DNA from: Hymenobacter siberiensis
GTDB taxonomy: Bacteria; Bacteroidota; Bacteroidia; Cytophagales; Hymenobacteraceae
Assembly (NCBI RefSeq): GCF_018967865.2
Contig: NZ_JAHLZY020000001.1
Span: forward strand, 3,658,001-3,722,000
Length of the DNA: 64,000 nt
Direction: 5' to 3'
This document shows, in pieces, positions 1 through 64,000 of the stretch. The position numbers were made by a program, and so were the translations under genes. A model generated the notes under the pieces. It was not told the DNA's origin, made no database searches, and worked only from the letters and a program-made list of their open reading frames with translations. The stretch's first letter is position 1; each line of letters begins with the position of its first letter.

Positions 1-524
1 AAAACAGGTTTCCGGCAGCCCAGAGAATGGGGTTTAGGCCGGATTAACCCAAAAAAAAGAAAAGCCACGGTGTCGACTGGCGAGAGCCACCCACGAAGCA
101 GCTCTGCCCGGCAAGGCACCCATAAATTTCACAAATAGCATATACCAGAAACACCCAAACGGGTTACGCGACTGGCCCGCCAGCAACGCGGCAGTTGCTA
201 CGTTGGAATCAGACACCCGCACTTTTCTGGACTGGCATTCAGCCGGGCAAGGCACTCAGGCACTCCCAGCCAACACCCTATCCTAACAACAACAGCAACA
301 GCATCCTACCACGGCCACGCGCATGAACGCTGGCAAGCTGGCAAGGTTCGGGGAAAAGCTGGGAGAGGCCAGCCGATTGCCCGATAAGGGGGCGGCTGCG
401 AGGAATTGTATCACGAGATAAGCATAAAGTCAGATTGCCGGGCCACGGCAGCGGCCGGAATCGAGTGGGTATAAGCGACGGGCGCGGCAAATGTTTTTCG
501 CATCCGTCTGGTAATTCAAAAATC
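1..524. other. No recognisable gene
   Basis: I see no convincing gene here. Two short minus-strand open frames (34-255 and 278-490) have no recognisable motif, no signal peptide and a composition unlike the real genes of the window. The stretch could hold the decayed end of a gene outside the window. Confidence 0.5.
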
Positions 525-623
525 CTGTCATTCTGAGCTTGCGAAGAACCTTGTCACGGTCGAATAGCCAGGTTCAAATACGTTCCAGCCGTGATAAGGT
601 CCTTCGCAAGCTCAGGATGACAG
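525..623. repeat. Intergenic inverted repeat (GTCATTCTGAGC family)
   Basis: The left arm begins CTGTCATTCTGAGCTTGCGA and the right arm ends with its imperfect reverse complement; about 30 bases of each arm match around a loop of about 30 bases. It is the first of at least six related palindromes whose arms begin GTCAT.CTGAGC or GTCATGCAGAGC (others at 4590, 18474, 48008, 55932 and 63434). Its left flank holds no gene I can recognise. Confidence 0.8.
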
Positions 624-663
624 ACGCTAAAAAAACCCGTCATAACCAACTACTAAGGCTGCA

Positions 664-1671
664 CTACCGCTCCCACCACTGCGAATTCAGTGGACCGGCG
701 GCTACGTCCATGCGCTGGCCGGGGGCGGGCAGCAGCAGCGGTACTTCGGGCCCGGCGGCTTCGAGCAGGCGTTGCACGGGCTGCCGCCAGGCATGAAAGG
801 CCAAGTTGAACGTGCCCCAGTGCAGCGGCAGCAGCGGGCAGCCGCCCAGCAGCCGGTGGGCCGCGAAGGCGTGGTCGGGGCCCAGGTGGATATCGGCCCA
901 CGCGGGGTCGGCAGCGCCGATTTCCAGCATCGTCAAATCGAACGGCCTGTAGGCCTCCCCTATCTGCCGGAAGCCTTCTTCGAAGGGGCCGGAATCGCCG
1001 CCAAGAAACACTTTGTGCGTTGGCCCGAGCAGGCACCAGGAGGCCCATAGCGTATTATTGCTGGTGAGGCCCCGACCCGAGAAATGCCGGGCCGGCGTAG
1101 CCACCAGCGTAAAATCGTCGCCCAACCGGGCCGATTCCCACCAGCTCAGCTCGGTGATGCTGACGGCGGGTACGCCCCAACGGCGCAGGTGCGCGCCCAC
1201 ACCCAGTGGGCAGAAAAACGGCACGCCCGTGCGGCCCAGCACCCGAATGGCGGCGGGGTCGAGGTGGTCGTAATGGTCGTGCGAGAGGACGACGGCGTCC
1301 AGATTCGGCAGCTTATCCAAAGCCAGCGGCGGGACAAAAAACCGCTTCGGCCCCACCAGCTGCGACGGCGACACCCGCTCGCTCCACACAGGGTCGGCGA
1401 GGATGCGGCGGTCATCGATTTCGAACAGCATGCTGCTGTGGCCCAGCTAGGTGGCGCGCAGGGCCGTGGCCGACACGGGGGCCGCCAGGGCAGCAACATC
1501 GGCCCGGAAAGGACCAAGGGGCTTTTGGGGCTCCCGCTCAGCCTTTTCACACAACCAGCGCTTGAGGAGCACGCCGTAGCCGGAGGGCGGGCCAACACGC
1601 GTGGGCACGGCGTTCTGGTAGATTTTGCCGGTGCGAACGGCTTGCAGGCGGGCGGAGGCTACTGGTTTCAT
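664..1671 (-). pseudogene. Metallo-beta-lactamase-fold hydrolase (UlaG / NAPE-PLD-like), interrupted by an in-frame amber codon
   Basis: Read through, the frame gives about 335 residues of the L-ascorbate-6-phosphate lactonase/NAPE-PLD-like branch of metallo-beta-lactamases. The metal-binding motif SHDHYDHLD is visible and later histidines (PARHFSGR, HWGTF) fit the fold. The amber codon at 1449-1447 (codon 75) falls in 'LRAT*LGHSSMLFEID', where relatives have Trp (TWLGHSS), so a single TGG to TAG change explains it. The downstream part could start at Met 1431, but that would lack the first beta strands. The start at 1671 (MKPVASARLQ) is chosen because everything upstream reads as palindromic repeat. 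The residues downstream of the stop look unmutated, so the lesion is recent or is a sequence error. Confidence 0.8.
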
Positions 1672-1747
1672 CGCGAGCACAGACGAAGCAGCGGCCGCAA
1701 TGTTTGATGAAGGACCGGAAAGCTGTGCTAAAGGTGGGAGCCCCGAA

Positions 1748-1824
1748 CGTGCTTTCCCAGAGTCGTTGCGCCGGTCTGACCGCCTAGGGCGGTCAGACCG
1801 GCGCAACGACTCTGGGAAAGCACG
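1748..1824. repeat. Perfect palindrome with 37-bp arms
   Basis: Arms 1748-1784 and 1788-1824 are exact reverse complements separated by only three bases (TAG). The arm starts CGTGCTTTCCCAGAGTCGTT. It lies between the start of the metallo-beta-lactamase pseudogene and the end of the next minus-strand gene, with no U-tract, so it is a mobile-type palindrome more than a classical terminator. Confidence 0.85.
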
Positions 1825-1853
1825 GCCTGAAGATTCTGCCTTTACGGGCGAGG

Positions 1854-2489
1854 CTAAAAATCGGCTTTTATGCCCAGCGCCAAGGTCAGCAGCTGGCCGA
1901 AGCCCAGGCCGCCGTTGCGGTTATTGAGGTAGCTAGCAAGGTACAAATCGTTACTACCCAGCTCATAATACAGGGATATTTTGCGCGGCTGGCCGGTGGC
2001 CGCCACGGGCGGGGCCAGAAACGTGACGCGGCTGCCCAGCAGCGGCCCATAGCGGGTATCGGTCGAAAACCAGTAGTAGTCGCTGGCGTACTGGCCCTTC
2101 AGCTCGTCGTTGATGGTGCCGTGGGTGTAGCTAAAATACGCGCCCACGGTGAGGGGCACCACCTGGAATTTATCGCCCACCGGCAAGTGGAAGGGCGAAT
2201 ACATGAACTTCAGCGAAGCCAGGCTCAGCGTGGAGCCGGCGTAATACTTTGGCACGTAGCCGATAAGAATATCAGTTTCGAGATGGGTTTTTGAGAATTC
2301 GTAGCCGGCCCCGGCGGCTACCATGCCCAGGCCGCCACCGGTTTGCAAGGCCAGGTGGGCGGGGCGGTACCAGGGCCGCTCGACGCGACGGGCAGCGGGG
2401 GGAATACGGACGGCGGCGGTATCGGGCGGGGTGGCGAAGGCCGGAACACCAGCAACCAGCAAAAGGGCGGAGAACAGGAGCTCTTTCAT
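1854..2489 (-). CDS. Predicted outer-membrane beta-barrel protein, family not recognised
   Basis: This 211-residue protein starts MKELLFSALLLVAGVPAFA, a clear signal peptide, followed by alternating hydrophobic/polar and aromatic-rich segments (YYAGSTLSLASLKFMYS, KISLYYELGSNDLYLASYL) and a C-terminal aromatic residue (KADF), as in outer-membrane beta-barrels. A longer frame begins at 2531, but the start at 2489 gives the signal peptide at the N-terminus. The start overlaps the stop of the upstream phosphoesterase as TAATG, so the two are translationally coupled and probably work together at the envelope. No conserved catalytic motif is visible; the barrel assignment is inferred from sequence pattern. 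Confidence 0.65.
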   Translation of the reverse strand: MKELLFSALLLVAGVPAFATPPDTAAVRIPPAARRVERPWYRPAHLALQTGGGLGMVAAGAGYEFSKTHLETDILIGYVPKYYAGSTLSLASLKFMYSPFHLPVGDKFQVVPLTVGAYFSYTHGTINDELKGQYASDYYWFSTDTRYGPLLGSRVTFLAPPVAATGQPRKISLYYELGSNDLYLASYLNNRNGGLGFGQLLTLALGIKADF

Positions 2490-3319
2490 TAGAACTTGAC
2501 GCGTTTGATGCGAAACTGCTTGTCGCCCCACACGGTGACCACCAGGTAGCGCCGTTCCGAAAAAGCGTCGGAATTAACGTAGGTTACGCCGTCGTTATAA
2601 GGCTGCGTGATGCTGTAGGAATGGTTGTGGCCGTTCATCTCGAACACCAGGTTCGGGGCTTCGTGCAGGGCCTGCACGTAGGGCGTGCGCAGGGCGGGGT
2701 CGAAGTCGTCGTTGGTAGGCGGTACGTGCGAAATCACCACCTGCCGCCGGGCGCCGTCGAAATTGGCCAGCTGGGGTTTCAGCCAGGCCATGTCGGGGGC
2801 GGTACCGTCGAAATTATATTCGCGGCCGTTGGTGTCCACCATGATGAACTTGGTGTTGCCATACACAAACGAGTAGTTGAAGGCCCCGAAAATGTGCTGG
2901 TAGGTAGGCCGGCCATTGCCCACCAAATCATGGTTGCCGATAACCGTGACGTAGGGCACCGTGAGGCGGCGCAGCTTTTCATCCATCCACTGCATTTCGC
3001 GGGCTAGGCCGAAATCGGAAATATCGCCGGCAAGCACCAGGAAGGAGATGCCGGGCTGCTGGTTCACGCTGGCCACCAGGGCCTCGGCCTCGTCGTAAAA
3101 CTGCTGCGAGTCGCCGGTGAAGATGAAGCGCAGCGAATCGCCGGGCGCGAGGGGCCGGGCTTGCAGCTTGGCCAGGTTCTTTTCGGTGAGGTTGGTGAAT
3201 TCTTCGGGGACGCGGTGGTCGTTGGGGCTGAACTCAATGAGGTTACAGCCGGCTAATCCCAGCAGTGCGATGCCGGGCAGCACGTGCCTCCAGCGGCGCA
3301 GATTAGGAAGGAAAAGCAT
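2489..3319 (-). CDS. Calcineurin-like metallophosphoesterase lipoprotein
   Basis: A 276-residue protein with a lipobox (LAGC, Cys25) followed by the full calcineurin-like motif set: GDSQ at 69-72 in place of the usual GDxH, GDISD at 98-102, GNHD at 128-131, SHVPP, and NGHNH near residue 231. It should bind two metal ions and hydrolyse a phosphomono- or diester while anchored to a membrane on the periplasmic or outer face. GDSQ instead of GD.H in block I occurs in some family branches. It overlaps the downstream barrel-type gene by one base (TAATG), which suggests an envelope-linked pair. The substrate cannot be told from sequence. Confidence 0.85.
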   Translation of the reverse strand: MLFLPNLRRWRHVLPGIALLGLAGCNLIEFSPNDHRVPEEFTNLTEKNLAKLQARPLAPGDSLRFIFTGDSQQFYDEAEALVASVNQQPGISFLVLAGDISDFGLAREMQWMDEKLRRLTVPYVTVIGNHDLVGNGRPTYQHIFGAFNYSFVYGNTKFIMVDTNGREYNFDGTAPDMAWLKPQLANFDGARRQVVISHVPPTNDDFDPALRTPYVQALHEAPNLVFEMNGHNHSYSITQPYNDGVTYVNSDAFSERRYLVVTVWGDKQFRIKRVKF

Positions 3320-3419
3320 AATGATAAAACCGGCCCAGGACCGACCAATAAAAACAGAATTAACACATAATCCTCTTTAAACTGATTCTTCCGGGTAAGG
3401 GTTGGAAATTAATTCACTT

Positions 3420-3635
3420 TTAACCTTTGCCTGCCCGATTCCTGCACTGCGGCGGCGGCGCGGGCGAACAGGCCGCACCCTCCACGCCCGCGCCGATGGT
3501 GGACGAGTAGCCCAGCGCCAGAAACGACTCGCCAGACACTTTTGCTTTTGCGCCGGTAGCGGCGGCCGGGAGCTGCACGGCGCAGCCGCTGCAGCAAAAA
3601 ATCAGAAACAACAGCAGCGGGTGCAGCGACATCAT
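3420..3635 (-). CDS. Possible small lipoprotein
   Basis: The frame starting MMSLHPLLLFLIFCCSGC has a hydrophobic segment and a lipobox-like SGC, then about 50 low-complexity residues ending PAPPPQCRNRAGKG. It follows the end of the decayed DinB/MDMPI-like gene. An alternative frame gives another tail (AAAAVQESGRQRLKVN), so a frameshift in the second half is possible. It is weakly supported as a real gene; nothing about its function can be seen. Confidence 0.35.
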   Translation of the reverse strand: MMSLHPLLLFLIFCCSGCAVQLPAAATGAKAKVSGESFLALGYSSTIGAGVEGAACSPAPPPQCRNRAGKG

Positions 3636-3716
3636 GAGTAGTTTGGCAGTAGGCGGCACACGTACGCCGCGCCGCCGGCTGCAGATTGCCCCCGCCCGGT
3701 GCCAGCCCGCTTTCCC

Positions 3717-4596
3717 CTACCCCATCACGGCCACCATGCGCAGGGTTAGGCAGGGCCAGGGCCGCATCGCCGGCTACCTGAGCCTGCTCCCGGGCCTCTG
3801 GTGCGCTCAGGCCTTTGGTGAACAGCTGCCACGCATCGGCCGGGGCCAGCGCGACGATGGCGGCCGGGGTGGCGCCCCCGGGCGGCTGCAGCTGCCAGCC
3901 TCCAGCCGTGCGGGCCAGCTCCCTCCCAGTGCCCACCCGCATTGCCCGTGACGACCACTCGGACCAGCGTGCCCACCGGCGCAGCTACTGCCCGGTACGC
4001 GTGCGGCAAACCCCGCATCATTGTCTCAATAAATGGCTGAAAAAAATGCCGGTTGCATCAGCGGCGCGGTCTGGCCCACAGCGGTGCTGATTGAGCTGCT
4101 GGCGGTGCCATTTCTCGGTGTAGTCGCAGGCCATGTGGAACCAGTTCAGCGACGCGCTTTCGCCGGCCCAGGCTACCGCAAAAGCGGCCGGGGCCCACGG
4201 GTCAAGCGTGTTCAGATAGGCCGTGTATTCGCAACCCGACTGCGCCAGCAGCTCAATCAGCGCCGCCGGACTGAGGCGGCGGGCGGCTCGCACCCAGTCG
4301 GCGTTCAGCCGGTTGAGGTAGGCCACAATGCCGGCGTAGCTGGTATCAGCCGGGGCTTCGCCAAAATGGCCGTCGCGCAACATGGAGAACGTGCGCAGGT
4401 TGCCATCGAGCAAGTGCGCGGCTACGTCCTGCACCGTCCACTCGCGGGCCAGAGTAGGGCGCTGCCAGTCGGCGGGCGTCAGACTTGGCAGCAGCTCCAG
4501 CAGCAGGCGGTCCAGCTCCGGGAAGAGCGGCAGGGTGATGATTGGGGATGGTGGGCGGCATGACAGGCAGGAGCAAGCAAAAAAAGAGAACGTCAT
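3717..4596 (-). pseudogene. DinB / maleylpyruvate-isomerase-like (MDMPI) protein with multiple frameshifts
   Basis: The first part (192 residues in one frame) has the four-helix DinB/MDMPI-N pattern: LDRLLLELLPSLTPADWQRP, then WTVQDVAAHLLDGNLRT with the metal-type His, then WFHMACDYTEKWHRQQ. The remainder is conserved but split over other frames. After a seven-base homopolymer at about 4040-4046 the frame moves to MMRGLPHAYRAVAAPVGTLV; near 3921-3930 it moves again to ELARTAGGWQL...DAWQLFTKGLS; near 3745 a third shift gives LRMVAVMG and a stop at 3717-3719. The N-terminus may also be disturbed: an ATG at 4561 is out of frame with the coding body. Three single-base lesions mean the gene is dead or the sequence has indel errors. 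Confidence 0.7.
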
Positions 4597-4697
4597 ACTG
4601 AGCGCAGCCGAGGCATCTCGCGTGCAATAGTAAATCCAATCGCAAGAAAAGAATTACTACTACACGCGAGATGCCTCGGCTACGCTCGGCATGACGT
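4590..4697. repeat. Intergenic inverted repeat (GTCATACTGAGCGCAGC family)
   Basis: The left arm ACGTCATACTGAGCGCAGCC and the matching right arm flank an AT-rich loop of about 40 bases. The arms continue through a CGAGGCATCTCGCGTG block shared in spirit with copies at 63434 and 55932. It abuts the 5' end of the DinB-like pseudogene. Confidence 0.8.
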
Positions 4698-4713
4698 GCT
4701 TGTTTTGTCCAAA

Positions 4714-4791
4714 TTACCCGATGGCCTGGGCCAGGTCCGCAATCAAGTTCTCGGCTTCTACGATGCATATGCTCAAGCGGATGAGCGGACG
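4714..4791 (-). pseudogene. Remnant of a second cystathionine-lyase-family 3' end
   Basis: The minus strand here encodes LIRLSICIVEAENLIADLAQ followed by AIG and a stop. The intact gene at 5342-6481 ends SLIRLSVGIEDAEDLIADLA followed by QAIG. At the DNA level the two roughly 75-bp blocks (4714-4790 and 5342-5415) differ at scattered positions, so this is an old duplicate and not an assembly echo. Nothing else of the second gene remains upstream; the secreted-protein gene at 4818 sits where its body would be. Confidence 0.7.
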
Positions 4792-4817
4792 CAAGACACA
4801 AGCGTTTAAATAGTCAT

Positions 4818-5342
4818 TCACCAAGGCATTTTCAGCGCGTCCTGCCATTTGGTAAACGCCCCGAACGGCACTTTGGCCCGGCCGTAGCTCAGGGTACCGC
4901 CGGGAATGGCATGGGCAGCACCATCCAGCTGTCGGAAAGCCGTTTTCGCCGGGGCATCGTTCAGGCCAAAATTCAGAGCTGGAAACGCGGTAAAATTCCT
5001 GCCGCCTGGCCCACCCATGAGGTAAACGCCCGTGAGCCTCCACCCAGCGGCCGTGCGCACGGCCCGGATTTTCATCTGTTCGGCCAGCAGCTCGCCCTCC
5101 GCCAGCACCCGGGTCGTGAGCAGGCCGCGCACCGGGTCCAGCGTGTCCGGCACGAAGCCGTTGTTTACCAGATACGTGCGCAAACCGACCAGCACCGAAT
5201 CGGGCCGGGCGGCAGTTTGCACCAGTATCAGGTTGGCCCGGCTGGTGGGCCCGGCGGGGGCTGGGGCGGGCTGCTGGGCCGCCGCTGGCAGCGCCAGCCC
5301 CAGCAGCCCACACAGGGCGGCCGCAATTGAAAAATTCCGCAT
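4818..5342 (-). CDS. Secreted protein of unknown function
   Basis: A 174-residue protein with a signal peptide (MRNFSIAAALCGLLGLALPAAAQ) and a mature domain with the pattern ANLILVQTAARPDSVLVGLR, then GWRLTGVYLMGG. It looks like a small alpha/beta periplasmic domain of the kind common in Bacteroidota, but I do not recognise a named family. The ATG overlaps the stop of the upstream cystathionine-lyase-type gene (TAATG). A duplicated tail of that enzyme lies just downstream, so this gene is bracketed by two copies of the same coding end. Confidence 0.7.
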   Translation of the reverse strand: MRNFSIAAALCGLLGLALPAAAQQPAPAPAGPTSRANLILVQTAARPDSVLVGLRTYLVNNGFVPDTLDPVRGLLTTRVLAEGELLAEQMKIRAVRTAAGWRLTGVYLMGGPGGRNFTAFPALNFGLNDAPAKTAFRQLDGAAHAIPGGTLSYGRAKVPFGAFTKWQDALKMPW

Positions 5343-6481
5343 TACCCGATGGCCTGGGCCAAATCGGCAATCAAATCCTCGGCATCCTCGATGCCCACGC
5401 TCAGGCGGATGAGCGAGTCGCTGAGGCCCGACTTGCGGCGCTGCTCGGCCGGAATACTAGCGTGCGTCATGGTGGCGGGGTGGCCGCTCAGGCTTTCCAC
5501 GCCGCCCAGGCTTTCGGCCAAGGTGAAGTACTGGAATTTCTCGAGCACGGCGATGGCATCCTCCTGCTTATCACCCTTCAGGATGAAAGAAAGCATGCCA
5601 CCGAAATCGCGCATTTGCTTGGCAGCGATGGCGTGGTTGGGATGGTTTTCGAAGCCGGGCCAGTACACTTTCTCCACTTTGGGGTGCTGGCGCAGGTACT
5701 CGGCCACGGCGCGGCCGTTTTCGCAGTGCCGCTGCATGCGGATGTGCAGGGTTTTGAGGCCGCGCAGCACCAGGAAGCAGTCCTGGGGGCCGGGCGTGCC
5801 ACCGCAGGCATTCTGATAGAAGCTCAGGCGCTCGTGCAGCTCGTCGTCGTTCACCACCAGCGCACCCATCACGGTATCGGAGTGGCCGGCCATGTATTTG
5901 GTCAGCGAGTACATCACGATATCGGCCCCGAGGTCCATCGGGGTTTGCAGGTAGGGCGTGCTGAAGGTGTTATCCACGGCCAGCAGCGCACCGCACTCCT
6001 TGGCCACGGCCGAGGCAGCGGCGATGTCGATGATGTTGAGCAGCGGGTTCGTGGGCGTTTCCACCCAAATCAGCTTGGTTTTTTCGCTCACCACGGCCTT
6101 CACGGCTTCCATATCATGCATGGGCACGAAGTGGAATTTGATGCCATAAGGCTCGTACACTTTGGTGAAGAGACGGTAGCTGCCACCGTACAGGTCATTG
6201 GTCGAAATGACTTCGTCGCCGGGTTTCAGCAGCTTCATCACGCAGTCGATGGCGGCCATGCCGGAGGCGAAGGCGATGCCGTGCTTGCCGTTATCGAGGG
6301 CGGCCACGGCGGCCTGCAGCTGCGAGCGAGTGGGGTTGTGGGTACGCGAGTACTCGAAGCCCATATTTTTGCCGGGCGAGGACTGCACGTAGGTCGAAGT
6401 CTGGTAGATGGGCGTCATGATGGCGCCGGTGGCGGGGTCCGGGTGCACGCCGGCGTGAATGGCTTTGGTGGCGAATTTCAT
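5342..6481 (-). CDS. Trans-sulfuration enzyme (cystathionine gamma-synthase / gamma-lyase family)
   Basis: A full-length 379-residue PLP enzyme of the Cys/Met metabolism family. The PLP-binding lysine is K195 in MYSLTKYMAGHSD; YSRTHNPTR, ASGMAAIDCV, ETPTNPLL, VDNTFSTPYLQ and SLGGVESLSGHPATMTHAS are all present. The family members join or split cystathionine in methionine/cysteine interconversion in the cytoplasm. Sequence alone does not separate gamma-synthase from gamma-lyase activity, so no gene symbol is given. The stop overlaps the start of the downstream secreted-protein gene. Confidence 0.93.
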   Translation of the reverse strand: MKFATKAIHAGVHPDPATGAIMTPIYQTSTYVQSSPGKNMGFEYSRTHNPTRSQLQAAVAALDNGKHGIAFASGMAAIDCVMKLLKPGDEVISTNDLYGGSYRLFTKVYEPYGIKFHFVPMHDMEAVKAVVSEKTKLIWVETPTNPLLNIIDIAAASAVAKECGALLAVDNTFSTPYLQTPMDLGADIVMYSLTKYMAGHSDTVMGALVVNDDELHERLSFYQNACGGTPGPQDCFLVLRGLKTLHIRMQRHCENGRAVAEYLRQHPKVEKVYWPGFENHPNHAIAAKQMRDFGGMLSFILKGDKQEDAIAVLEKFQYFTLAESLGGVESLSGHPATMTHASIPAEQRRKSGLSDSLIRLSVGIEDAEDLIADLAQAIG

Positions 6482-6634
6482 GGGTGGGCTGTAGAAGTTG
6501 AGCGGCCGGATGGGCCGCCGGCAAAGGTCGGCGATTAATCGGAAACGGCCCCGGTTGCCGGCTCGACGGCCGTGCCTATCTTACCTGCTGATTTTTTCAA
6601 TTCCTTTCATTCCCCCCTTTTCCCCTGCTCCTAC

Positions 6635-7578
6635 ATGAAGCATTTTCTACTCGCGCTGGCTACCTAGGGCTACCACTGGTGGCCCAGGCTACGCCCAAAC
6701 CACTGCTCACGGCCGCCGACTCGACCGCCCGCCGCACCTTCTACATCGATTCGCTGAACCACGCCCTGCACTACCAGCAGGGCCACGTCACGCTGCCCGG
6801 CGGCATCAGCGAGATTGAGGTGCCCAGCGGTTTTCGCTACCTCGACTCGGCCCAGAGCCGCACGGTACTCACCCGCTACTGGCACAACCCCGACGGCGGC
6901 TCGCTGGGCATGCTGTTTCCCAGCAAGCTGAATCCACTGGATGAAAACAGCTGGGCCTACGTCATCGAATATGACCCCTCGGGCCATGTGAAGGACGACG
7001 ATGCCGACGACATCAACTACGACGACTTGCTGAAGGAAATGCGCGACGATATGGTGGATGCCAACAAGGAGCGCACCGCCGCCGGCTACGAGCCCGTGGC
7101 GCTGGTGGGCTGGGCCTCTTCGCCCTACTACGACAAAACCACGCACACCCTGCACTGGGCCAAAACCCTGAACTTCGGCAACAGCCCCAATAACACGCTG
7201 AACTACAACTTGCGCGTGCTCGGCCGCAAGGGTGTGCTCATTCTGAATGCCGTGGGCTCCGAGCAACAGCTGGCCGACATCAAGGCCAGCATTCCGGGCC
7301 TACTCAGCGCCGTGAGCTTCGCCAAGGGCCAGCAGTACACCGACTTCAAAGCCGGCCTCGACGAGGTGGCCGCCTACGGCATCGGCGGACTGATTGCGGG
7401 CAAAGTGCTGGCCAAAGTGGGCCTGTTTGCCGTGATACTGAAGTTCTGGAAGCTGGGCCTGCTGGCGCTCAGCGGGGCCTGGGCGGGCACCAAGCGCTTT
7501 TTCACCGGCAAAAAGCTGGCCCCCGCCGGCGGCCCCACCCCCGACGACGAGCCCACCGAAGAAACCCCCGAGGCGTAA
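6635..7578 (+). CDS. DUF2167 membrane protein with a frameshifted signal peptide
   Basis: The body from 6679 encodes a DUF2167-type protein: HVTLPGGISEIEVPSGFRYLD, then VLTRYWHNPDGG..GMLFPSKLNP, a long acidic stretch (KDDDADDINYDDLL), then GWASSPYYDKTTHTLHWAK, and a C-terminal hydrophobic helix near residues 245-270. From ATG 6635 another frame encodes MKHFLLALAT then TAG. Adding one C in ACCTAGGG (6662-6669) would join them into MKHFLLALATLGLPLVAQA, a good signal peptide. The coding frame alone can only start at GTG 6679, which gives no signal. The gene is either disabled for export or miscalled by one base. Confidence 0.75.
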
Positions 7579-7615
7579 ATATTTCGTCGCTCCCCCGCTT
7601 TCCACCGTACTTGCA

Positions 7616-7654
7616 GGCCGAAGCCCCGCTGCCAACTGGCGGGGTTTCGGCCTT
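7616..7654. terminator. Hairpin between the DUF2167 and VTT genes
   Basis: AGGCCGAAGCCCCGC and GCGGGGTTTCGGCCT pair around a short loop (TGCCAACTG) between two plus-strand genes. The long stem ends just before the ATG of the next gene and has only a weak T-run, so it may attenuate instead of fully terminating. Confidence 0.55.
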
Positions 7655-7658
7655 CCTT

Positions 7659-8375
7659 ATGTTCCGACTGCTGCGCGAGCTTTTCCAGAAAAACTTCTCC
7701 ACGTTCTTCACCATGTTCCTGCTGGTGGCCGTGCCCCTGCTGGGTTCGGCCTCGCTGCTAACGCTGCTCTACGAAAAGCAGGATTTGCTGGAGCACCTCA
7801 GCGCCGGCCAGGTCGTGCTGTATTTCGTGGTTATTGCCTTCACCATGGCCTTTGCCCTCACGCCTACCACGTTCGTGGCCATCATCACGGGCTACTATTT
7901 CGGGTGGGCGGGGCTGCCGGGCATGGTGCTGGCCTACGCGCTGGCGGCCGCCATCGGCTACGAGCTGGCCAAGCGGCTCGACCACGGCAAGCTGCGCCAC
8001 TTCCTGCATCTGTTTCCCAAGGCCGAGGCCGTGCTGGGCGAGCTGCAAAACCAGAGCTGGCAGCTCATCCTGCTCACGCGCCTCTCGCCCGTGCTGCCGT
8101 TTGCCCTCATGACGTTTGTGCTGGCCATTGTGGGCGTGCCGCGCAAGCGCTTCCTGGCCGCTTCGGTGCTGGGCATGCTGCCGCGCAGCCTGTTCTTCTA
8201 CTGGCTGGGCACGGAAGCCTCCGACGTGCTGGCCCTGCTGAAGGACCCCGACGAAGGCACCCTCAGCAAACTGGTGCTGGTGGGGCTGGTGGCGGCCTCG
8301 CTATTCGGCCTCTATTTTGTCTTCAACCAAGCCCTGAATCGGGTATTGCGCCAAGGCGGCACCGGAAATCAGTAA
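7659..8375 (+). CDS. VTT-domain (TVP38/TMEM64, DedA-like) membrane protein
   Basis: A 238-residue inner-membrane protein with five or six hydrophobic helices. The family signature region FVAIITGYYFGWAGLPGMVL, then the re-entrant segment with the conserved arginine, ILLTRLSPVLPFALMTFVLA, then VPRKRFLAASVLGMLPRS, are clear. DedA/VTT proteins flip or move phospholipids and undecaprenyl phosphate and help maintain the proton-motive force. The start at 7659 (MFRLLRELFQ) is used; a longer frame from 7611 would run through the upstream hairpin. Confidence 0.88.
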   Translation: MFRLLRELFQKNFSTFFTMFLLVAVPLLGSASLLTLLYEKQDLLEHLSAGQVVLYFVVIAFTMAFALTPTTFVAIITGYYFGWAGLPGMVLAYALAAAIGYELAKRLDHGKLRHFLHLFPKAEAVLGELQNQSWQLILLTRLSPVLPFALMTFVLAIVGVPRKRFLAASVLGMLPRSLFFYWLGTEASDVLALLKDPDEGTLSKLVLVGLVAASLFGLYFVFNQALNRVLRQGGTGNQ

Positions 8376-8445
8376 AAATCTCCAGCTGATTATTAGTCAC
8401 TTGCTGCCATCTGCACATTTTTATTGAGGAAAAATGGGCGCGTGG

Positions 8446-8478
8446 TTTGCACAGGCGCTTTTTATCCTCTTACCTTTG
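8446..8478 (+). promoter_or_regulatory. Bacteroidota-type promoter of tRNA-Arg
   Basis: TTTG at 8446-8449, a 21-base spacer and TACCTTTG at 8471-8478 match the Bacteroidota sigma-ABfr pattern TTTG / TAnnTTTG. It lies about 20 bases before the mature tRNA. Confidence 0.75.
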
Positions 8479-8498
8479 TGCTCCCAACACGGGAAAAG

Positions 8499-8572
8499 GG
8501 TTGTGTAGCTCAATTGGATAGAGCATCTGACTACGAATCAGAAGGTTTAAGGTTCGACTCCTTACACGACCA
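8499..8572 (+). tRNA. tRNA-Arg (anticodon ACG)
   Basis: The cloverleaf closes cleanly. The acceptor GGTTGTG (8499-8505) pairs with CACGACC (8565-8571) with one G-U pair. The D arm is GCTC/GAGC. The anticodon stem TCTGA/TCAGA holds loop CTACGAA with anticodon ACG. The T arm TAAGG/CCTTA holds TTCGACT. The discriminator is A8572; CCA is not encoded. ACG is the A-to-I edited arginine anticodon that reads CGU/CGC/CGA. It has its own promoter and a strong terminator. Confidence 0.95.
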
Positions 8573-8577
8573 CTATT

Positions 8578-8625
8578 AGACCCTGCAACCAGCTAATTAT
8601 TAGCAAGTTGCAGGGTCTTTTTCTT
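8578..8625 (+). terminator. Rho-independent terminator after tRNA-Arg
   Basis: AGACCCTGCAAC (8578-8589) pairs perfectly with GTTGCAGGGTCT (8607-8618), followed by TTTTCTTTCT. The 12-bp stem and U-tract make this a strong intrinsic terminator. Confidence 0.9.
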
Positions 8626-8788
8626 TCTGCGGGACGGCTCACGGGACAAAACTTTGTTGATGCTCAACGAAGAGCAATTTTCAGGGCCTGGCTTACGCAG
8701 CCTCGAAAAGTTGTTTTGATGAAGTTGCTACATTTGATGAGATTGTCGGCTGGAGCAGGCAATTTTTCCAATAACAACATCTTCTAGC

Positions 8789-10498
8789 GTGAACCATCTC
8801 TACCCCCGCGCCATTCGGGCGCTCTGTTCTGCCTTGCTACTCGCCCCATCTGGGGTAGCCTTTGCCCAGGCTCCTACCATTTCGACCATCGTACCGATGG
8901 CCAACGCTAAGGCAGCATCACGCACCGCCCCACTCACCGTTACTTTTACCCAGCCACTGACAGCGGCCTCGGCTGGAGCGTTGAAAGTATTCAGCAACCA
9001 GCGTGGCGGGCTGCGTTCGCGTGGCGCTACACCAGCTGTAGTAAATGGGAGTAACCTCAGCTTCGCACCGACGCCTTATGATTTCCGGCCAGGCGAAACG
9101 GTGCAATTTACCGTGTCTACTCTTGCGACGAGCAACGGAGGCTCCTTGGCGAGGGCGCTAGTTGGGCAGTTTACTACAGCGGTGGGTGGTACGGGCACGG
9201 GCTCTTTTGTGGCAGGCTTTCGGGGGACAGATGCCTCACTTAATTCTATCCGCAACGTGAAGGTTGGCGACATGGATGGCGATGGTGACCTAGACATCGT
9301 CACCGCCAATTTTGAAGGCAGAACCGTAGACGTACGACTCAATAACGGAACCGGCACATTTGGAAGCCCCCTGCGCACATCTGTTGGGTTTAACCCTAGC
9401 AGTGTGGCCGTGGGTGACATAAATGGCGACGGTAGCTTGGACGCCGTAGCTGGTAACCTCTTTTTCAATCAGTCGAGCGTATTGCTGAACGTTGGGGCTG
9501 GTACGTTTACTAACGCACAAACCATCCAAGCAGGCGGTTCTGACGTTCAACGGCTCGTACTTGGCGATGTGGACGGCGATGGTGATTTGGACCTGCTCAC
9601 GGTCAGCGCGAATAGTTTGGCGAGCGTGCAGCTCAACAATGGCACTGGTACGTTCGGGGCCCCTACCAGTGTACTGGTGGGCAACCAGCCAGCGGACATT
9701 GTTATGGGCGATGTGGACGGCGATGGCGACTTGGACCTGCTTGTAGCCAACGCAAGCAGGAACGGACCGGGCACGATAAGCATCAGGCTGAACAACGGCT
9801 CGGGCACATTCAGCGGAACTCAGGATTTATCCGTGGGAAGTGGCCCCGGCCAAGTGGCGATAAGTGACGTGGACGGTGATGGCGACTTAGACATTCTGGC
9901 AGCTAATTCTTATTCCTCAAACGTAAGTGTGCGTCTTAATGACGGCACAGGCACGTTCAGCGGCAACCAGGATGTGAGTGGAATTAACGCATTTAGTTTA
10001 GCAGTGGGCGACGTAGACGCCGATGGCGACGCCGACCTTCTTTCCGGCTTCGGCAGCAACTTGAGCATCCGTTTAAACAACGGCAGCGGCCTCTTTGGAG
10101 GCTCCCAAAACATGACCCTTGCCGGAGGCATTGGCAATGGCAACCTACTCCTTGCTGACTTAGACGGCGACAGCGACCTAGATTTTTTGACCGTCAATGC
10201 TGCCTCTAACGCCACAATTAACGTGTATTTGAATGGCGGCACGGGCCCGCTATCCAGCTCTCCGAACAGCTCAGCCACTGAGCTGGACCTATTCCCCAAC
10301 CCTACCCATGGTACTGCTAGAATAACCGGGGGTGCCCCGAACACCACAATCACCGTGCTTGACGGGTTGGGCCGAGAAGTGCTTATCACCAAGTCCAACG
10401 CCCAAGGCGCGGCCCACCTAGTCTTACCAGCCGGGTTACCGGCAGGGGTGTACTTGGTGCGCACTGGCGGGCAGGTGCGCCGCCTATTCGTGGAGTAA
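8789..10498 (+). CDS. FG-GAP/VCBS-repeat surface protein with T9SS type A sorting domain
   Basis: A 569-residue secreted protein starting at GTG with a signal peptide ending SGVAFAQA. Residues about 30-130 resemble a bacterial Ig-like domain (TISTIVPMANAKAAS..TAPLTVTFTQPL). Then come seven calcium-binding VCBS/FG-GAP repeats of the type GDVDGDGDLDLL, as in a beta-propeller. The C-terminus is a T9SS type A domain (LDLFPNPTHGTARITG to GVYLVRTGGQVRRLFVE), so it should be exported by the type IX system to the cell surface. The IS630 element begins nine bases after its stop, leaving the gene intact. GTG is used because no ATG gives the signal peptide. Confidence 0.9.
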   Translation: MNHLYPRAIRALCSALLLAPSGVAFAQAPTISTIVPMANAKAASRTAPLTVTFTQPLTAASAGALKVFSNQRGGLRSRGATPAVVNGSNLSFAPTPYDFRPGETVQFTVSTLATSNGGSLARALVGQFTTAVGGTGTGSFVAGFRGTDASLNSIRNVKVGDMDGDGDLDIVTANFEGRTVDVRLNNGTGTFGSPLRTSVGFNPSSVAVGDINGDGSLDAVAGNLFFNQSSVLLNVGAGTFTNAQTIQAGGSDVQRLVLGDVDGDGDLDLLTVSANSLASVQLNNGTGTFGAPTSVLVGNQPADIVMGDVDGDGDLDLLVANASRNGPGTISIRLNNGSGTFSGTQDLSVGSGPGQVAISDVDGDGDLDILAANSYSSNVSVRLNDGTGTFSGNQDVSGINAFSLAVGDVDADGDADLLSGFGSNLSIRLNNGSGLFGGSQNMTLAGGIGNGNLLLADLDGDSDLDFLTVNAASNATINVYLNGGTGPLSSSPNSSATELDLFPNPTHGTARITGGAPNTTITVLDGLGREVLITKSNAQGAAHLVLPAGLPAGVYLVRTGGQVRRLFVE

Positions 10499-10546
10499 AG
10501 GCGGACTAGTGGTTCAAAAACTTTAATTGGTCGTATCGGATTAAGG

Positions 10547-11029
10547 ATGACTAAGTCCTTCGTTATGACCCTTTATCGCCTTTACCTGACCGCCGACGAA
10601 CGCCAGACCCTAGAGGGGTGGCAGAAGAAGTATAAAGCCCATTCGGCTAAACTTCGGGACATTCAAATTTTGTTGAACAGCGACGAGCAGACCGGGCGCC
10701 GCCCGGCCCTGGAACTGGCTGCCGTGCTGGGTATCTGCACCCGCACGGTGGAATGGGTACGCCGTCAGTTCTGCGAGGAAGGCCTGAAGATGTTCGAGCC
10801 GAAAGTACGTAAAACGCGCTCTGACAAAAAGATAGACGGTCGGGTAGAAACCCATCTGACGGTCTTGCTCTGCCAAAGCCCCCCCGACGACCACCCGCGC
10901 TGGCAGTTGGGGATGCTGGCCAACCGGCTGGTGGAGTTGCAGGTGGTCGAGCATATTTCGACCACAATGGTGGCGCGGCTGCTAAAAAAAACGAACTTAA
11001 GCCTTTTCAGGGCCCCACGCAGTGGGTGA
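10547..11029 (+). CDS. IS630-family transposase, N-terminal frame (DNA-binding)
   Basis: This 160-residue frame holds the helix-turn-helix half of the transposase: LELAAVLGICTRTVEWVRRQ, then a second HTH-like region HPRWQLGMLANRLVELQVVE with HISTTMVARLLKK. It ends soon after the A-rich slippery site at 10984-10990, where a -1 shift joins it to the catalytic frame. If not shifted it makes a DNA-binding protein alone, which in other elements can act as a regulator. Confidence 0.88.
   Translation: MTKSFVMTLYRLYLTADERQTLEGWQKKYKAHSAKLRDIQILLNSDEQTGRRPALELAAVLGICTRTVEWVRRQFCEEGLKMFEPKVRKTRSDKKIDGRVETHLTVLLCQSPPDDHPRWQLGMLANRLVELQVVEHISTTMVARLLKKTNLSLFRAPRSG
10984..10990 (+). promoter_or_regulatory. 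-1 programmed frameshift site (A AAA AAA)
   Basis: In the frame of the first ORF the codons are CTA AAA AAA ACG, giving the heptamer A AAA AAA. Slipping back one base continues as AAC GAA CTT AAG CCT without a stop into the catalytic frame (KKNELKPFQGPTQWVIPAEE). This is the canonical bacterial -1 pattern and makes the full-length transposase. Confidence 0.75.
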
Positions 11030-11676
11030 TTCCGGCCGAAGAGAACGCAGCCTTTGTGTGCCAGATGGAGCAGGTGCTCGACGTGTACGAGCAGCCCTAC
11101 GACGCGGATTTTCCCGTTGTGTGCCTGGACGAATCGCCTAAACAACTACTCGATTACCAAGAATTTACTGCTTCCAACGGGCAGCCACACCGCGATTCGG
11201 AATACGTGCGCCGGGGCGTGGTGGAGTTGTTCGTCGCCACCGAACCGTTGCGCGGTTGGCGCGAGTTGACCGTGGAGAACGACCACAAAGCCGCCACGTG
11301 GGTGCAGTTTGTGGCCCGGCTAATGGACACGACCTACCGGGAAGCGAAAAAAGTGCGCTGGGTGATGGACAACCTGAGTACGCACCGAATCAGCAACTTC
11401 TACGCCCACTTCCCACCGGAAGTCGCCCGGGCCTATGTGCAGCGGATGGAAATCATTTACCCCCCCGTCCACGGGTCGTGGCTGAATATGGCCGAAATTG
11501 AATTCTCCGTCCTCACGCGCCAAGTGCTTGACCGCTCCTTTTCGAGCAAAGAAGCCGTGCAGGCGGTCGTCAAACGGTGGAAAAACAAGCAAAATGCCAA
11601 CCTAAAACCGCGCAACTGGCAATTCAAAACCGCTGATGCCCGCATTAAATTAAACCGATTATACCCGACTATTTAA
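11026..11676 (+). CDS. IS630-family transposase, catalytic DDE frame
   Basis: This 216-residue frame has the DDE catalytic core: first Asp in VVCLDESPKQLL, second in RWVMDNLSTH, and Glu in WLNMAEIEFSVL, with the HGSWLNMAE context typical of IS630. The listed start is a GTG inside the coding continuity (TQWVIPAEE). Sequence homology clearly extends upstream through the frameshift site, so the natural product is the fusion with the 10547 frame. Confidence 0.9.
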   Translation: MIPAEENAAFVCQMEQVLDVYEQPYDADFPVVCLDESPKQLLDYQEFTASNGQPHRDSEYVRRGVVELFVATEPLRGWRELTVENDHKAATWVQFVARLMDTTYREAKKVRWVMDNLSTHRISNFYAHFPPEVARAYVQRMEIIYPPVHGSWLNMAEIEFSVLTRQVLDRSFSSKEAVQAVVKRWKNKQNANLKPRNWQFKTADARIKLNRLYPTI

Positions 11677-11993
11677 TGTTTTTTGACCACTAGTTGTAAA
11701 TTCAGTAGCTGATAGATACGCCATACACGCTTGTGATTGACCACGACCCGCAGCTTGCGCAGGCGGTAGTAGTATTTCCAAAAGCCCCAGCCGCCGTGCC
11801 GCTGCACCAGTGCCCGCAGCCGGGCAACGAGTTCGGCATCGGCGGGCTGGAGTCCCCCACGGCCCCCGCCCGGTGGCGGGGCGTAGCTGTTGCGGGCCAG
11901 GCCCACGAGTGCACACGCCTGGCGCTGGCTCAGCCCCCGCCCACAGGCGTAATGGGCCACGGCGCGCCGGGCCGTGGGGGTGACTACTTTTTT
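11673..11993 (-). pseudogene. IS3-family transposase OrfB, truncated by the IS630 element
   Basis: The frame after the -1 site reads VVTPTARRAVAHYACGRGLS, RQACALVGLARNSYAPP, then GGWGFWKYYYRLRKLRVVVN, HKRVWRIYQLLNL: the N-terminal HTH_21 part of an IS3-type OrfB. The DDE integrase core that should follow is missing. The last codons (VVKKH) are read from the IS630 terminal repeat. The other side of the IS630 has no OrfB sequence, only the stop region of the VCBS gene, so the rest was deleted. Confidence 0.85.
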
Positions 11994-12326
11994 CGCAATA
12001 CCTCCTTGATAACCTGGTGTTCCAGACTCAACTCGGCGTAGAGCTGTTTGAGGCGGCGGTTTTCCTATTCCAAGTGCTTGAGGCGCTGCAACTCGCTCAC
12101 GCTCATGCCCCCAAACTTGCTTTTCCACGCGTAAAAGGTGGGCTCACTGATGCCGTGTTCCCGGCAAATCTGGACCACTGTCTGGTCTTGGTCCTGTTGG
12201 CGTAAAATTCCCGGAATCTGGGCTTCACTAAAGCGACTTTTTTTCATGAACAGTTAAAAATAGAAGAAGTGAAAAGTTACTACTTCTCTCTATTTTTGAT
12301 TGGCTCACTTTCGGGGGAAGCTTACA
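11693..12326 (-). mobile_element. IS3-family element, 5' part only
   Basis: About 630 bp of an IS3-type element survives: the probable left terminus TGTAAGCTTCCCCCGAAAGT (reverse strand, ending at 12326), orfA, the A AAA AAG frameshift site and the first third of orfB. An imperfect palindrome (about 12255-12298) lies between the end and orfA. The 3' part is missing at the junction with the IS630 element. Confidence 0.78.
11984..12247 (-). pseudogene. IS3-family OrfA with in-frame amber codon
   Basis: OrfA begins MKKSRFSEAQIPGILRQQDQ and has the HTH motif VVQICREHGISEPTFYAWKS typical of IS3. At codon 61 (12067-12065) a TAG interrupts KHLE*ENRRLKQLYAELSLE; the family usually has Glu or Gln here. 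The frame then runs on to LRKK and a natural TAG at 11984-11986, where A AAA AAG forms the usual -1 slippery site into OrfB. The element is therefore doubly inactive: nonsense in OrfA and truncation of OrfB. Confidence 0.82.
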
Positions 12327-12371
12327 ATTCATACAAAGAGGCTTAAAAGTTAATTCCAGCCCGGCCGGCAA

Positions 12372-12596
12372 TCAGCGGCGGCCCGACTCGAAATCGAGCC
12401 AGTCGGCGCGCTGTTCTTCCAGCTCGGCGGGGCTGATGCCGTAGGCGGCGCAGGCCTCCACGGCATCCATCAGGCCTTGCTCCACGGCGTTGAGCACGGC
12501 CCAGATTCTGAGCTTGCGCTCGGCGGCAGCACTCGCATAGTCAGCGGGTTGGGGGCGGTCATCGGTATCGAAGTAATCGGGCTGATTCTCAGTCAT
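12372..12596 (-). CDS. Small conserved-looking hypothetical protein
   Basis: A 74-residue acidic protein: an N-terminal disordered part (MTENQPDYFDTDDRPQPADY), then helices with a helix-turn-helix-like spacing (LNAVEQGLMDAVEACAAYG, ISPAELEEQRADWLDFESG). The codon usage fits the chromosome, unlike the adjacent IS relic. It could be a small DNA-binding or adaptor protein, but I do not recognise a family. It is on the same strand as the downstream LytTR/LytS pair's gene order but separated from the IS3 relic by only about 45 bases. Confidence 0.6.
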   Translation of the reverse strand: MTENQPDYFDTDDRPQPADYASAAAERKLRIWAVLNAVEQGLMDAVEACAAYGISPAELEEQRADWLDFESGRR

Positions 12597-12670
12597 AATG
12601 CAGCCAAGGTAGTGACGCTACTATTAACGCAGCGTGAACATTGGTTGGATTGGCGCACGGGCCCGGAAGT

Positions 12671-13468
12671 TTATTTCCAGCGACTAAAAAACTGGTCGAA
12701 GCCCTCGCGGTAACCGTCGCTCACGGGCAGGGTTTCGCCGGCAATCTGCACCGTGCCGCGCCCCACCGACTGGATGTGGCCCAGCCCCACGATGTAGCTG
12801 CGGTGGATACGCAGAAACTTGCCGGCGGGCAGCTTTTCCTCCATGCCGCGCAGGCTGGTGAGCGAGAGCAGCGGCCGCGTCTGGCTGGCCAGGTGCACCT
12901 TCACGTAGTCCTTCAGGCCCTCCACGTACACGATGTCGGCCAGGGGCACGCGCACCAGCTGGTACTCCACTTTGAGGTAGATGTAGTCGTCCTCTGGTGG
13001 ATTGGCGGGTTGGGGGATTGGTGGGGTGGTGGCGGGCGCGGGGATTTCGCTGGCCTGCTTCATTTCGAAATAGGTTCTGGCCTTGAGGGCAGCGCGCAGA
13101 AACTCCTGGTAGTCGAAGGGCTTGAGCAGGTAATCGAGCGCATCGACGCGGAAGCCCTCCAGGGCGTACTGGTTGAAGGCGGTGGTGAAGATGATGCGCG
13201 GGCCGTGCTGCAGCACCTTGGCCAGCTCCAGCCCGCTGAGGTCGGGCATCTTAATGTCAAGAAACAGCAGCTGGGCATCGGGGCGCTCGTGCAGCGAGCG
13301 CAGGGCGGCCACGGCGCTTTCGTGCCGGCCCACAAGGCGCAGAAACGGGGTTTGCTCGATGAAGGAGCACACCAGGCCCAGGGCCAGGGGCTCGTCGTCG
13401 ACGGCTACGCAGTTGATGACGAACGGGGCGGCGGCAACGGCGGGGATTATAGATTCAGGTGCAGGCAT
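12671..13468 (-). CDS. LytTR-family response regulator
   Basis: A 265-residue response regulator. The receiver domain (about 15-135) has the acidic pair in VAVDDEPLA, the phospho-acceptor Asp in LLFLDIKMPDLSGLEL, and the Lys in YLLKPFDYQEFLRA. A linker rich in Pro separates it from a C-terminal LytTR DNA-binding domain (DYIYLKVEYQLVRVPLADIV, YVEGLKDYVKVHL, FLRIHRSYIVGLGHIQSV). It overlaps the end of the sensor kinase gene by 22 bases, so the two form a coupled LytS/LytR-type system. Target genes are not evident. Confidence 0.92.
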   Translation of the reverse strand: MPAPESIIPAVAAAPFVINCVAVDDEPLALGLVCSFIEQTPFLRLVGRHESAVAALRSLHERPDAQLLFLDIKMPDLSGLELAKVLQHGPRIIFTTAFNQYALEGFRVDALDYLLKPFDYQEFLRAALKARTYFEMKQASEIPAPATTPPIPQPANPPEDDYIYLKVEYQLVRVPLADIVYVEGLKDYVKVHLASQTRPLLSLTSLRGMEEKLPAGKFLRIHRSYIVGLGHIQSVGRGTVQIAGETLPVSDGYREGFDQFFSRWK

Positions 13469-14559
13469 ACTTCGTATTCGTTGGCGGCGTTGTGGGGGTT
13501 TACGCGCACGGTGTGGGCGTGGGGATAGAGCAAATCGAGGCGGCGCTGGGTGTTGGCCAGGCCAATGCCGCCGGGCTCATCGTCGTCGTCGGCGGGCCGG
13601 TCGGGGAACACGGTGTTGCGCACGCACAGCTCCACGGTATGGGCCGTGGGCTGGCGCAGCTCGATGCTGATGCGGCTGGGCGCGGTGGCGCTCACGCCGT
13701 GCTTAAACGCATTCTCAACAAACGGCTGGAACAGCATGGGCGCGATGAACGGGTCGGGGCTGAGCGGGTCGGGCATCTCGAAGCTGACCTGCACTTTGTT
13801 GGTCAGGCGCAGGTGCATTAGCTCAACATAATCGCGCAGGAAGCTGATTTCCTGGCTCAGGCAGGTGTGGCCGGCCGGCGACTCGTACAGCACGTAGCGC
13901 ATCATGCGCGAGAGACGGTGCAGGGCGGCGCGGGCCTGGTCGGCGTCGAGCAGCGTGAGGGCGTAGATGTTATTGAGGGTGTTGAAGAAGAAGTGCGGGT
14001 TGATTTGGGCTTTCAGCAGGCTCAGCTCGGTGGCTACCTGGCGGCGCTCCAGCTCCAGGCTGCTTTCGGCGTCGCGCTGGCCCTTTTGCATGGCCGCGAG
14101 GCTGGTGGCAATGCCCAGCACCAGCAGCGCCAGCAGCAGCACCCCGGAATTGACGAACAGGCTACCTTCCTCCAGGCCCGGCACCGGGTACGGGCGCGGC
14201 GCCGACCACGGATTGGGCGGGTTGAGGACGGCCTCGCGGGCAGCCGAAATCAGCTCGGGCACCCCCAGGCGTTGCTCTGCCTGCTGATGAATGGCCAGCA
14301 CCGCCAGCACCAGCGCGGCATTCAGCACCACGTAGGCCCAGCCTTTGCCGCCATACAGCAGGCGCGGCGCGGCCCACGCCACGTTCAGGTAAAACACGCC
14401 CACCAGCAGGCCAAACACCACGGCCTGCGTCAGCCAGAACTCGGTGGGCTTGGGGCCGGGGTAGTCGGGCTGCTGGGCCACCAGCAACACCGCCACCAGC
14501 CCCCAGACCAGAGCGTGCAGTAGCAGTGTGGAAGCCGAACGAAATAGGAGTATGGGCAT
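13447..14559 (-). CDS. LytS/YehU-type sensor histidine kinase
   Basis: A 370-residue inner-membrane histidine kinase. Four hydrophobic helices fill the first half (LLLHALVWGLVAVLLVA, AVVFGLLVGVFYLNV, YVVLNAALVLAVLAI, SGVLLLALLVLGIATSL). The HisKA_7TM-type phospho-acceptor region is LLKAQINPHFFFNTLNNIYA, followed by a HATPase domain with FQPFVENAFKHGV and GIGLANTQRRL. Start MPILLFRSAS at 14559 is chosen; a longer frame reads into a text-like repeat. It likely phosphorylates the response regulator encoded by the overlapping next gene. Confidence 0.92.
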   Translation of the reverse strand: MPILLFRSASTLLLHALVWGLVAVLLVAQQPDYPGPKPTEFWLTQAVVFGLLVGVFYLNVAWAAPRLLYGGKGWAYVVLNAALVLAVLAIHQQAEQRLGVPELISAAREAVLNPPNPWSAPRPYPVPGLEEGSLFVNSGVLLLALLVLGIATSLAAMQKGQRDAESSLELERRQVATELSLLKAQINPHFFFNTLNNIYALTLLDADQARAALHRLSRMMRYVLYESPAGHTCLSQEISFLRDYVELMHLRLTNKVQVSFEMPDPLSPDPFIAPMLFQPFVENAFKHGVSATAPSRISIELRQPTAHTVELCVRNTVFPDRPADDDDEPGGIGLANTQRRLDLLYPHAHTVRVNPHNAANEYEVCLHLNL

Positions 14560-14946
14560 AGTTGGGAGTTGGGAGTTAGGAGTTAAAAGTGAAGCGTTGC
14601 GTAGCGAGAACGAACGGCGGCCAGTCCTCAACCCCCATTTTTAGCTCTTATACTCCCAACTTTTAACTCTCTCCAAAGCTACAACTCGCCCTTGGGTGCC
14701 CGGGCCTTGTATCGGCCAGCAGGGGGTGGATATCGCCCAGTCGGCACTATAGGCCGCTGGTGCGGCGTGGCCCCAATTGACCGCGCCGTTTGGGGGGGCT
14801 AAAAAGGCGAATGGGCGACGCGGGACAGTAGCTCGGCGATTACAGTTGGCCCCAGTTATTAAGGAGCCGCAAATTTGAGCCAAACCCGCTGCCTATTGGC
14901 TGGCAGATTGCCGCTTACTCCTCCGCTCCTCCCCCCTGCTTTCTTC
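14560..14946. repeat. Intergenic stretch with an inverted 'GTTGGGAGTTAGGAGTT' repeat
   Basis: Between the divergent kinase and peroxidase genes, 14560-14590 carries GTTGGGAGTTGGGAGTTAGG and 14641-14671 carries the opposite orientation (CTCCCAACTTTTAACTC). The motif belongs to the same family as 49013-49091. The rest contains a weak minus-strand frame (14641-14883) that I do not support as a gene. I find no clear TAnnTTTG promoter for either neighbour. Confidence 0.55.
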
Positions 14947-16125
14947 ATGGCCTCGACCCTGCTTCCCCGACTTGCTTCGATGATGGCCGCCGCCGCGCTG
15001 CTGCTGGTAGTGGCCTGTCAGAAAGACCGCGAACCCAGCACGCCCACCACCGCCGACCTCGCCGCCATCACGGCCCTGCCGCAGGAGGCCACCGCCCCGG
15101 CCAGCAACCCGAGCAGCGCGGCCAAAATCGCGCTGGGCCGCGCCCTGTTCTGGGACCCCGTGCTGTCGGGCGGCAAGGACGTGAGCTGCGCCAGCTGCCA
15201 CCATCCCGCCAGCGGCTACGCCGACGCCCTCGACCTCAGCATCGGCAGCAACGGCCAGGGCCTGGGCACCGCCCGCCACTTCCGCGCCCCCAACGACATT
15301 GCCTTCAACCAGCGCAACTCGCCCACCGTGCTCAACGCCGCTTTCAACGGCATGGCGACCGATGGCAGCTACCAGCCCGCCACGGCCGCCATGTTCTGGG
15401 ATTTGCGGGCGCAGTCACTTGAAAACCAGTCGCTGATGCCCGTGGCTACGCTGGAGGAGATGCGCGGCCACCAGTATACCGAGGGCGTGGCCCTCGATTC
15501 GGTGGTGGCGCGGCTGCGCGGCATTGCGGCATATGGGCCGCTGTTCAGCGCCGCGTTCGCGGAGGCCACGCCCATTTCGGCGGCCAATATCGGCAAGGCC
15601 ATTGCCTGCTTCGAGCGCACGCTGCTGGCCACCGATGCGCCTTTCGACCAATACATGCGCGGCGACAAAAGTGCCCTCACGGCCCAGCAGGTGCAGGGGC
15701 TGAACGATTTCGTGACCAGCGGCTGCGCCAAGTGCCACAGCGGCCCGATGCTCAGCGACTACCAGCTGCACGTCCTCGGCGTGGCCGATAATAGCAAAAA
15801 CCCGGCTTCTGATGCGGGGGCCAATGGCAGCTACGCCTTCCGCACGCCCAGCCTGCGCAACGTGGCCCTCACTGCGCCCTACATGCACAGCGGCACGCTG
15901 CCCAACCTGCAGGCGGTGCTGGCTTTCTACGCGCCACCGCCCGGGGCACCGGCCACAGCCAACCCGCACGTGAGCCTGGGGCAGCGCGACCCGCTGTTTC
16001 CCGGCCGCGTGACCAATCCGCAGAATATCATCGCCTTTCTGCAATCCCTCACCGCCACCAGCTACGACCGCACCGTGCCCGCCGCCGTGCCCAGCGGCCT
16101 GGCCGTGGGCGGCAACATTCACTAG
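14947..16125 (+). CDS. Di-heme cytochrome c peroxidase (MauG/CCP family) lipoprotein
   Basis: A 392-residue protein with a lipobox (LLLVVAC) and two c-type heme motifs, CASCH and CAKCH, in the standard CCP arrangement, plus the conserved LFWDPVLSGGKDVSCASCH, RNSPTVLNAAF, FERTLLATDAPFDQYMRGD and FRTPSLRNVALTAPYMHSG segments. It should reduce peroxide, or oxidise a partner as MauG-type enzymes do, in the periplasm while lipid-anchored. A start at 14947 (MASTLLPRL) puts the lipobox at the usual distance; the longer frame from 14875 does not. A small lipoprotein gene follows by 53 bases. Confidence 0.92.
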   Translation: MASTLLPRLASMMAAAALLLVVACQKDREPSTPTTADLAAITALPQEATAPASNPSSAAKIALGRALFWDPVLSGGKDVSCASCHHPASGYADALDLSIGSNGQGLGTARHFRAPNDIAFNQRNSPTVLNAAFNGMATDGSYQPATAAMFWDLRAQSLENQSLMPVATLEEMRGHQYTEGVALDSVVARLRGIAAYGPLFSAAFAEATPISAANIGKAIACFERTLLATDAPFDQYMRGDKSALTAQQVQGLNDFVTSGCAKCHSGPMLSDYQLHVLGVADNSKNPASDAGANGSYAFRTPSLRNVALTAPYMHSGTLPNLQAVLAFYAPPPGAPATANPHVSLGQRDPLFPGRVTNPQNIIAFLQSLTATSYDRTVPAAVPSGLAVGGNIH

Positions 16126-16178
16126 CCTTCCTTTCATTATTTTTCCATTTTTCAACCCTTTTTCCCCAACCAACTTTT

Positions 16179-16364
16179 ATGCGCTTCACTAACCTCCTAC
16201 GTTTTGCCAGCGCCGCGGCGCTGCTATGCTCCATGAGCAGTTTCTCAGGCTGCGAGAAAGACAATGTGGGCCCCAACGGCGGCTGCACCAAGAAAATCAC
16301 GACGGCCACTCCGCCGACGACCACGACTACGACGGGAACCGGTACGGGCACGGGCGCTAACTAA
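16179..16364 (+). CDS. Small Thr/Gly-rich lipoprotein
   Basis: A 61-residue product with signal sequence MRFTNLLRFASAAALLCSMS and lipobox FSGC. After EKDNVGPNGGCTKK the tail is low complexity (TTATPPTTTTTTGTGTGTGA). It follows the cytochrome c peroxidase gene and ends just before a palindromic repeat, so it may be co-transcribed with the peroxidase. The low-complexity tail makes a spacer or a decayed remainder equally possible. Confidence 0.55.
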   Translation: MRFTNLLRFASAAALLCSMSSFSGCEKDNVGPNGGCTKKITTATPPTTTTTTGTGTGTGAN

Positions 16365-16372
16365 CCCGGCAC

Positions 16373-16480
16373 AGGGGTACCTCGCCCCCGGCACCTCTCC
16401 AAAAGAGAGGGGAACCTGACGTTAGCCCGCGCTGAAAGTCGCGTGGTACCCCTATCTTGGAGAGGTGCCGGGGGCGAGGT
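16373..16480. repeat. Intergenic inverted repeat (CCTCGCCCCCGGCACCTCTCC family)
   Basis: The arms GGGGTACCTCGCCCCCGGCA and its reverse complement enclose about 40 bases. It belongs with the elements at 21530, 54254 and 58004, whose arms also read CCTCACCCCCGGCCCCTCTCC. Confidence 0.8.
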
Positions 16481-16522
16481 TTTTCAGCTGCTGCCGGCCG
16501 ATTTATTATCTTCACTACTACC

Positions 16523-18436
16523 ATGAAAACCCTCCGCTCGCTTAGACTGCTGTTGCTGCTGTTGCTGCTGCCGCTGGCGGCTTCGGCCACGCACATTGTG
16601 GGCGGCGAGCTGGATTTGCAGTACAAGTCCGGCAGCACCTACACGCTCAGCCTCAACCTGTATTTTGATGCCATCAACGGCAACCCGCTGGCCTTGGACC
16701 AAAGCCTTATAGCCAGCATTTTTGTGAAAGCCACCAACCAGCGAGTGGTGAACGTGACGCTGCCGCTCACCAGCAATACCTTCGTACAATATACCAACCC
16801 GGCCTGCGCCGTGGGCTCGCTGAGCACCCGCAAGCTAGTATATACCAAAGATATCACCCTGGATATCAACACCTACGCCAACCCCGGCGGCTACTACGTG
16901 GCCGTGGAGCGCTGCTGCCGCAACATCAGTATCAGCAACATTATGAACCCGGCCGGCGCGGCCCAGACCTTTTACCTCGAGTTTCCGGCCGTCGTGCGCT
17001 CGGGCGCGGCTTTTATTGATTCCACGCCGCGCATTTTCCCGCCCCTGGGCGACTATGCATGCCGGGGCGAGCTGTTTTATTACGACTTCGGCGGGCAGGA
17101 CATCGACGGCGACTCGCTCGCCTACGATATGGTGACGCCGCTGAATGGCCACGCCTCGGCGGCCGTGGGCAACACCGCGCCCCTGCCCAGCGCCGCGCCC
17201 TACGCCCCCATCACCTGGAGCCCGAGCCTGAGCGCCGCCAACCAGATTCCGGGCACGTCGGCCCTGGGCATTAACGCGCGCACCGGCCGCCTCACGGTGC
17301 GGGCCACCAACCTGGGCCTGTTCGTGTTCGGGGTGCGCTGCGCGGAGTTTCGCAAGGGCGTGAAAATCGGCGAAACGCGGCGCGACTTCCAGCTTTATGT
17401 GCTGAACTGCCCCACCAACCTGGCGCCCAGGCTCCAGGTGCACCCCGCCAACAGCGCCACGCTGTACCGCCCCGGCCGCGATACGCTACGCCTGCTGCCC
17501 GGCGGCAACCGATGCCTCACCATTCGCTACACCGACTCCGACCCCAACTCGGTGCTTACCATGAGCACCCGGCCGGTCAATTTCACGGTGCCCGCGCCCA
17601 CCTTCACCACTAGTACCAGCGGCACGGTGCGGGCCGCCGGCGCCCCCGACACTCTCACCGCCACCCTCTGCTTCCCCGATTGCGCCGACACCAAGGGCAA
17701 GGTGTACCTGCTCGACCTCATTGTGGCCGATAACGGGTGCAGTCTGCCCAAGCACGATACCGTGCGCGTAGCCTTCACCGCCACGCAGGGCACCAACGCG
17801 GCCCCGGTGCTCAGTAGCAGCTTCCCGCCCGCCCCGGCTCCCACCGTAGATACCGCCCCCACGGTGGTGCGCGTGACGCTGGGCCTGCGCTACACCGCCA
17901 CCCTGACCGGCACCGATGCCAACCGCAACGCCTTGGCCCTCGCGGCCGTGGGCGAGGGCTTCGACCTCGCGGCGATGGGCATGCAGTTCACGGCCCAGAA
18001 TGGCGCGGGCCTGGCCAATGGAACCTTCGCCTGGGAGCCCACCTGCGCCGCCGTGGCGGCCATCGGCACCAGCAATGGCCTGGTGGTGCACTTCAAGCTG
18101 ACCGAAACCGGCCCCTGCGTACCGCTGCCGCAGGAGCGGACCATCCGCTTCGAGGTGGTGCCGGTGACGGAGCTGACAGCCTTCCGCCCGCCCAACGTCA
18201 TCACGCCGAACGGCGACGGGTTGAACGACTTTCTGCGGATGCCCGACCTGCCGGTGGACTTCTGCGATAATAAATTTGCGGGTATCAAAATCTTCTCGCG
18301 CTGGGGCCAGCAGATATTTGCTTCGGCAGAGCGCGAGTTTCAGTGGGGCGGCCAGGGCGCGGGCGGGCTGTATTATTACCTGGCTACTTACACCGACGGC
18401 CGCAAGTTTAAGGGCTGGGTGGAGGTGATTCCGTAG
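16523..18436 (+). CDS. Large secreted protein with T9SS type B sorting domain
   Basis: A 637-residue protein with a Leu-rich signal peptide (MKTLRSLRLLLLLLLLPLAA) and mature start THIVGGELDLQYKSG, a pattern common to Bacteroidota gliding-motility/adhesin-like proteins. The central part is beta-rich with Ig/PKD-like repeats (DSLAYDMVTPLNG, APYAPITWSPSLSAANQIPG, TVRVAFTATQGTNAAPVL). The C-terminus is a T9SS type B domain: FRPPNVITPNGDGLNDFLRM to IFSRWGQQIFAS and YYYLATYTDGRKFKGWVEVI. It should be secreted by the type IX system. The start at 16523 is chosen since the longer frame is translated repeat sequence. Confidence 0.9.
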   Translation: MKTLRSLRLLLLLLLLPLAASATHIVGGELDLQYKSGSTYTLSLNLYFDAINGNPLALDQSLIASIFVKATNQRVVNVTLPLTSNTFVQYTNPACAVGSLSTRKLVYTKDITLDINTYANPGGYYVAVERCCRNISISNIMNPAGAAQTFYLEFPAVVRSGAAFIDSTPRIFPPLGDYACRGELFYYDFGGQDIDGDSLAYDMVTPLNGHASAAVGNTAPLPSAAPYAPITWSPSLSAANQIPGTSALGINARTGRLTVRATNLGLFVFGVRCAEFRKGVKIGETRRDFQLYVLNCPTNLAPRLQVHPANSATLYRPGRDTLRLLPGGNRCLTIRYTDSDPNSVLTMSTRPVNFTVPAPTFTTSTSGTVRAAGAPDTLTATLCFPDCADTKGKVYLLDLIVADNGCSLPKHDTVRVAFTATQGTNAAPVLSSSFPPAPAPTVDTAPTVVRVTLGLRYTATLTGTDANRNALALAAVGEGFDLAAMGMQFTAQNGAGLANGTFAWEPTCAAVAAIGTSNGLVVHFKLTETGPCVPLPQERTIRFEVVPVTELTAFRPPNVITPNGDGLNDFLRMPDLPVDFCDNKFAGIKIFSRWGQQIFASAEREFQWGGQGAGGLYYYLATYTDGRKFKGWVEVIP

Positions 18437-18473
18437 CGGGGTGGCAATGCTTGGTTACCCGTCATTTCATTAC

Positions 18474-18506
18474 CCGTCATGCAGAGCGCAGCGCTCTGCA
18501 TGACGG
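18474..18506. repeat. Compact palindrome (CCGTCATGCAGAGCGC)
   Basis: Arms CCGTCATGCAGAGCGC and its reverse complement meet with almost no spacer. It is the minimal form of the GTCATGCAGAGC repeat family and sits between the T9SS type B gene and the PqqD-like gene, where it may act as a terminator stem. Confidence 0.8.
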
Positions 18507-18556
18507 CCTTTATAAAAACCAGCGCCAACGCTACTTCTACCTACTTTTCCCCTCCC

Positions 18557-18835
18557 ATGAAGCTAAAGCCCAACATTGCCACCAGCGAGGCCGGATTCAT
18601 CTTTAATCCCGCCACCGGCGACTCCTTCGCGGCCAACCCGCTGGCGGCCGACATCCTGGCCCGCGCCAAGGCCGGCCTGGACGCGGCGGCCATCAAGGCC
18701 GGCATTCTGGAGTGCTACGACGTAGCCCCCGGCCAGCTCGAAAAGGACTGGGACGACCTGCTGGCCCAGCTGCGCGACTTCAACCTGCTGGTGGAAGCGG
18801 GAAGCGAGGAGCGGGGAGCGGGCAACAAAAAGTAA
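18557..18835 (+). CDS. PqqD-like peptide-chaperone (RRE) domain protein
   Basis: A 92-residue protein that is almost entirely a PqqD/RRE winged-helix domain: KLKPNIATSEAGFIFNPATG, DSFAANPLAADILARAKAG, then AAIKAGILECYDVAPGQLEK and DWDDLLAQLRDFNLLVEAG. PqqD-type domains bind the leader part of a substrate peptide and present it to a modifying enzyme. Here it directly precedes an ATP-grasp gene (10 bases) and a PLP decarboxylase gene. No radical-SAM gene, the usual PqqD partner, is nearby, which makes this arrangement unusual. The C-terminal tail EERGAGNKK is encoded by a palindromic repeat. The start at 18557 follows the family. Confidence 0.82.
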   Translation: MKLKPNIATSEAGFIFNPATGDSFAANPLAADILARAKAGLDAAAIKAGILECYDVAPGQLEKDWDDLLAQLRDFNLLVEAGSEERGAGNKK

Positions 18836-18877
18836 CCTGCGCCAATGCCCACTCCCCACTCCCCGCTTCCCGCTTCC
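18793..18877. repeat. Inverted repeat spanning the PqqD/ATP-grasp gene junction
   Basis: GGAAGCGGGAAGCGAGGAGC at 18793 onward and its near reverse complement ending GCTTCCCGCTTCC at 18877 form a palindrome. The left arm is translated as the end of the PqqD-like protein; the right arm as the first residues of the ATP-grasp protein. Confidence 0.75.
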
Positions 18878-19924
18878 AACACCCGGCCGCGCCTCACCGT
18901 GGCCGTGACCGGCCTTAATGCCACCGACAGCCCCGGCCCGGGCGTGGCCGTTATCCGCGCCCTGCGCGAGAGCACGGATTTCGACCTGCGCATCATCGGG
19001 CTGAGCTACGAGGCGTTGGAGCCGGGCATTTACCTGCGTGAGCTGGTGGATAAGTCCTACCAGCTGCCCTACCCGGCGGCGGGCACGGCGGCGCTACTGG
19101 CGCGGCTGGCCCACATCCGCGAGCGGGAGGAAGTGGCCGTGCTCATCCCCAACTTCGATGCCGAGCTGTTCAACTTCATCAAGCTGGAGCCAGAATTACG
19201 GGCGCTGGGCATCCACACGTTTCTGCCCACGCTGGCCCAGCTCGACGCCCGCGACAAGCTGAACCTTGCCGCCTTCGGGGCTGCGCACGGCTTCAGCACC
19301 CCCGCCAGCCGGCCGCTGCACAGCGCTTTTGAAATAACGACTGCCGCCGAAACCCTGGGCTGGCCGCTGGTGCTGAAGGGCCGCTACTACGATGCCGCCG
19401 TGGTGCACTCGCTGGCGCAGGCCGAGCAGGCGTTTGCGCGGCTGAGCGGGCTGTGGGGCATGCCACTCATCGCACAGCAGTTTGTGGCGGGGCAGGAAAT
19501 CAACATTGCCGGGCTGGGCGACGGGCACGGCCGCGCCCTGAGCGCAGTGCCCATGCGCAAGCTCACCATCACGGACCGGGGCAAAGCCTGGGCCGGCATC
19601 ACCCTGGAGGATGAGGCCCTGCTGGCCCTGGCCCGCCGCTTTGCCGAGGCCACCCGCTGGCGCGGTGGCTTCGAGCTAGAGCTGATTCGCACGGCCACGA
19701 ATGAGCTGGTGATTCTCGAAATCAACCCCCGCTTCCCGGCCTGGATATACCTCACGGCCGCCGCCGGCCAAAACCAGCCCGCCGCCCTGCTCCGCCTGGC
19801 CCTGGCCCTACCCGTGCCGATGATGGAAGGCTATGCCGTGGGCAAGATGTTCGTGCGCTACGCCTGGGATTTGATTACCGACCACACCGAATTCCAGCAA
19901 GTGGCCGCGCTGGGTGAACTTTGA
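18845..19924 (+). CDS. ATP-grasp carboxylate ligase
   Basis: A 359-residue ATP-grasp enzyme of the carbamoyl-phosphate-synthase-like type. It starts with a pre-ATP-grasp Rossmann-like part (RLTVAVTGLNATDSPGPGVA). The ATP-binding core includes GWPLVLKGRYYDAAVVHSLA, LIAQQFVAGQEINIAGLGDG and the magnesium site LVILEINPRFPAWIYLTAA (Glu and Asn). Such enzymes join a carboxylate to an amine or other nucleophile via acyl phosphate. The product is not predictable, but the PqqD-like and decarboxylase partners suggest modification of a peptide or amino acid. The first dozen residues (MPTPHSPLPASNT) come from a repeat; the real start may be nearer residue 14. Confidence 0.88.
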   Translation: MPTPHSPLPASNTRPRLTVAVTGLNATDSPGPGVAVIRALRESTDFDLRIIGLSYEALEPGIYLRELVDKSYQLPYPAAGTAALLARLAHIREREEVAVLIPNFDAELFNFIKLEPELRALGIHTFLPTLAQLDARDKLNLAAFGAAHGFSTPASRPLHSAFEITTAAETLGWPLVLKGRYYDAAVVHSLAQAEQAFARLSGLWGMPLIAQQFVAGQEINIAGLGDGHGRALSAVPMRKLTITDRGKAWAGITLEDEALLALARRFAEATRWRGGFELELIRTATNELVILEINPRFPAWIYLTAAAGQNQPAALLRLALALPVPMMEGYAVGKMFVRYAWDLITDHTEFQQVAALGEL

Positions 19925-20133
19925 GCTCCCCTCCTCGGCTGAGGAGAGGATATTGCCGCGTAGCGGCAACGGGGGTGGTTGACCGCGTTGAACGACACCC
20001 GAACGACACCCGGCTGGTGCGGCCGAATCACGCCCAAACGATGCCCGGCTGGTGCGGCCGCGAGTCGTTCAACGATTCAACCACCCCAGCTGTCGCTTCG
20101 CGCCAGCATTCCCTCCTCAGCCGAGGAGGGGAG
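19925..20133. repeat. Long inverted repeat (CTCCCCTCCTCGGCTGAGGAG family)
   Basis: The arms begin GCTCCCCTCCTCGGCTGAGG and end with CCTCCTCAGCCGAGGAGGGG. The loop region has internal repeated elements, including GGTGGTTGA.CG and GAGTCGTTCAACGA, that recur at 28807-29029, so the two belong to one family. It fills the gap between the ATP-grasp and decarboxylase genes. Confidence 0.8.
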
Positions 20134-20161
20134 TTGTCCGCTGGCGCATTATTATCCATCC

Positions 20162-21508
20162 ATGAAACGCCCCTACGAACGTCCTACCCTCCGCAAGCTC
20201 ACGGCCGGCGCGCTGCACAAGTTTGGGCCGCGCGCCGGGGCCGCACCCACGGCCGCCCTCGATGGCGTAGCCGTGGCGGAGCTGGTGGCCCGGTTCGGCT
20301 CGCCGCTCTTTGTGCTGAGCGAGCGGCAGCTGCGGCGCAGCTACCAGGCGGCGGTGCGGGCCTTTGGCACGCGCTACCCGGCGGTGCAGCTGGCGTGGTC
20401 GTACAAAACAAACTATCTGAACGCCGTGTGCCGCACCTTCCACCAGGAGGGCGCGTGGGCGGAGGTAGTGAGCGGCATGGAGCTGGAAAAGGCTTTGCTG
20501 AACGGCGTGCCCGGCCCGCACATTCTCTTCAACGGCCCCGGCAAGCGGCGCGCCGATTTGGAGCGGGCCTGCGCGGTCGATGCCGTCATTCACCTCGACA
20601 ATGCCGATGAGCTGCACCTGCTGCTGGACGTGGCCGCCGGCCGCGCCAGCCGGCCCCGCGTGGCCCTGCGCGTGAATCTCGACGCGGGCATCTACCCGCA
20701 GTGGGACCGGTTCGGCTTCAACCTGGAGAATGGCGAGGCCTGGCAGGCCCTGGGCCGCGTGGTGGCCTCGGGGCGGCTGGCGCTGGTGGGGCTGCACTGC
20801 CACATCGGAACTTATGTGCTCCAGCCCAAGGCGTATGGCGTGGCGGCCACCAAGCTGGCAGCGCTGGCCCGGCGCTGCCGGCGCGAGCTGAACACGGCCG
20901 TGCAGTACCTCGACCTGGGCGGCGGCTTCCCTTCCACCAACACCCTGAAAGGCGCTTACCTTCCCGCCGCCGATACCGTGCCGCCGCTCGACGAATACGC
21001 CGAAGCCATCACCGGGGCCCTGCTCGGCGCAGGCTTCCCGGCCGATGAGCTGCCGCTGCTGGTGCTGGAAGCCGGCCGGGCGCTGGTGGACGACGCGGGC
21101 TCGCTCATCGGCTCGGTGCTAGCCAACAAGCGCCTGGCCGACGGCCGCCGCGCCACCATCCTCGACTTCGGGGTGAACCTGCTCTTCACCTCCTTTTGGT
21201 ACGACCACCACATCAGCCCCACCCGCGAATTCTCGGACCAAACCGAGCCCACCGTGCTCTACGGCCCCCTCTGTATGAACATCGACCAGCTCCGCAACAG
21301 CATCGCCCTGCCCCTGCTCGCCCCCAGCGATACCGTGGTGGTGCACAAAGTGGGCGCATACAACATGAGCCAGTGGCAGCAGTTCATCAACCTGCGGCCC
21401 AACGTAGTGATGATTGACGAGGCCGGCGCGGTGCATATAATAAGAGCCGCCGAAACGCTGGAGTACCTGCAGCAGCTGGAGCGGGTGCCGGCGCACCTGC
21501 TTCCTTAA
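20162..21508 (+). CDS. Fold-type III PLP decarboxylase (diaminopimelate/ornithine-decarboxylase-like) with leader-like N-terminus
   Basis: A 448-residue alanine-racemase-fold decarboxylase. The PLP lysine is K82 in AWSYKTNYL; HCHIGT, YLDLGGGFPSTNT, LEAGRALVDDAG, YGPLCMNIDQL and KVGAYNMSQW are all in place. The first 22 residues precede the fold and read MKRPYERPTLRKLTAGALHK. The pattern Y5xxP8xL10 followed by a Gly is like the leader motif seen in lasso-peptide precursors that PqqD-like RRE domains bind. Its gene neighbours include such an RRE protein, so the N-terminus may dock this enzyme or act as a peptide substrate. The start at 20162 is used; upstream sequence is repeat. Confidence 0.85.
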   Translation: MKRPYERPTLRKLTAGALHKFGPRAGAAPTAALDGVAVAELVARFGSPLFVLSERQLRRSYQAAVRAFGTRYPAVQLAWSYKTNYLNAVCRTFHQEGAWAEVVSGMELEKALLNGVPGPHILFNGPGKRRADLERACAVDAVIHLDNADELHLLLDVAAGRASRPRVALRVNLDAGIYPQWDRFGFNLENGEAWQALGRVVASGRLALVGLHCHIGTYVLQPKAYGVAATKLAALARRCRRELNTAVQYLDLGGGFPSTNTLKGAYLPAADTVPPLDEYAEAITGALLGAGFPADELPLLVLEAGRALVDDAGSLIGSVLANKRLADGRRATILDFGVNLLFTSFWYDHHISPTREFSDQTEPTVLYGPLCMNIDQLRNSIALPLLAPSDTVVVHKVGAYNMSQWQQFINLRPNVVMIDEAGAVHIIRAAETLEYLQQLERVPAHLLP

Positions 21509-21529
21509 CTTTCATCGCCCTCCCCGAAA

Positions 21530-21632
21530 ACCTCACCCCCGGCCCCTCTCCCCAGGAGAGGGGAGCCTGACGACCCGTAACCGAAGTATTTCCGGTGCCC
21601 CTCTCTTTTGGAGAGTGGGTCGGGGGTGAGGT
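21530..21632. repeat. Intergenic inverted repeat (CCTCACCCCCGGCCCCTCTC family)
   Basis: ACCTCACCCCCGGCCCCTCT at the left pairs with an imperfect copy ending GGGGGTGAGGT at the right; copies occur at 16373, 54254 and 58004. It separates the decarboxylase from the transporter-peptidase gene. Confidence 0.8.
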
Positions 21633-21650
21633 TACGCCAGCCGCGCCGTT

Positions 21651-24044
21651 ATGACTCCTACCCTTACATCCTTCCTTCGCGCCGTGCTGCACAGCTACGC
21701 CATGCTGTTCTTTTCGCAGCATCGGGGCTTTGCAGCGGTGCTGCTGCTAGTGTCGTTTGGGCACCCGGTGGTGGGGGCGGCGGGGTTGGTCAGCACCTGC
21801 CTGGCGGTGGCCGGGGCGCAGCTGGGCGGCTTCAATAAGGAATGGACCGCCAGCGGTGCCTACAGTTTCAACGCCCTGCTTACCGGGCTGGGGCTGGCCT
21901 CGTTTTTCGCGCCGGGCTGGGGGCTGGCGGGGCTGGTGGTGGTGGGCGCGGGCCTGGCCCTGCTGCTGAGCGTGGCCCTGGGCGGCTGGCTGGGCGGGCG
22001 GGGACTGCCGTTTTTGTCGGTGCCGTTTGTGGGCACGGTGTGGGTGCTGCTGCTGGGAGCCGGGCCGCTGCTGCACCTGCCGGCGGCCGAAAGCGGCATC
22101 TACTGGCTGAACGATGCCTACGCCCTGGGCGGCCCCCGGCTGGCCACGGCCGCCCAATGGGTGGGCGACTGGCCCTGGCCGCCGCTGCTGGCTACGTACC
22201 TGCGGGCGCTGAGCGCGGTGCTATTTCAGGACAGTGCGCTGGGCGGGCTGCTGGTGGCGATGGGGCTGCTGTGGCACTCGCGCATTGCGTTTTCGCTATC
22301 GGTGCTGGGCTTTTTGGGAGCATATGGCTTGCTGCTGCTCACCGGGCCGGCGGGCAGCGGGCCGCCCGATTATAACCTGGGGGCCAACTACGTGGTGGCG
22401 GCCGTGGCCGTGGGCGGCGTGTTCGTCATTCCCTCGGCGGCCAGCTACGGGTGGGCCTTACTGAGCGTGCCCGTGACGGTGGTGGTGCTAGCCGGCTGCA
22501 CTACGGTGCTGGACCGGCTGGGACTGCCGGCGCTGTCGCTGCCCTACTGCGCCACGGCTTTGTTGTTCCTCTACGTGCTACTGCTGCGCGAGCGGCCGGG
22601 CGCGGGACTGGTGCTCACGCCCATCCAGCGCTACTCGCCCGAGCGCAACCTCTACGCCTACGCCACGGCCCGGGTGCGGCTGGCCCACCAGGGCGCGGTG
22701 CCCCTCACCCTGCCCTTCCTGGGCGCGTGGACCTGCACCCAGGGCTACACCGACGGTGGCCCTACCCACCTCGGCGACTGGGGCCAGGCTCTGGACTTCG
22801 CCATCACTGACGCCGACGGCCGCACCTACCACGGCACCGGCCGCGCCCTGAGCGACTACTACGCCTACAACAAGCCCGTGCTGGCCCCCGCCGACGGTGT
22901 GGTGCAGGAAGTCATTCAGCACATCGAAGACAATGCCATCGGCGAGGTGAACACCCGCGAGAACTGGGGCAATACCGTCGTAATCCGCCATGCGGCCGGG
23001 CTGTTCACCCAGCTTTCGCACCTGCGCGCCCACTCGGTGCCGGTGAAGGTGGGCGACTACGTACGGCGCGGCGACATCGTTGGTACCTGCGGCAGCTCGG
23101 GGCGCTCGCCCGAGCCGCACCTGCACTTCCAGGTGCAGGCCACTCCCTACTTGGGTTCGCGCACGCTGGCCTACCCGTTGGCGTATTTCGTGGCAGCGGC
23201 GGGGGTGAGCGCGGCCAGTATTCCCGCACAGCCAACCCCGCCGTCGCGGAAGCTCAGGCAGCAGCTTGCTCAGTCAATAAATTTATCAGCAAGCATTTAT
23301 GGGCAAGCAAATGCTGCATTGGATTCGCCGGCTAGGATGAGCTACGCCCCCGATGGAACAACACGCCCGGCCGAAACCCCTGCTTTTGCTGCTTCCCAAA
23401 TGCCGCAGCTCCGGCACTTTGCCGTGCCCGTGGCGGGCGAAATCGTGCGCCCGCCCACCTTCAACCGCACTCTGAGCCAGGCCCTGCGCCTGCCCCCCGG
23501 CTACGCGCTGGACGTGCGCGATGCCGCCGCGCCCACCGCCCCGGCCCAGCGCTGGGAAGTATTCACCGATGCCTACAACCTGACCTATCTGCGCTGCCAA
23601 CGCACGGGAGCGGTGCTCTACTTCGGGGGCGATGAGTCGGTGTTCTACTGCACGGCTTTTTATGGCGATGAAAGCTCGTGGCTCTTTCTGCTTTACCAGG
23701 CCGCCTACCGGGTGCCGCTGGCCGGCCTGCCGGGCCAGGTCGTGCACGACGAGTTTCCGCTGACCGTGGTGCACAACCCGGCTCTTACCTGGGCGCAGGA
23801 TGTGCTGGCCCCATTTTACCGTTTCCTGCGCCCCACTTTTTGGGCCGAGGAACTACCCGCCACGGCCGGCCATTGGCCCGGCGGTCCGGTGCGGCTGCGC
23901 AGCCGTGTGGTGGTGGCAGGCTTTGGCCGCGCCCGCGAGGTACAGGCTGCCGAGCTGCTTTTTACCGAAGGCCGGCTCGCCGAGCTGCGCGTGCGCCGTG
24001 CCACCGGCAGCGTCACCCTCACCTGCTCAGTAGCCGACGCATGA
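21651..24044 (+). CDS. Urea-transporter domain fused to M23-type peptidase
   Basis: A 797-residue protein with two parts. Residues 1-310 are a urea-transporter (UT) domain: about ten membrane helices with FSQHRGFAAVLLLVSFGHPV, SGAYSFNALLTGLGLASFFA and GLLWHSRIAFSLSVLGFLGA. From about 350 to 510 an M23 (LytM-like) metallopeptidase domain follows: HLGDWGQALDFAIT for the first zinc ligands, VLAPADGVVQEV, NTVVIRHAAGLFTQLSHLRA and HLHFQVQ. A further C-terminal beta-rich domain (520-797) is of no known family. The fusion puts a periplasmic peptidase on a small-molecule channel. The last codon overlaps the next gene (ATGA). Confidence 0.85.
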   Translation: MTPTLTSFLRAVLHSYAMLFFSQHRGFAAVLLLVSFGHPVVGAAGLVSTCLAVAGAQLGGFNKEWTASGAYSFNALLTGLGLASFFAPGWGLAGLVVVGAGLALLLSVALGGWLGGRGLPFLSVPFVGTVWVLLLGAGPLLHLPAAESGIYWLNDAYALGGPRLATAAQWVGDWPWPPLLATYLRALSAVLFQDSALGGLLVAMGLLWHSRIAFSLSVLGFLGAYGLLLLTGPAGSGPPDYNLGANYVVAAVAVGGVFVIPSAASYGWALLSVPVTVVVLAGCTTVLDRLGLPALSLPYCATALLFLYVLLLRERPGAGLVLTPIQRYSPERNLYAYATARVRLAHQGAVPLTLPFLGAWTCTQGYTDGGPTHLGDWGQALDFAITDADGRTYHGTGRALSDYYAYNKPVLAPADGVVQEVIQHIEDNAIGEVNTRENWGNTVVIRHAAGLFTQLSHLRAHSVPVKVGDYVRRGDIVGTCGSSGRSPEPHLHFQVQATPYLGSRTLAYPLAYFVAAAGVSAASIPAQPTPPSRKLRQQLAQSINLSASIYGQANAALDSPARMSYAPDGTTRPAETPAFAASQMPQLRHFAVPVAGEIVRPPTFNRTLSQALRLPPGYALDVRDAAAPTAPAQRWEVFTDAYNLTYLRCQRTGAVLYFGGDESVFYCTAFYGDESSWLFLLYQAAYRVPLAGLPGQVVHDEFPLTVVHNPALTWAQDVLAPFYRFLRPTFWAEELPATAGHWPGGPVRLRSRVVVAGFGRAREVQAAELLFTEGRLAELRVRRATGSVTLTCSVADA

Positions 24045-25225
24045 GGAAATTAGCCCTGCTGCTGGTACTGCTGGCCGGAACCACCGCCGCCCACGCCCAG
24101 GCCCCGGTGCCCGATTATCAAACCACCGACAGCCTGACCCAGGCCCTGGCCGGGCAGTACCGCTGGGCCGCGCTCGACTCGGTGGGAGGCGCCGCCCTGC
24201 GCCTCGGGCTCGACTACCCGGCCCTGCGCCGCCGGCTGGGCCAGGCCGCCCTGGCCCGCGACCGCCCAGCGCAGGCCACCTGGCACTACGGCCGCGCCCT
24301 GCGCGAAAACCCGGTTGATATCACCGCCCGCTACGGCCTGGCCCTGGCCTACCTCAGCCTGAACCAGCCCGGCCCCGCCGCCCTGGTGGCGCGCGACCTG
24401 CCCGACTCGCTGCGCCGCCCACTGCATCTCAACGGCTTCCAGCTGCTGAGCCGGGTGGAGGTGGAGGCCAGTGGCCAGACCACCCGCCAGGAGCATCGGG
24501 GACCGGCCGGCTTCCTGCGCCTGGGCGTGGGCACCCGCCTCAGCCCCCGCCTCAGCCTGAGCCAGAGCATTAGCTACTTCGGCCAGAACATTGAGCTGCC
24601 CGACCGCCAGCAGCGCGGCCGTGGCACCTCCTACCCCGTGCGCCAGAACGGGTACTACGCCCAGCTGGCCGGCCAGCTGGCGCCGCGCTGGCGGGCACTG
24701 CTCGGCTACCATTTCCTCGACAGCGATTTTGGCCGCCTCGAAACCAGCAGCAGCCACCTTGGCTATGCCGCCCTGGCCTACGCCCGCCCCCACTGGACGG
24801 CGCAGCTGGGCCAGTACGTGGGCACCCTCACCGATACTGCCCGCGCCCAAACCAACCTGCGCCTGACCGTGTACCCGCTCGGCAACCTGCGCCTGTATGG
24901 CTTCGGGCAGGCCAGCGTGGTGCGCTCCAACGGCCGCAGCCACCCGCATGCGCTGCTGGGGGCGGGCGGGCGGCTGCACCGCCGCGCCTGGCTCGATGTG
25001 TACGGCGGCCTGGGCCAGGTGCCGGTGCTGGCCGAGCTCGATGGACTATACGTGTACAATCTACTCGACCCCTTGCAGGCCCGCGCCGGTACCGGCCTGC
25101 TTATTTTGCTGCCCGAGCGGCTCTCGCTGCGCCTGAGCTACGGCCTGGAGCGCCGCCGCGATGCCATCAACGGCTCCCTGTATAACTTGCAATCTCTTAG
25201 TACCGCCCTCGCATGGACCTGGTAA
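24041..25225 (+). CDS. YaiO-like outer-membrane beta-barrel protein
   Basis: A 394-residue protein with signal peptide MRKLALLLVLLAGTTAAHAQ, a TPR-like N-terminal part (AQATWHYGRALRENPVDITARYG), then a barrel-like region with alternating aromatic residues (LSLSQSISYFGQNIEL, YYAQLAGQLAPRWRALLGYH, GRLETSSSHLGYAALAYARP) and a C-terminal aromatic residue (TALAWTW). This layout resembles YaiO-type proteins. It overlaps the upstream UT/M23 gene by four bases and the TPR gene downstream by 13 bases, so translation is coupled throughout. Confidence 0.75.
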   Translation: MRKLALLLVLLAGTTAAHAQAPVPDYQTTDSLTQALAGQYRWAALDSVGGAALRLGLDYPALRRRLGQAALARDRPAQATWHYGRALRENPVDITARYGLALAYLSLNQPGPAALVARDLPDSLRRPLHLNGFQLLSRVEVEASGQTTRQEHRGPAGFLRLGVGTRLSPRLSLSQSISYFGQNIELPDRQQRGRGTSYPVRQNGYYAQLAGQLAPRWRALLGYHFLDSDFGRLETSSSHLGYAALAYARPHWTAQLGQYVGTLTDTARAQTNLRLTVYPLGNLRLYGFGQASVVRSNGRSHPHALLGAGGRLHRRAWLDVYGGLGQVPVLAELDGLYVYNLLDPLQARAGTGLLILLPERLSLRLSYGLERRRDAINGSLYNLQSLSTALAWTW

Positions 25226-25821
25226 AGCTGACTTTCGCCACCGCTGCCCTCGTGTATGCTGTGCCGGCCGCCGCCCAGGCTCCGGACCAGACTGCCGCCT
25301 TTGCCACCAGCTACGCCGCCGAGGCCAAGGCCGACTACGCCGACGCCATTGCGCCCATCAAAAGCATCTACACCGGCACCTACGAGCAGAACCTGCGCCT
25401 GGGCTGGCTCTATTTCCTAGCCAAAAACTACCCCGCCGCCGCCGCCCACTACCAGAAGGCCGTGGAGCAGCGCCCCTACGCCATCGAGCCCAAGTTCGGC
25501 CTCATCAAGCCCCTGAACGCGCTAGGCCAGATTGAGAAGATGCTGAGCACCTACGAAACCATTCTCAAAGTAGACCCCCAGAATACCCAGGCCAACTACT
25601 GGACCGGCGTTATCTACCTCAACCGCAAGGCCTACAGCCAAGCCGCCCGCTACTTCGAGCACGTCGTCAATCTCTACCCGTTCGACTACGATTCCAACAT
25701 CTCCCTGGCCTGGGCCTACCTCAACCTCGGCAAGAAAGCCGAAGCCCGCGCCCTCTACACCAAGGCCCTGCTCATCCGGCCCGGCGATGCCGCCGCCACC
25801 GCCGGCCTGCGCCGCCTCTAG
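25213..25821 (+). CDS. Secreted TPR-repeat protein
   Basis: A 202-residue periplasmic protein with signal peptide (MDLVKLTFATAALVYAVPAA) and four tetratricopeptide-like units (NLRLGWLYFLAKNYPAAAAHY, KFGLIKPLNALGQIEKMLST, ANYWTGVIYLNRKAYSQAAR, NISLAWAYLNLGKKAEARAL). It is probably an adaptor or scaffold for the envelope proteins of the cluster. It overlaps the barrel gene by 13 bases, which points to coupled translation and a joint role. It is the last gene of the plus-strand run that begins at 18557. Confidence 0.82.
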   Translation: MDLVKLTFATAALVYAVPAAAQAPDQTAAFATSYAAEAKADYADAIAPIKSIYTGTYEQNLRLGWLYFLAKNYPAAAAHYQKAVEQRPYAIEPKFGLIKPLNALGQIEKMLSTYETILKVDPQNTQANYWTGVIYLNRKAYSQAARYFEHVVNLYPFDYDSNISLAWAYLNLGKKAEARALYTKALLIRPGDAAATAGLRRL

Positions 25822-25829
25822 CGCGGCCC

Positions 25830-26066
25830 CTACGCCGCCAGGCAGCGCACCACGTAGGCCACCAGCGCCTGAAACGTTTCGGCCCGCCGCAGCTCGGCAT
25901 CGTCGAGCTGCACGTAGCACGCCTGCTCTACCTCGCAGTACAGCTCGTTGCGCTCCACCTCACTGGCAAACACGGCACTCAGCCGGCGACGCGGTATGAG
26001 GCAGGACGGCGCAATGAAGTGCCGCCGGAAAATGCGGCGCAAAATACGATAGGCCTGCTTTTTCAT
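25830..26066 (-). CDS. Small acyl-carrier-like protein lacking the phosphopantetheine serine motif
   Basis: A 78-residue basic-to-acidic protein starting MKKQAYRILRRIFRRHFIAP. Its second half, VFASEVERNELYCEVEQACY then VQLDDAELRRAETFQALVAY, follows the helix pattern of acyl carrier proteins (DSL..VELV.ELEE.FGI.I.DE.....TV.D.I). The DSL motif is ASE here: the serine is shifted in context and Asp-Leu are missing. It may be a degenerate ACP or only look like one. The longer frame from 26198 would add basic low-complexity residues, so 26066 is used. Confidence 0.5.
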   Translation of the reverse strand: MKKQAYRILRRIFRRHFIAPSCLIPRRRLSAVFASEVERNELYCEVEQACYVQLDDAELRRAETFQALVAYVVRCLAA

Positions 26067-26121
26067 ACTCGTAAGGGATAAGGCGATAACAGCGGCATGG
26101 CTGGCGCGGGCTGCCAGCTGC

Positions 26122-26253
26122 TCAGTTGGCTGGCCGGCGGCCGGGACGGCGCGCCCGGCGCTGGGCCGCCGGCTTGGCCTGCAGCCGGGCATATTCATCG
26201 GCTTTCAATAGTGACCGGAGCTGGGTGTCAAATTCGTCTTCGAAGCGCTGCAC
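26122..26253 (-). pseudogene. Short coding remnant, Spy/CpxP-like C-terminus
   Basis: From a GTG at 26253 the minus strand reads QRFEDEFDTQLRSLLKADEY, ARLQAKPAAQRRARRPGRRP, AN and a stop. The pattern of acidic helix followed by '..LL...EYARLQA' is like the end of small periplasmic Spy/CpxP-type proteins. No full N-terminus is present, so this is taken as a fragment, possibly the displaced end of the pseudogene just upstream. Confidence 0.4.
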
Positions 26254-26298
26254 GGCAAAAAAAATGGGATGATTAAGGGGAGTGGCAATACTAAATCT

Positions 26299-26727
26299 TT
26301 ACCGCCCGGCGGCCAGCAGGCTGATGCGCTGGTCGTCGGGTTGGGCGGCCTGCCACTGCTCCAGCCGCAGCACCTGTATGGCCGTGAGCTGCGCCCGCAG
26401 GACCTGGTCGGCGGCCTCCGGCGTGGCGGTAGTGGCTGAGGAGGCCGGATGGGCTGCGGCCAGGCGGGCGGCCAGTGCCTGGCGCACCGCCACCACTTGC
26501 TGGGGCTGGAGTTACAGCGTGGTGGTGAGGTCGCGCAGCAGCTAGTGATACTGCGCCACTGAAAGCGCCGCCACTACCGCCACCGGGATGCTGGCCGGGC
26601 CATCGGCGAAGGATACGGGCACGCGCGGGGTTGCACTTTCGGCGTCGCGCATTTGCGCGGCGGCGGGCCGGGCTTCGGCGAGGGCGAGCAGGCACACGAG
26701 GAGGCGGAGGAGGCGCGGCATTTGCAT
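26299..26727 (-). pseudogene. Secreted helical protein with two in-frame stops
   Basis: Reading through, 142 residues run from signal peptide MQMPRLLRLLVCLLALAEAR to the end SLLAAGR. Codons 62 (TAG, 26544-26542) and 72 (TAA, 26514-26512) interrupt ALSVAQYH*LLRDLTTTL*L, QPQQVVAVRQALAARLAAAH. Both are consistent with CAG to TAG and CAA to TAA changes. The mature part looks like a Spy/CpxP-like helical periplasmic protein. The frame is otherwise open, so the mutations are recent or the sequence is wrong at two bases. Confidence 0.6.
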
Positions 26728-27066
26728 GGGTGCGGGCTATTGGAAGCGAAAAAAAACGCCGGCGGCGGGCCGGTTTCATGCATCAAAGGTGTTCGGTCGG
26801 AGCCGGGGCCTCAAACCCAATCGCCCAACCGTGCTGCCACACCGACTACTTCCCGGTTTGGCCAGCTTATCCACACCGGAGTACCTTGGCTTAAAGCAGA
26901 ACAACTGGGAGCTTCAGAGCTGATATTCACCGACTTTTTAAACTAATTCGTCGATTTATTATCTTTGCTGCCAACCCTACTGGGTATCTTTGGTCAGCCC
27001 CCTCCACTTCGCCCATAGGCTACCCCAAGCGCCGCCTTTTTCTCATCTTACTAATACCCTGTTCCC
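26728..27066. other. Intergenic region with tandem promoter candidates
   Basis: This 339-bp region between divergent genes holds no protein-coding feature I can support. In its right part (26960-26992) two TATCTTTG boxes are found 25 bases apart, upstream of the orphan T9SS gene. Confidence 0.5.
26960..26992 (+). promoter_or_regulatory. Tandem TAnnTTTG promoter boxes
   Basis: TATCTTTG at 26960-26967 and again at 26985-26992 match the Bacteroidota -7 consensus. The first is preceded at about 21 bases by a T-rich run at 26934-26938; the second could use the first box's TTTG as its -33. They would drive the gene at 27067, about 75-100 bases downstream. Confidence 0.6.
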
Positions 27067-27480
27067 ATGACTGATGCCACCGGCTACGTCACCTCACGCC
27101 ACCCCACGATTTTACTGGGCAGCGGCTACGCCGTTTCGCCCGGCGTGGTGCCCTGGTCCTACCAGCCCGGCGATGAGCTCGGGGCAGACCCGGTAGCAGA
27201 GGGCCAGTTTGTGCTGGAGCAGAACTACCCCAACCCGCACCGCGGCGTAACAACCGTTCCCTTCACCCTGCCCGGGGATGCCGATGTCCACCTCGATTTA
27301 TTCGACCAGTTGGGCCGCAAAATGGCAGGCGTAGCACGCAAAGGCCGTAACGCCGGGTCGCAAAATATAAAAATCAATCTGGAGGGCCTGGGATTACCGG
27401 CTGGCGACTATATTTACCGACTACAGGTCAGCAACCGGTTCGGGATATACCAGCAGGCGAAGCAGATGACCATCGAATAA
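27067..27480 (+). CDS. Orphan T9SS type A C-terminal sorting domain protein
   Basis: A 137-residue protein whose C-terminal 90 residues form a T9SS type A sorting domain: FVLEQNYPNPHRGVTTVPFT to VHLDLFDQLGRKMAGVARKG, then LPAGDYIYRLQVSNRF and the end AKQMTIE. The N-terminal 45 residues (MTDATGYVTSRHPTILLGSG) show no signal peptide and no recognisable cargo domain. A T9SS tail without a Sec signal cannot be exported by the usual route, so this may be the 3' end of a lost larger gene. It has its own promoter-like boxes and terminator, which argue that it is transcribed. Confidence 0.7.
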   Translation: MTDATGYVTSRHPTILLGSGYAVSPGVVPWSYQPGDELGADPVAEGQFVLEQNYPNPHRGVTTVPFTLPGDADVHLDLFDQLGRKMAGVARKGRNAGSQNIKINLEGLGLPAGDYIYRLQVSNRFGIYQQAKQMTIE

Positions 27481-27518
27481 AAACAACTGGAAGTGAGTGG
27501 GCTTAGAAGTGAAGCCCC

Positions 27519-27553
27519 GAGGCCGACCGCTGCAACGGTCGGCCTCTTTTTTT
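27519..27553 (+). terminator. Rho-independent terminator after the orphan T9SS gene
   Basis: GAGGCCGACCG (27519-27529) pairs perfectly with CGGTCGGCCTC (27536-27546) around CTGCAA, followed by seven Ts. This is a strong terminator for the gene ending at 27480. Confidence 0.9.
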
Positions 27554-27705
27554 GGGTCTTGGGGCCCAAGGCCGCATTCGTTTGGCCGAAACCTTTCAGG
27601 TTAGGCTGCGCCGCCCGTACTTTGCCGTTGGGCCACTGCGGGCGGCGGCTTACTTTTCCACTCGCTTCCAACTCCCATCGCGGCTCCGCCGCATATCTTT
27701 TTCTT

Positions 27706-28791
27706 ATGGCTGACCAAACTCTTACCGGCCTGCGCGCCGGTGTGCTGCACGGCGACGAAGTGCAGGCCCTCTTCCAGAATGCCAAGGCCCACGGCTACGC
27801 GCTGCCCGCCGTGAACGTGACCGGCACCAACACCGTGAATGCCGTGCTCGAAACCGCCAAGGCAGTGAATTCGCCCGTGATGGTGCAGTTCTCGAACGGC
27901 GGCGCGCAGTTCTTCGCCGGCAAGTCGGTGAGCAACGACGGCCAGCGGGCCAGCATCGCGGGTGGTATTTCGGGCGCTCACCACGTTCACCTTATGGCCG
28001 CGCTCTACGACGTGCCCGTGGTGCTGCACACCGACCACGCCGCCAAAAAGCTCCTCCCCTGGATTGACGGCCTGCTCGATGCCGGCGAGAAATACTACCA
28101 GACGCACGGCCAGCCCCTCTACAGCTCGCACATGCTGGACTTGTCGGAAGAGCCGATTGAGGAAAACATCGAAATCTGCAAGCGCTACCTAGAGCGCATG
28201 GCCAAAATCGGCATGACGCTGGAGATTGAGCTGGGCGTGACCGGCGGCGAGGAAGACGGCGTGGACAACTCCGACGTGGATTCCTCCAAGCTCTATACCC
28301 AGCCCGAGGAAGTGGCTTTTGCCTACGAGCAGCTGAGCGAAATCAGCCCGCGCTTCACCATCGCGGCCGCTTTTGGCAACGTGCACGGCGTGTACAAGCC
28401 CGGCAACGTGAAGCTGGAGCCCAAGATTCTACACAACTCGCAGGAGTTCCTGCGCCAGAAGCACAACATCGCCGAAGCCCTGCCCATCGACTTCGTATTC
28501 CACGGCGGCTCGGGCTCGTCGCAGGAGGAAATTCGCGAGGCCATCAGCTACGGCGCCATCAAGATGAACATCGACACTGACCTGCAATGGGCGCTGTGGG
28601 AAGGCATCAAGGACTACTACGTGAAGAACGAAAGCTTCCTGCAGGGCCAGATTGGCAACCCCGGCGGAGCCGATTCGCCCAACAAGAAGTACTACGACCC
28701 GCGCGTGTGGCTGCGCAAAGGCGAAGAGACGTTCTCGGCCCGTTTGAAAACGGCATTTGAGGACCTGAACTGCATCAACCGCCGCTACTAG
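27706..28791 (+). CDS. fbaA: Class II fructose-bisphosphate aldolase
   Basis: A 361-residue zinc-dependent class IIa aldolase that splits fructose 1,6-bisphosphate in glycolysis and forms it in gluconeogenesis. It has ALPAVNVTGTNTVNAVLETA, the zinc-site region VPVVLHTDHAAKKLLPWIDG, the ELGVTGGEEDGVDNS active-site loop, AAFGNVHGVYKPGNVKLEPK and FHGGSGSSQEEIREAISYGA. The length and motifs match the E. coli-type enzyme. The start at 27706 (MADQTLTGLR) is chosen; the long upstream extension in the same frame is non-homologous. Confidence 0.95.
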   Translation: MADQTLTGLRAGVLHGDEVQALFQNAKAHGYALPAVNVTGTNTVNAVLETAKAVNSPVMVQFSNGGAQFFAGKSVSNDGQRASIAGGISGAHHVHLMAALYDVPVVLHTDHAAKKLLPWIDGLLDAGEKYYQTHGQPLYSSHMLDLSEEPIEENIEICKRYLERMAKIGMTLEIELGVTGGEEDGVDNSDVDSSKLYTQPEEVAFAYEQLSEISPRFTIAAAFGNVHGVYKPGNVKLEPKILHNSQEFLRQKHNIAEALPIDFVFHGGSGSSQEEIREAISYGAIKMNIDTDLQWALWEGIKDYYVKNESFLQGQIGNPGGADSPNKKYYDPRVWLRKGEETFSARLKTAFEDLNCINRRY

Positions 28792-28806
28792 CCGGTTGAA
28801 CGTCCC

Positions 28807-29029
28807 ACTCCCCTCCTTTTTTAAGGAGGGGACATTTTCGCAACGCGAAAATTGGGGTGGTTGCATTCGTTGAACCGAAGGTCGGCGTAGCCAACGACAC
28901 CCGAACGAGGCCTTTGTGCTATGTTCGGGTGTCGTTGGCGTTTCGGGACCCGCCGCAAGTCGTTCAACGACCTCACCACCCCAGTGTCCGCTACGCGGCC
29001 ACGTCCCCTCCTTGGTAAGGAGGGGAGTT
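28807..29029. repeat. Long inverted repeat (CTCCCCTCCTTTTTTAAGGAGG family)
   Basis: The outer arms CTCCCCTCCTTTTTTAAGGA and the matching CCTTGGTAAGGAGGGGAG close over an internal block with GGGGTGGTTGCATTCGTTGA and GTCGTTCAACGACCTCACCA, the same internal motifs as in 19925-20133. An additional inner palindrome (ACGACACCCGAACGAGG / GTTCGGGTGTCGTTGGCG) lies at the centre. Confidence 0.8.
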
Positions 29030-29087
29030 TGTCGTTCTTCATCTCCCCATCATACCCTACCAAGCCAACCCTACCCGCTACCAGGAA

Positions 29088-30038
29088 ATGACTTACCGCC
29101 GCTGCGGCCGCAGTGGCCTGAAACTGCCGGCCCTCTCGCTGGGCCTGTGGCATAATTTCGGCGGGGTCGACACCTTCGAAAACGGACGCGCCATCCTGCA
29201 CCGCGCCTTCGACCGGGGCATTACGCACTTCGACATGGCCAACAACTACGGCCCGCCGCCCGGCTCGGCCGAGGAGAATTTTGGCCGCATCCTGCGCGAA
29301 GATTTCGCCGGCTACCGCAACGAGCTCATCATCTCGACCAAAGCCGGCTACCACATGTGGGAAGGCCCTTACGGCGATTAGGGCTCGAAGAAATATCTCG
29401 TTTCCAGCCTCGACCAGAGCCTCAAGCGCATGGGCCTGGAGTACGTCGACATCTTCTGCCACCACCGCCCCGACCCCGACACGCCCCTGACCGAAACCAT
29501 GGCCGCCCTCGACCTCATCGTGCGCCAGGGCAAGGCCTTGTACGTGGGCCTGAGCAACTACCTGCCCGCCGAGGCCGCCGAAGCTTTCGCCCTGCTGCGC
29601 GAGATGGGCACGCCCTGCCTCATCCACCAGCCCAAGTATTCCATGTTTGAGCGCTGGGTCGAAGACGGCCTGCTCGACCTACTGGGCGATGAGGGCGTGG
29701 GCTGCATCCCCTTCTCTCCCCTGGCCCAGGGCCTGCTCACCAACAAGTACCTGCACGGCATCCCCGACGATTCCCGCGTGGCCAAAGGCGTGGGTTTCCT
29801 CACCGAAAACAACCTCACACCCGAGCGCCTCGACCAGGTGCGCCGCCTCAACGACCTGGCAAAAACCCGCAACCAAAGCCTCGCCCAAATGGCCCTCTCC
29901 TGGCTGCTGAAGGACGAGCGGGTAACATCCGTCCTCATCGGTGCCAGCAAGCCGGAGCAGCTCGACGACTCGCTAAAGTGTCTGAAAAACCTAGCGTTCA
30001 GCGCGGAGGAGCTGGCGACGATTGAGGAGATTTTGTAG
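29088..30038 (+). pseudogene. Aldo/keto reductase (YghZ/GPR-like), interrupted by an in-frame amber codon
   Basis: Read through, this is a 316-residue aldo/keto reductase. The NADPH-enzyme motifs are there: ITHFDMANNYGPPPGSAEEN (Asp and Tyr of the tetrad), NELIISTKAGYHMWEGPYGD (Lys), DIFCHHRPDPDTPL (His), and PFSPLAQGLLTNKY. The TAG at codon 98 (29379-29381) falls in GPYGD*GSKKYLVSSLDQSL, where relatives carry Trp, so one TGG to TAG change suffices. The second part (from 29430) could start at an internal Met but would lack the barrel's first strands. Everything after the stop is conserved, so the mutation is recent or a sequence error. Confidence 0.82.
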
Positions 30039-30043
30039 GGTGC

Positions 30044-30126
30044 GGGGCTGGCCCCGCCCGCCGTTGAACAATTCATGCATCAACAGTACAACGGCAGCAG
30101 TTACCAGTGCCAACGGCGGGGCGGGT
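30044..30126. repeat. Short intergenic inverted repeat (GGGGCTGGCCCCGCCCGCCGTTG)
   Basis: GGCCCCGCCCGCCGTTGAAC at the left is mirrored by CAACGGCGGGGCGGG at the right (ending about 30126), enclosing about 45 bases. It lies between the reductase pseudogene and the next plus-strand gene. Confidence 0.6.
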
Positions 30127-30142
30127 GCGTATTTTTGTTGCG

Positions 30143-31399
30143 ATGATAAACCCTTCCGACAACACCGACGGCCCAACCGCCAATGCTGCCCCTACCGAAT
30201 TACAACAGCTAGAGGCCGCCTTGCAGTCCAAAGCCATTTCGCCGGCGCTTTTTGCTACCCTCGCAGCCCGATTGCACCTAGGCGACACGCCACCCGTCGT
30301 CGCCCCATCCATCAGTACCGGGCCGGAAAATACTGACCATACCGAGCTACCCTCGCTACTGTCACTTTTCGAGAGCCCGCCAGTGCCCCCGGTGCCGCCA
30401 CCCGCTCCGCTGCCTTTGCCGGCTCCGGTGGCAGCACCGCCCGATGCGGCGGCACCGCAGCCACAACCGCCGATAACCAGCCCATCACCACCAGCTTGGG
30501 TAGCGCCGCCGGTGGTAGCTCAACCAATTATCCGTCCGGTAGCACCACCGGTTGCGCCCCCACCGGTTTACGTTCCGACTTCGGAAGTGGAACCGGCCGC
30601 TCCACCCCGCCGCAATGCACTAACGACGCTGCTGGCCTCATTGGGCGGCGTGGGCCTGCTCGGGGTGGGCCTCTACTTGTATGTAGACCAGAACCACCCC
30701 GACAAAAACCTGACCGGCCCGCAGCCCGCGTCCACCGAAGAGGCGGCCCCGGCCCGCATCCCCGAGCCCGAAGCCGCCATAGTCGCGGCCCCGGAAACCG
30801 TGCGGGTAGCCGCGCCCACCGTTGCCACCACGGATTCCAGCGCCATAGCTGATGCACCCACCGAAACAGCCCCGGCAGAAGCCTCGGCTACGACCCCAGA
30901 TACGGAGGAAGCCACCGATGCGCCCGCCCCGGAGAGTAGCCCCGCTGCTGCCACCAATACTACCATACCCGCCCCCGTGCCCGCCGCGCCCGAGCCCGAT
31001 GACGACGATGCCACGCAAAAAATCCGCACGGTACTGGCCGGCTATTACGCCGACTTATTTGCCCCACCCCTGAACGCCGAAAACTACTTTGCCCCGCAGG
31101 TAGAACGCCTCTACATTCAGCAGCACCTCACGCCAGCCCAAATCAACGCCACCATTACCCAGACTTTTTTTCCGGATAACAAGAAGGCCGTTTACCAAGT
31201 GGAGCCCGGCACGCTGCGGGTGAGCGCGCCCGCGCAGGATGGCAGCCGTATGGCAACGTACAGTGAGGCATGCCGGCTGTTTCGGGTCTCGAAAGGTCGC
31301 TACCAGCGCCTGCGTACCCAAGTGCGGGTCAAATTCGACGCCGACTACCGCATTACGTTTCTACGACAGGAGAGAATGCTGGAGAATGTGTTTGAGTAG
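30143..31399 (+). CDS. Proline-rich bitopic membrane protein with a C-terminal NTF2-like domain
   Basis: A 418-residue protein with no signal peptide. Residues 15-48 are helical (ELQQLEAALQSKAISPALFA), 75-155 are proline-rich (PPVPPVPPPAPLPLPAPVAA), one membrane helix spans 161-181 (TTLLASLGGVGLLGVGLYLY), a Thr/Ala/Glu-rich linker follows, and the last 130 residues form a compact domain (IRTVLAGYYADLFAPPLNAE, AKQ..-free, TQTFFPDNKKAVYQVEPGTL, RQERMLENVFE) that looks NTF2-like. It is convergent with the MotA/MotB-Hsp70-tubulin operon (13 bp between stops), and by layout resembles the membrane protein at 33589, so it may be an accessory part. A start at 30143 avoids a long non-homologous N-terminus. 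Confidence 0.75.
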   Translation: MINPSDNTDGPTANAAPTELQQLEAALQSKAISPALFATLAARLHLGDTPPVVAPSISTGPENTDHTELPSLLSLFESPPVPPVPPPAPLPLPAPVAAPPDAAAPQPQPPITSPSPPAWVAPPVVAQPIIRPVAPPVAPPPVYVPTSEVEPAAPPRRNALTTLLASLGGVGLLGVGLYLYVDQNHPDKNLTGPQPASTEEAAPARIPEPEAAIVAAPETVRVAAPTVATTDSSAIADAPTETAPAEASATTPDTEEATDAPAPESSPAAATNTTIPAPVPAAPEPDDDDATQKIRTVLAGYYADLFAPPLNAENYFAPQVERLYIQQHLTPAQINATITQTFFPDNKKAVYQVEPGTLRVSAPAQDGSRMATYSEACRLFRVSKGRYQRLRTQVRVKFDADYRITFLRQERMLENVFE

Positions 31400-31412
31400 G
31401 GGCTCAACTGGA

Positions 31413-32144
31413 CTAATCAGCTGGCGGCGTGCTGGCTTGAGCGGCTGACATATCGGATGTCTGGCCCAAGGAACCGATTTTGGGCTGAATCTGAATGATG
31501 AAACGCCGGTTCAGGTCTTCCTCTTCGTTTTTATAACGGTTCACGCCGCCAAAACCACTACCAGCAGGCATTACTTCGTAGCGCGGAGCCGGAAATACAA
31601 TCCCGGCATCGCGCCACAGCTGATACACCGCCAGAGCCCGCAAATAGCTGATTTGACGGGTTATGGAGCCATCATAATTCTTTGGGGTATCGTAGGAATA
31701 GGAACCATCCGGCAGCCGCTGGTTGAACCGGGCAGTGCGGCCTTCAATCACCAACAGGTACTGAATACTATCCGGCGCATTCACCGTACTCAGCTGGCGT
31801 AGCAAGAAGCGTCCGGCATCAATCAAACGCGGCTTATCGGCTTCGGGGAGTTCCGAACTATTGGCCGCGAAAGCAATTTTGAAGCTTAACTCGTAGCGCT
31901 TGAATGCTTTGTTGTAGAAGAAATAGCGCGGGTCGTCCAGCCGCTTCAGGGCTTCTTTTATTTCATCAATTTTCTTCTTTTCCTTTAGCTGCACCTCCAG
32001 CTTCGCCTTGGCAGCTATCAGACTCGCTTCCTTGTCCTGAAACATCTTGTAGCTGAGCACAAACAGCACGAGCATGACCAGAAACAAGGCCGTCATCAGG
32101 TCCACGTAGCTGGGCCAGAAAAAATTGTTGCGGTCCTGGTTCAC
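31413..32144 (-). CDS. MotB/OmpA-like stator protein (ZorB-like)
   Basis: A 243-residue protein. One N-terminal membrane helix carries an aspartate (D15) at its start: FFWPSYVDLMTALFLVMLVL, closely matching the proton-carrying Asp of MotB. A coiled-coil linker (KAKLEVQLKEKKKIDEIKEA) follows, then an OmpA-like peptidoglycan-binding fold with AFAANSSELPEADKPRLIDA, QYLLVIEGRTARFNQR, ISYLRALAVYQLW and the end NRRFIIQIQPKIG. It should form a peptidoglycan-anchored proton-driven stator with the MotA-like protein encoded next to it (7 bases gap). It ends the seven-gene minus-strand operon. Confidence 0.85.
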   Translation of the reverse strand: MNQDRNNFFWPSYVDLMTALFLVMLVLFVLSYKMFQDKEASLIAAKAKLEVQLKEKKKIDEIKEALKRLDDPRYFFYNKAFKRYELSFKIAFAANSSELPEADKPRLIDAGRFLLRQLSTVNAPDSIQYLLVIEGRTARFNQRLPDGSYSYDTPKNYDGSITRQISYLRALAVYQLWRDAGIVFPAPRYEVMPAGSGFGGVNRYKNEEEDLNRRFIIQIQPKIGSLGQTSDMSAAQASTPPAD

Positions 32145-32151
32145 GGGCGGG

Positions 32152-33576
32152 CTATTTCTTCGGCGTGAGGCCGAGCATTTTTTGGAGCCAAGTGCGCTGG
32201 GTGAGCAGTTCGAGCACGGCGTTGGTACGCGTCACCTGCTGCACCAGGGCTTGCTGGAGGGCGGCATCGGCGGCAATCCGCAGTTCCAGCTGCTGCAGGG
32301 CGCGGGCGGTTTGGGTGGCCTGCTTTTCCTGCAATTGGTTGAGGGCGCGCTGCTGGGCCGGCATCTCGCTGAACGGACTCAGATACTGCACGATGCGCTC
32401 GTATACGTTGTCGTTATTCAGCTTACGAAAATGGTCTTCGAGTACGCCGGCAGCCTGGTCGGCTTCGGTGGTGAGCACGGCCATGCGCTGGCGCATCACC
32501 TGGGCCAGCTTGTGGTAGCTCTCGTCCATAAAGGCCTCGCCCTGCCGGGCCAGGCGGTCCATCTCGGCCTGGTTCTGGCTGAAGAATCGCAACTGCGACT
32601 CGACGGTGCCCGCGTGCTGCTGCACCAGGGCCGGCACTTGGTTCAGGCCTTCTTCGAGGCCTGTGAGGCGGCTCAGCAGGCTGGTGAGCGTGGTGGCCAC
32701 CTGCTGGCCGTTGCGCAGGGTCTGGTTCAGCTCCTGCTGGTAGGCCAGGAAATTTTCGAAGTGGTGGGCGCTTTCCGCCACCTTGTCGAACACCCGGATG
32801 CTGGCGTTAGCCATCTGGGTGTAGCCTACTTTTTGCAGCTCCGTCAGGAAATCTTTCTGTACGGTAATGTTCTCGTTCAGCGCCCCCACAATGGGGCCGA
32901 ACTCGTAAATCTTGCTCAGAAATTCCTGATTGAAGGAGTCCAGCACGGCCTTGAGCGTGCCAAGGCTGCCGGCCATGTCGGAGTGCAGAATGGGCAGCAG
33001 CTGCACTTGCAAAAACGTGTAGTAATCGTTGCGGCGCTGCTCGCTCTGCCGCCGAGCGGCTTTGTAGAGCGTGTTGCCCCACAGCGTGAGGCCCAGCCCA
33101 AACAGGCTGCCAATCATGGCCACCGTTACGCCCCGTAGGAACCCCTGAATCCCCACTTCATCGAACTTACCACTGCCCGCCAGCAAGCCGCCCAAGCCCA
33201 GGATAGCGCCCAGAAACGTGCCCATAAGCCCAATAAACAACGGGGCCGACGTGCCCGACTGCACCTCCGAATCGAGGGCCACGGCGCGGCGCTCGGCAAT
33301 GCTCTGCAGAATATCGAAATCGGCGGTGCCCTTATTTTTGAGCAGGTAGGCGTTGGTATCGCGCTCCACCAACTCAAAATCGGGCGTGGCCCCGGTCACC
33401 AGCAGCACGTCAACTAGTTGGCCGGTGGCTTCATCCTGGTGGCGCGTCAGGCGCAGGGCCATACTGGGCGGGAAAAGCGTGGCCAGTTGCGTGCTGGCCT
33501 GCTTTCCCTGCCAGAAAGCTCGTCCCTGAAAACCAATGATGATGACCAGCACCAACCACTCTAGAACCTCCATCAC
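32152..33576 (-). CDS. MotA/TolQ/ExbB-like proton-channel protein with long coiled-coil tail (ZorA-like)
   Basis: A 474-residue membrane protein with helices at about 4-16, 111-133 (APLFIGLMGTFLGAILGLGG) and 146-166 (FLRGVTVAMIGSLFGLGLTL). The two central helices have the MotA/TolQ pattern (P..GL.GT..G). The C-terminal 300 residues are almost all helical and Gln/Leu/Ala-rich, with long coiled coils (TLTSLLSRLTGLEEGLNQVP, ALQQLELRIAADAALQQALV). This long cytoplasmic tail is the feature of ZorA, compared with about 290 residues for flagellar MotA. It is adjacent to the MotB-like partner. Together they are expected to use the proton gradient to rotate or pull a partner. Confidence 0.87.
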   Translation of the reverse strand: MMEVLEWLVLVIIIGFQGRAFWQGKQASTQLATLFPPSMALRLTRHQDEATGQLVDVLLVTGATPDFELVERDTNAYLLKNKGTADFDILQSIAERRAVALDSEVQSGTSAPLFIGLMGTFLGAILGLGGLLAGSGKFDEVGIQGFLRGVTVAMIGSLFGLGLTLWGNTLYKAARRQSEQRRNDYYTFLQVQLLPILHSDMAGSLGTLKAVLDSFNQEFLSKIYEFGPIVGALNENITVQKDFLTELQKVGYTQMANASIRVFDKVAESAHHFENFLAYQQELNQTLRNGQQVATTLTSLLSRLTGLEEGLNQVPALVQQHAGTVESQLRFFSQNQAEMDRLARQGEAFMDESYHKLAQVMRQRMAVLTTEADQAAGVLEDHFRKLNNDNVYERIVQYLSPFSEMPAQQRALNQLQEKQATQTARALQQLELRIAADAALQQALVQQVTRTNAVLELLTQRTWLQKMLGLTPKK

Positions 33577-33588
33577 AATAAAAAACTG

Positions 33589-34851
33589 CTATTCAAACCG
33601 CACTTTGGCGCGTTGCACCACTTCCCAGTCGTCGCCCCGGCGGCGCACCATGCCGGGCTCCACGGTGATGACGCGGGCCTCGCTGCCCAGCGGGTAGCCA
33701 CTCACGTACTCGCACACGGGTTCGAGCACGCTGCGGTGGTCGCGCACGTGGCTGGCCAGGTTGCCCGTCACGGCAAACGTGCCTTGCTCGGGCTGCTGCT
33801 CACTGCTTTCGATAAGGAACATGCTGTACGTGCCCGGCTGGTCGCTCAGGGCTCGCGCCGGGAAAGAGTTGTTGAACGGCGCTTCGTTGGCGTATTGCGC
33901 GCGCAGGCAGGGAGTTGGAGCTGCCGGTGCCAATGCCGCTACCACGGGAGGTAACGGTAACGGCGCGACTGCTACTTTGGCTTGCTTCTCAGCCACGCGC
34001 TGTTCGATTTGCCGGGTAATTTCCTGTTTAATAGCAGCAGTCATACCCGCCGGTGAGGTGCCATTGCCGCCAGTAGCTTTAGGGCTGCTGACCTCCAACG
34101 TGCGCCGCAAGGTTGCGATTTCCTCCCTGGTATTACCCAGCTTATTCCACAGTAATGCGATACCCAGCAGGCCCAATCCTGCCAGGCCCAATGCCAGCCA
34201 CAGCAAGGAATTGGTTGGCGGGGCGGGCGCAGAAACCGGGGCAACTACTAGCGCAACTGACTCATTAGCAGCTGGAACATTCGAGCTGGCCGCCACTTGA
34301 TTCATGGGGTTATCAGCAGCCGGCTGCGACAGAGCAGCAGCGGCTGGAACCGTGGGCACGGCTCCGTTTGCCAGCTGATTGAGTCGTTGGGTAAGCAATT
34401 CAAGCTGCTGCGCCCGCGCCGGGTCGGCCATGCGTTCCTTATTGTCATCGAGCTTGCCCACAATAGCTTTGACCAGCACGGCCGGGTCGTTGGGGTCGAG
34501 TGGTTGTGCCTGAATCGTTTTGACCAGCTCCTGAAACTTCAGTAGACGCTTTTGCCCCGCCAGCTGCTTGTTTTCCAGCATCACGGCTTCGTCGATACTG
34601 TGGTTGAAAGCTACAACACTGCTGTTTTTAATGGTTTTTAGCAGGTCTGGCTGAATTTTATTAAGGTCACGGTCGTCCTTATAAACATATTCGGCCGTAG
34701 CGGCCCAGATGGCCGCCCGTGACGATGCGGTAACGGTGCTAGCGGCAGCCTTCGCTTCCGATGGTCTTCCTTGTCCTTGGGCGGCTCCTGTCCCAAAAGC
34801 AGCCACGATTACTGCCAACCAAATGACCCGCTTAAACTGTTTGCGCAGCAT
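33589..34851 (-). CDS. Membrane protein of the stator/Hsp70/tubulin operon
   Basis: A 420-residue protein with a cleavable-looking signal (MLRKQFKRVIWLAVIVAAFG), an exported helical segment (AVMLENKQLAGQKRLLKFQE, ARAQQLELLTQRLNQLANGA), a Pro/Ala-rich linker and a second membrane helix at 214-235 (NSLLWLALGLAGLGLLGIAL). A cytoplasmic coiled coil (NTREEIATLRRTLEV) and a C-terminal domain of about 110 residues follow (QYANEAPFNNSFPARALSDQ, GTYSMFLIESSEQQPEQGTF, EYVSGYPLGSEARVITVEPG). It overlaps the Hsp70-like gene by 20 bases and precedes the MotA-like gene by 12. It probably links the cytoplasmic ATPase to the envelope. I do not recognise the family. Confidence 0.75.
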   Translation of the reverse strand: MLRKQFKRVIWLAVIVAAFGTGAAQGQGRPSEAKAAASTVTASSRAAIWAATAEYVYKDDRDLNKIQPDLLKTIKNSSVVAFNHSIDEAVMLENKQLAGQKRLLKFQELVKTIQAQPLDPNDPAVLVKAIVGKLDDNKERMADPARAQQLELLTQRLNQLANGAVPTVPAAAALSQPAADNPMNQVAASSNVPAANESVALVVAPVSAPAPPTNSLLWLALGLAGLGLLGIALLWNKLGNTREEIATLRRTLEVSSPKATGGNGTSPAGMTAAIKQEITRQIEQRVAEKQAKVAVAPLPLPPVVAALAPAAPTPCLRAQYANEAPFNNSFPARALSDQPGTYSMFLIESSEQQPEQGTFAVTGNLASHVRDHRSVLEPVCEYVSGYPLGSEARVITVEPGMVRRRGDDWEVVQRAKVRFE

Positions 34852-37800
34852 AATATTTCCGGTAAAGCTCCTGCGACAGCTTGAACAGCGCGTCGCGGAA
34901 GGCGAAGAAGAATAAGGATTCGGGTAGTTTGTCGCCGGGCTTTTTGCTGGCGGCCACCAGGGCATTGTAGCCCGTGTTGAGGCTGTCTTTGAAGCGGCTG
35001 GTGAGGAAGTCGCGCACGAAATCAGCATCCAGCTCGATGTTGAGGCGGGCCAGCAGGTCCTGCACACCATCTTCGCGGTCTTGGGTAAGGAAGTCGAGCA
35101 GGTGGCGGGCATTGGCCAGCACGCCCTCGCGCAGGTCGCCGGCCTCGCTTAGCAGCGTGGGGCGGCGGATGAGGGCGACGGCATCGGGCGCGGGCGCGGC
35201 GGTTTCATCGGCCGGCGCGAACTGCTCGTTGCCAGGCAGCACGAACTGGAGCTTTTCGAGCATTTCACCCAGCTCGGCTCCGCTGTCGCGGCTGGCCTGG
35301 CGCATGGTGCGCTCCAACTCCTGACCGCCGCTTTCGTCCCAGCGCAAGGCGCTGCCGTTGGCGGTGGCCTCCTTGGCATTGTCTACCAGGGTCAGCGAAA
35401 AGTCGGCGGGCACTTGCAAGCCGCTGGCAAACTCCAGCACCCGCTGGGCCAGCCGCTTGATGGTGCTCAGGTTGGCGTTGAGGTCGAGCAGGCGCAAGTA
35501 TGTGCTCCCCTTGCCGCTGAACGTGACGTGGCGTGGCAGCTGTTTCAGCCCTTTGGCGCGACACACCTGCCCTACGTGGTAGAGAATGGCCGCGTAGTGC
35601 AGCAGCAGCAGCACACGCATTTGCTTGGCCTCGCGCACGTACTGGCTGAACTGAAGCTGCTCATCGAAGTTAAAAAGCAGGCTCACGAGGTCGGCCGAGC
35701 CTACGCTGTTGTTGCGGAGAGCCGCCAGAAAAACCTCATTGGCCTTCTTCGCCTCATCGCTGATAGAAGCGTTTTTGGTGCGCGACCGGTAGTCCAGCAG
35801 CAGGCCGTTATGCGCACGGTTGCCATCGGCGGCAGTTGTCCCCAAATCCCCCCACAGCACATCGCCGGCGAAACGGAACGAGAACGTAGCCGCGGGCTGC
35901 AAACCATCGAGCAGCAGCACGTCGGTGGTTCCGCCGCCGATGTCAATATTCACCACACTATCTTCCTGGGTGGGCACGATTTTACCGATTTTCCGCAGAT
36001 ACAGGTAGGGAGCCAACGACTCCGGGACTTTATCAAGCTGACTTTCATTGGGTATTCGGCCAAATGCCTTATTGTATTCATCACTCCATACCTCACTAAA
36101 AAAGTACTGGGTGGCGACATCCATGCTCAAGGGGTAGGACCACACCAGACGCACTTGGTTCAGGTCGCCGCCGTTGAGCGCGGCTTTGTGCTTGAGTAGT
36201 CGCAGCAGCTCGCGGAAATAGAGCCGCACGCGCTTCTTACCGGCATCCGCGTTGGGACCGCCGTCGGTGTTCCATTTCAGGTTCGTCTCGTAGCGTCCGT
36301 CCTCAGGCTGGCTATATAATTCGCTGTCGCGGCTTAGGAAAAACCCTACGTTAGCATCACCGAAAAGAAGGGGTTCGCCTTCGGCCGCGAAGCGGGGCGT
36401 TTCACAGGTCGCCGTGCGAATCGGAAAACTCGCTTCGGCCCCCCGGATGCCAACAAAAGATGGCACGAATTCGCGGTTCTGTAGCAGCGATGCCCGCGGA
36501 AAAGCCCGCACCTGGTAGCGAGATGGCAGGTCGTAGTCACCGGCTGCTTCGGGCTGGCTCAGCAGTACGGTTTGCAACTCGCGCTCGGCACCCATCGTGA
36601 ATGGTTCGGCTACGTTACCATTGGCGGCCACGGCTACGTGGGTATTGGTGGTGCCAAAATCCACGGCAAATGTGAACTTCGTGGTGCCGCCTACGTCGGT
36701 ACGCCAGTTTGGGGCGAGCAGCCCCGTGGCAGGCGGACTGCCGTATCCGCTGCCACCGGACACACTCACTTCCAGCAAGTCGAAATGCGTACCGCGCACT
36801 TCGTAATAAGTACTGGCCGGGCTCAGCGGCGAGCGCACCTGTCGGGTACGGGCCACCACTCCGCGTAGTGCGCCGCCCGCAGCCGCGCCCAACTCCTGCG
36901 GCCCGCCCGTGGCCGAGTACGTGAGAAATCGCAGCTGCGCGGGCGCGGCCGCCGTTTCGCCTTGCTCGGCCAACATCACCGAGTAGGCGTTGTTGTACCC
37001 TTGCATCGTGGGTTCAACGAACTTATAAAACGGAAACACCGCAATTTGCAGGCGGGCGGCTACGCGGCCGCCGCCGTAGGGCTTGTCGGCGCTTTGGCTG
37101 GGGGCCGATGGCACGGCCTGCTCGGCAGGCTGGCCGGGGCCGGGCAGGGCGTAGCGCCGCTCATACTCCACCGTGCGCCCGCCCGAAACCGGGATGGTAA
37201 GCCGGGCCTGCACATGGTTGGAGAACACCGTGAGGCGCAGCTGCCGGGCCAGGTCTTCGGGCTTAAAATAGTCGAAGTACGCCCTTTTCAGGGGCAGCAG
37301 GTAGCGAAACGGGCGCTGGTCCAGGGTCTGGCCGGGCTCGGCCTGCACTTCGCCGAAGTGGTATTTGTCGCGGTTCACGGCGAAGGGCACTTCCACCAGC
37401 ACGTCTTCCAGGAAGTCGTTCACTGTCAGGTACGGATAGAGCTCGCCCAGGCCGGGCAGCTCGCGGGTTTCCAGCTTTTCGTAGCCGGCGGGGGCGGCGT
37501 AGCCCACCACGGCGGTATCGTCGCCGGGGGTGCCGGCAAAGTAGTTGGTCCGGCGCAGGTCGAGGCCCGGCCGCAGCACCAGCGGCAGGCGCGGGTGCGC
37601 GGCAAGCAACGCCGGATTGGGCACGATAAACCAGTCGCTGCTCACCGCCTGCCGGGCCTGGCTGAGGCGGCGCAAGCCCACGCCGCGCACCTGCACCACG
37701 TTGCCATAATCATCGAGCCAGCTTTCGTAAGGCGCGGCGAAGGCTTCGGCCGTCAGGCCCTGGCCGTCCAGCTGGTTAACGCGGTTGGGGTTGAGGGCCT

Positions 37801-38491
37801 GCAAATAGCGGTATACGCCGTAGGCGAAAAACTTGTCGCGCAAGGCACGCTCCACGGTAAATAGCCCGTAGATGTAGGTTTGAAATGGCTCCGGGCGGGC
37901 ACTAAGCGGCACGGCCAGCTGATCGAAATACTGGCCCTGGCCGTTCTTGCGGGCCACGGGCAGCGGCTGCAACGCCGGATGCGCAAATACCAGCGTAAAT
38001 GGCGAAGTTCCGCCCAGCAGGCGGCGCTCCTGCCCCGACTTGTGCTCGGCGAAGATGAGGAACAGCGACTCCACACCTTCAAAATGGCGGTCGTTGGCCA
38101 GGTATAAATCAAGAGTGCGGCCCAGCAGCGCCGTGCGCGGGTTGGCCTGGAGCTGCTGAAGCTGCTCGGCCCGCTTCCAGGGCACGAAGCGCAACCGGTA
38201 GGCATCGGTGTCTTTGGCGTAGAATAAGAATTCGAGCAGGTCCCAGCACTGGCTCACCAGCCGGTGGTACATGCTTTGACCCAGCGGATTATCGGCCGCG
38301 AACTTAAAAGCCGTTTCCAGCAGATGCAGCTGGCCAAACGGCGTGGGAATGGCCGTGGCCGTGCGCCGGGCGTTGCCGCCGGCCGGGTCCACAATATTCT
38401 GGTCGATAACGGTTTCGGTCAGTTGAATCGACTCCTGCCAACCGCGGTATTGTTCGTTGCCCCCGCTGTGGAGGCGTAATATCTTGCTCAC
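34832..38491 (-). CDS. Giant Hsp70/actin-fold ATPase with a large N-terminal domain
   Basis: A 1219-residue protein. The C-terminal half is an Hsp70/actin-like ATPase: phosphate-1 motif FAVDFGTTNTHVAV at about residues 610-623, phosphate-2 motif NIDIGGGTTDVLLL near 849, and adenosine motif TFSGKGSTYLRLL near 990. Its N-terminal 600 residues contain no recognised domain, only mixed alpha/beta sequence (FGQLHLLETAFKFAADNPLG, QSMYHRLVSQCWDLLEFLFY). Hsp70 proper is about 640 residues, so this is a much larger relative, with size and order recalling SrfB-type proteins. The gene follows the tubulin-like gene by 51 bases. It is expected to bind and hydrolyse ATP and change shape, perhaps to act on the stator complex. 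Confidence 0.83.
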   Translation of the reverse strand: MSKILRLHSGGNEQYRGWQESIQLTETVIDQNIVDPAGGNARRTATAIPTPFGQLHLLETAFKFAADNPLGQSMYHRLVSQCWDLLEFLFYAKDTDAYRLRFVPWKRAEQLQQLQANPRTALLGRTLDLYLANDRHFEGVESLFLIFAEHKSGQERRLLGGTSPFTLVFAHPALQPLPVARKNGQGQYFDQLAVPLSARPEPFQTYIYGLFTVERALRDKFFAYGVYRYLQALNPNRVNQLDGQGLTAEAFAAPYESWLDDYGNVVQVRGVGLRRLSQARQAVSSDWFIVPNPALLAAHPRLPLVLRPGLDLRRTNYFAGTPGDDTAVVGYAAPAGYEKLETRELPGLGELYPYLTVNDFLEDVLVEVPFAVNRDKYHFGEVQAEPGQTLDQRPFRYLLPLKRAYFDYFKPEDLARQLRLTVFSNHVQARLTIPVSGGRTVEYERRYALPGPGQPAEQAVPSAPSQSADKPYGGGRVAARLQIAVFPFYKFVEPTMQGYNNAYSVMLAEQGETAAAPAQLRFLTYSATGGPQELGAAAGGALRGVVARTRQVRSPLSPASTYYEVRGTHFDLLEVSVSGGSGYGSPPATGLLAPNWRTDVGGTTKFTFAVDFGTTNTHVAVAANGNVAEPFTMGAERELQTVLLSQPEAAGDYDLPSRYQVRAFPRASLLQNREFVPSFVGIRGAEASFPIRTATCETPRFAAEGEPLLFGDANVGFFLSRDSELYSQPEDGRYETNLKWNTDGGPNADAGKKRVRLYFRELLRLLKHKAALNGGDLNQVRLVWSYPLSMDVATQYFFSEVWSDEYNKAFGRIPNESQLDKVPESLAPYLYLRKIGKIVPTQEDSVVNIDIGGGTTDVLLLDGLQPAATFSFRFAGDVLWGDLGTTAADGNRAHNGLLLDYRSRTKNASISDEAKKANEVFLAALRNNSVGSADLVSLLFNFDEQLQFSQYVREAKQMRVLLLLHYAAILYHVGQVCRAKGLKQLPRHVTFSGKGSTYLRLLDLNANLSTIKRLAQRVLEFASGLQVPADFSLTLVDNAKEATANGSALRWDESGGQELERTMRQASRDSGAELGEMLEKLQFVLPGNEQFAPADETAAPAPDAVALIRRPTLLSEAGDLREGVLANARHLLDFLTQDREDGVQDLLARLNIELDADFVRDFLTSRFKDSLNTGYNALVAASKKPGDKLPESLFFFAFRDALFKLSQELYRKYYAAQTV

Positions 38492-38542
38492 GGGATGATG
38501 CCTTTAGAAAATGAGGGAGGGGAGAATGGCGTTGTGGCCCGC

Positions 38543-40018
38543 TTAAAATCCGGGGACTTTCTCCACCACGGCTTTACTCAATACTTCGCTGAACGCCCGT
38601 ACGAAGGCCGCTGGCCCATCGGCCGTTGCCACGGGCTTGGGTATGGCCTTGTTCAATTCACCAAACAAATAGCTGCGGGTGAGCCCCTTGTTGAATAAGC
38701 CGGTAGCCGTGGACTGGCCCGCCACTACGCGGTTGAAGTTTTCCGTGGCCATGGCCGGGTCTTCGAAGGGCAGGAACGCCCGCTCATTGGCACCTAACTC
38801 ACGCAGCCATGCCTCGAAGCCGAAGTTATTGTCCTGCAAAAACCGTTGGAGCTGCTGGTAAAACTCTTCGTCGCGCCAGGCGCGGGGCAGTTGCAGGTGG
38901 TTGGCGTAGGGCGCTTCCTGGGTGTGCGGCAGGTGGTAGCGGCACCACAGCGCCAGCATCTGGAGCTGGGTCAGGGGCTGGGCAATTTGCCGGAATGACT
39001 GGCCGGGGTCCAACGCCTTGAACGTGACCTGGCGGACGTCTTCCTCCAAGCCGTACTCGTAGTGCAGCGGCTGGTTGTGCTGGAGGTAGTCGGCGGGCTG
39101 GCGCATGAAGTCCAGCACGGCCAGGGCCCCCACCATTTCAATGAAATGGGCATTGTTTTGCTGCTGGCTGCCGCCTTCGTGGTTGGCCAGCTGGCCGGTG
39201 CTCTGGTCGCCGAGGTAGTAGAGAGCATTCAGCTGCTGGATGTTCTTCTGATAGTAGGCCAGGGCCGCTTTAGTCTTTGTAATGAAGCCGTTGGAGTCGA
39301 TGGCGCTGCCATCGTCGGCCAGCAGGTTGAAATAGGGCAGCACGGTGAGGGCACCCATCGGAGCCTGGTTCAGCAGTTCGGCGCGGGGCAGAGTGGTGCG
39401 GGGGTTGCGCAGATTTTTGAGCAGCAGCGGAAAGCCCGCCGCTCCCGTGCCGCCAAAGATGGACGAGATGAAGAACACCCGGTCGCCCTCGGCAAACGAG
39501 TTGGCGAAAAACTCCAGCTCCGGCGAGCTCATCAGCTGGTTCAGTACTACGCTGCCCACGTTGGGGCTACCCTTGAAGCCCACGGTGAGCTTGCTGGCCA
39601 GGTTGGCGGGCGTGAAGAGCAGGTCCACGAGGTGGCGGCTTTCCACGGGCATGTCGTCGTAGTGCAGGAAGTCGCGGTAGCTTTCGTCCATGCCCCCGAA
39701 ATTGTAGGCGAAGGTTTCCTTCACGCGGGCATCGCGTGGCTGGTTTTCGCTGGCCGCCATACCGGCCAGGGTCTGGATTTCGGTGGCAAAGAACTCGCCC
39801 GGCGCGGGGGCTGGTTTCAGCTGCCGGCGCAGGCGCTCGTAGGTTTTGAGCAGCTCCACGGTGCGGGTCATGTCGCCGTTCTGCGCGTCCGGGTCGATGA
39901 TAATAGGTACCACCTTATCACAGTTTTCGACGGTGGCTCCGGCGGCCAATAGCATGGTCAGCGAGCGAATAACGCGCGAGCCGGTGCCGCCAATACCGAA
40001 TATATATAGCTTGGGCAT
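38543..40018 (-). CDS. Tubulin/FtsZ-like GTPase-fold protein
   Basis: A 491-residue protein with the FtsZ/tubulin signs: a first glycine-rich loop FGIGGTGSRVIRSL (residues 8-15), IIIDPDAQNGDM as the T2-like region, and the tubulin signature in modified form FFISSIFGGTGAAGFP (188-195; canonical GGGTGSG). A long C-terminal helical part follows (WRDEEFYQQLQRFLQDNNFG). It is not FtsZ: the GGTGAA variant and the length differ, and it resembles 'tubulin-like' proteins found beside Hsp70-like proteins. It is encoded in the same operon as an actin-fold ATPase and a stator pair. Whether it polymerises is unknown. Confidence 0.8.
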   Translation of the reverse strand: MPKLYIFGIGGTGSRVIRSLTMLLAAGATVENCDKVVPIIIDPDAQNGDMTRTVELLKTYERLRRQLKPAPAPGEFFATEIQTLAGMAASENQPRDARVKETFAYNFGGMDESYRDFLHYDDMPVESRHLVDLLFTPANLASKLTVGFKGSPNVGSVVLNQLMSSPELEFFANSFAEGDRVFFISSIFGGTGAAGFPLLLKNLRNPRTTLPRAELLNQAPMGALTVLPYFNLLADDGSAIDSNGFITKTKAALAYYQKNIQQLNALYYLGDQSTGQLANHEGGSQQQNNAHFIEMVGALAVLDFMRQPADYLQHNQPLHYEYGLEEDVRQVTFKALDPGQSFRQIAQPLTQLQMLALWCRYHLPHTQEAPYANHLQLPRAWRDEEFYQQLQRFLQDNNFGFEAWLRELGANERAFLPFEDPAMATENFNRVVAGQSTATGLFNKGLTRSYLFGELNKAIPKPVATADGPAAFVRAFSEVLSKAVVEKVPGF

Positions 40019-40100
40019 TTTTGATAAGCTGTTAGCTGACAGCGGTTAGCTGCTGGCTTTTCCTGAAAAATAAAAAATCGTGGCCATCTGGCCGGGCGGC

Positions 40101-40562
40101 CTAGCGGCTGGGCCAGCGCACCGGCGTCACCTTCGCATTCGGCGACAACCCCTTGATGATGAACGACCACAGCACGAAAAACAACGCCCCAAATAGCACA
40201 TTCACAAAGGCAAAGCCCAATACGTAGCGCGAGTACGCCGACTCGCTGCCCGGCGGAATCACCACGCCCTTGGTGGCCAGCACCTCATACACCACCGACC
40301 GCGCCTGAAACCAAGCCAGCAGCCCGGAGCAAGCGGCAAACAACAGCAGAAACAAGAACCAGTGCTTGGTTTGGTAAAGCGCCGTGGTCAGCAGCCGGTT
40401 CAGCACTAGGTAGAAAAATAGTGTTCCCAACAGGCCAATGCCAAACAAGGTGGCCAAGCCTACGCCGGGAAAAATGCTGTTTTCGAAGGCGGCCGTGAGC
40501 ATGGCAGGTTCGGGCAGGCCCAGCAAGGCTTCGTAGAGGGAAGTAAAAAGCTTTTGGAACAT
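40101..40562 (-). CDS. Small membrane protein of the stator/Hsp70/tubulin operon
   Basis: A 153-residue protein with three membrane helices, at about 35-57 (GLATLFGIGLLGTLFFYLVL), 68-85 (FLFLLLFAACSGLLAWF) and 112-135 (VLGFAFVNVLFGALFFVLWS), and a basic C-terminus. No conserved catalytic residue is visible. It lies 75 bases after the VWA-like lipoprotein gene and 82 bases before the tubulin-like gene. It may anchor the cytoplasmic filament proteins to the inner membrane. Confidence 0.75.
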   Translation of the reverse strand: MFQKLFTSLYEALLGLPEPAMLTAAFENSIFPGVGLATLFGIGLLGTLFFYLVLNRLLTTALYQTKHWFLFLLLFAACSGLLAWFQARSVVYEVLATKGVVIPPGSESAYSRYVLGFAFVNVLFGALFFVLWSFIIKGLSPNAKVTPVRWPSR

Positions 40563-40637
40563 ACAGGGAAAGGAAATAAGCCACCCGAAGGCGAAACGAG
40601 AAAAACAATGGATAGCCGCCAGCAGCAGCGGCGCGGG

Positions 40638-41963
40638 TTAGTCGCGGGTTTCCACCTGCACCGGCAGGCTGAATACGCGCTGGGCACCGGGCTCACCGGC
40701 AAAATACTCCTCCACGCCCATCATCACCTCTTTGAAAAAGAATGTTTTAGCCCCGGTTTTTTTGATGTTGCTGTCGTCGGCCACGGAATAGGCGGCAATC
40801 CAGGCGGGTTGCGGGCGGGCCAGCTCCAACGCCAGCGTGGTCCGGGGCGGGGCCTGCGTGAAGCGGAGCTGCACGAAATGCGTGTACTTGGCGAACGCGG
40901 GCTGCGACTTCGCGGCGGGCTCCTGGGCCAGCGGCCACGCCCGCACCAAGGTGGCCGGCCCGGCACCGTCGGCTAGGCGTAGCGTTTTCAGGCTCAGCTC
41001 ATTGGTTTGGCTGGGGGGCAGCTTGCTCAGGTTGAGGCCCAGCACCAATTCGGCCGGCTCCCGGAAGTTGGGCTTTTCTCGAAACGTTACCGCCGGCGTA
41101 GTGCCGGGTGCGCCATTTTCCGCCGTCCATTTCCCCACCATCGGCTCATAAAAATCGAGCACTGCGTAAGCGGGCTGGAAGCGCACGTTATAGTGCGCCT
41201 GGGGCTGGGCGGCCAGCTTGCCCAGCAGGCCGGCATCAACTTGCGCCACCAGCGCGGGGTCGCCAAGGACCCAGATGTAGTACGGAATTTTCTCGCCGTT
41301 CAGCGCCTGCTTTCCGCTGCGGTTGCCGGGGTAGAAATTACCTCGATACTCGGAGGTATTGGCAAATACTGAAATAGCCAGCTTACTGGCATCCACCTCA
41401 CTCAGCGCATCCTTGATGAAGGTTTTGATTTTCCAGGTTTGTCCTTTCTCTTTTGGGGCGAAGATAAAGTCCGAGATGAGCAGACTCACAGTGCCGGGCT
41501 TCTGGGCCTGTAGTTTGAGGGCCTCACGCAGCATCTGGGGAAGTTCTGAGCCCCGGGCGGCGTTTTTGAGCCCTCCGCTCACGGTACTGGTCATCTCATC
41601 GTAGCTGCTCGGCACCAGCAGGCGGGCATCGGCGGGCGTGCTCTCTTTGAAGAAGTAGTAGCCTGTCGGCATGTGCTGCCTGGTTTTTTGTGCATTTACT
41701 TCGGAGAGCAAGTCGGTCACGGTGTTTTGAAAGCCGCTGCCCGAAGCGCCGGGCGCTACCGGATGCACGAAGCCCTGCATCCCACCTGACATATCAACGA
41801 ACACATTGATTTGGCCAAGCTTTGCCACGGTCTCCGAAGCTATTTCAGTGGGCTGGCCACCAGTGCTTTTCTCCTGCGGAGAGGCCCCTCCGCAAGCACT
41901 CAGCAGGAGCAGGCCTGTCGATGCGAAACTAACTTGAAAGGTAGCTCTTGATAAAAATGACAT
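40638..41963 (-). CDS. Lipoprotein with VWA-like motif, first gene of the operon
   Basis: A 441-residue lipoprotein (lipobox LSAC, Cys24). After a short linker the fold begins QINVFVDMSGGMQGFVHPV: the 'DMSGG' resembles a degenerate VWA metal-ion site (DxSxS). KPGTVSLLISDFIFAPKEKG fits the second metal-site strand. The rest is beta-rich, with LVLGLNLSKLPPSQTNELSL near the middle. It would sit at the outer or inner membrane facing the periplasm and may bind a partner or cell-wall ligand. It is the promoter-proximal gene of the seven-gene minus-strand operon. Confidence 0.75.
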   Translation of the reverse strand: MSFLSRATFQVSFASTGLLLLSACGGASPQEKSTGGQPTEIASETVAKLGQINVFVDMSGGMQGFVHPVAPGASGSGFQNTVTDLLSEVNAQKTRQHMPTGYYFFKESTPADARLLVPSSYDEMTSTVSGGLKNAARGSELPQMLREALKLQAQKPGTVSLLISDFIFAPKEKGQTWKIKTFIKDALSEVDASKLAISVFANTSEYRGNFYPGNRSGKQALNGEKIPYYIWVLGDPALVAQVDAGLLGKLAAQPQAHYNVRFQPAYAVLDFYEPMVGKWTAENGAPGTTPAVTFREKPNFREPAELVLGLNLSKLPPSQTNELSLKTLRLADGAGPATLVRAWPLAQEPAAKSQPAFAKYTHFVQLRFTQAPPRTTLALELARPQPAWIAAYSVADDSNIKKTGAKTFFFKEVMMGVEEYFAGEPGAQRVFSLPVQVETRD

Positions 41964-42352
41964 CGAATCAGGATAGATTATAAAATGGGAAAGAGGGGCA
42001 ATACTACTGCTTTTCGGATAAAGACCATCACCTTATTATTGCCAACCAGAGAAAAAACCGGCGCAGACCGTTAGACAAGATAGCCACTCCAACGCGCTCC
42101 ACGCCCGGCTATTACGCGCCCTCCGGCCAATGACCAAATTTTCTGGCCTTATCCAACGTGGGGATGGAGTCGTACTTCGTTCAGCTCCCCTGCGCCACCT
42201 GCCTTTCGGCCCAACGTTTTTACCGGCCGCGCTGTTATAAAGCAGAAGGCAAATTGGGCCACCCCAACCCCGCCCCGTACCTTTGCGCCAGCGGCCTCCT
42301 ACGTTGTGGCCGCCTCAAACCCGACGCCCGGTTAAAGGCACTTATTGCTCTT
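41964..42352. other. Intergenic region between divergent transcription units
   Basis: About 390 bp between the stator operon (minus) and the reductase gene (plus). It carries the plus-strand promoter 42256-42287. No clear TAnnTTTG box is visible for the minus-strand operon. No reading frame with coding character is supported. Confidence 0.5.
42256..42287 (+). promoter_or_regulatory. Bacteroidota-type promoter of the ferredoxin reductase gene
   Basis: TTG at 42256-42258, a 21-base spacer and TACCTTTG at 42280-42287 match the Bacteroidota consensus; the coding start is 66 bases downstream. Confidence 0.7.
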
Positions 42353-43369
42353 ATGCCCAACACGATTTCAACCGATATCTGCATCATCGGGGCCGGCCCG
42401 GTCGGCCTGTTCGCCGTTTTCGAAGCCGGTTTGCTCAAGCTCCGCTGCCATGTGGTTGATGCGCTGCCCCAGCCCGGTGGCCAGCTCTCCGAAATTTATC
42501 CCAAGAAGCCGATTTACGACATCCCGGGTTTTCCCGAGATTCTGGCCGGCGACCTCGTCGATAATCTGATGAAGCAGATTAAGCCCTTCCACCCCACCTT
42601 CACGCTGGGCGAGCGGGTGGAGCGGTTTGCCAAGCTCGACGATGGCTCGTTCCAGCTGTTCACCACCGATGGCACCGAGATTCACTGCAAGGCCGTAGCC
42701 ATTGCCGGCGGCCTGGGCTCGTTCGAGCCCCGCAAGCCAGCCGTCGAAAACCTGGAAAACTTCGAGGGTGGCAAAGGCGTGCACTACATGGTGCGCGACC
42801 CCGAGAGCTTCCGCGACAAGAAAATCGTGATTGCCGGCGGCGGCGACTCGGCCCTCGACTGGACCAACTTCCTGGCCAATGTGGCTTCCGACGTCACGCT
42901 CGTGCACCGGGGCACCACCTTCCGGGGCGCGGCCGACTCGGCCGAGAAAGTGCAGAAGCTGCACGAATCCGGCAAAATCAGGCTCGTGCTCAGCTCCAAC
43001 GTTACGCACCTGCACGGCAACGGCACGCTGAAGGAAGTGACCATCACCGGCAACGATGGCAAGGCCGAAACCGTGCCGCTCGACTGCTTCATTCCCCTCT
43101 TCGGCCTCACGCCCAAGCTCGGCCCCATCGGCGAGTGGGGCCTCGAAATCGAGAACGACGCGGTGAAAGTGAACACGCTCGACTACAGCACCTCGCTGCC
43201 CGGCGTATTCGCCATCGGCGACATCAACACTTACCCCGGCAAGCTAAAGCTCATCCTCTGCGGCTTCCACGAAGCCGCCCTGATGTGCCAGGGCGCGTTC
43301 AAATACATTTTCCCCGACAAGAAGTACACCCTCAAGTACACGACCGTGAACGGGGCACCCTCTATGTGA
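42353..43369 (+). CDS. Ferredoxin-NADP reductase / thioredoxin-reductase-like flavoprotein
   Basis: A 338-residue two-dinucleotide-binding flavoprotein: FAD motif DICIIGAGPVGLFAVFEAGL, second Rossmann motif KKIVIAGGGDSALDWTNFLA, and FAD tail SLPGVFAIGDINTYPGKLKL. The redox-active CxxC of real thioredoxin reductases is absent, so this is the TrxR-like ferredoxin(flavodoxin)-NADP+ reductase type. The next gene encodes a 2Fe-2S ferredoxin, the expected electron partner. The start at 42353 (MPNTISTDIC) is chosen over 42158, which gives an N-terminus without homology. Confidence 0.92.
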   Translation: MPNTISTDICIIGAGPVGLFAVFEAGLLKLRCHVVDALPQPGGQLSEIYPKKPIYDIPGFPEILAGDLVDNLMKQIKPFHPTFTLGERVERFAKLDDGSFQLFTTDGTEIHCKAVAIAGGLGSFEPRKPAVENLENFEGGKGVHYMVRDPESFRDKKIVIAGGGDSALDWTNFLANVASDVTLVHRGTTFRGAADSAEKVQKLHESGKIRLVLSSNVTHLHGNGTLKEVTITGNDGKAETVPLDCFIPLFGLTPKLGPIGEWGLEIENDAVKVNTLDYSTSLPGVFAIGDINTYPGKLKLILCGFHEAALMCQGAFKYIFPDKKYTLKYTTVNGAPSM

Positions 43370-43473
43370 GATGGTGAGTGGTGAGAGGGCGAGTTTGATG
43401 TTCGGTTTGCGCAGGTAGCGCGGCTGGAACGTCAAGCTCGCCCTCTCACCACTCACTATTTCACCATCTCACT
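43367..43473. repeat. Inverted repeat between reductase and ferredoxin genes
   Basis: GTGAGATGGTGAGTGGTGAG at the left and CTCACCACTCACTATTTCAC at the right form the arms; inner arms GAGGGCGAGTTTGA / TCAAGCTCGCCCTC also pair. The left arm overlaps the reductase stop. This GTGGTGAG family also appears as a half-copy at 47383-47402. Confidence 0.75.
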
Positions 43474-43475
43474 AT

Positions 43476-43802
43476 ATGGAAGAAGACATCCGCATCTACG
43501 TCGAGGAAGCGCCCGGCCAGCGCCGCGAAATAATTGCTCCCACCGACATGGGCCTGAGCCTGATGGAAGTGCTCAAAGCTGATGGCTACGACATTCAGGC
43601 GACTTGTGGCGGCATGGCCCTGTGCGCCACCTGCCACGTGGAGGTGCTGGCCGGCCCCGCCCTGCCCGAGCCCCAGGATGCCGAGCTCGACATGCTCGAA
43701 ACCCTGCCCGTGGTGCACGAAGGCTCGCGCCTGAGCTGCCAGATTCGCCTCACGCCCTGCGTGGATGGGCTGGTGGTGCGCCTGGCCCCCACGGGCGCTT
43801 AG
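43476..43802 (+). CDS. Adrenodoxin-type 2Fe-2S ferredoxin
   Basis: A 108-residue ferredoxin. The four cluster cysteines are in ATCGGMALCATCHVEVL (three) and GSRLSCQIRLTP (fourth), the CX5CX2C...C pattern of vertebrate/putidaredoxin-type ferredoxins; Glu and Asp residues at the typical reductase-docking surface (DAELDMLETLPVV) are present. It is separated from the reductase gene by a palindromic repeat of about 105 bases and may be co-transcribed. The electron acceptor is unknown. Confidence 0.93.
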   Translation: MEEDIRIYVEEAPGQRREIIAPTDMGLSLMEVLKADGYDIQATCGGMALCATCHVEVLAGPALPEPQDAELDMLETLPVVHEGSRLSCQIRLTPCVDGLVVRLAPTGA

Positions 43803-43822
43803 CAAAGCCTTTAATTACCAAC

Positions 43823-43858
43823 AAAAAAGACCGTCAGCTCAGCATGACGGTCTTTTTT
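43823..43858. terminator. Bidirectional rho-independent terminator
   Basis: AAAAAAGACCGTCA and TGACGGTCTTTTTT pair around GCTCAGCA, with A- and T-runs on both sides. It sits between the convergent ferredoxin gene and the zinc-finger anti-sigma gene. Confidence 0.92.
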
Positions 43859-43876
43859 ATGTATTCAGATGACACC

Positions 43877-44131
43877 TTATCCGGCCGCCACCAGCTGCTC
43901 GCGCATGCGCTCCTTGGCGGCAGCCGACAACCCCGGGCCAGCCTGCACGCGGCCGGCAGCCGAGGCCCAGGCCCATTCGGTAATCAGGATAGACTGCCGG
44001 GAGTAGCGCTTGCAATAGGGGCACAGGTGCAGGTGCAGCCACAGGCTGGCACGCTCGCGCTGCGGCATTACCGGGTCCTGGCGCTGCTCGATGAGCAGGG
44101 TGGCATGCTGGCAGTTGATAAGTCGTAACAT
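43877..44131 (-). CDS. Zinc-finger anti-sigma-like protein
   Basis: An 84-residue protein with the HxxxCxxC core of ZAS-type anti-sigma zinc fingers: LWLHLHLCPYCKRYSRQSIL, preceded by MLRLINCQHATLLIEQRQD. The gene follows the ECF sigma gene by 9 bases on the same strand. It is likely the cognate regulator, which would hold the sigma factor inactive until a redox or metal signal. It has no membrane helix, so it would act in the cytoplasm. Confidence 0.78.
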   Translation of the reverse strand: MLRLINCQHATLLIEQRQDPVMPQRERASLWLHLHLCPYCKRYSRQSILITEWAWASAAGRVQAGPGLSAAAKERMREQLVAAG

Positions 44132-44140
44132 AGCGAATAG

Positions 44141-44719
44141 TTAGTTTTTGCCCATGCCGTGTTTTTCGAGGCAGCGGCGCAGCTGCAGCTTGGCCCGATG
44201 CACGATAACCCAGTAGTTAGACGCAGTCAGGCCCAGTTCCTGACAAATTTCCTCGGCCGATAATTCCTCCACGAAGCGCATGGCAAATACGGCGCCTTGC
44301 TGCGGCGGGAGCCGCTCCTGGCACAGGCGCAGGATTTCGTGCAGCTCCTGCTGCTCCAGGGCGGCATCGGCCCGGAGCCAGCTGGCGGGGGCCTGCGGGC
44401 CGGTCCAGTGGCCGTTGGCGGGGTTGAAATAATCAGCTTCCGTAGCCCCGCCGTCGTGGAGGGCATCGAGGCCGACGTGGGGGGCGCGGGTCTGCCGGCG
44501 GTAGTGGTCGATGATTTTGCGGCGCAGAATCACAAACAGCCAGGTTCGTTCCGAAGCATCGGCGCGGAAAGTGACCAGACTGGCCAGGGCGCTGAGAAAG
44601 GTTTCCTGTACCAGTTCTTCGGCGACCTCCGAATCGGAAACGCGGCTCAGGGCAAAGCGGTAAAGCTCGTCGCCGAAGCGGGCAGGCCATTCGGCCGGTA
44701 CGGGGGTGGCTGGAGTCAT
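44141..44719 (-). CDS. ECF-type RNA polymerase sigma factor
   Basis: A 192-residue ECF sigma. Region 2 is visible in ELYRFALSRVSDSEVAEELV, QETFLSALASLVTFRAD and SERTWLFVILRRKIIDHYRR; region 4 in LPPQQGAVFAMRFVEELSAE and EICQELGLTASNYWVIVHRA, KLQLRRCLEKHG, with HTH. It pairs with the zinc-finger gene downstream. ECF sigmas start transcription of small stress or envelope regulons. Confidence 0.93.
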   Translation of the reverse strand: MTPATPVPAEWPARFGDELYRFALSRVSDSEVAEELVQETFLSALASLVTFRADASERTWLFVILRRKIIDHYRRQTRAPHVGLDALHDGGATEADYFNPANGHWTGPQAPASWLRADAALEQQELHEILRLCQERLPPQQGAVFAMRFVEELSAEEICQELGLTASNYWVIVHRAKLQLRRCLEKHGMGKN

Positions 44720-44805
44720 GCGGAGCGACGACTGGACGGGTTGAGTCGCACCACAATATTACGCTTCGCTTGGTGAGCAGTAGCGCCGACTTTGCCGTCC
44801 GCGTA

Positions 44806-45519
44806 CTATTCACTCACTACTGACGTAGTGGCCACGCCCACAATGCGGCGCGAAGCAATTTCCTGTACCAGCGCTACTACCCGCAGATTGGGGCGCTTCC
44901 AGCCAGCAGCCAGGGTGAGGGCCGGCGAGGCGGTGAAGGAGCCGTCGGCCCCTACCCTGCCCAGCAGCAGGCCCGCATTTTCGCCGCAGCCAATCTGCGA
45001 AGCCAGCCCGCTCTCGATGATGGCCAGCAGTACCTCGGTGGCAGCGGTACCGGCAGGCAAGCTGCTCACCCGAACCTGTGCGCTACTGCCCAAAACTGCC
45101 ACCGACACCACCGCCTGCGGCACTTTGGCGGCTTTGGATACGGTGGCTACCAAGTCGGCAGAGCGACTGCCCACCAGCTCGCAGCGACCATTCGCCACGG
45201 CCTGGGGCGTGTAGGAACCCGTGCCGAAACTGGTGGCGTACTGCCGCTGCCGCGCGGTGTAGGCCGGAGCCGAGAAGCCATCCTTCCACCCCAGCCGGTT
45301 CCAGTAGTCGACGTGCTCGCCCAGGGCAATGACTTCGACACCGGGCACCGCCTGAGCCCGGACCAGCTCACGCAGGGCCGCATCGGCGGCCGGGCAGCTG
45401 GAGCAGCCTTCGGAAATGAACAGCTCGACCACCACGGGCACCCGGCCGGCCCCCGCGAAGGGGCCCACGGGCCGCGCCGGCACCGGTGCCGCCCAACTGC
45501 CCAGCATCGGAACGGCCAA
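44806..45519 (-). CDS. DUF1223 thioredoxin-like protein; start disturbed by an ATG-TAA
   Basis: The body, VPVVVELFISEGCSSCPAAD, ALGEHVDYWNRLGWKDGFSA and FGTGSYTPQAVANGRCELVG, is a DUF1223 protein, a thioredoxin-like fold with a CSSC motif. The listed start is TTG 45519. In the same frame upstream, ATG (45540-45538) is followed at once by TAA (45537-45535), then ALHWLLAVPMLGSWAAPVPA, which with an initial MK would be a good signal peptide. A single AAA to TAA change in codon 2 would explain this. If so, the gene is inactive or starts weakly at TTG/ATG 45508 without a full signal. Confidence 0.7.
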   Translation of the reverse strand: MAVPMLGSWAAPVPARPVGPFAGAGRVPVVVELFISEGCSSCPAADAALRELVRAQAVPGVEVIALGEHVDYWNRLGWKDGFSAPAYTARQRQYATSFGTGSYTPQAVANGRCELVGSRSADLVATVSKAAKVPQAVVSVAVLGSSAQVRVSSLPAGTAATEVLLAIIESGLASQIGCGENAGLLLGRVGADGSFTASPALTLAAGWKRPNLRVVALVQEIASRRIVGVATTSVVSE

Positions 45520-45657
45520 TAACCAGTGTAATGCTTACATAACAACCAAAAATAGCCAACGCGAAGGCTACCAGCCGCAGACGCGGCCACCACCTCCCCT
45601 GCCCGGCCAGACGCCGCACGGGCACCGGCCTTACACGCCATGCAAAAAAAGCCCCCG

Positions 45658-45711
45658 GCGCGCTGGGGCGCGCTGGGGCGCGCTGGGGCGCGCTGGGGCG
45701 CGCTGGGGGCT
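45658..45711. repeat. Tandem repeat of GCGCGCTGGG, five units
   Basis: Five copies of the 10-bp unit GCGCGCTGGG run head to tail, with CCCCCGG before and GGGGGCTT after. The A7 upstream (about 45645) plus GCCCCC / GGGGGC arms give it a terminator-like frame between two minus-strand genes. Such slippage-prone arrays vary in length. Confidence 0.75.
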
Positions 45712-45755
45712 TATCAGGGATTAGGCTGCGCTTGGGAAGCCGCGGGGGGCCAGCA

Positions 45756-46706
45756 CTATTGGGCGCGCTTGGCGGGAACCGGGTCGGTGGTGCCCGCCGC
45801 CGGCACGGCCGGCGAGGGGGCCGCCGGGGCAGCAGCTGCGGCCGCGCCGGCAATGGGCACTAAGTCGAACATCTCCAGGGCAATACGCCAGCTGGCATCG
45901 GCCTCACGGCGCCAGATGCGCAGGAAAGTGCCGTTTTCCTCGGGGTGGTTGGTGCTGGCCGGGCGGTGCAGCGAGCCCACCACATAGCCCAAATCGCCGG
46001 CGGCGGCCAGGTAGCCGGTATTGGCAATGAAGAGGTAGCCGCCGTCGATGGACTTCATGTTGGCCGAAGCCGCCGCGCCCTGCATCATCGACAGGCCCGA
46101 GCGGTAGAGGCGGGCTTCGGCGCTCAGGTATTGCTGGTAGGTGGCACCGGGCTTCATGAGCTCGGCGGTGGCAAATTTGCTATCGACTTCGAGCACAATA
46201 TTGGACGGCGCGGTGCTGGGCGTGGCCGCGGCGGCCATCAGGCGGGGCCGGGCCACGGTGGCCATCTGCGAAGGCACGGCCCCAATGCGCTCAATGCTCA
46301 TATCAACCGCGAATTTCCACCGCCCATCGAGCTGCTTGCGCCATACGGTCACGTAATCGCCGGTCGAAACCGGGCGGTTGTTTTGCAGCATGGTCCAGGG
46401 GCCGGTGGTGTAGCCCAAGTCGCCCGACTGCGCGGCATCGGCCAGCACCGGGTACCAGGTAAGCTTGCTGCCGGGGCGCGAGGGCAGCGTACGCCACACC
46501 TCCTGGGCGTTGGCCAGCTTGCCGTTTTCGGTAACCAGGGAGGTGGGGGAGCTGTTGGCCAGAAACGCCGCTTCCGTACTTGTTTGCGTAGCTTGAGTCG
46601 CAAATGCTACTTCGGCCGCCACTACTGCCTCGTGGGGCAACTGGGCAAAGGCAGCCATTGGCAGCAGAAGGGCGACCGTAGCGGCTATAGTCAACTTATT
46701 CTTCAT
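45756..46706 (-). CDS. Secreted protein with two tandem NTF2-like (DUF4440/SnoaL-like) domains
   Basis: A 316-residue periplasmic protein with signal peptide MKNKLTIAATVALLLPMAAF. The two halves repeat one pattern: AAEVAFATQATQTSTEAAFL..DLGYTTGPWTMLQNNRPVST and VDSKFATAELMKPGATYQQY..DLGYVVGSLHRPASTNHPEEN, each with a later WRREADASWRIALEM/ WRKQLDGRWKFAVDM strand. It ends in an Ala/Pro-rich tail. No catalytic residue is evident. The start at 46706 is used; a longer frame from 46775 lacks signal character. Confidence 0.78.
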   Translation of the reverse strand: MKNKLTIAATVALLLPMAAFAQLPHEAVVAAEVAFATQATQTSTEAAFLANSSPTSLVTENGKLANAQEVWRTLPSRPGSKLTWYPVLADAAQSGDLGYTTGPWTMLQNNRPVSTGDYVTVWRKQLDGRWKFAVDMSIERIGAVPSQMATVARPRLMAAAATPSTAPSNIVLEVDSKFATAELMKPGATYQQYLSAEARLYRSGLSMMQGAAASANMKSIDGGYLFIANTGYLAAAGDLGYVVGSLHRPASTNHPEENGTFLRIWRREADASWRIALEMFDLVPIAGAAAAAAPAAPSPAVPAAGTTDPVPAKRAQ

Positions 46707-46879
46707 AAGGTCACAAGTAAAGTTAATTCCAGCTACTAATGTACGCGGTACGGTATAATTATACTTTTGGTACAATTTACACTTCCCCTTTCTGTACCGA
46801 ACTTGCGGCCCTATTGGCCTAGCTAGGCCGGTTTTGGCTTTTTGACACTCTTGCTTTATTCGTTTTTTTCCTTGTTTTT

Positions 46880-47383
46880 ATGAAATTATCAGACCTCACT
46901 GCCCGAGCGCGCCGCATTCGCCTGGTGCTCACCGATTGCGACGGCGTGCTGACCGATGGCGGGGTGTACTATTCCGAGCGGGGCGAGGAAATGAAGCGGT
47001 TCAATATCCGCGACGGCATGGGCGTGGAACGCCTGCGTAACCACGGCATCCTGACGGGCATTATGACGGGCGAAATGTCGCCGTCGGTGCGTACCCGCGC
47101 CGCCAAGCTGCGCATTGAGGAGCTGCACCTGGGCATAAAAGACAAGCCCACCTGCCTACACGAAATTCTGGCTCGCACCGGCCTGACGGCCGAAGAAGTG
47201 GCCTTTATCGGCGACGATACCAACGATGTGGAGATTCTGGGCCTGGTCGGCCTGTCGGCCTGCCCCGGCGATGCCACGTCCTTTGCCCGCGCCGTGGCCG
47301 ACTTTCACTGCCAGACGGCCGGTGGCCACGGCTGCTTCCGCGAGCTGGCCGAATTCATCATCGCAGCGCAAGCGGTGAAATAG
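46880..47383 (+). CDS. kdsC: 3-deoxy-D-manno-octulosonate 8-phosphate phosphatase (HAD family)
   Basis: A 167-residue HAD hydrolase of the C0 type. The nucleophile motif is LVLTDCDGVLTDGGVYYSER, motif II/III with Lys is LHLGIKDKPTCLHEILA, and motif IV is VAFIGDDTNDVEILGLVGLS. It removes phosphate from KDO-8-phosphate in lipopolysaccharide core synthesis. It lies on the plus strand, convergent with the truncated regulator gene that reads into it from the opposite strand. The length fits KdsC. Confidence 0.88.
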   Translation: MKLSDLTARARRIRLVLTDCDGVLTDGGVYYSERGEEMKRFNIRDGMGVERLRNHGILTGIMTGEMSPSVRTRAAKLRIEELHLGIKDKPTCLHEILARTGLTAEEVAFIGDDTNDVEILGLVGLSACPGDATSFARAVADFHCQTAGGHGCFRELAEFIIAAQAVK

Positions 47384-47937
47384 TGAAGTGGTGAGGTGGT
47401 GAATAGGCGCAGAGCGATTTCGGCGTTGGTGAGGCCTTCGCCCACTAGGCTTAGCACCTCCATTTCGCGCTTGCTCAGGCCCAGGCTCAGGCGGGCAACG
47501 GTGCCCTCAACGGGCCGGGCCAGATATAACCGGTTTAGCAAAGCCAGGCCGATGGCCGAACACAAAAACGGCCGGCCGGCCGCCACGGTACCCAGGCTGT
47601 GCAAAAGCTCCGGCAGCAGCGCCGATTTAAGGATGTAGCCGTTGGCCCCCAAATCGAAGGTCCGGGCCACGTAGCGCTCGTTGGTGAGCTCGCCCCGGGC
47701 AAGCACGCGCAGCTGGGGGTACTGCTCGCGCAGGGCCGCCAGCACCGCGAAGACATCGGGGCCGTGCAGGCTCAGGTCGAGCAGCACTACTGTGGGGCTC
47801 AGGATGGGCAATTGGGCCAGCAGCTCCTCGCCCGTCGTGGCTTCGCCCACTATTTCGAGGCCTATGGCAGCTCCCAACCCGATGCGCAGCTCCTCGCGGG
47901 TGAGCCTATCGCCATCGGTAAGTAGCAAACGAATCAT
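47305..47937 (-). pseudogene. LuxR-type response regulator truncated in its HTH by a repeat
   Basis: From MIRLLLTDGDRLTREELRIG the frame has a receiver domain (phospho-acceptor in VVLLDLSLHGPDVF, Lys in GYILKSALLPELL) and a LuxR HTH begin (LSKREMEVLSLVGEGLTNAE, IALRLFT). At RLFT the sequence departs from the family (expected continuation like the intact paralogue at 48357: SKRTIETHRQNIIA) into TSPLHYFTACAAM, which is read from a GTGGTGAG-type repeat half and from the antisense of kdsC. About 30 residues of the DNA-binding helix are lost, so it cannot bind DNA normally. Confidence 0.8.
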
Positions 47938-47978
47938 GGACGGAGAAAAAGGTAGAGCAGGCAGCTGAAAGATGGAGT

Positions 47979-48119
47979 TGTTTAGAAAGTCACAAAAGGT
48001 ACTCAACCGGTCATGCAGCGCGCAGCGAAGCATCTTGCTCGCATCGTTGAACGGGCCTGAGGATGCGAACGGTCATGCTTCGCTGCGCGCTGCATGACCG
48101 TTCGGGGACTTTCTAAACA
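47979..48119. mobile_element. MITE with IS5-type terminal repeats
   Basis: This 141-bp element begins TGTTTAGAAAGTC and ends with its exact reverse complement GACTTTCTAAACA. The 12-base core GTTTAGAAAGTC is also found at both ends of the IS5-type element at 51442-52356. Inside lies a copy of the GTCATGCAGCGCGCAGCG palindrome (48008-48100). It has no coding frame, so it fits a miniature transposable element mobilised by that transposase. It sits 41 bases upstream of the truncated regulator. Confidence 0.72.
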
Positions 48120-48356
48120 GCTTCCTTATCAAATTCTCAACCTACAAATCAGTAAAATGAGAATAAACAACCCGAAATTACCCTTTTTGCTAAGCTCAAC
48201 TATAAGTATTGTAACAAAAGCAGTGTGAATCCCTTCAAAAAGCCGGATTAATCCGGGTGATTTAGTACTAATACGTAGCCCCGGGTCTCGTACATTCCAA
48301 GTTGCCAACTTTGTTGCGCGCCGGCCGTTTTGCCTAGTTCAAAATATCTTCCAGCT
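48120..48356. other. AT-rich upstream region of the LuxR-type regulator
   Basis: About 235 bp, noticeably AT-rich (for example ATGAGAATAAACAACCCG), with no gene I can support. It probably holds the promoter of the next regulator, but I cannot point to a clear TAnnTTTG box. Confidence 0.4.
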
Positions 48357-49013
48357 ATGACACGACTACTTCTTGCCGATGACCACACCATCCTGCGTGA
48401 TGGCATCCGGGCCCTGCTCTCTGCCGAACCGGACCTCGATGTGGTGGGCGAAGCCAGCAACGGGGCCGAAGTGCTGGCCCTGCTCGAAACCACGCCCGTA
48501 GACGTGGTGCTGATGGACGTGCAGATGCCCATACTCGACGGCTTTGCCACCATGCCGGAGCTGCGCCTGCGCTTCCCCGAGGTGCGCGTGCTGGTGCTCA
48601 CCATGCTCGACCACGAGAACTACGTGGCCCGCATGCTGGACGCCGGCGCGCTGGGCTACGTGCTCAAGAACGCGGCCATCAGCGAAATCACCCACGCTAT
48701 TCGCACCGTGGCAGCTGGCAACCCGTTTTTGTGCACCGAAATTGGCCTGAACATGCTTTATAAGGCCGTGGTACAACGCCCGGGCACCGAAGACTCGACC
48801 GCCGAAGGCCACTCCGGGGCCGACCTCACGGCACGCGAGCTGGAAGTGCTCAAGCTAATTGCCGAGGGCCTGACCAACGGCGAAATCGCCGACAAGCTTT
48901 TCACCAGCAAGCGCACCATCGAAACCCACCGCCAGAACATCATCGCCAAAACCCAGGCCAAAAACACCGCCGCCCTCATCAAGCTGGCCGTGAGCCGGGG
49001 GCTGATTTCTTGA
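48357..49013 (+). CDS. NarL/LuxR-type response regulator
   Basis: A 218-residue response regulator. Receiver residues: acidic pair in LLLADDHTILRDG, phospho-acceptor in VDVVLMDVQMPILDG, and Lys in GYVLKNAAISEIT. The C-terminal HTH is LTARELEVLKLIAEGLTNGE, IADKLFTSKRTIETHRQNII. No histidine kinase is encoded next to it, so its partner is elsewhere. It is a close paralogue of the truncated regulator at 47305. The start at 48357 (MTRLLLADDH) is used. Confidence 0.92.
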   Translation: MTRLLLADDHTILRDGIRALLSAEPDLDVVGEASNGAEVLALLETTPVDVVLMDVQMPILDGFATMPELRLRFPEVRVLVLTMLDHENYVARMLDAGALGYVLKNAAISEITHAIRTVAAGNPFLCTEIGLNMLYKAVVQRPGTEDSTAEGHSGADLTARELEVLKLIAEGLTNGEIADKLFTSKRTIETHRQNIIAKTQAKNTAALIKLAVSRGLIS

Positions 49014-49091
49014 GTTAGGAGTTAGGAGTTGAGTTCGTCGCAGAATGACTTTCAACAGCCATTACAGCTTAACTCTTAACTCTTAACTCAA
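49013..49091. repeat. Inverted repeat AGTTAGGAGTTAGGAGTT / AACTCTTAACTCTTAACTC
   Basis: Four short direct repeats GAGTTAG at the left and three AACTCTT at the right pair as arms around 30 bases. It lies between convergent genes (regulator and DUF1345 protein) and overlaps the end of both; a related repeat is at 14560. Confidence 0.75.
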
Positions 49092-49804
49092 TTAAGCATT
49101 CCGCCGATGGTGCCGATGGTGAGGGCGACGATGACCGTGTTGAATATGAAGGCGATGAGGCCGTGGAGCAGGGCGGCGCGGCGCAGCTCGCGGTTGCCGA
49201 TGCCAATGTCGGCGGTTTGGGCCGTCATGCCGATGATGAAGGAAAAGTAGGCGAAGTCTACGTAGTTGGGCGTGAGTTTGGGGCTCTGGTCCTGGCCCTG
49301 GTCGTCGGGGAATATCAGGCCGCCGGTGTCCTGGCCGGTGTCTTCATCGGCGTCGTAATAGGTGTGGGCGTAGCGCAGCGTGAACACGAGGTGCACCAAC
49401 GTCCAGGCCAGCACTACGGCGGCCACGCTCAGCACTACGTGCAGTACGCGCAGGTCTTTCGAAATGCCTTTGAGCGAGCCCATCAGGCCCACTACGGCCC
49501 CCAGGCTGGCCATGGCCGCGCACACCACCAGCACGAAGGCCTGGGTGCGGGGCAGGTCTTCGGAGGCGGCTACGCGGCGCATGTCGTCGGTGTCGGCCTG
49601 CCACATGCCCATGATTATCAGCGCCAGGTCGGTGGTAGCAAAGCCCACCCAGCCCACCACCACGCGGGCCAGGGTGCCCAGCAGGTGCGGGGCCAGCAGC
49701 GCACCCGCAATGCCGATTATTACCGCCAGGGCCAGCCGCCAGCGCACATCCATTGTTCGCGCCCAGCTCATTGGCCGGGTGCCTGTTGCCTTGGTTTTAT
49801 TCAT
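49088..49804 (-). CDS. DUF1345 membrane protein
   Basis: A 238-residue inner-membrane protein with five helices and the DUF1345 pattern (DVRWRLALAVIIGIAGALLA, WVGFATTDLALIIMGMW, VLSVAAVVLAWTLVHLVFTL, YVDFAYFSFIIGMTAQTADI, HGLIAFIFNTVIVALTIGTI). The acidic loop DADEDTGQDTGG lies in the middle. Function is unknown in the family. The start at 49804 (MNKTKATG) is chosen over the longer 49891. Confidence 0.87.
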   Translation of the reverse strand: MNKTKATGTRPMSWARTMDVRWRLALAVIIGIAGALLAPHLLGTLARVVVGWVGFATTDLALIIMGMWQADTDDMRRVAASEDLPRTQAFVLVVCAAMASLGAVVGLMGSLKGISKDLRVLHVVLSVAAVVLAWTLVHLVFTLRYAHTYYDADEDTGQDTGGLIFPDDQGQDQSPKLTPNYVDFAYFSFIIGMTAQTADIGIGNRELRRAALLHGLIAFIFNTVIVALTIGTIGGMLN

Positions 49805-49913
49805 TTGGCTGCCAAGGTAGCGCGGCCTGGCCAATGCCCACGCCGCAGCCCTTGGTGGCCGGAATAGTTGCCGCGCCGTAAGCAAATGCATCTTTCCGCT
49901 GTTATTTCGCTCT

Positions 49914-51404
49914 ATGAATGCTGCTCCCCTCTCCGGCCTCTACGCGCCCTCACTTGCCCTCGTCACCGATTTATACCAGCTTACGATGGCCTACGGCTAC
50001 TGGCAGCAGGGCTTGCAGGACCGCGAGGCGGTGTTTCACCTCTACTTCCGCAAGGCCCCGTTTCAGGGCGGGTACGCGGTAGCCGCCGGGCTGGCCCTGA
50101 CCGTTGATTGGGTGGAGAACCTGAAATTTTCGGAAGATGACCTGGAATACCTCGGCAGCCTGCGCGGCAGCAAAGGCGGGGTGATGTTTCCGCCCGATTT
50201 CCTGCGCTACCTGCGCGAACTGAAATTCACCTGCGACATCGACGCCGTGCCCGAGGGCACCGTTGTATTTGGCAATGAGCCCATTATGCGGGTGCGCGGG
50301 CCGCTGCTGCAGGCGCAATTGCTGGAAACAGCCCTGCTCACACTCATCAATTTCCAGACCCTGATTGCCACCAAAGCGGCCCGCATCCGGGAGGCCACCG
50401 GGCCAACCGACCAGATTCTGGAGTTTGGCCTGCGCCGCGCCCAGGGCTTCGATGGTGGCCTGGGAGCCAGCCGGGCGGCCTACCTCGGCGGGGCCGATGC
50501 CACCAGCAACGTACTGGCCGGGCAGCGCTACGGCATTCCGGTGCGCGGCACGCACGCGCACAGCTGGGTGATGTCGTTTGCTAATGAAGTGGATGCGTTT
50601 TCGGCCTATGCCCAGGCATTTCCCGACGACTCGGTATTTCTGGTGGATACCTATGATACGATTGAGGGCGTGCGCCAGGCCATTAAAGTGGCCCGCCAGA
50701 TGCGCGCTAACGGCCACGAGTTAGCCGGTATCCGGCTCGATTCGGGCGACCTCGCCTACCTTAGCCGCGAGGCGCGGGCGGTGCTCGACGAGGCCGGCTT
50801 TACCGAAACGCGCATCGTGGCCAGCAACGATTTGGAGGAAAACCTCATCACCAGCCTCAAGCAGCAGGGCGCCCGCATCGATACCTGGGGCGTGGGCACC
50901 CAGCTCGTAACGGCCTACAACCAGGCCGCACTGGGGGGCGTGTACAAGCTGGCCGCCCTACGCAAAGCCGATGACTCGGGCTGGGACTTCACCATCAAGC
51001 TCTCCGAGCAGGTGGCCAAAACCAGCATCCCGGGCATCCTGCAAATTCGCCGCTACCTGAACGAGTACGGCAAGCCCCGCGCCGATATGCTGTACAACAC
51101 GGCCGAGAGCCTGCCCAGCCACCTCATGCTCGTGGACCCGGCCGACAGCACCCGCCGCCTGCCCATCCGGCCCGATACCCAGTTTCGCGAGCTGCTGGAG
51201 CCGGTGTTCCGGCGCGGCCGCCGCGTGCTCGACCTGCCCACCCTAGCCGAGAGCCGCGCCCACGCCCAGCGCGAAGTGCAAAGCCTCGACCCAGGGGTGC
51301 GCCGCTTCCTGAATCCCCACGTATTCCCCGTCGGTCTCGAAATGGGCCTCTACGAGTACCGTACCCGTCTGATTCTGGAGAAGCGGCCGATGCGCTCGGC
51401 GTAA
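49914..51404 (+). CDS. pncB: Nicotinate phosphoribosyltransferase
   Basis: A 496-residue NAD-salvage enzyme that converts nicotinate and PRPP to nicotinate mononucleotide. It has LVTDLYQLTMAYGYWQQG, the phosphorylated histidine region IPVRGTHAHSWVMSFANEVD, EFGLRRAQGFDGGLGASRAA, GIRLDSGDLAYLSREARAVL and RIDTWGVGTQLVTAYNQAAL. The length fits the family's long (Gram-negative/Bacteroidota) form. It is divergent from the DUF1345 gene; no promoter box was recognised. Confidence 0.95.
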   Translation: MNAAPLSGLYAPSLALVTDLYQLTMAYGYWQQGLQDREAVFHLYFRKAPFQGGYAVAAGLALTVDWVENLKFSEDDLEYLGSLRGSKGGVMFPPDFLRYLRELKFTCDIDAVPEGTVVFGNEPIMRVRGPLLQAQLLETALLTLINFQTLIATKAARIREATGPTDQILEFGLRRAQGFDGGLGASRAAYLGGADATSNVLAGQRYGIPVRGTHAHSWVMSFANEVDAFSAYAQAFPDDSVFLVDTYDTIEGVRQAIKVARQMRANGHELAGIRLDSGDLAYLSREARAVLDEAGFTETRIVASNDLEENLITSLKQQGARIDTWGVGTQLVTAYNQAALGGVYKLAALRKADDSGWDFTIKLSEQVAKTSIPGILQIRRYLNEYGKPRADMLYNTAESLPSHLMLVDPADSTRRLPIRPDTQFRELLEPVFRRGRRVLDLPTLAESRAHAQREVQSLDPGVRRFLNPHVFPVGLEMGLYEYRTRLILEKRPMRSA

Positions 51405-51441
51405 ATTACTTTTTTCAGAGTTTTTTCCTTTTCCACTTGTC

Positions 51442-52356
51442 GAAGCTGTTTAGAAAGTCGGCTTTTGATTAATTTTTCGCAAAAAGATGACGACGAAGGC
51501 GAGCCAGTGCCAGGCCAGCCAATTGCCGACGCTGGTTTCGTAGCGCACGAGCAAGGTTTTAAAGCCGTCGAGCCAGGCGTTGGCGTGTTCGACCACGACG
51601 CGGCGGCGGTAGAGTTCGGGATCGAAAAAGGTGTCGTCGTCGGTCTGCCAGTCGGCGGCGCGGCGGTTGCGGGGAATGTTGGCCTCGATGTCGCGCCGGG
51701 CGCATTCCTGACGAAAGCCTTGGGTGTCAAAGGCTTTGTCGGCGTTCAGAAACAGCCCGGCGACGGGAATATTAGCCGCTTCGAGCGAGGCGCAGATTTC
51801 CCCGAACAAGGCGTTGAGCTGGTGGGTGTCGTGGTGGTTGCCCGCCTGCGGGCTGGCGCAGGCCAGCGGTTGTCCCCGGTTATCGGCCAAGAAGAGGGCT
51901 GTGGTGGTACGGGCTTTCTTGCGGCCCTGATAGCCGACGGCCTCCCCGCCGTTCTTGGCGGGCGTGTGGCTGCCGTCGAGTTGGACGCTGGAACAGTCCA
52001 GATGGGCCCCGTTTTCGCGCAACAAGCGGAGCCATACCCCTTGCCAGGACCCGTCCTTGCGCCACGCATTAAAGCGGGCGTACACGCCCTGCCAGGTCAG
52101 CGATGCGCCCGTAAAAAACTGTTTAACAGGCAACAATCGCCATTGACAGCCGCTTTTGAGTTTGTAGAGAATGGCTTCCACCAACTCGGCCGGCTCCACG
52201 ACCGAGGGGCGGCCATGGGCGGAGAAGGTGAGCGCGGGCAGAATCCATTGGCGAATCATATCTTTGGACAGGACTTCCATTAAAATGCGAAAAAAGGAGT
52301 GTTACACCTCAAATTTCGCGCTTTTTTGGGAGTCCTTTGACTTTCTAAACAGCTTC
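51442..52356 (-). mobile_element. IS5-family element, complete
   Basis: A 915-bp element bounded by perfect 18-bp inverted repeats, GAAGCTGTTTAGAAAGTC (51442-51459) and GACTTTCTAAACAGCTTC (52339-52356). GTC lies on both flanks, possibly a short target duplication. It holds one intact transposase frame. A related 141-bp MITE is at 47979. Confidence 0.88.
51450..52280 (-). CDS. IS5-family DDE transposase
   Basis: A 276-residue transposase, the only frame in the element. The DDE residues are visible in SSVQLDGSHTPAKNGGEAVG (first Asp), LFLNADKAFDTQGFRQECA (second Asp) and YRRRVVVEHANAWLDGFKTL (Glu). The N-terminal part (VEAILYKLKSGCQWRLLPVK, SLTWQGVYARFNAWRKDGSW) is the typical DUF4096-like region. 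The frame is intact and the inverted repeats perfect, so the element may be active. Its C-terminus is read into the terminal repeat (INQKPTF). Confidence 0.92.
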   Translation of the reverse strand: MEVLSKDMIRQWILPALTFSAHGRPSVVEPAELVEAILYKLKSGCQWRLLPVKQFFTGASLTWQGVYARFNAWRKDGSWQGVWLRLLRENGAHLDCSSVQLDGSHTPAKNGGEAVGYQGRKKARTTTALFLADNRGQPLACASPQAGNHHDTHQLNALFGEICASLEAANIPVAGLFLNADKAFDTQGFRQECARRDIEANIPRNRRAADWQTDDDTFFDPELYRRRVVVEHANAWLDGFKTLLVRYETSVGNWLAWHWLAFVVIFLRKINQKPTF

Positions 52357-52360
52357 GTCT

Positions 52361-53065
52361 TTAAACAGACACTCGTGTTGCTATGTAGTCTGTTGGCAAG
52401 TTGAATAAGTTATTGATGGCAGGGTCGTGCGCTACCGCCTCATCTAATCCGACAATCAGCATTTTATCGCTTGACTTATTTGCAAACGACCAAGTACCAT
52501 CGTCGCTATCGTGCCAGACCCAAAGAATAGGTCGTCCTCCGCTCAATACTTCTTCAGCTATAAAGGTGGCCGCGTTTCGGGGCTCGAAAAATTTGAAGTC
52601 AAGCTTCTGGCCCAGAAGAGGTTGGTCTAGTTGGTAGCTCTCCTCGAACTCCGGCTCCCAAGGGAACTTACCGCCTTTATCCGTCCAGAATAGTTGCAGC
52701 GCGGGGAAGGCTTCGCAGTCATAAAACCACTGGGCATAGCCGAAATAGTCAGGAATATTATCTGCACTAACCTGCCGAAACTGAACCGGGTGCAGCTCCA
52801 GAATATCGAAGTTATTGATAGCCGTTTCCAAAGGATTACCGGCTTTGATGGTGTCACCGGCATCATTCAAAATAGCGTGCATCGTATCGAGAGGTAGACC
52901 AAAGGCAATTAGCTCGGGATGATTAAAATTCTTCCACAGACCAATTGTGTAAGCAAATGCGGGCGTGGCGGTATCTGCTTCAAATAAGCAGACCGTCCAG
53001 CCATGTTTTTCAATATCGTTTTTGATGTTGATTTCGGCTTGGGTATTGTGTTCTTCATGCGACAT
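52361..53065 (-). CDS. DUF4262-domain protein, AT-rich
   Basis: A 234-residue cytoplasmic protein of the DUF4262 type: GWTVCLFEADTATPAFAYTI, GLWKNFNHPELIAFGLPLDT, NFDILELHPVQFRQVSADNI, YFGYAQWFYDCEAFPALQLF. The base composition is clearly lower in GC than its neighbours and the stop lies five bases from the IS5-type element, which points to acquisition. The family is of unknown function, sometimes found near mobile or defence genes. The frame is complete. Confidence 0.82.
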   Translation of the reverse strand: MSHEEHNTQAEINIKNDIEKHGWTVCLFEADTATPAFAYTIGLWKNFNHPELIAFGLPLDTMHAILNDAGDTIKAGNPLETAINNFDILELHPVQFRQVSADNIPDYFGYAQWFYDCEAFPALQLFWTDKGGKFPWEPEFEESYQLDQPLLGQKLDFKFFEPRNAATFIAEEVLSGGRPILWVWHDSDDGTWSFANKSSDKMLIVGLDEAVAHDPAINNLFNLPTDYIATRVSV

Positions 53066-53094
53066 AGCAGTAAAACTAGCTTAGGCGTTATCAC

Positions 53095-53133
53095 AAAAAA
53101 TCCCTGCCGTCAATCAAGACAGCAGGGATTTCT
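53095..53133 (-). terminator. Rho-independent terminator of the purine genes
   Basis: AAATCCCTGC (53098-53107) and GCAGGGATTT (53122-53131) form a stem after purM. On the minus strand it is followed by a U-run, so it ends the purine transcript just after purM. Confidence 0.85.
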
Positions 53134-53149
53134 ATTGAGTCATTAAGTC

Positions 53150-54256
53150 TTACGCGTACCGAAGCTCGCCCGCGCCCACATGCAGCGTCACGCCACTCTC
53201 AGCCGTGAGGCGGCCAGCCAATTGCGCGTCATAGCCGCTAGCCTGCAGTGAAGCCACTACGGCAGCAGCAGAAGCTTCTTCGGTTACGACGAGCATGCCG
53301 GTGCCCATATTCCAGTAGAGGTAGGCTGTTTCGGCGCTGATGTCGCCGATTTCGCAGAGGCGCTGCATGGCGGGCAGAGGCTCGAAAAGATTATCCAGCA
53401 CCGCACCGAGGCCATTTTTGAGCACCCGCTGGAAGTTATCGGCCACACCGCCGCCCGTGATGTGGGCCACGCCGTGTAGCGGCAGGCCGGCATCGAGCAA
53501 GGCCGCTACGCCGGGCGAGTAGATGAGCGAAGGCGCGAGCATGGCGTCGCCCCAGGTGGGATATAGGCCGTCGTCGGTGCCGTCGTAGGGCGCATCGTGC
53601 CAGTTGTCACCGAATACCTTTTGCAGCGTCTTGCGGGCCAGCGAGTAGCCGTTGGAGCGGAACGAGGGCGAGCGCAGGGCCACCACCACGTGGCCGGCCT
53701 GGGCGGTTTTGCCGCTCAGGGGCTGGGCCAGGCTGGGGTGCAGCACGCCGATGGCCGTGGAGCACCAGTTGAAGTTCATCTTCGCGCCGGGCCAGCCGCC
53801 GATGCGATTGCCCAGCTCCGCGATTTCGCCGCCCGTGATGGCCACCTGGGCGAAGTTGGCAGCATCGTGCAGGCCGCGCATCATCTGGTCCACCACGTCG
53901 TAGTCGAGGTGGTTCACGTCGATGATATTGGAGAGGTTGGTGGGCACGAAGCCAGCGGCGATGAGGTCGTCGGCCGTCATGGCGATGAGGTCGTAGCCGA
54001 GAGTATCGTACTTGTTCAGGCGCTCGGCCACCTCAATCTTGGTCCCGATACCGTCGGAGCTGATGCCAAGGCGCTCGGCTCCGAAACGAATTTCGTTGCT
54101 GAAGCCGCCGTCGAGGTCCTGGGCGGGCTCGCCGGGCTTGCCTTTGCGGTTGACGAAGGTTTTTTTCGACCAGTTGTAGGCGTTGCGCGAGGCGGCGTTG
54201 CCTTCTTCGATGGAGTAGCCGGCGGGGTTATTTTTCGTGTCGTTCATGCGGTTCAC
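53150..54256 (-). CDS. purM: Phosphoribosylformylglycinamidine cyclo-ligase (AIR synthetase)
   Basis: A 368-residue PurM that closes the imidazole ring of the purine precursor (FGAM to AIR, ATP-dependent). AIRS-type motifs are evident: ERLGISSDGIGTKIEVAERL, YDLIAMTADDLIAAGFVPTN, ALRSPSFRSNGYSLARKTLQ, GVAHITGGGVADNFQRVLKN and TAYLYWNMGTGMLVV. The start could be MNRMNDTK (54256) or the second Met (54247). It is the last gene of the minus-strand purine set; a long palindromic repeat separates it from purF. Confidence 0.94.
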   Translation of the reverse strand: MNRMNDTKNNPAGYSIEEGNAASRNAYNWSKKTFVNRKGKPGEPAQDLDGGFSNEIRFGAERLGISSDGIGTKIEVAERLNKYDTLGYDLIAMTADDLIAAGFVPTNLSNIIDVNHLDYDVVDQMMRGLHDAANFAQVAITGGEIAELGNRIGGWPGAKMNFNWCSTAIGVLHPSLAQPLSGKTAQAGHVVVALRSPSFRSNGYSLARKTLQKVFGDNWHDAPYDGTDDGLYPTWGDAMLAPSLIYSPGVAALLDAGLPLHGVAHITGGGVADNFQRVLKNGLGAVLDNLFEPLPAMQRLCEIGDISAETAYLYWNMGTGMLVVTEEASAAAVVASLQASGYDAQLAGRLTAESGVTLHVGAGELRYA

Positions 54257-54391
54257 CTCACCCCCCGGCCCCCTCTCCTTGGGGAGAGGGGGGAGCCGAG
54301 GCGGCGCGAATTGAAGTTGGAAGTTGAATTTCAGGATAGAAGTCGTTAGGCTCCCCCTCTCCCCAAGGAGAGGGGGCCGGGGGGTGAGGTG
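54254..54391. repeat. Long inverted repeat (CACCTCACCCCCCGGCCCCC)
   Basis: CACCTCACCCCCCGGCCCCC at the left and the reverse complement ending at 54391 form arms of about 40 bp. A partial copy is at 58004-58050, and related repeats are at 16373 and 21530. It lies between the purF stop and the purM start. Confidence 0.85.
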
Positions 54392-54394
54392 AGA

Positions 54395-55894
54395 CTAATG
54401 CTCCGTCGGCTCGGGGGCTTTGGCGCTCACCGACTTTTTTTCCTTTTTCTTATCGCCGCGGTGGCTGGCGCGTTCCTCCTGAATGTGGCGGAGGTAGTGC
54501 GTCACGTCGCCCGTTGGGTATTTGCCCGAGAAACAGGCGAAGCAGCTGCCGCCGTGGCCTTTCTCCTCGGCAAAAAGCTCCTCCAAATCCGACAAATCCT
54601 GGTAAATCACCTTATCGGCTTCGATGTAGCGGCAGATTTCTTCCGTCGAATAATTGGCCGCAATCAGCTCGGTGCTCATGGCCATGTCGATGCCATAGAT
54701 GCAGGGCGACACGATGGGCGGCGCGCTGGAAATGAAGTATACCTCGGCCGCGCCGGCTTCGCGCAGCAGCCGCACGATGCGGCGCGAAGTAGTGCCGCGC
54801 ACAATGCTGTCGTCCACCACGGCCACCTTCTTGCCCGCCACAAACTCGCGGATGGGGTTTAGCTTTTTCTTCACCACGTCCTCGCGGCCGGCCTGGGTGG
54901 GCACGATGAAGGAGCGGCCCATGTGGTTGTTTTTCACCAGCGCCCGGCGGTAGGGCACGCCAATGGCCTCGGCCAGCCCGGAGGCCGCGAAGTAGCCCGA
55001 GCTTGGCACGTCGATGACCATGTCGGGCTTCAGGCCGGCATCGACCACCTTGCGAGCCAGACGCTTGCCGAGGCGCACCCGCTCGCGGGCCACCAGGTGG
55101 CCATGAATCACGGAGTCTTCGCGGGCAAAGTAAATGTGCTCGAACGCACAGAACGCCTTGGGCGAGGCGTAAGGATTTTTATAGTGAACCTGAAAATTGT
55201 TGTCGATGAAGATGGCCTGACCCGGCCCCACATTCTTCACAAAGGCAAAATCGAGGTAGTCGAAGCAGGTACTTTCAGAAGCGAAAGCATACACCGGGCC
55301 GGCGGGCGTGTCGCGCCGCCCTAACACCAGCGGCCGGATGCCCAGCGGGTCGGTGAAAGCCAGCAGGCCATGCCCGGCTATCATCGTGATGGTGGCGTAG
55401 GCACCCTTCACCAGCTCCTGGGTGGTTTCTACGGCGTCGAAAATATCCACTACTGACAGGTGGTCGAGGTCTTTCACGCGCAGCTCCGAGGCGAAGGTGT
55501 ACATGATGAGCTCCAGGTCGTTGGTGGTTTTGGGCAGCACGTGGTACTTGTCGTGCAGGCGCTTGGCCACGTCGCGAAAGTTGATTACGTTGCCGTTGTG
55601 CACCATGGCCAGCCCGAAGGGGTAGCTGGTAGTGAAAGGCTGCGCGAGGTCAGAATCGTTGGCGCCCTGGGTGGTGTAGCGCACATGCCCGATGCCGATG
55701 TTGCCTTTCAGCTTCTTCACGTGCTTGGGCTTGAACACGTCGTTGACGAGCCCCTGCCCCTTGTGCAGGTGGAACGAGTCGTCGAACGTGGCGATGCCAG
55801 CCGCATCCTGCCCCCGGTGCTGGAGGGCGGTGAGGCCGACAATCATATCAGCCACGACGTTATCGGGACCGTGAAAACCTACTATTCCGCACAT
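54395..55894 (-). CDS. purF: Amidophosphoribosyltransferase
   Basis: A 499-residue PurF: the first committed step of purine synthesis, converting PRPP and glutamine to phosphoribosylamine. The N-terminal glutamine-amidotransferase domain starts with the catalytic Cys2 (MCGIVGFHG), followed by LTALQHRGQDAAGIATF and IGHVRYTTQGANDSDLAQPF. The phosphoribosyltransferase part has the PRPP-binding loop GKKVAVVDDSIVRGTTSRRI. The C-terminal tail (RGDKKKEKKSVSAKAPEP) is charged. It follows purN, with a palindrome between. Confidence 0.95.
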   Translation of the reverse strand: MCGIVGFHGPDNVVADMIVGLTALQHRGQDAAGIATFDDSFHLHKGQGLVNDVFKPKHVKKLKGNIGIGHVRYTTQGANDSDLAQPFTTSYPFGLAMVHNGNVINFRDVAKRLHDKYHVLPKTTNDLELIMYTFASELRVKDLDHLSVVDIFDAVETTQELVKGAYATITMIAGHGLLAFTDPLGIRPLVLGRRDTPAGPVYAFASESTCFDYLDFAFVKNVGPGQAIFIDNNFQVHYKNPYASPKAFCAFEHIYFAREDSVIHGHLVARERVRLGKRLARKVVDAGLKPDMVIDVPSSGYFAASGLAEAIGVPYRRALVKNNHMGRSFIVPTQAGREDVVKKKLNPIREFVAGKKVAVVDDSIVRGTTSRRIVRLLREAGAAEVYFISSAPPIVSPCIYGIDMAMSTELIAANYSTEEICRYIEADKVIYQDLSDLEELFAEEKGHGGSCFACFSGKYPTGDVTHYLRHIQEERASHRGDKKKEKKSVSAKAPEPTEH

Positions 55895-55931
55895 GGGATG
55901 GGGTTGTTAATTTGTAAATAAGGGTGGGTTT

Positions 55932-56024
55932 GTCATGCAGAGCGCAGCGAAGCATCTTTACCGCTTCGTTGCATTCGCATTGATTACTACTGCGGTAAAG
56001 ATGCTTCGCTGCGCTCTGCATGAC
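55932..56024. repeat. Intergenic inverted repeat (GTCATGCAGAGCGCAGCGAAGC)
   Basis: GTCATGCAGAGCGCAGCGAA and its complement form arms of about 35 bp. The right arm is read as the last residues of PurN (HAERSEASLPQ), and its stop codon is within the loop. Confidence 0.85.
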
Positions 56025-56694
56025 GGCCTTTTTGTATCAGTTCAGCCAACGCTTGGGCATATAAATCATGCTCCACGGCCAGGCCGCGCCGCTCGACTTC
56101 CGCCAGGGTATCGGCCCCGCGCAAATCCACCGTTTGCTGAGCGAGAATGGGGCCGGTATCGAGGCCCTCATCAACCAGATGGACGGTGATTTTGGTTTCG
56201 GGCAGCTGGTTATTAAAAGCCCACTCGTAGGCGTGTAGGCCCTGGTGCTGGTGGGTGTCGGCGGGGTGAATATTGATGATACGGCCCGCAAACGGCTGAA
56301 TGAAGGCCGGCGAAAGAATACGCATGTAGCCCGCCAGCACCACCAAATCGGGCTGATACTGCTGGAGCAGCGCGGCGGCTTCCGCATCGAATGTTTCGCG
56401 CTTGCGGCCCTGGCTGGGCAGCGAGGCTACCGGGCAGCCCTGCTCGGCGGCGAAGGTAAGGCCGGGCGCATCGGGCTTGTTACTGAACACCACCACCACT
56501 TCGGCCAGCCCTTGCAGCACACCAGTTTTGGTGGCTCCCAGCAGCGCCAGCATGTTGGAGCCGCGCCCCGACAGCAGGATAGCCAGGCGGGCAGGCCTCC
56601 CCCCCAGCCCCTCGCCGGGGGAGAGGGGCGCCAGACCACTTTGCGCAAAGGCATCAAGGAGCTTGGTCACTTTTAGGCGCGCTTCTGGTATCAT
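55987..56694 (-). CDS. purN: Phosphoribosylglycinamide formyltransferase, with both ends extended by translated repeats
   Basis: The core is the PurN formyltransferase (uses 10-formyl-THF to make FGAR): LAILLSGRGSNMLALLGATK, then DLVVLAGYMRILSPAFIQPF, INIHPADTHQHQGLHAYEWA and GPILAQQTVDLRGADTLAEV, with the catalytic Asn-His-Asp region (NIHPAD, SVHLVDEGLDTGPI type). Relatives normally begin a few residues before AILLSGRGSN. Here about 36 extra N-terminal residues include APLSPGEGLGGRP, read from a CCTCTCCCCCGGCGAGGGG repeat half, and the C-terminus HAERSEASLPQ is read from the 55932 repeat. Start 56694 is the only ATG; a GTG inside is possible. Confidence 0.88.
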   Translation of the reverse strand: MIPEARLKVTKLLDAFAQSGLAPLSPGEGLGGRPARLAILLSGRGSNMLALLGATKTGVLQGLAEVVVVFSNKPDAPGLTFAAEQGCPVASLPSQGRKRETFDAEAAALLQQYQPDLVVLAGYMRILSPAFIQPFAGRIINIHPADTHQHQGLHAYEWAFNNQLPETKITVHLVDEGLDTGPILAQQTVDLRGADTLAEVERRGLAVEHDLYAQALAELIQKGRHAERSEASLPQ

Positions 56695-56701
56695 ACTATA
56701 C

Positions 56702-57991
56702 TCAATTTACAACACTGTCTGTCAGCACCGGCGCGGGGCGTTGGGCAATGTCGGGCCGCACGTACATATCTTGGAAGCTAACGATACTGCACGCTTCGTA
56801 GGCGCGGGCAGTCGCATCAGCCAAATCAACGCCGTGGGCGGTGAGCACGAGCACGCGGCCGCCGTTGGTCACCAGCTCGCCGGCCTCGTTGCGCCGGGTG
56901 GCGCCGTGGTAGGCGCGCACACCAATGGGCAACTTATCGAGGCCGGTGATGGGGAAGCCGGTAGCGAATTTTGGAGCCGGGTAGCCGCCCGAGGCCAGCA
57001 CCACGCCCACAAAAGCGCCGGGCCGCTGCACCACACCCTGCCGGGAAAGCGTGCCGTTGAGGGTGCCTTCGATGAGGGCCAGCAGGCTGCTGTCGAGGGC
57101 TGGCAGCAGGACTTCGGCTTCGGGGTCGCCGAGACGCACGTTGTATTCGAGCAGCTTGGGACCGGTGGGCGTGAGCATGATGCCGAAATACAGGAAGCCC
57201 CGGAAGTCGAACTGCTCGTGCTGGATACCGCCGAGGGTGGGGTCCACGATGTCGCGGCGGATGGCGGCGAGCACGTTGTCGTCGGCAAAGGGCACCGGGC
57301 AGTAGGCGCCCATGCCGCCGGTGTTGGGGCCGAGGTCGCCGGCCAGCAGCTGCTTGTGGTCCTGCGAAGTGGCCAGCAAGCGAATAACACGGCCATCGGT
57401 GAGACCGATGATGCTGATTTCGGGACCGGTCAATTTTTCCTCCAGCAGGAAGGAAAACCAGCCGGAGTAACTCGTTTGCAAATCATCAAACGCCGCTTCG
57501 GCTTCTTCCGGCGACGAGCACACATACACGCCCTTGCCGGCGGCCAGGCCGTCGTATTTCACCACCACATGCCCGCCCAGCTCAGCCGCTTTGGCGCGAG
57601 CTTCGGCAATGTTGTCGCTGCGGAAGGTCCAGGCCTGCGCCGTGGCCACGCCGTGGCGGCGCATGAATTCCTTGCTCCACACCTTCGAGCTTTCCAGCCG
57701 CGCCGCCGAGCGGGTAGGGCCGAACACCTGGATATTGGAGCCCGCGAAAAAGTCGGTGATGCCGGCCGCTAGCGGGGCTTCCGGCCCCACCACAATCAGC
57801 CGGGCGTCGTGGGCCTGCGCGAAGGCTTTCACGGCCTCGAAGTCGAGCGGGTCGATTTCGGGGTGGCTATTGGGAATGCCGGCGTTGCCGGGCAGCACGT
57901 GCACCGTGGCCCCGTCGCGGGTCAGCTTTTCGGCCAGGGCGTGCTCGCGCGCGCCGGAGCCGAGGAGGAGAAGGGTTTTAGTGTTTGACAT
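56702..57991 (-). CDS. purD: Phosphoribosylamine-glycine ligase (GAR synthetase)
   Basis: A 429-residue ATP-grasp enzyme that joins glycine to phosphoribosylamine. The N-domain starts with TLLLLGSGAREHALAEKLTR; then FGPTRSAARLESSKVWSKEF, GHVVVKYDGLAAGKGVYVCS, NTGGMGAYCPVPFADDNVLA, FLYFGIMLTPTGPKLLEYNV, RLGDPEAEVLLPALDSSLLA. It is seven bases upstream of purN. Length and motifs are standard. Confidence 0.95.
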   Translation of the reverse strand: MSNTKTLLLLGSGAREHALAEKLTRDGATVHVLPGNAGIPNSHPEIDPLDFEAVKAFAQAHDARLIVVGPEAPLAAGITDFFAGSNIQVFGPTRSAARLESSKVWSKEFMRRHGVATAQAWTFRSDNIAEARAKAAELGGHVVVKYDGLAAGKGVYVCSSPEEAEAAFDDLQTSYSGWFSFLLEEKLTGPEISIIGLTDGRVIRLLATSQDHKQLLAGDLGPNTGGMGAYCPVPFADDNVLAAIRRDIVDPTLGGIQHEQFDFRGFLYFGIMLTPTGPKLLEYNVRLGDPEAEVLLPALDSSLLALIEGTLNGTLSRQGVVQRPGAFVGVVLASGGYPAPKFATGFPITGLDKLPIGVRAYHGATRRNEAGELVTNGGRVLVLTAHGVDLADATARAYEACSIVSFQDMYVRPDIAQRPAPVLTDSVVN

Positions 57992-58003
57992 CGTTCTGGC
58001 ATA

Positions 58004-58050
58004 ACCTCACCCCCCGGCCCCCTCTCCTTGGGGAGAGGAGGAGCCGAGGC
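58004..58050. repeat. Half copy of the CCTCACCCCCCGGCCCCCTC repeat
   Basis: AACCTCACCCCCCGGCCCCC followed by TCTCCTTGGGGAGAGGAGG, AGCCGAGGCGGCG matches the left arm of the 54254-54391 repeat, but the right arm is absent. It lies between purD and the purC/purE gene. Confidence 0.8.
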
Positions 58051-58059
58051 GGCGTGGGT

Positions 58060-59478
58060 TTAGAGTTGTTTAAATTCCTCGTCGGCCGCTCTCAGCTTGG
58101 CTTTGGTGGCGAGAATATCCTGGCTCAGCCGTTCGCGCAGGCGGGGCAGGTTCAGGGCGCGCAGGGCACCCTGGGCGGCGTTGTCGGGGCGCACTACGGT
58201 GAGGTTGGGCGTGCCCGAGGGCATGATGACCGACGAGTTCAGGTTCATGGCCAGCTCGGCGTAGTCCTTGTAGGGCGGGCACGAAATCACGGGCACGTTC
58301 ACGTTGGCGGCCAGGGCGCCGCCAAGGCCATTGCTCAGGCCGGCCACGGCGATGATGACGCCGGGCTCAATGCTGTTGTTCCAGATGTCGGCCATGCCGG
58401 CGATGGCTTCGCCGTTTTTGTGGGCCGAGGTCACGCGCAGCTGGGTGAATACGTCGTAGCCCTCAAACTGCTGGCGGATTTTCTCGCAGTGCTCCTTATC
58501 GGCGGGCGAGCCCATCACGATGTTCACCCAAGCATCCTTAATGAGGCCGGCCTGCACGAGGTTGGCCAGCATGCGGGCGCGGGCGTCCTGGCGGCCGGTG
58601 TGGGGCGCGTCGGCGGTGCCGGTTTCGGCGGTGGGCAGGGGCTCGCCCACAATGCGCTCGTAGATGTCGAGGTAGCGGCGGCTGGCTTCCTGGGCCACTT
58701 CCGGGGTGAGGGCGCGGGGGTACTGGCCGTCCTTTTTGTTGGCAATCAGCCACTGACGGACGTACTCCTTGTCCATCTGCTCGACCGTTTCGGGGTTCTG
58801 GGCGTAGTCCTCGGCGCTCCAGAAGCGCGACGAGTCGGGCGTGTGCATCTCGTCGATGAGAATCAGCTCGCCGTTCAGCAGGCCAAACTCATACTTGGTA
58901 TCGACCAGAATAATGCCCTTCGCGGTCAGCTGCTCGGAGCCCACTTTGAACAACGCCAGGGATTTTTCCTTCATCTGGTCGTACAGCTCCTTGCTCACCC
59001 AACCTTCGCTCACGAGGTTTTCAGGGGTGATTTCGCGGTCCGACTCTTCCTTAGTCGTCGGCGTCACAATTGGCTCCGGAAACTGCTGGTGCTTGGTCAG
59101 GCCGTCGGGCACGGTCACGCCCGAGAACGTGCGCTGGCCCTTCTGGTAGCCCCGCAGCATCGAGCCGGTGATGTAGTTCCGCACAATCATTTCCACCTTA
59201 ATGGGCTCGGCCTCCTTCACCAGCATGGCGTTGGCATCGATGAGCTTGATAACGTGATTAGGAATGATGTGGGCCGTCTTTTCGAACCAGAAATTAGCCA
59301 GGCCGTTTAGCACCGCACCCTTGTGGGGAATGGCAGTTTCCAGCACCGAGTCGAAGGCCGAGAGGCGGTCGGTCACGATGATGAGGCGGTCGCCGCTGGG
59401 CGCACGCAGGCTGTCGCGCACTTTGCCGCGGTGCAGCAGGGGGAGTTGGGGAGAAGCGAAGTGGGTGAGGGTGTTCAT
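58060..59478 (-). CDS. PAICS-type fusion: SAICAR synthetase plus class II AIR carboxylase
   Basis: A 472-residue bifunctional protein. The N-terminal 300 residues are a SAICAR synthetase (PurC): HRGKVRDSLRAPSGDRLIIV, TDRLSAFDSVLETAIPHKGA, NYITGSMLRGYQKGQRTFSG, LVDTKYEFGLLNGELILIDE. From about residue 315 an AIR-carboxylase (PurE) domain follows: VNIVMGSPADKEHCEKIRQQ, LRVTSAHKNGEAIAGM, VIIAVAGLSNGLGGALAANV, VPVISCPPYKD. The MGSPADKEHCEK pattern is like the animal (class II) PurE that uses CO2 directly, not the bacterial class I type that needs PurK. No purK is in the operon. It sits between purQ and purD. Confidence 0.93.
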   Translation of the reverse strand: MNTLTHFASPQLPLLHRGKVRDSLRAPSGDRLIIVTDRLSAFDSVLETAIPHKGAVLNGLANFWFEKTAHIIPNHVIKLIDANAMLVKEAEPIKVEMIVRNYITGSMLRGYQKGQRTFSGVTVPDGLTKHQQFPEPIVTPTTKEESDREITPENLVSEGWVSKELYDQMKEKSLALFKVGSEQLTAKGIILVDTKYEFGLLNGELILIDEMHTPDSSRFWSAEDYAQNPETVEQMDKEYVRQWLIANKKDGQYPRALTPEVAQEASRRYLDIYERIVGEPLPTAETGTADAPHTGRQDARARMLANLVQAGLIKDAWVNIVMGSPADKEHCEKIRQQFEGYDVFTQLRVTSAHKNGEAIAGMADIWNNSIEPGVIIAVAGLSNGLGGALAANVNVPVISCPPYKDYAELAMNLNSSVIMPSGTPNLTVVRPDNAAQGALRALNLPRLRERLSQDILATKAKLRAADEEFKQL

Positions 59479-59499
59479 TAGCGACGTTTCTGAAAGAGA

Positions 59500-60360
59500 C
59501 TAGTTTTGATTGACGATTTGTATGGTCGGGGCCGTAGCGGCATTCTTTTGGGCGATGTGCGCCACGATATTCTTGAAGATTTGCAGCCCCTCCCCTTCTT
59601 CCGAGGCATCGGGGTTCTGGCGGCGGCGGCGGGCCCAGTCGGGGTGGTTGTAGGCCGACAAAAAGGCCTCGGGGTGCGGCATGAGGCCAAAAACCTGGCC
59701 CGTGGGGTCCGTCAGGGCCGCGCAGTTCAGGGCTGCACCGTTGGGGTTGAAGGGATATACGTCGGTGGCGCTGCCGTCGAAATCGGCGTAGGTCAGGCAG
59801 TTCAGCCCGGCCGCTTCGATGGCGGCCTGCGTGGCGGCATCCGGAATCACCAGCCGGCCCTCACCGTGGCGCACGGGCACCTCTAGCGTATCAATGCCTT
59901 TGAGAAAAGGCGTGTTCGACAAGGGGTTGGCGCGGAGCGTCACCCACCGGTCTTCGTAGCGGCCGCTGGCGTTGTGCGTCAGCGTCACTTCGGGCGTCAC
60001 GTCGCCGCCCATATTGGGCAGTAGCCCCAGCTTTACCAGCACCTGGAAGCCATTGCAGATGCCGAATACGAATTTGCCGTCGGCAATAAACTGCTTGATG
60101 TCATCGAGCAGGGTGCGACCCTTGGGACCGTTCTGGCGGTAGCGCAGCTTGTTAGCCAGCACCACGCCCGAGCCGAGGTCATCACCGAAGGAGAAGCCGC
60201 CGGGGAAGTTCAGAATGTCGAAATCGTGGATGCTCACCTGTCCGTGCAGCACCTGGTTGAGGTGCACGATGGTAGCTTCGGCCCCGGCCAGCCGGTAGGC
60301 CGCCGCGAATTCTTCTTCGCAGTTGATGCCGAATCCGGTCAGAATTAGTGCGTGAACCAT
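59500..60360 (-). CDS. purQ: Phosphoribosylformylglycinamidine synthase, glutaminase subunit
   Basis: A 286-residue class I glutamine amidotransferase. The catalytic Cys is in KFVFGICNGFQVLVKLGLLP, with the His/Glu pair in GQVFGLMPHPEAFLSAYNHP. It feeds ammonia to PurL. It is longer than the usual 220-230 residues, as expected for the Bacteroidota form with an insertion (GRYEDRWVTLRANPLSNTPF). It follows purL by four bases. Confidence 0.93.
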   Translation of the reverse strand: MVHALILTGFGINCEEEFAAAYRLAGAEATIVHLNQVLHGQVSIHDFDILNFPGGFSFGDDLGSGVVLANKLRYRQNGPKGRTLLDDIKQFIADGKFVFGICNGFQVLVKLGLLPNMGGDVTPEVTLTHNASGRYEDRWVTLRANPLSNTPFLKGIDTLEVPVRHGEGRLVIPDAATQAAIEAAGLNCLTYADFDGSATDVYPFNPNGAALNCAALTDPTGQVFGLMPHPEAFLSAYNHPDWARRRRQNPDASEEGEGLQIFKNIVAHIAQKNAATAPTIQIVNQN

Positions 60361-60364
60361 GGAA

Positions 60365-63300
60365 TTAGTGCGAAAGGGTTGAAGAGGGCACGCCCAGCAG
60401 CTGGTTCACCGGCCCGTTGGTCCAGGCAGCGCGCAACGTGGCGGTGTTAGCCGCAATAACCGGCTGGCCTGCGTGGCGCACGGTCAGCTGGCCATCCAGG
60501 GTCACGCGGCCGAGGCGGGTGGCGCGGCTACCGAGCAGCTGCTCGAACGCCACCACATCCTCCGGTGCTACCGTAGCCAGAAAGCGCGAGTGCGACTCCG
60601 AAAACAGCTGCGTCGCCAGCGGCAGACCGACGGTGGGCAGGTCGATTTCAGCCCCGTAGCCGTAGCCAAACGTGGTTTCGGCCAGCGCTACGGCGAGGCC
60701 GCCGTCGCTCAGGTCGTGGCAGGACTGGATGATGCGCTGGTCGTTGGCTTCGCCGATAAGGGTGTACAGCGCCTTGGCTTGGGCGAAGTCCACCTTCGGT
60801 ACATTCGCACCAAGCTGGCCGTGCAGGGCGTAGAACTCAGAACCGCCCAGCTCGTCGTAAGTTTCGCCGAGCAGGTACACTACGTCGTCTGCTTGCTTGA
60901 AATCCGAAGTCACGGCGCGGCGCACGTCTTCCATTTTGGCCGTCATCGAGTAGAGCACGGTGGGCGGCACCGAAATCTTCACGCCATCGGCCTTGAAGTC
61001 GTTCTTCATCGAGTCCTTGCCGCTGGTGAGCGGGATGCAGTAGGCCGCCGTGGCGTCGCGTAGGGCTTCGCACATGCGCACCAGCTTGGCCAGCTTCTGC
61101 TTGCCATCGGGGTTACTGATGGGGTCGTACACCGAGTCGGGCACGCAGAAGTTGTCGTTCACCGACCAGAAAATCCCGTCGCCGGGCGTCAGGTTCGGGA
61201 GCTTCCCTCCTACCGCGATAATCTGGCGCACCCCCTCGTCGAACGCGCCGGCCGACATATGGTAGGCGTCCAAATCGCCGTAGCGCGGCAGGATGCCGTT
61301 ACTCACGGCCACGCCTTCCCAGCTCTCGAAATTGAAGCGCACCACGGCCGCGTCCTGCGGGGCCTGGCCGGTGGCGCCCATCAGGGGCTTCACAATGGTG
61401 CGGCCCTTCACCTCGTGGTCGTACTGGCGAATCACTGATTCGCGCGAGCAGATATTGAGCGAGCCGAGCAGCTGCGTCAGCGTTTCGGTATAGTCCGTTG
61501 TAGCCGGAATCTCGGGCTCAGCGGCGGTGGGTTTGGTCCACTCGGCTTCCAGAATTTTGCGCGGCACGCCCTCGTGCAGAAACTCCATATTGAGGCGGGC
61601 CACCGGCGCACCATCGAAGCGCACGTCCAGGAAACCATCCGAGGTAAAGTGGCCGATATCGGTCAGCTCCACTTCCATTTCCTGGCCCAGCGACATGATT
61701 TCGGCCATTTTTCCGGGCTCGACCACCAGCGTAAACCGCTCCTGCGACTCGCTCACGAAAATCTCCCAGGGCCGCAGGCCGGGGTACTTCAGCGGTACAC
61801 GCTCCAGCTGCACTACCGCGCCACCCGAGATGCCGGCCAGCTCGCCCACGCTAGACGAGAGGCCGCCCGCGCCGTTGTCGGTGCTGCATTTCAGCAGGCC
61901 GCGCCGGGCCGCCAGCATCAGGAAATCCATTGCCAGCTTCTGGGTGATTGGCGAACCGATTTGCACGGCCGTGGCGGGCGCGGTTTCATCGAGCTCGATG
62001 CTCGAAAACGTCGCGCCGTGAATGCCGTCCTTGCCCACCCGGCCACCGGCCATGATGATGCGGTCGCCGGCATCGATATTCTTTTCCCACGAATCCTTAC
62101 CCGCAAACTGCATGGGCATCACCGCGCCGGTGCCGCAGTACACCAGCGGCTTGCCAGCATACCGGTCATCAAATACAATGGCGCCGTTCACCGTTGGAAT
62201 GCCCGACTTGTTGCCGCCGTCTTCGATACCCTTGCGCACGCCTTCCAGAATGCGGCGCGGGTGCAGCTGCCCGGTCAGTAGCGGCCCATCGTACTCGGGG
62301 TTGCCGAAGCACAGCACGTTGGTATTGAACAGCAGCCGCGCGCCGCCGATGCCGGTGGCCAGTGGGTCGCGGTTGTTGCCCAGAATACCCGTGATGGCCC
62401 CGCCGTACGGGTCAATCGCCGAGGGCGAGTTGTGCGTTTCCACCTTCCACACGAACAGCGAGTCGGCGTTGATGCGCACCGCGCCGGCGTTGTCGGAGAA
62501 TACTTTCACCAACCAGTCGTTGCCGTTGGCGCGCAGCTGGCGGTCTACTTCGGAAGTGGCGTCCTTGATGTAAGTTTTGAAGAGCGAATCAACCTGCTTC
62601 TCCTCACCCGTTTCCAGGTCTTTGTAGTTGATGAGGGCCGAAAACTCCTTGTGTTTGCAATGCTCCGACCACGTCTGGGCGATGATTTCCAGCTCGCAAT
62701 CCGTGGGGTCAGCGGGCAGGCCGACGGCTTTCCGCTCCTCCTGAGTTTCGGCGGTGGCGAAGTAGTCGCGCACGGCCCGCATCTCCTCCAGGTTCAGCGC
62801 ATAGATGTTCTCCCTCGAGAGCTGCACCAGCTCCGCATCAGTACGGCCGGTCAGCGAAATGACTTCGGTGATGGCTTCGGCGCCGCCGCCGGGGCGCGGC
62901 GTGTAGTCGCGGATACCATCGGCCACGCGCCCCACTTCCAGCCAGTTGATGAGCTTATTGCCAAGAAGCTCCTCCGCGATACGGCGCAGGTCAGCTTCGG
63001 GCAGGTCGTTTTCAATTAAATAGAGCTTCTTACTGAAAATGTGCTGCGTGTGCACGTCGAGCGGCTCGTTCAGCAGGTCGGCCAGGGCATTTTGGGCCGA
63101 GGTGCCTTCGTCGTCAGTCACGCCGGGGCGGCGGGCTACCAATATATAGGTAGCGAAGCCGGGCGCGGCCGTCAGCTCGTTCAGGCGCACGTCGTGCAGC
63201 ACCGGGTCGGCGAGGCAGCGGGTGGCGAAATCGTGCAGCTGGGTTTCGCTGAGCGGGTAGCGCACCGTGTAGAGGGCGGCGCTGCGCACACGGCCAGTGG

Positions 63301-63406
63301 CCAGGCCGAGATGGCGGGCGGCGGCTTCGGCCACGCGCTGGCCGTCGCCGTCGTGCTGGCCGGGTTTCAGGGTAAGCTGAATGGTGTGGGTGGTGTTTTC
63401 GGACAT
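60365..63406 (-). CDS. purL: Phosphoribosylformylglycinamidine synthase, synthetase subunit with PurS-like N-terminus
   Basis: A 1013-residue PurL, the ATP-dependent FGAM synthetase. The N-terminal 180 residues look PurS-like (TIQLTLKPGQHDGDGQRVAE; HIFSKKLYLIENDLPEADLR), so no separate purS is needed. Then come TWSEHCKHKEFSALINYKDL, KVETHNSPSAIDPYGGAITG, GDRIIMAGGRVGKDGIHGAT, STDNGAGGLSSSVGELAGIS and LTSGKDSMKNDFKADGVKIS. The glutaminase domain is separate (purQ). It is the first gene of the purine series in this window. Confidence 0.94.
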   Translation of the reverse strand: MSENTTHTIQLTLKPGQHDGDGQRVAEAAARHLGLATGRVRSAALYTVRYPLSETQLHDFATRCLADPVLHDVRLNELTAAPGFATYILVARRPGVTDDEGTSAQNALADLLNEPLDVHTQHIFSKKLYLIENDLPEADLRRIAEELLGNKLINWLEVGRVADGIRDYTPRPGGGAEAITEVISLTGRTDAELVQLSRENIYALNLEEMRAVRDYFATAETQEERKAVGLPADPTDCELEIIAQTWSEHCKHKEFSALINYKDLETGEEKQVDSLFKTYIKDATSEVDRQLRANGNDWLVKVFSDNAGAVRINADSLFVWKVETHNSPSAIDPYGGAITGILGNNRDPLATGIGGARLLFNTNVLCFGNPEYDGPLLTGQLHPRRILEGVRKGIEDGGNKSGIPTVNGAIVFDDRYAGKPLVYCGTGAVMPMQFAGKDSWEKNIDAGDRIIMAGGRVGKDGIHGATFSSIELDETAPATAVQIGSPITQKLAMDFLMLAARRGLLKCSTDNGAGGLSSSVGELAGISGGAVVQLERVPLKYPGLRPWEIFVSESQERFTLVVEPGKMAEIMSLGQEMEVELTDIGHFTSDGFLDVRFDGAPVARLNMEFLHEGVPRKILEAEWTKPTAAEPEIPATTDYTETLTQLLGSLNICSRESVIRQYDHEVKGRTIVKPLMGATGQAPQDAAVVRFNFESWEGVAVSNGILPRYGDLDAYHMSAGAFDEGVRQIIAVGGKLPNLTPGDGIFWSVNDNFCVPDSVYDPISNPDGKQKLAKLVRMCEALRDATAAYCIPLTSGKDSMKNDFKADGVKISVPPTVLYSMTAKMEDVRRAVTSDFKQADDVVYLLGETYDELGGSEFYALHGQLGANVPKVDFAQAKALYTLIGEANDQRIIQSCHDLSDGGLAVALAETTFGYGYGAEIDLPTVGLPLATQLFSESHSRFLATVAPEDVVAFEQLLGSRATRLGRVTLDGQLTVRHAGQPVIAANTATLRAAWTNGPVNQLLGVPSSTLSH

Positions 63407-63433
63407 TGAGAAAATCAGAACGTCAGCGAAACA

Positions 63434-63560
63434 ACGTCATGCTGAGCGGAGCGCAGCGGAGTCGAAGCATCTCGCTTGTGACAGTAAATCAATCGTTGTA
63501 ACATCATTGGTTAGTGGTTGCAAGCGAGATGTTTCGACTTCGCTGCGCTCAACATGACGT
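63434..63560. repeat. Intergenic inverted repeat (ACGTCATGCTGAGCGGAGCG)
   Basis: ACGTCATGCTGAGCGGAGCG and the reverse complement ending at 63560 form the arms (GTCGAAGCATCTCGCTTG internal). It belongs to the same family as 4590 and 525 and separates pyrE from purL. Confidence 0.85.
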
Positions 63561-63562
63561 AC

Positions 63563-64000
63563 TCAAAACGCTTTCTCCGGCCGGCTGCCGGGCTTCACTA
63601 CCGGCACGCCGGCAGCACACAGGGGGCAACTCTCGGGGGCAAAGGTCGCTGCCTGCACCGAAAGCAGCGCGAAATGCGGGAAATCCAGCCCGCCCTTTCC
63701 GCCCGTGCGGTCAATCAGCGAAGCCACGGCCAGCACCTCTGCACCCATAGCACGCAGCACCTTAGCTACTTCCAGGGTACTTTTGCCGGTCGTCACTACA
63801 TCTTCGGCAATAACCACTCTTTCACCCGGCTCGATGGTGAAGCCACGCCGCAGGGCCATCTGTCCGTCCGCGTCGCGCTCGGTGAAGATGCCGGGCACGC
63901 CCAGCTGCCGGGCCAGCTCGTAGCCAATCACCACGCCGCCCATGGCGGGGCCTACCACCACGTCGGGCTGCAGGCCGGCAGCCTGAATCTGGCCAGCCAG
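63563..64000 (-). CDS. pyrE: Orotate phosphoribosyltransferase, C-terminal part (runs off the window)
   Basis: About 145 residues are visible; the gene continues beyond base 64000. The orotate/PRPP features are LQPDVVVGPAMGGVVIGYEL, the metal/PRPP motif ERVVIAEDVVTTGKSTLEVA and the end LLSVQAATFAPESCPLCAAG. The enzyme makes OMP in pyrimidine synthesis. The tail has a Cys pair (CPLC), as in the Bacteroidota/Deinococcus-type PyrE. It is upstream of purL on the same strand, with a repeat between. Confidence 0.88.
   Translation of the reverse strand: MAGQIQAAGLQPDVVVGPAMGGVVIGYELARQLGVPGIFTERDADGQMALRRGFTIEPGERVVIAEDVVTTGKSTLEVAKVLRAMGAEVLAVASLIDRTGGKGGLDFPHFALLSVQAATFAPESCPLCAAGVPVVKPGSRPEKAF

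What the first reader, a model, noticed from the sequence alone, without database searches (positions are those of the whole stretch)
31413..41963. Operon joining a proton stator, an Hsp70/actin-fold ATPase and a tubulin-fold GTPase
Seven minus-strand genes with small gaps or overlaps encode a VWA-like lipoprotein, a three-helix membrane protein, a tubulin/FtsZ-like protein (GIGGTGSR, FGGTGAAG), a 1219-residue Hsp70-like ATPase (DFGTTN, DIGGGTTD, SGKGS), a bitopic membrane protein, and a MotA-like/MotB-like pair. A stator that spans the envelope, a wall anchor, and two cytoskeletal nucleotide-binding folds in a single operon are not part of any system I know. Plausible roles are an envelope machine for defence, cell-wall damage sensing, or contact-dependent export. 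The stator pair recalls Zorya, but ZorC, ZorD, ZorE and other known effectors are absent.
Basis: partly seen in the sequence, partly recalled or inferred. Interest (0 to 1): 0.95.

Follow-up and report, generated by a model that had tools for sequence, protein, structure and literature searches.

The report
Swappable proton-motor and cytoskeleton operon
Most sequenced members of one bacterial family carry a set of seven genes that joins a probable proton-driven membrane motor to two cytoskeleton-type proteins, and two strains of one species carry very different versions of the whole set at the same chromosomal place, which hints at a role in conflicts with phages or rivals.

Summary
Window 31413-41963 (minus strand) is a seven-gene operon in a Hymenobacter genome: VWA lipoprotein, 3-TM protein, tubulin/FtsZ-like GTPase, 1219-aa actin-fold (MreB/Hsp70-like) ATPase, bitopic protein, MotA/ZorA-like and MotB/ZorB-like stator subunits. 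All seven recur in the same order in 70 of 80 related loci; the same order holds in 7 of 7 compact loci from other families of the order, with all seven recognised in 4. The stator belongs to it: 10 of 10 tested family genomes with the tubulin gene have MotA, 0 of 20 without it; one genome with the set in three places keeps all seven. The core also occurs without a recognised stator, including on a cyanobacterial plasmid, so this extends the FtsZl1/vWA operons of Makarova and Koonin (2010). New here: a conspecific strain has 98-99% identical flanks but a complete operon whose proteins are 24-68% identical. Best reading: one proton-powered envelope machine diversified by phages or competitors. 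It is not classical Zorya: no ZorC/D/E was recognised. Function is inferred; nothing was tested at the bench.

The parts
40638..41963 (-). VWA-fold lipoprotein (441 aa): signal peptide with invariant Cys24, MIDAS-like D57-M-S-G-G-M (D or E at the first position in relatives), then a beta-rich part
40101..40562 (-). small membrane protein, three hydrophobic segments (36-54, 69-87, 118-136)
38543..40018 (-). tubulin/FtsZ-like GTPase (491 aa), Tubulin_2/FtsZl1-type, motifs GIGGTGSR and FGGTGAAG
34832..38491 (-). 1219-aa actin-fold (MreB/Hsp70-like) ATPase: about 600 residues of unidentified N-terminal region, then DFGTTN, a conserved Lys (NLKW), Glu (ES.APY), DIGGGTTD and SGKGS
33589..34851 (-). 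bitopic protein (420 aa): signal-peptide-like start, strong TM segment at 216-234 (a weaker hydrophobic stretch at 293-311), conserved C-terminal domain
32152..33576 (-). MotA/ZorA-like stator subunit (474 aa): TM at 1-19, 114-132, 147-165 and about 300 residues after the last TM
31413..32144 (-). MotB/ZorB-like stator subunit (243 aa): TM 14-32 with invariant Asp15 (WPSYVDLMT), OmpA-like periplasmic region with invariant Arg169
30107..31399 (+). convergent 430-aa Pro/Ala-rich gene inside the exchanged segment; homologues (63-64% over about 125 C-terminal residues) found only at the same place in two other loci of the same allele type (L033, also fetched as L025, and L037); none found in the conspecific G508 stretch
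30052..42200 (.). exchanged segment: flanks outside it are 98-99% identical to conspecific G508, inside it only scattered 64-76% matches

Best explanation
The seven proteins form one envelope-spanning machine. The MotA/ZorA-like and MotB/ZorB-like pair is a proton stator held at the wall by MotB; proton flow moves the MotA-like ring and its long cytoplasmic segment, which acts on the cytosolic pair, the tubulin-like GTPase and the actin-fold ATPase, to drive their assembly or disassembly at the membrane. The VWA lipoprotein, the 3-TM protein and the bitopic protein carry a signal or load between the outer envelope and the cytoplasm. The machine deals with phages or competing bacteria, so its alleles are under diversifying selection and the whole operon is exchanged as a cassette between strains. 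Shown by computation: gene set, order, two folds, co-loss, allele exchange. Inferred: complex formation, proton flux, direction of coupling, polymerisation, selection and conflict role. My estimates: one functional unit 0.9; working stator 0.8; role in an antagonistic interaction 0.5; anti-phage in particular 0.3.
For: Unit: 70 of 80 loci (the best 80 of 531) with all seven genes in order; same order of the recognised genes in 7 of 7 compact loci of other Cytophagales families, all seven recognised in 4. Co-loss: MotA in 0 of 20 family genomes without the tubulin gene and 10 of 10 with it (20 of the 28 misses and 10 of the 176 hits were tested). All 9 sampled outside-family genomes with a near-full-length MotB match have the tubulin gene and the ATPase; the 7 with only an OmpA-part match have no tubulin gene. 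In G040 the set lies in three places of one 9-Mb contig, all seven parts kept, while its congener G640 has it intact. Stator: Asp15 and Trp10 invariant in 16 rows, ZorB1 PADLOC E 9e-7, MotB-type structures, ZorA PADLOC best 4.5e-6 in relatives. Conflict: conspecific G508 has 98.97% (4.3 kb) and 98.11% (4.6 kb) identical flanks, yet the proteins between are VWA 33, TM3 36, tubulin-like 45, ATPase 41, bitopic 24, MotA 46, MotB 68% identical; G508's tubulin-like protein is about 69% identical to four alleles of other species, 45% to the window's. GyrB and RpoB both recover the groups {G000,G019,G022} and {G014,G020,G032}, which the operon tree cuts across.
Against: The tubulin gene is near-core (37 of 37 genus genomes), almost always single-copy, and beside metabolic and regulatory genes, unlike most defence systems, which are patchy (recalled). 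No nuclease or other toxic effector was recognised. The MotA assignment of the window protein itself is weak (0.096), and the window MotB has no OmpA match of its own. MotB lacks the usual OmpA aspartate (GHTD motif, recalled), so wall binding is uncertain. Related cores lack a recognised stator, so the stator is not essential to the core. MotB, an envelope protein, is the most conserved of the set. Cassette exchange can also arise from surface-antigen variation or from frequent recombination without an enemy; no test of selection was run.
Confidence: 0.5

Rival explanations
1. Housekeeping envelope machine: a proton-powered device for outer-membrane or wall upkeep, cell shape or surface movement, used by most Hymenobacteraceae; allele exchange only reflects easy homologous recombination between conserved flanks.
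For: Near-core: 37 of 37 genus genomes, 176 of 204 family genomes; fixed order; metabolic and regulatory neighbours; related motors serve flagella, gliding, type 9 secretion and Ton (abstract of PMC11890865, seen).
Against: 28 of 204 family genomes have no tubulin-gene match. Operon proteins average 0.41-0.59 pairwise identity where GyrB averages 0.83 over 13 genomes, with weak correlation (r 0.14-0.29). A housekeeping role does not by itself explain such deep alleles within one species.
Confidence: 0.28
2. Self/non-self or surface-identity locus: the VWA lipoprotein and the bitopic protein are exposed or exchanged parts of a contact-dependent system (kin recognition, export or adhesion), and allele mismatch decides the outcome between strains.
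For: VWA and 3-TM proteins diverge most among the six compared (mean identity 0.41 and 0.45, against tubulin-like 0.58), and the bitopic protein is the most divergent between the two conspecific strains (24%); whole-cassette exchange within one species; more than one deep allele type at the same slots.
Against: MotB, also an envelope protein, is the most conserved (0.59). No toxin/immunity pair, secretion gene or adhesin was recognised among the seven. Cytosolic parts are exchanged too.
Confidence: 0.17
3. A true Zorya system with unusual effectors.
For: ZorB1 match E 9e-7; ZorA matches in relatives, best 4.5e-6; long segment after the last MotA TM.
Against: No ZorC, ZorD or ZorE match among the seven proteins; NCBIfam ZorB1 score 20 against a cut-off of 400, ZorA 0.57.
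Confidence: 0.03

Closest known systems
FtsZl1 (Tubulin_2, PF13809) / vWA / OmpA predicted membrane-remodelling operons, Makarova and Koonin 2010, PMC2875224
   Same: FtsZ-like GTPase with a vWA protein, OmpA-family and membrane proteins in one operon; the core here matches a tubulin-like gene cluster on a cyanobacterial plasmid.
   Different: The text read (parts 1-3 of 5) names a vWA protein, a P-loop GTPase, kinases and OmpA proteins; MotA, ExbB, TolQ and Hsp70 have 0 occurrences in the main text. Here there is a stator pair and an actin-fold ATPase, no P-loop motif in the seven proteins, and the GTPase is much shorter (491 against 1051 aa). Supplements were not readable, so its unnamed families A1-A2 and B1-B9 could include some of these genes.
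DO-GTPase/GAP1 conflict systems, Kaur et al. 2020, PMC7159879
   Same: Predicted conflict systems; one passage describes a class that combines TRAFAC GTPases with tubulin homologues and an HSP70 protein, others add vWA proteins (passages read).
   Different: No DO-GTPase or GAP1 match in the seven proteins. In the GAP1-N2 passage tubulin and HSP70 are separate themes, in Firmicutes and Actinobacteria. MotA has 0 occurrences in the main text.
Zorya (ZorAB motor with ZorCD or ZorE), PMC11890865
   Same: Wall-binding motor with a long cytoplasmic ZorA tail; ZorAB recruits the cytosolic nickase ZorE to the membrane during infection (abstract and passages read). ZorA/ZorB-type sequence matches here.
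   Different: Partners here are a tubulin-like GTPase and an actin-fold ATPase plus a VWA lipoprotein; no nuclease or helicase recognised; near-core in its family.
SrfB (PF07520)
   Same: Large protein with an actin-fold ATPase domain (recalled).
   Different: Only 2 of 9 members match, best E 0.041; not the window protein.

Membership tests
FtsZl1/vWA operons | Tubulin_2/FtsZ-like GTPase domain | tested here: met
   PF13809 in 12 of 12 members at E up to 1, best 1.6e-6; the window protein alone is below the cut-off (15 against 27 bits). Met through relatives: a Rufibacter protein 46% identical over 99% carries PF13809, and a plasmid protein annotated 'tubulin-like' matches at E 3e-27
FtsZl1/vWA operons | vWA-domain protein in the operon | tested here: met
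   fold model and structure matches; no sequence-profile match
FtsZl1/vWA operons | long coiled coil and alpha-helical C-terminal domain in the FtsZ-like protein | not tested
   491 aa here, 1051 aa in Huta_2051; no coiled-coil or structure prediction was run on it
FtsZl1/vWA operons | P-loop GTPase or protein kinase partner (frequent, not universal) | tested here: not met
   no GxxxxGK[ST] in the seven proteins; no kinase match
Zorya | ZorA and ZorB motor subunits | tested here: inconclusive
   ZorB1 E 9e-7; ZorA in PADLOC only in relatives, NCBIfam ZorA 0.57 in the window
Zorya | ZorC+ZorD or ZorE effector | tested here: not met
   no PADLOC match at E up to 1 for the other five proteins
MotAB/ExbBD/ZorAB proton stators | protonatable Asp in the single TM of the B subunit | tested here: met
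   Asp15 invariant in 16 of 16 rows, aligned with Asp of 8qyd_F and 8vvn_B (8qyd recalled as ZorB)
MotAB/ExbBD/ZorAB proton stators | A subunit with the MotA/TolQ/ExbB domain | tested here: inconclusive
   PF01618 in 9 of 19 members, best 7.8e-5, window 0.096
MotAB/ExbBD/ZorAB proton stators | 5:2 assembly and proton flux | not testable with these tools
   needs cryo-EM and flux assays
Actin/Hsp70/MreB (ASKHA) ATPases | phosphate-1, phosphate-2 and adenosine motifs with catalytic residues, and the fold | tested here: met
   D589, K715, E798, D824 (numbering of L035) invariant in 34 rows (roles recalled); fold of L035 matches MreB E 1e-9 and Hsp70-type proteins E 1.5e-8 and 1.3e-7
DO-GTPase/GAP1 systems | DO-GTPase and GAP1 proteins | tested here: not met
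   no such Pfam match at E up to 1; no P-loop motif

The most novel reading that the evidence does not exclude
A proton-powered, cytoskeletal immune or antagonism machine: stator torque, instead of bringing in a nuclease as in Zorya, remodels a tubulin-like and an actin-fold polymer at the membrane, and the whole seven-gene machine exists as deep alleles kept for long times and swapped in place between strains, as in an immune or self-recognition locus.
Probability: 0.33. Interest if true: 0.92.

Novelty: new variant of a known kind. Interest (0 to 1): 0.78.

Why it matters
It would link three parts not put together in the literature that I could search: a ZorAB-type motor, a tubulin-fold GTPase and an actin-fold ATPase. 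It gives the FtsZl1/vWA prediction of 2010 a possible power source and a near-core host family with named isolates, and the natural allele swap between two strains of one species gives a ready genetic test of what the machine does.
Full report
OBSERVATION. Seven ORFs lie head to tail on the minus strand at 31413-41963, in transcription order VWA lipoprotein, 3-TM protein, tubulin-like GTPase, 1219-aa ATPase, bitopic protein, MotA-like, MotB-like. Gaps are 75, 82, 51, -20, 12 and 7 bases; the bitopic start is taken as ATG 34851. The window is G000:C1:3658001-3722000 of a 4.83-Mb genome. It belongs to Hymenobacter: the best relatives in the named collection are mostly Hymenobacter. The genome marked 'same species', G508, has a contig of 4,709,305 bases, the length also given for a contig holding a protein named for Hymenobacter siberiensis, so that is the likely species (inference).

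WHAT THE PARTS ARE. No protein of the window reaches a curated cut-off in Pfam or NCBIfam, so relatives were used. Tubulin-like: PF13809 in 12 of 12 and PF00091 in 11 of 12 aligned members at E up to 1, best 1.6e-6 and 8.1e-6. ATPase: FtsA, EutA and MreB matches in 6, 5 and 5 of 9 members, SrfB in 2 of 9; a model of the 1189-aa relative L035 (pLDDT 82.2) matches MreB (E 1e-9) and Hsp70-type proteins (1.5e-8, 1.3e-7); the Asp, Lys, Glu and Asp positions expected of Hsp70/actin ATPases (recalled) are invariant in 34 rows. The first 600 residues or so remain unidentified; they were not searched on their own. VWA: the model (pLDDT 88.2) matches Rpn10, Ku80, TFIIH, integrin and VWF A domains, with D/E-x-S-G-x-M and an invariant lipobox Cys. 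MotB: matches 8vvn_B at 4e-13 and 8qyd_F at 9e-9 (8qyd recalled as ZorB), Asp15 invariant; PF00691 OmpA in 14 of 16 members, not in the window protein. MotA: PF01618 in 9 of 19 members, ZorA models in at most 5 of 19 with best E 4.5e-6, three TM segments and about 300 further residues.

IS IT ONE SYSTEM? The named scan confirmed 531 stretches and kept the best 80; 70 of these 80 have all seven families in order on one strand. The ten others: L036, L062, L092 and L109 are cut by contig ends (part of MotA is seen in L036); L034 has no MotA in the 1.7 kb left on its contig; L097 has MotA and only a weak MotB match (E 2e-4); in L104, L105, L108 and L111 no bitopic gene was recognised in place although a gap of more than 1.3 kb is there. 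Prevalence of the tubulin gene: 37 of 37 genus genomes and 3 of 22 other order-level genomes; 176 of 204 family genomes (20 of the 28 misses are listed, none of those in the genus); 13 of 395 phylum genomes, four of them in the genus. MotA was sought in 20 of the 28 family genomes without the tubulin gene (0 of 20) and in 10 of the 176 with it (10 of 10). Five of the 20 were also searched for the ATPase; none has a full-length match, four have only weak matches (E above 3e-4) in ORFs of 434-450 aa. In a sample of 291 order genomes 60 had a MotB match at E 1e-20. Of the 16 of these outside the family, the nine near-full-length ones have tubulin gene and ATPase, and the seven OmpA-part ones have no tubulin gene. 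Seven of the nine carry a compact set in the same order: all seven families are recognised in L238, L240, L241 and L243; in L239 and L244 one gene in place (3-TM, bitopic) is not recognised; in L242 the 3-TM gene is not recognised and extra ORFs intervene. G631 has the three sought parts on three contigs. G040 has VWA-TM3-tubulin (L013), ATPase-bitopic-MotA (L236) and MotB (L237) at three places of one contig.

WHERE NO STATOR WAS FOUND. The core without an adjacent stator occurs in G056, G305, G427 and G074, and the MotA profile found nothing elsewhere in these genomes. G340 and G241 have tubulin and ATPase genes with other neighbours (TerD 4e-51 and OmpA 3e-19 in L134, the G241 locus). G365, the most distant, has a MotB and a MotA-like protein (PF01618 1.1e-4) flanking the core, but the whole-genome MotA profile missed it, so absences in distant genomes are not firm. 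G445 has a broken set, the G148 stretch ends at a contig end, and G037 has only the tubulin gene nearby. A Gloeothece plasmid has VWA (1.9e-18), a small 4-TM protein, tubulin-like (2.4e-56) and ATPase (1.7e-20) genes in a row, the VWA gene on the other strand; no MotB match at E up to 1 and no MotA match under 0.01 was found on the whole plasmid. A Prevotella record also has the core without a recognised MotB or convincing MotA. The stator is therefore best seen as a module joined to an older core.

ALLELE EXCHANGE. G508 matches the window at 98.97% over 25707-30051 and 98.11% over 42201-46771, and between these points has a complete seven-gene operon in the same order whose proteins are 24-68% identical. 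Hymenobacter artigasi (L093) likewise has flanks of 92-97% and scattered operon pieces of 65-73%. In Hymenobacter at least three chromosomal slots are used; slot B holds two deep allele types, slot C (recognised for L034 and L035 by the upstream side only) holds two, and slot A holds a second type in inverted orientation. The type of the window, L033 and L034 also carries a convergent 430-aa gene in the window, L033 and L037, not found in L035; L034 and L036 do not reach far enough. Over 13 genomes GyrB averages 0.826 pairwise identity while six operon proteins average 0.405-0.589, and correlations with GyrB are 0.14-0.29. Groups found with both GyrB and RpoB, {G000,G019,G022} (support 99 and 76) and {G014,G020,G032} (100 and 100), each contain two operon types.

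MECHANISM. From the anatomy: a wall-side MotB, a MotA with a long cytoplasmic segment, two cytosolic nucleotide-dependent proteins of polymer-forming superfamilies, and three envelope proteins. Zorya gives the nearest worked model: ZorAB is a motor with a long cytoplasmic tail, and it recruits the nickase ZorE to the membrane during infection (PMC11890865, abstract and passages). I propose the same logic with cytoskeletal instead of nuclease partners. The exchange of whole alleles at fixed places is the pattern of loci shaped by enemies or rivals (recalled, not tested here), which tips me towards a conflict role; near-core presence is the main counter-evidence.

COMPARISON AND NOVELTY. Makarova and Koonin (PMC2875224, parts 1-3 of 5 read) predicted FtsZl1/vWA/OmpA systems for membrane remodelling; Kaur et al. 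(PMC7159879, passages) placed tubulin, vWA and HSP70 proteins in predicted conflict systems. Neither main text mentions MotA. Nine searches of open-licence papers listed none that I recognised as joining a stator with a tubulin-like gene; most papers in those listings, among them two on stator evolution, were not opened. I therefore call it a new variant of a known kind, with cassette exchange as the most surprising part.

Noticed in passing
window 29379-29381: The aldo/keto reductase next to the operon has an in-frame TAG at codon 98, while relatives match over its full length.
   Followed up: partly
window about 28800-29040 and 43366-43465: Interspersed repeats of about 70-100 bases with many copies across the G508 genome, about 1 kb outside both ends of the exchanged segment.
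   Followed up: no
window 30035-30070: A GC-rich hairpin of about 35 bases lies at the left breakpoint; short 92%-identical pieces sit at several contig ends of G019.
   Followed up: partly
L134:487-5128 and L133:7016-8455: In two distant Bacteroidota the tubulin/ATPase pair is followed by other small proteins instead of a stator: in L134 TerD-domain and OmpA proteins; the one L133 protein tested had no Pfam match.
   Followed up: partly
L245 and L247 (NC_014503.1, Gloeothece plasmid): The core module sits on a plasmid typed as mobilizable in Cyanobacteria; across the record start follow a second protein with an ATPase-profile match (E 7e-13), and farther on two TIR-domain genes.
   Followed up: partly
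L016:9481-9640 and L017:9641-9800: The tubulin-like gene is split by a frame change near residue 300 in two assemblies, without an obvious long homopolymer run at the break.
   Followed up: partly
L127:16605-18020, L130:16551-17852, L131:15210-16514: Stator-less cores are followed by a 430-470-aa single-TM protein, with a WG repeat in L127 and L130 and an SH3-like stretch below cut-off in L131.
   Followed up: no
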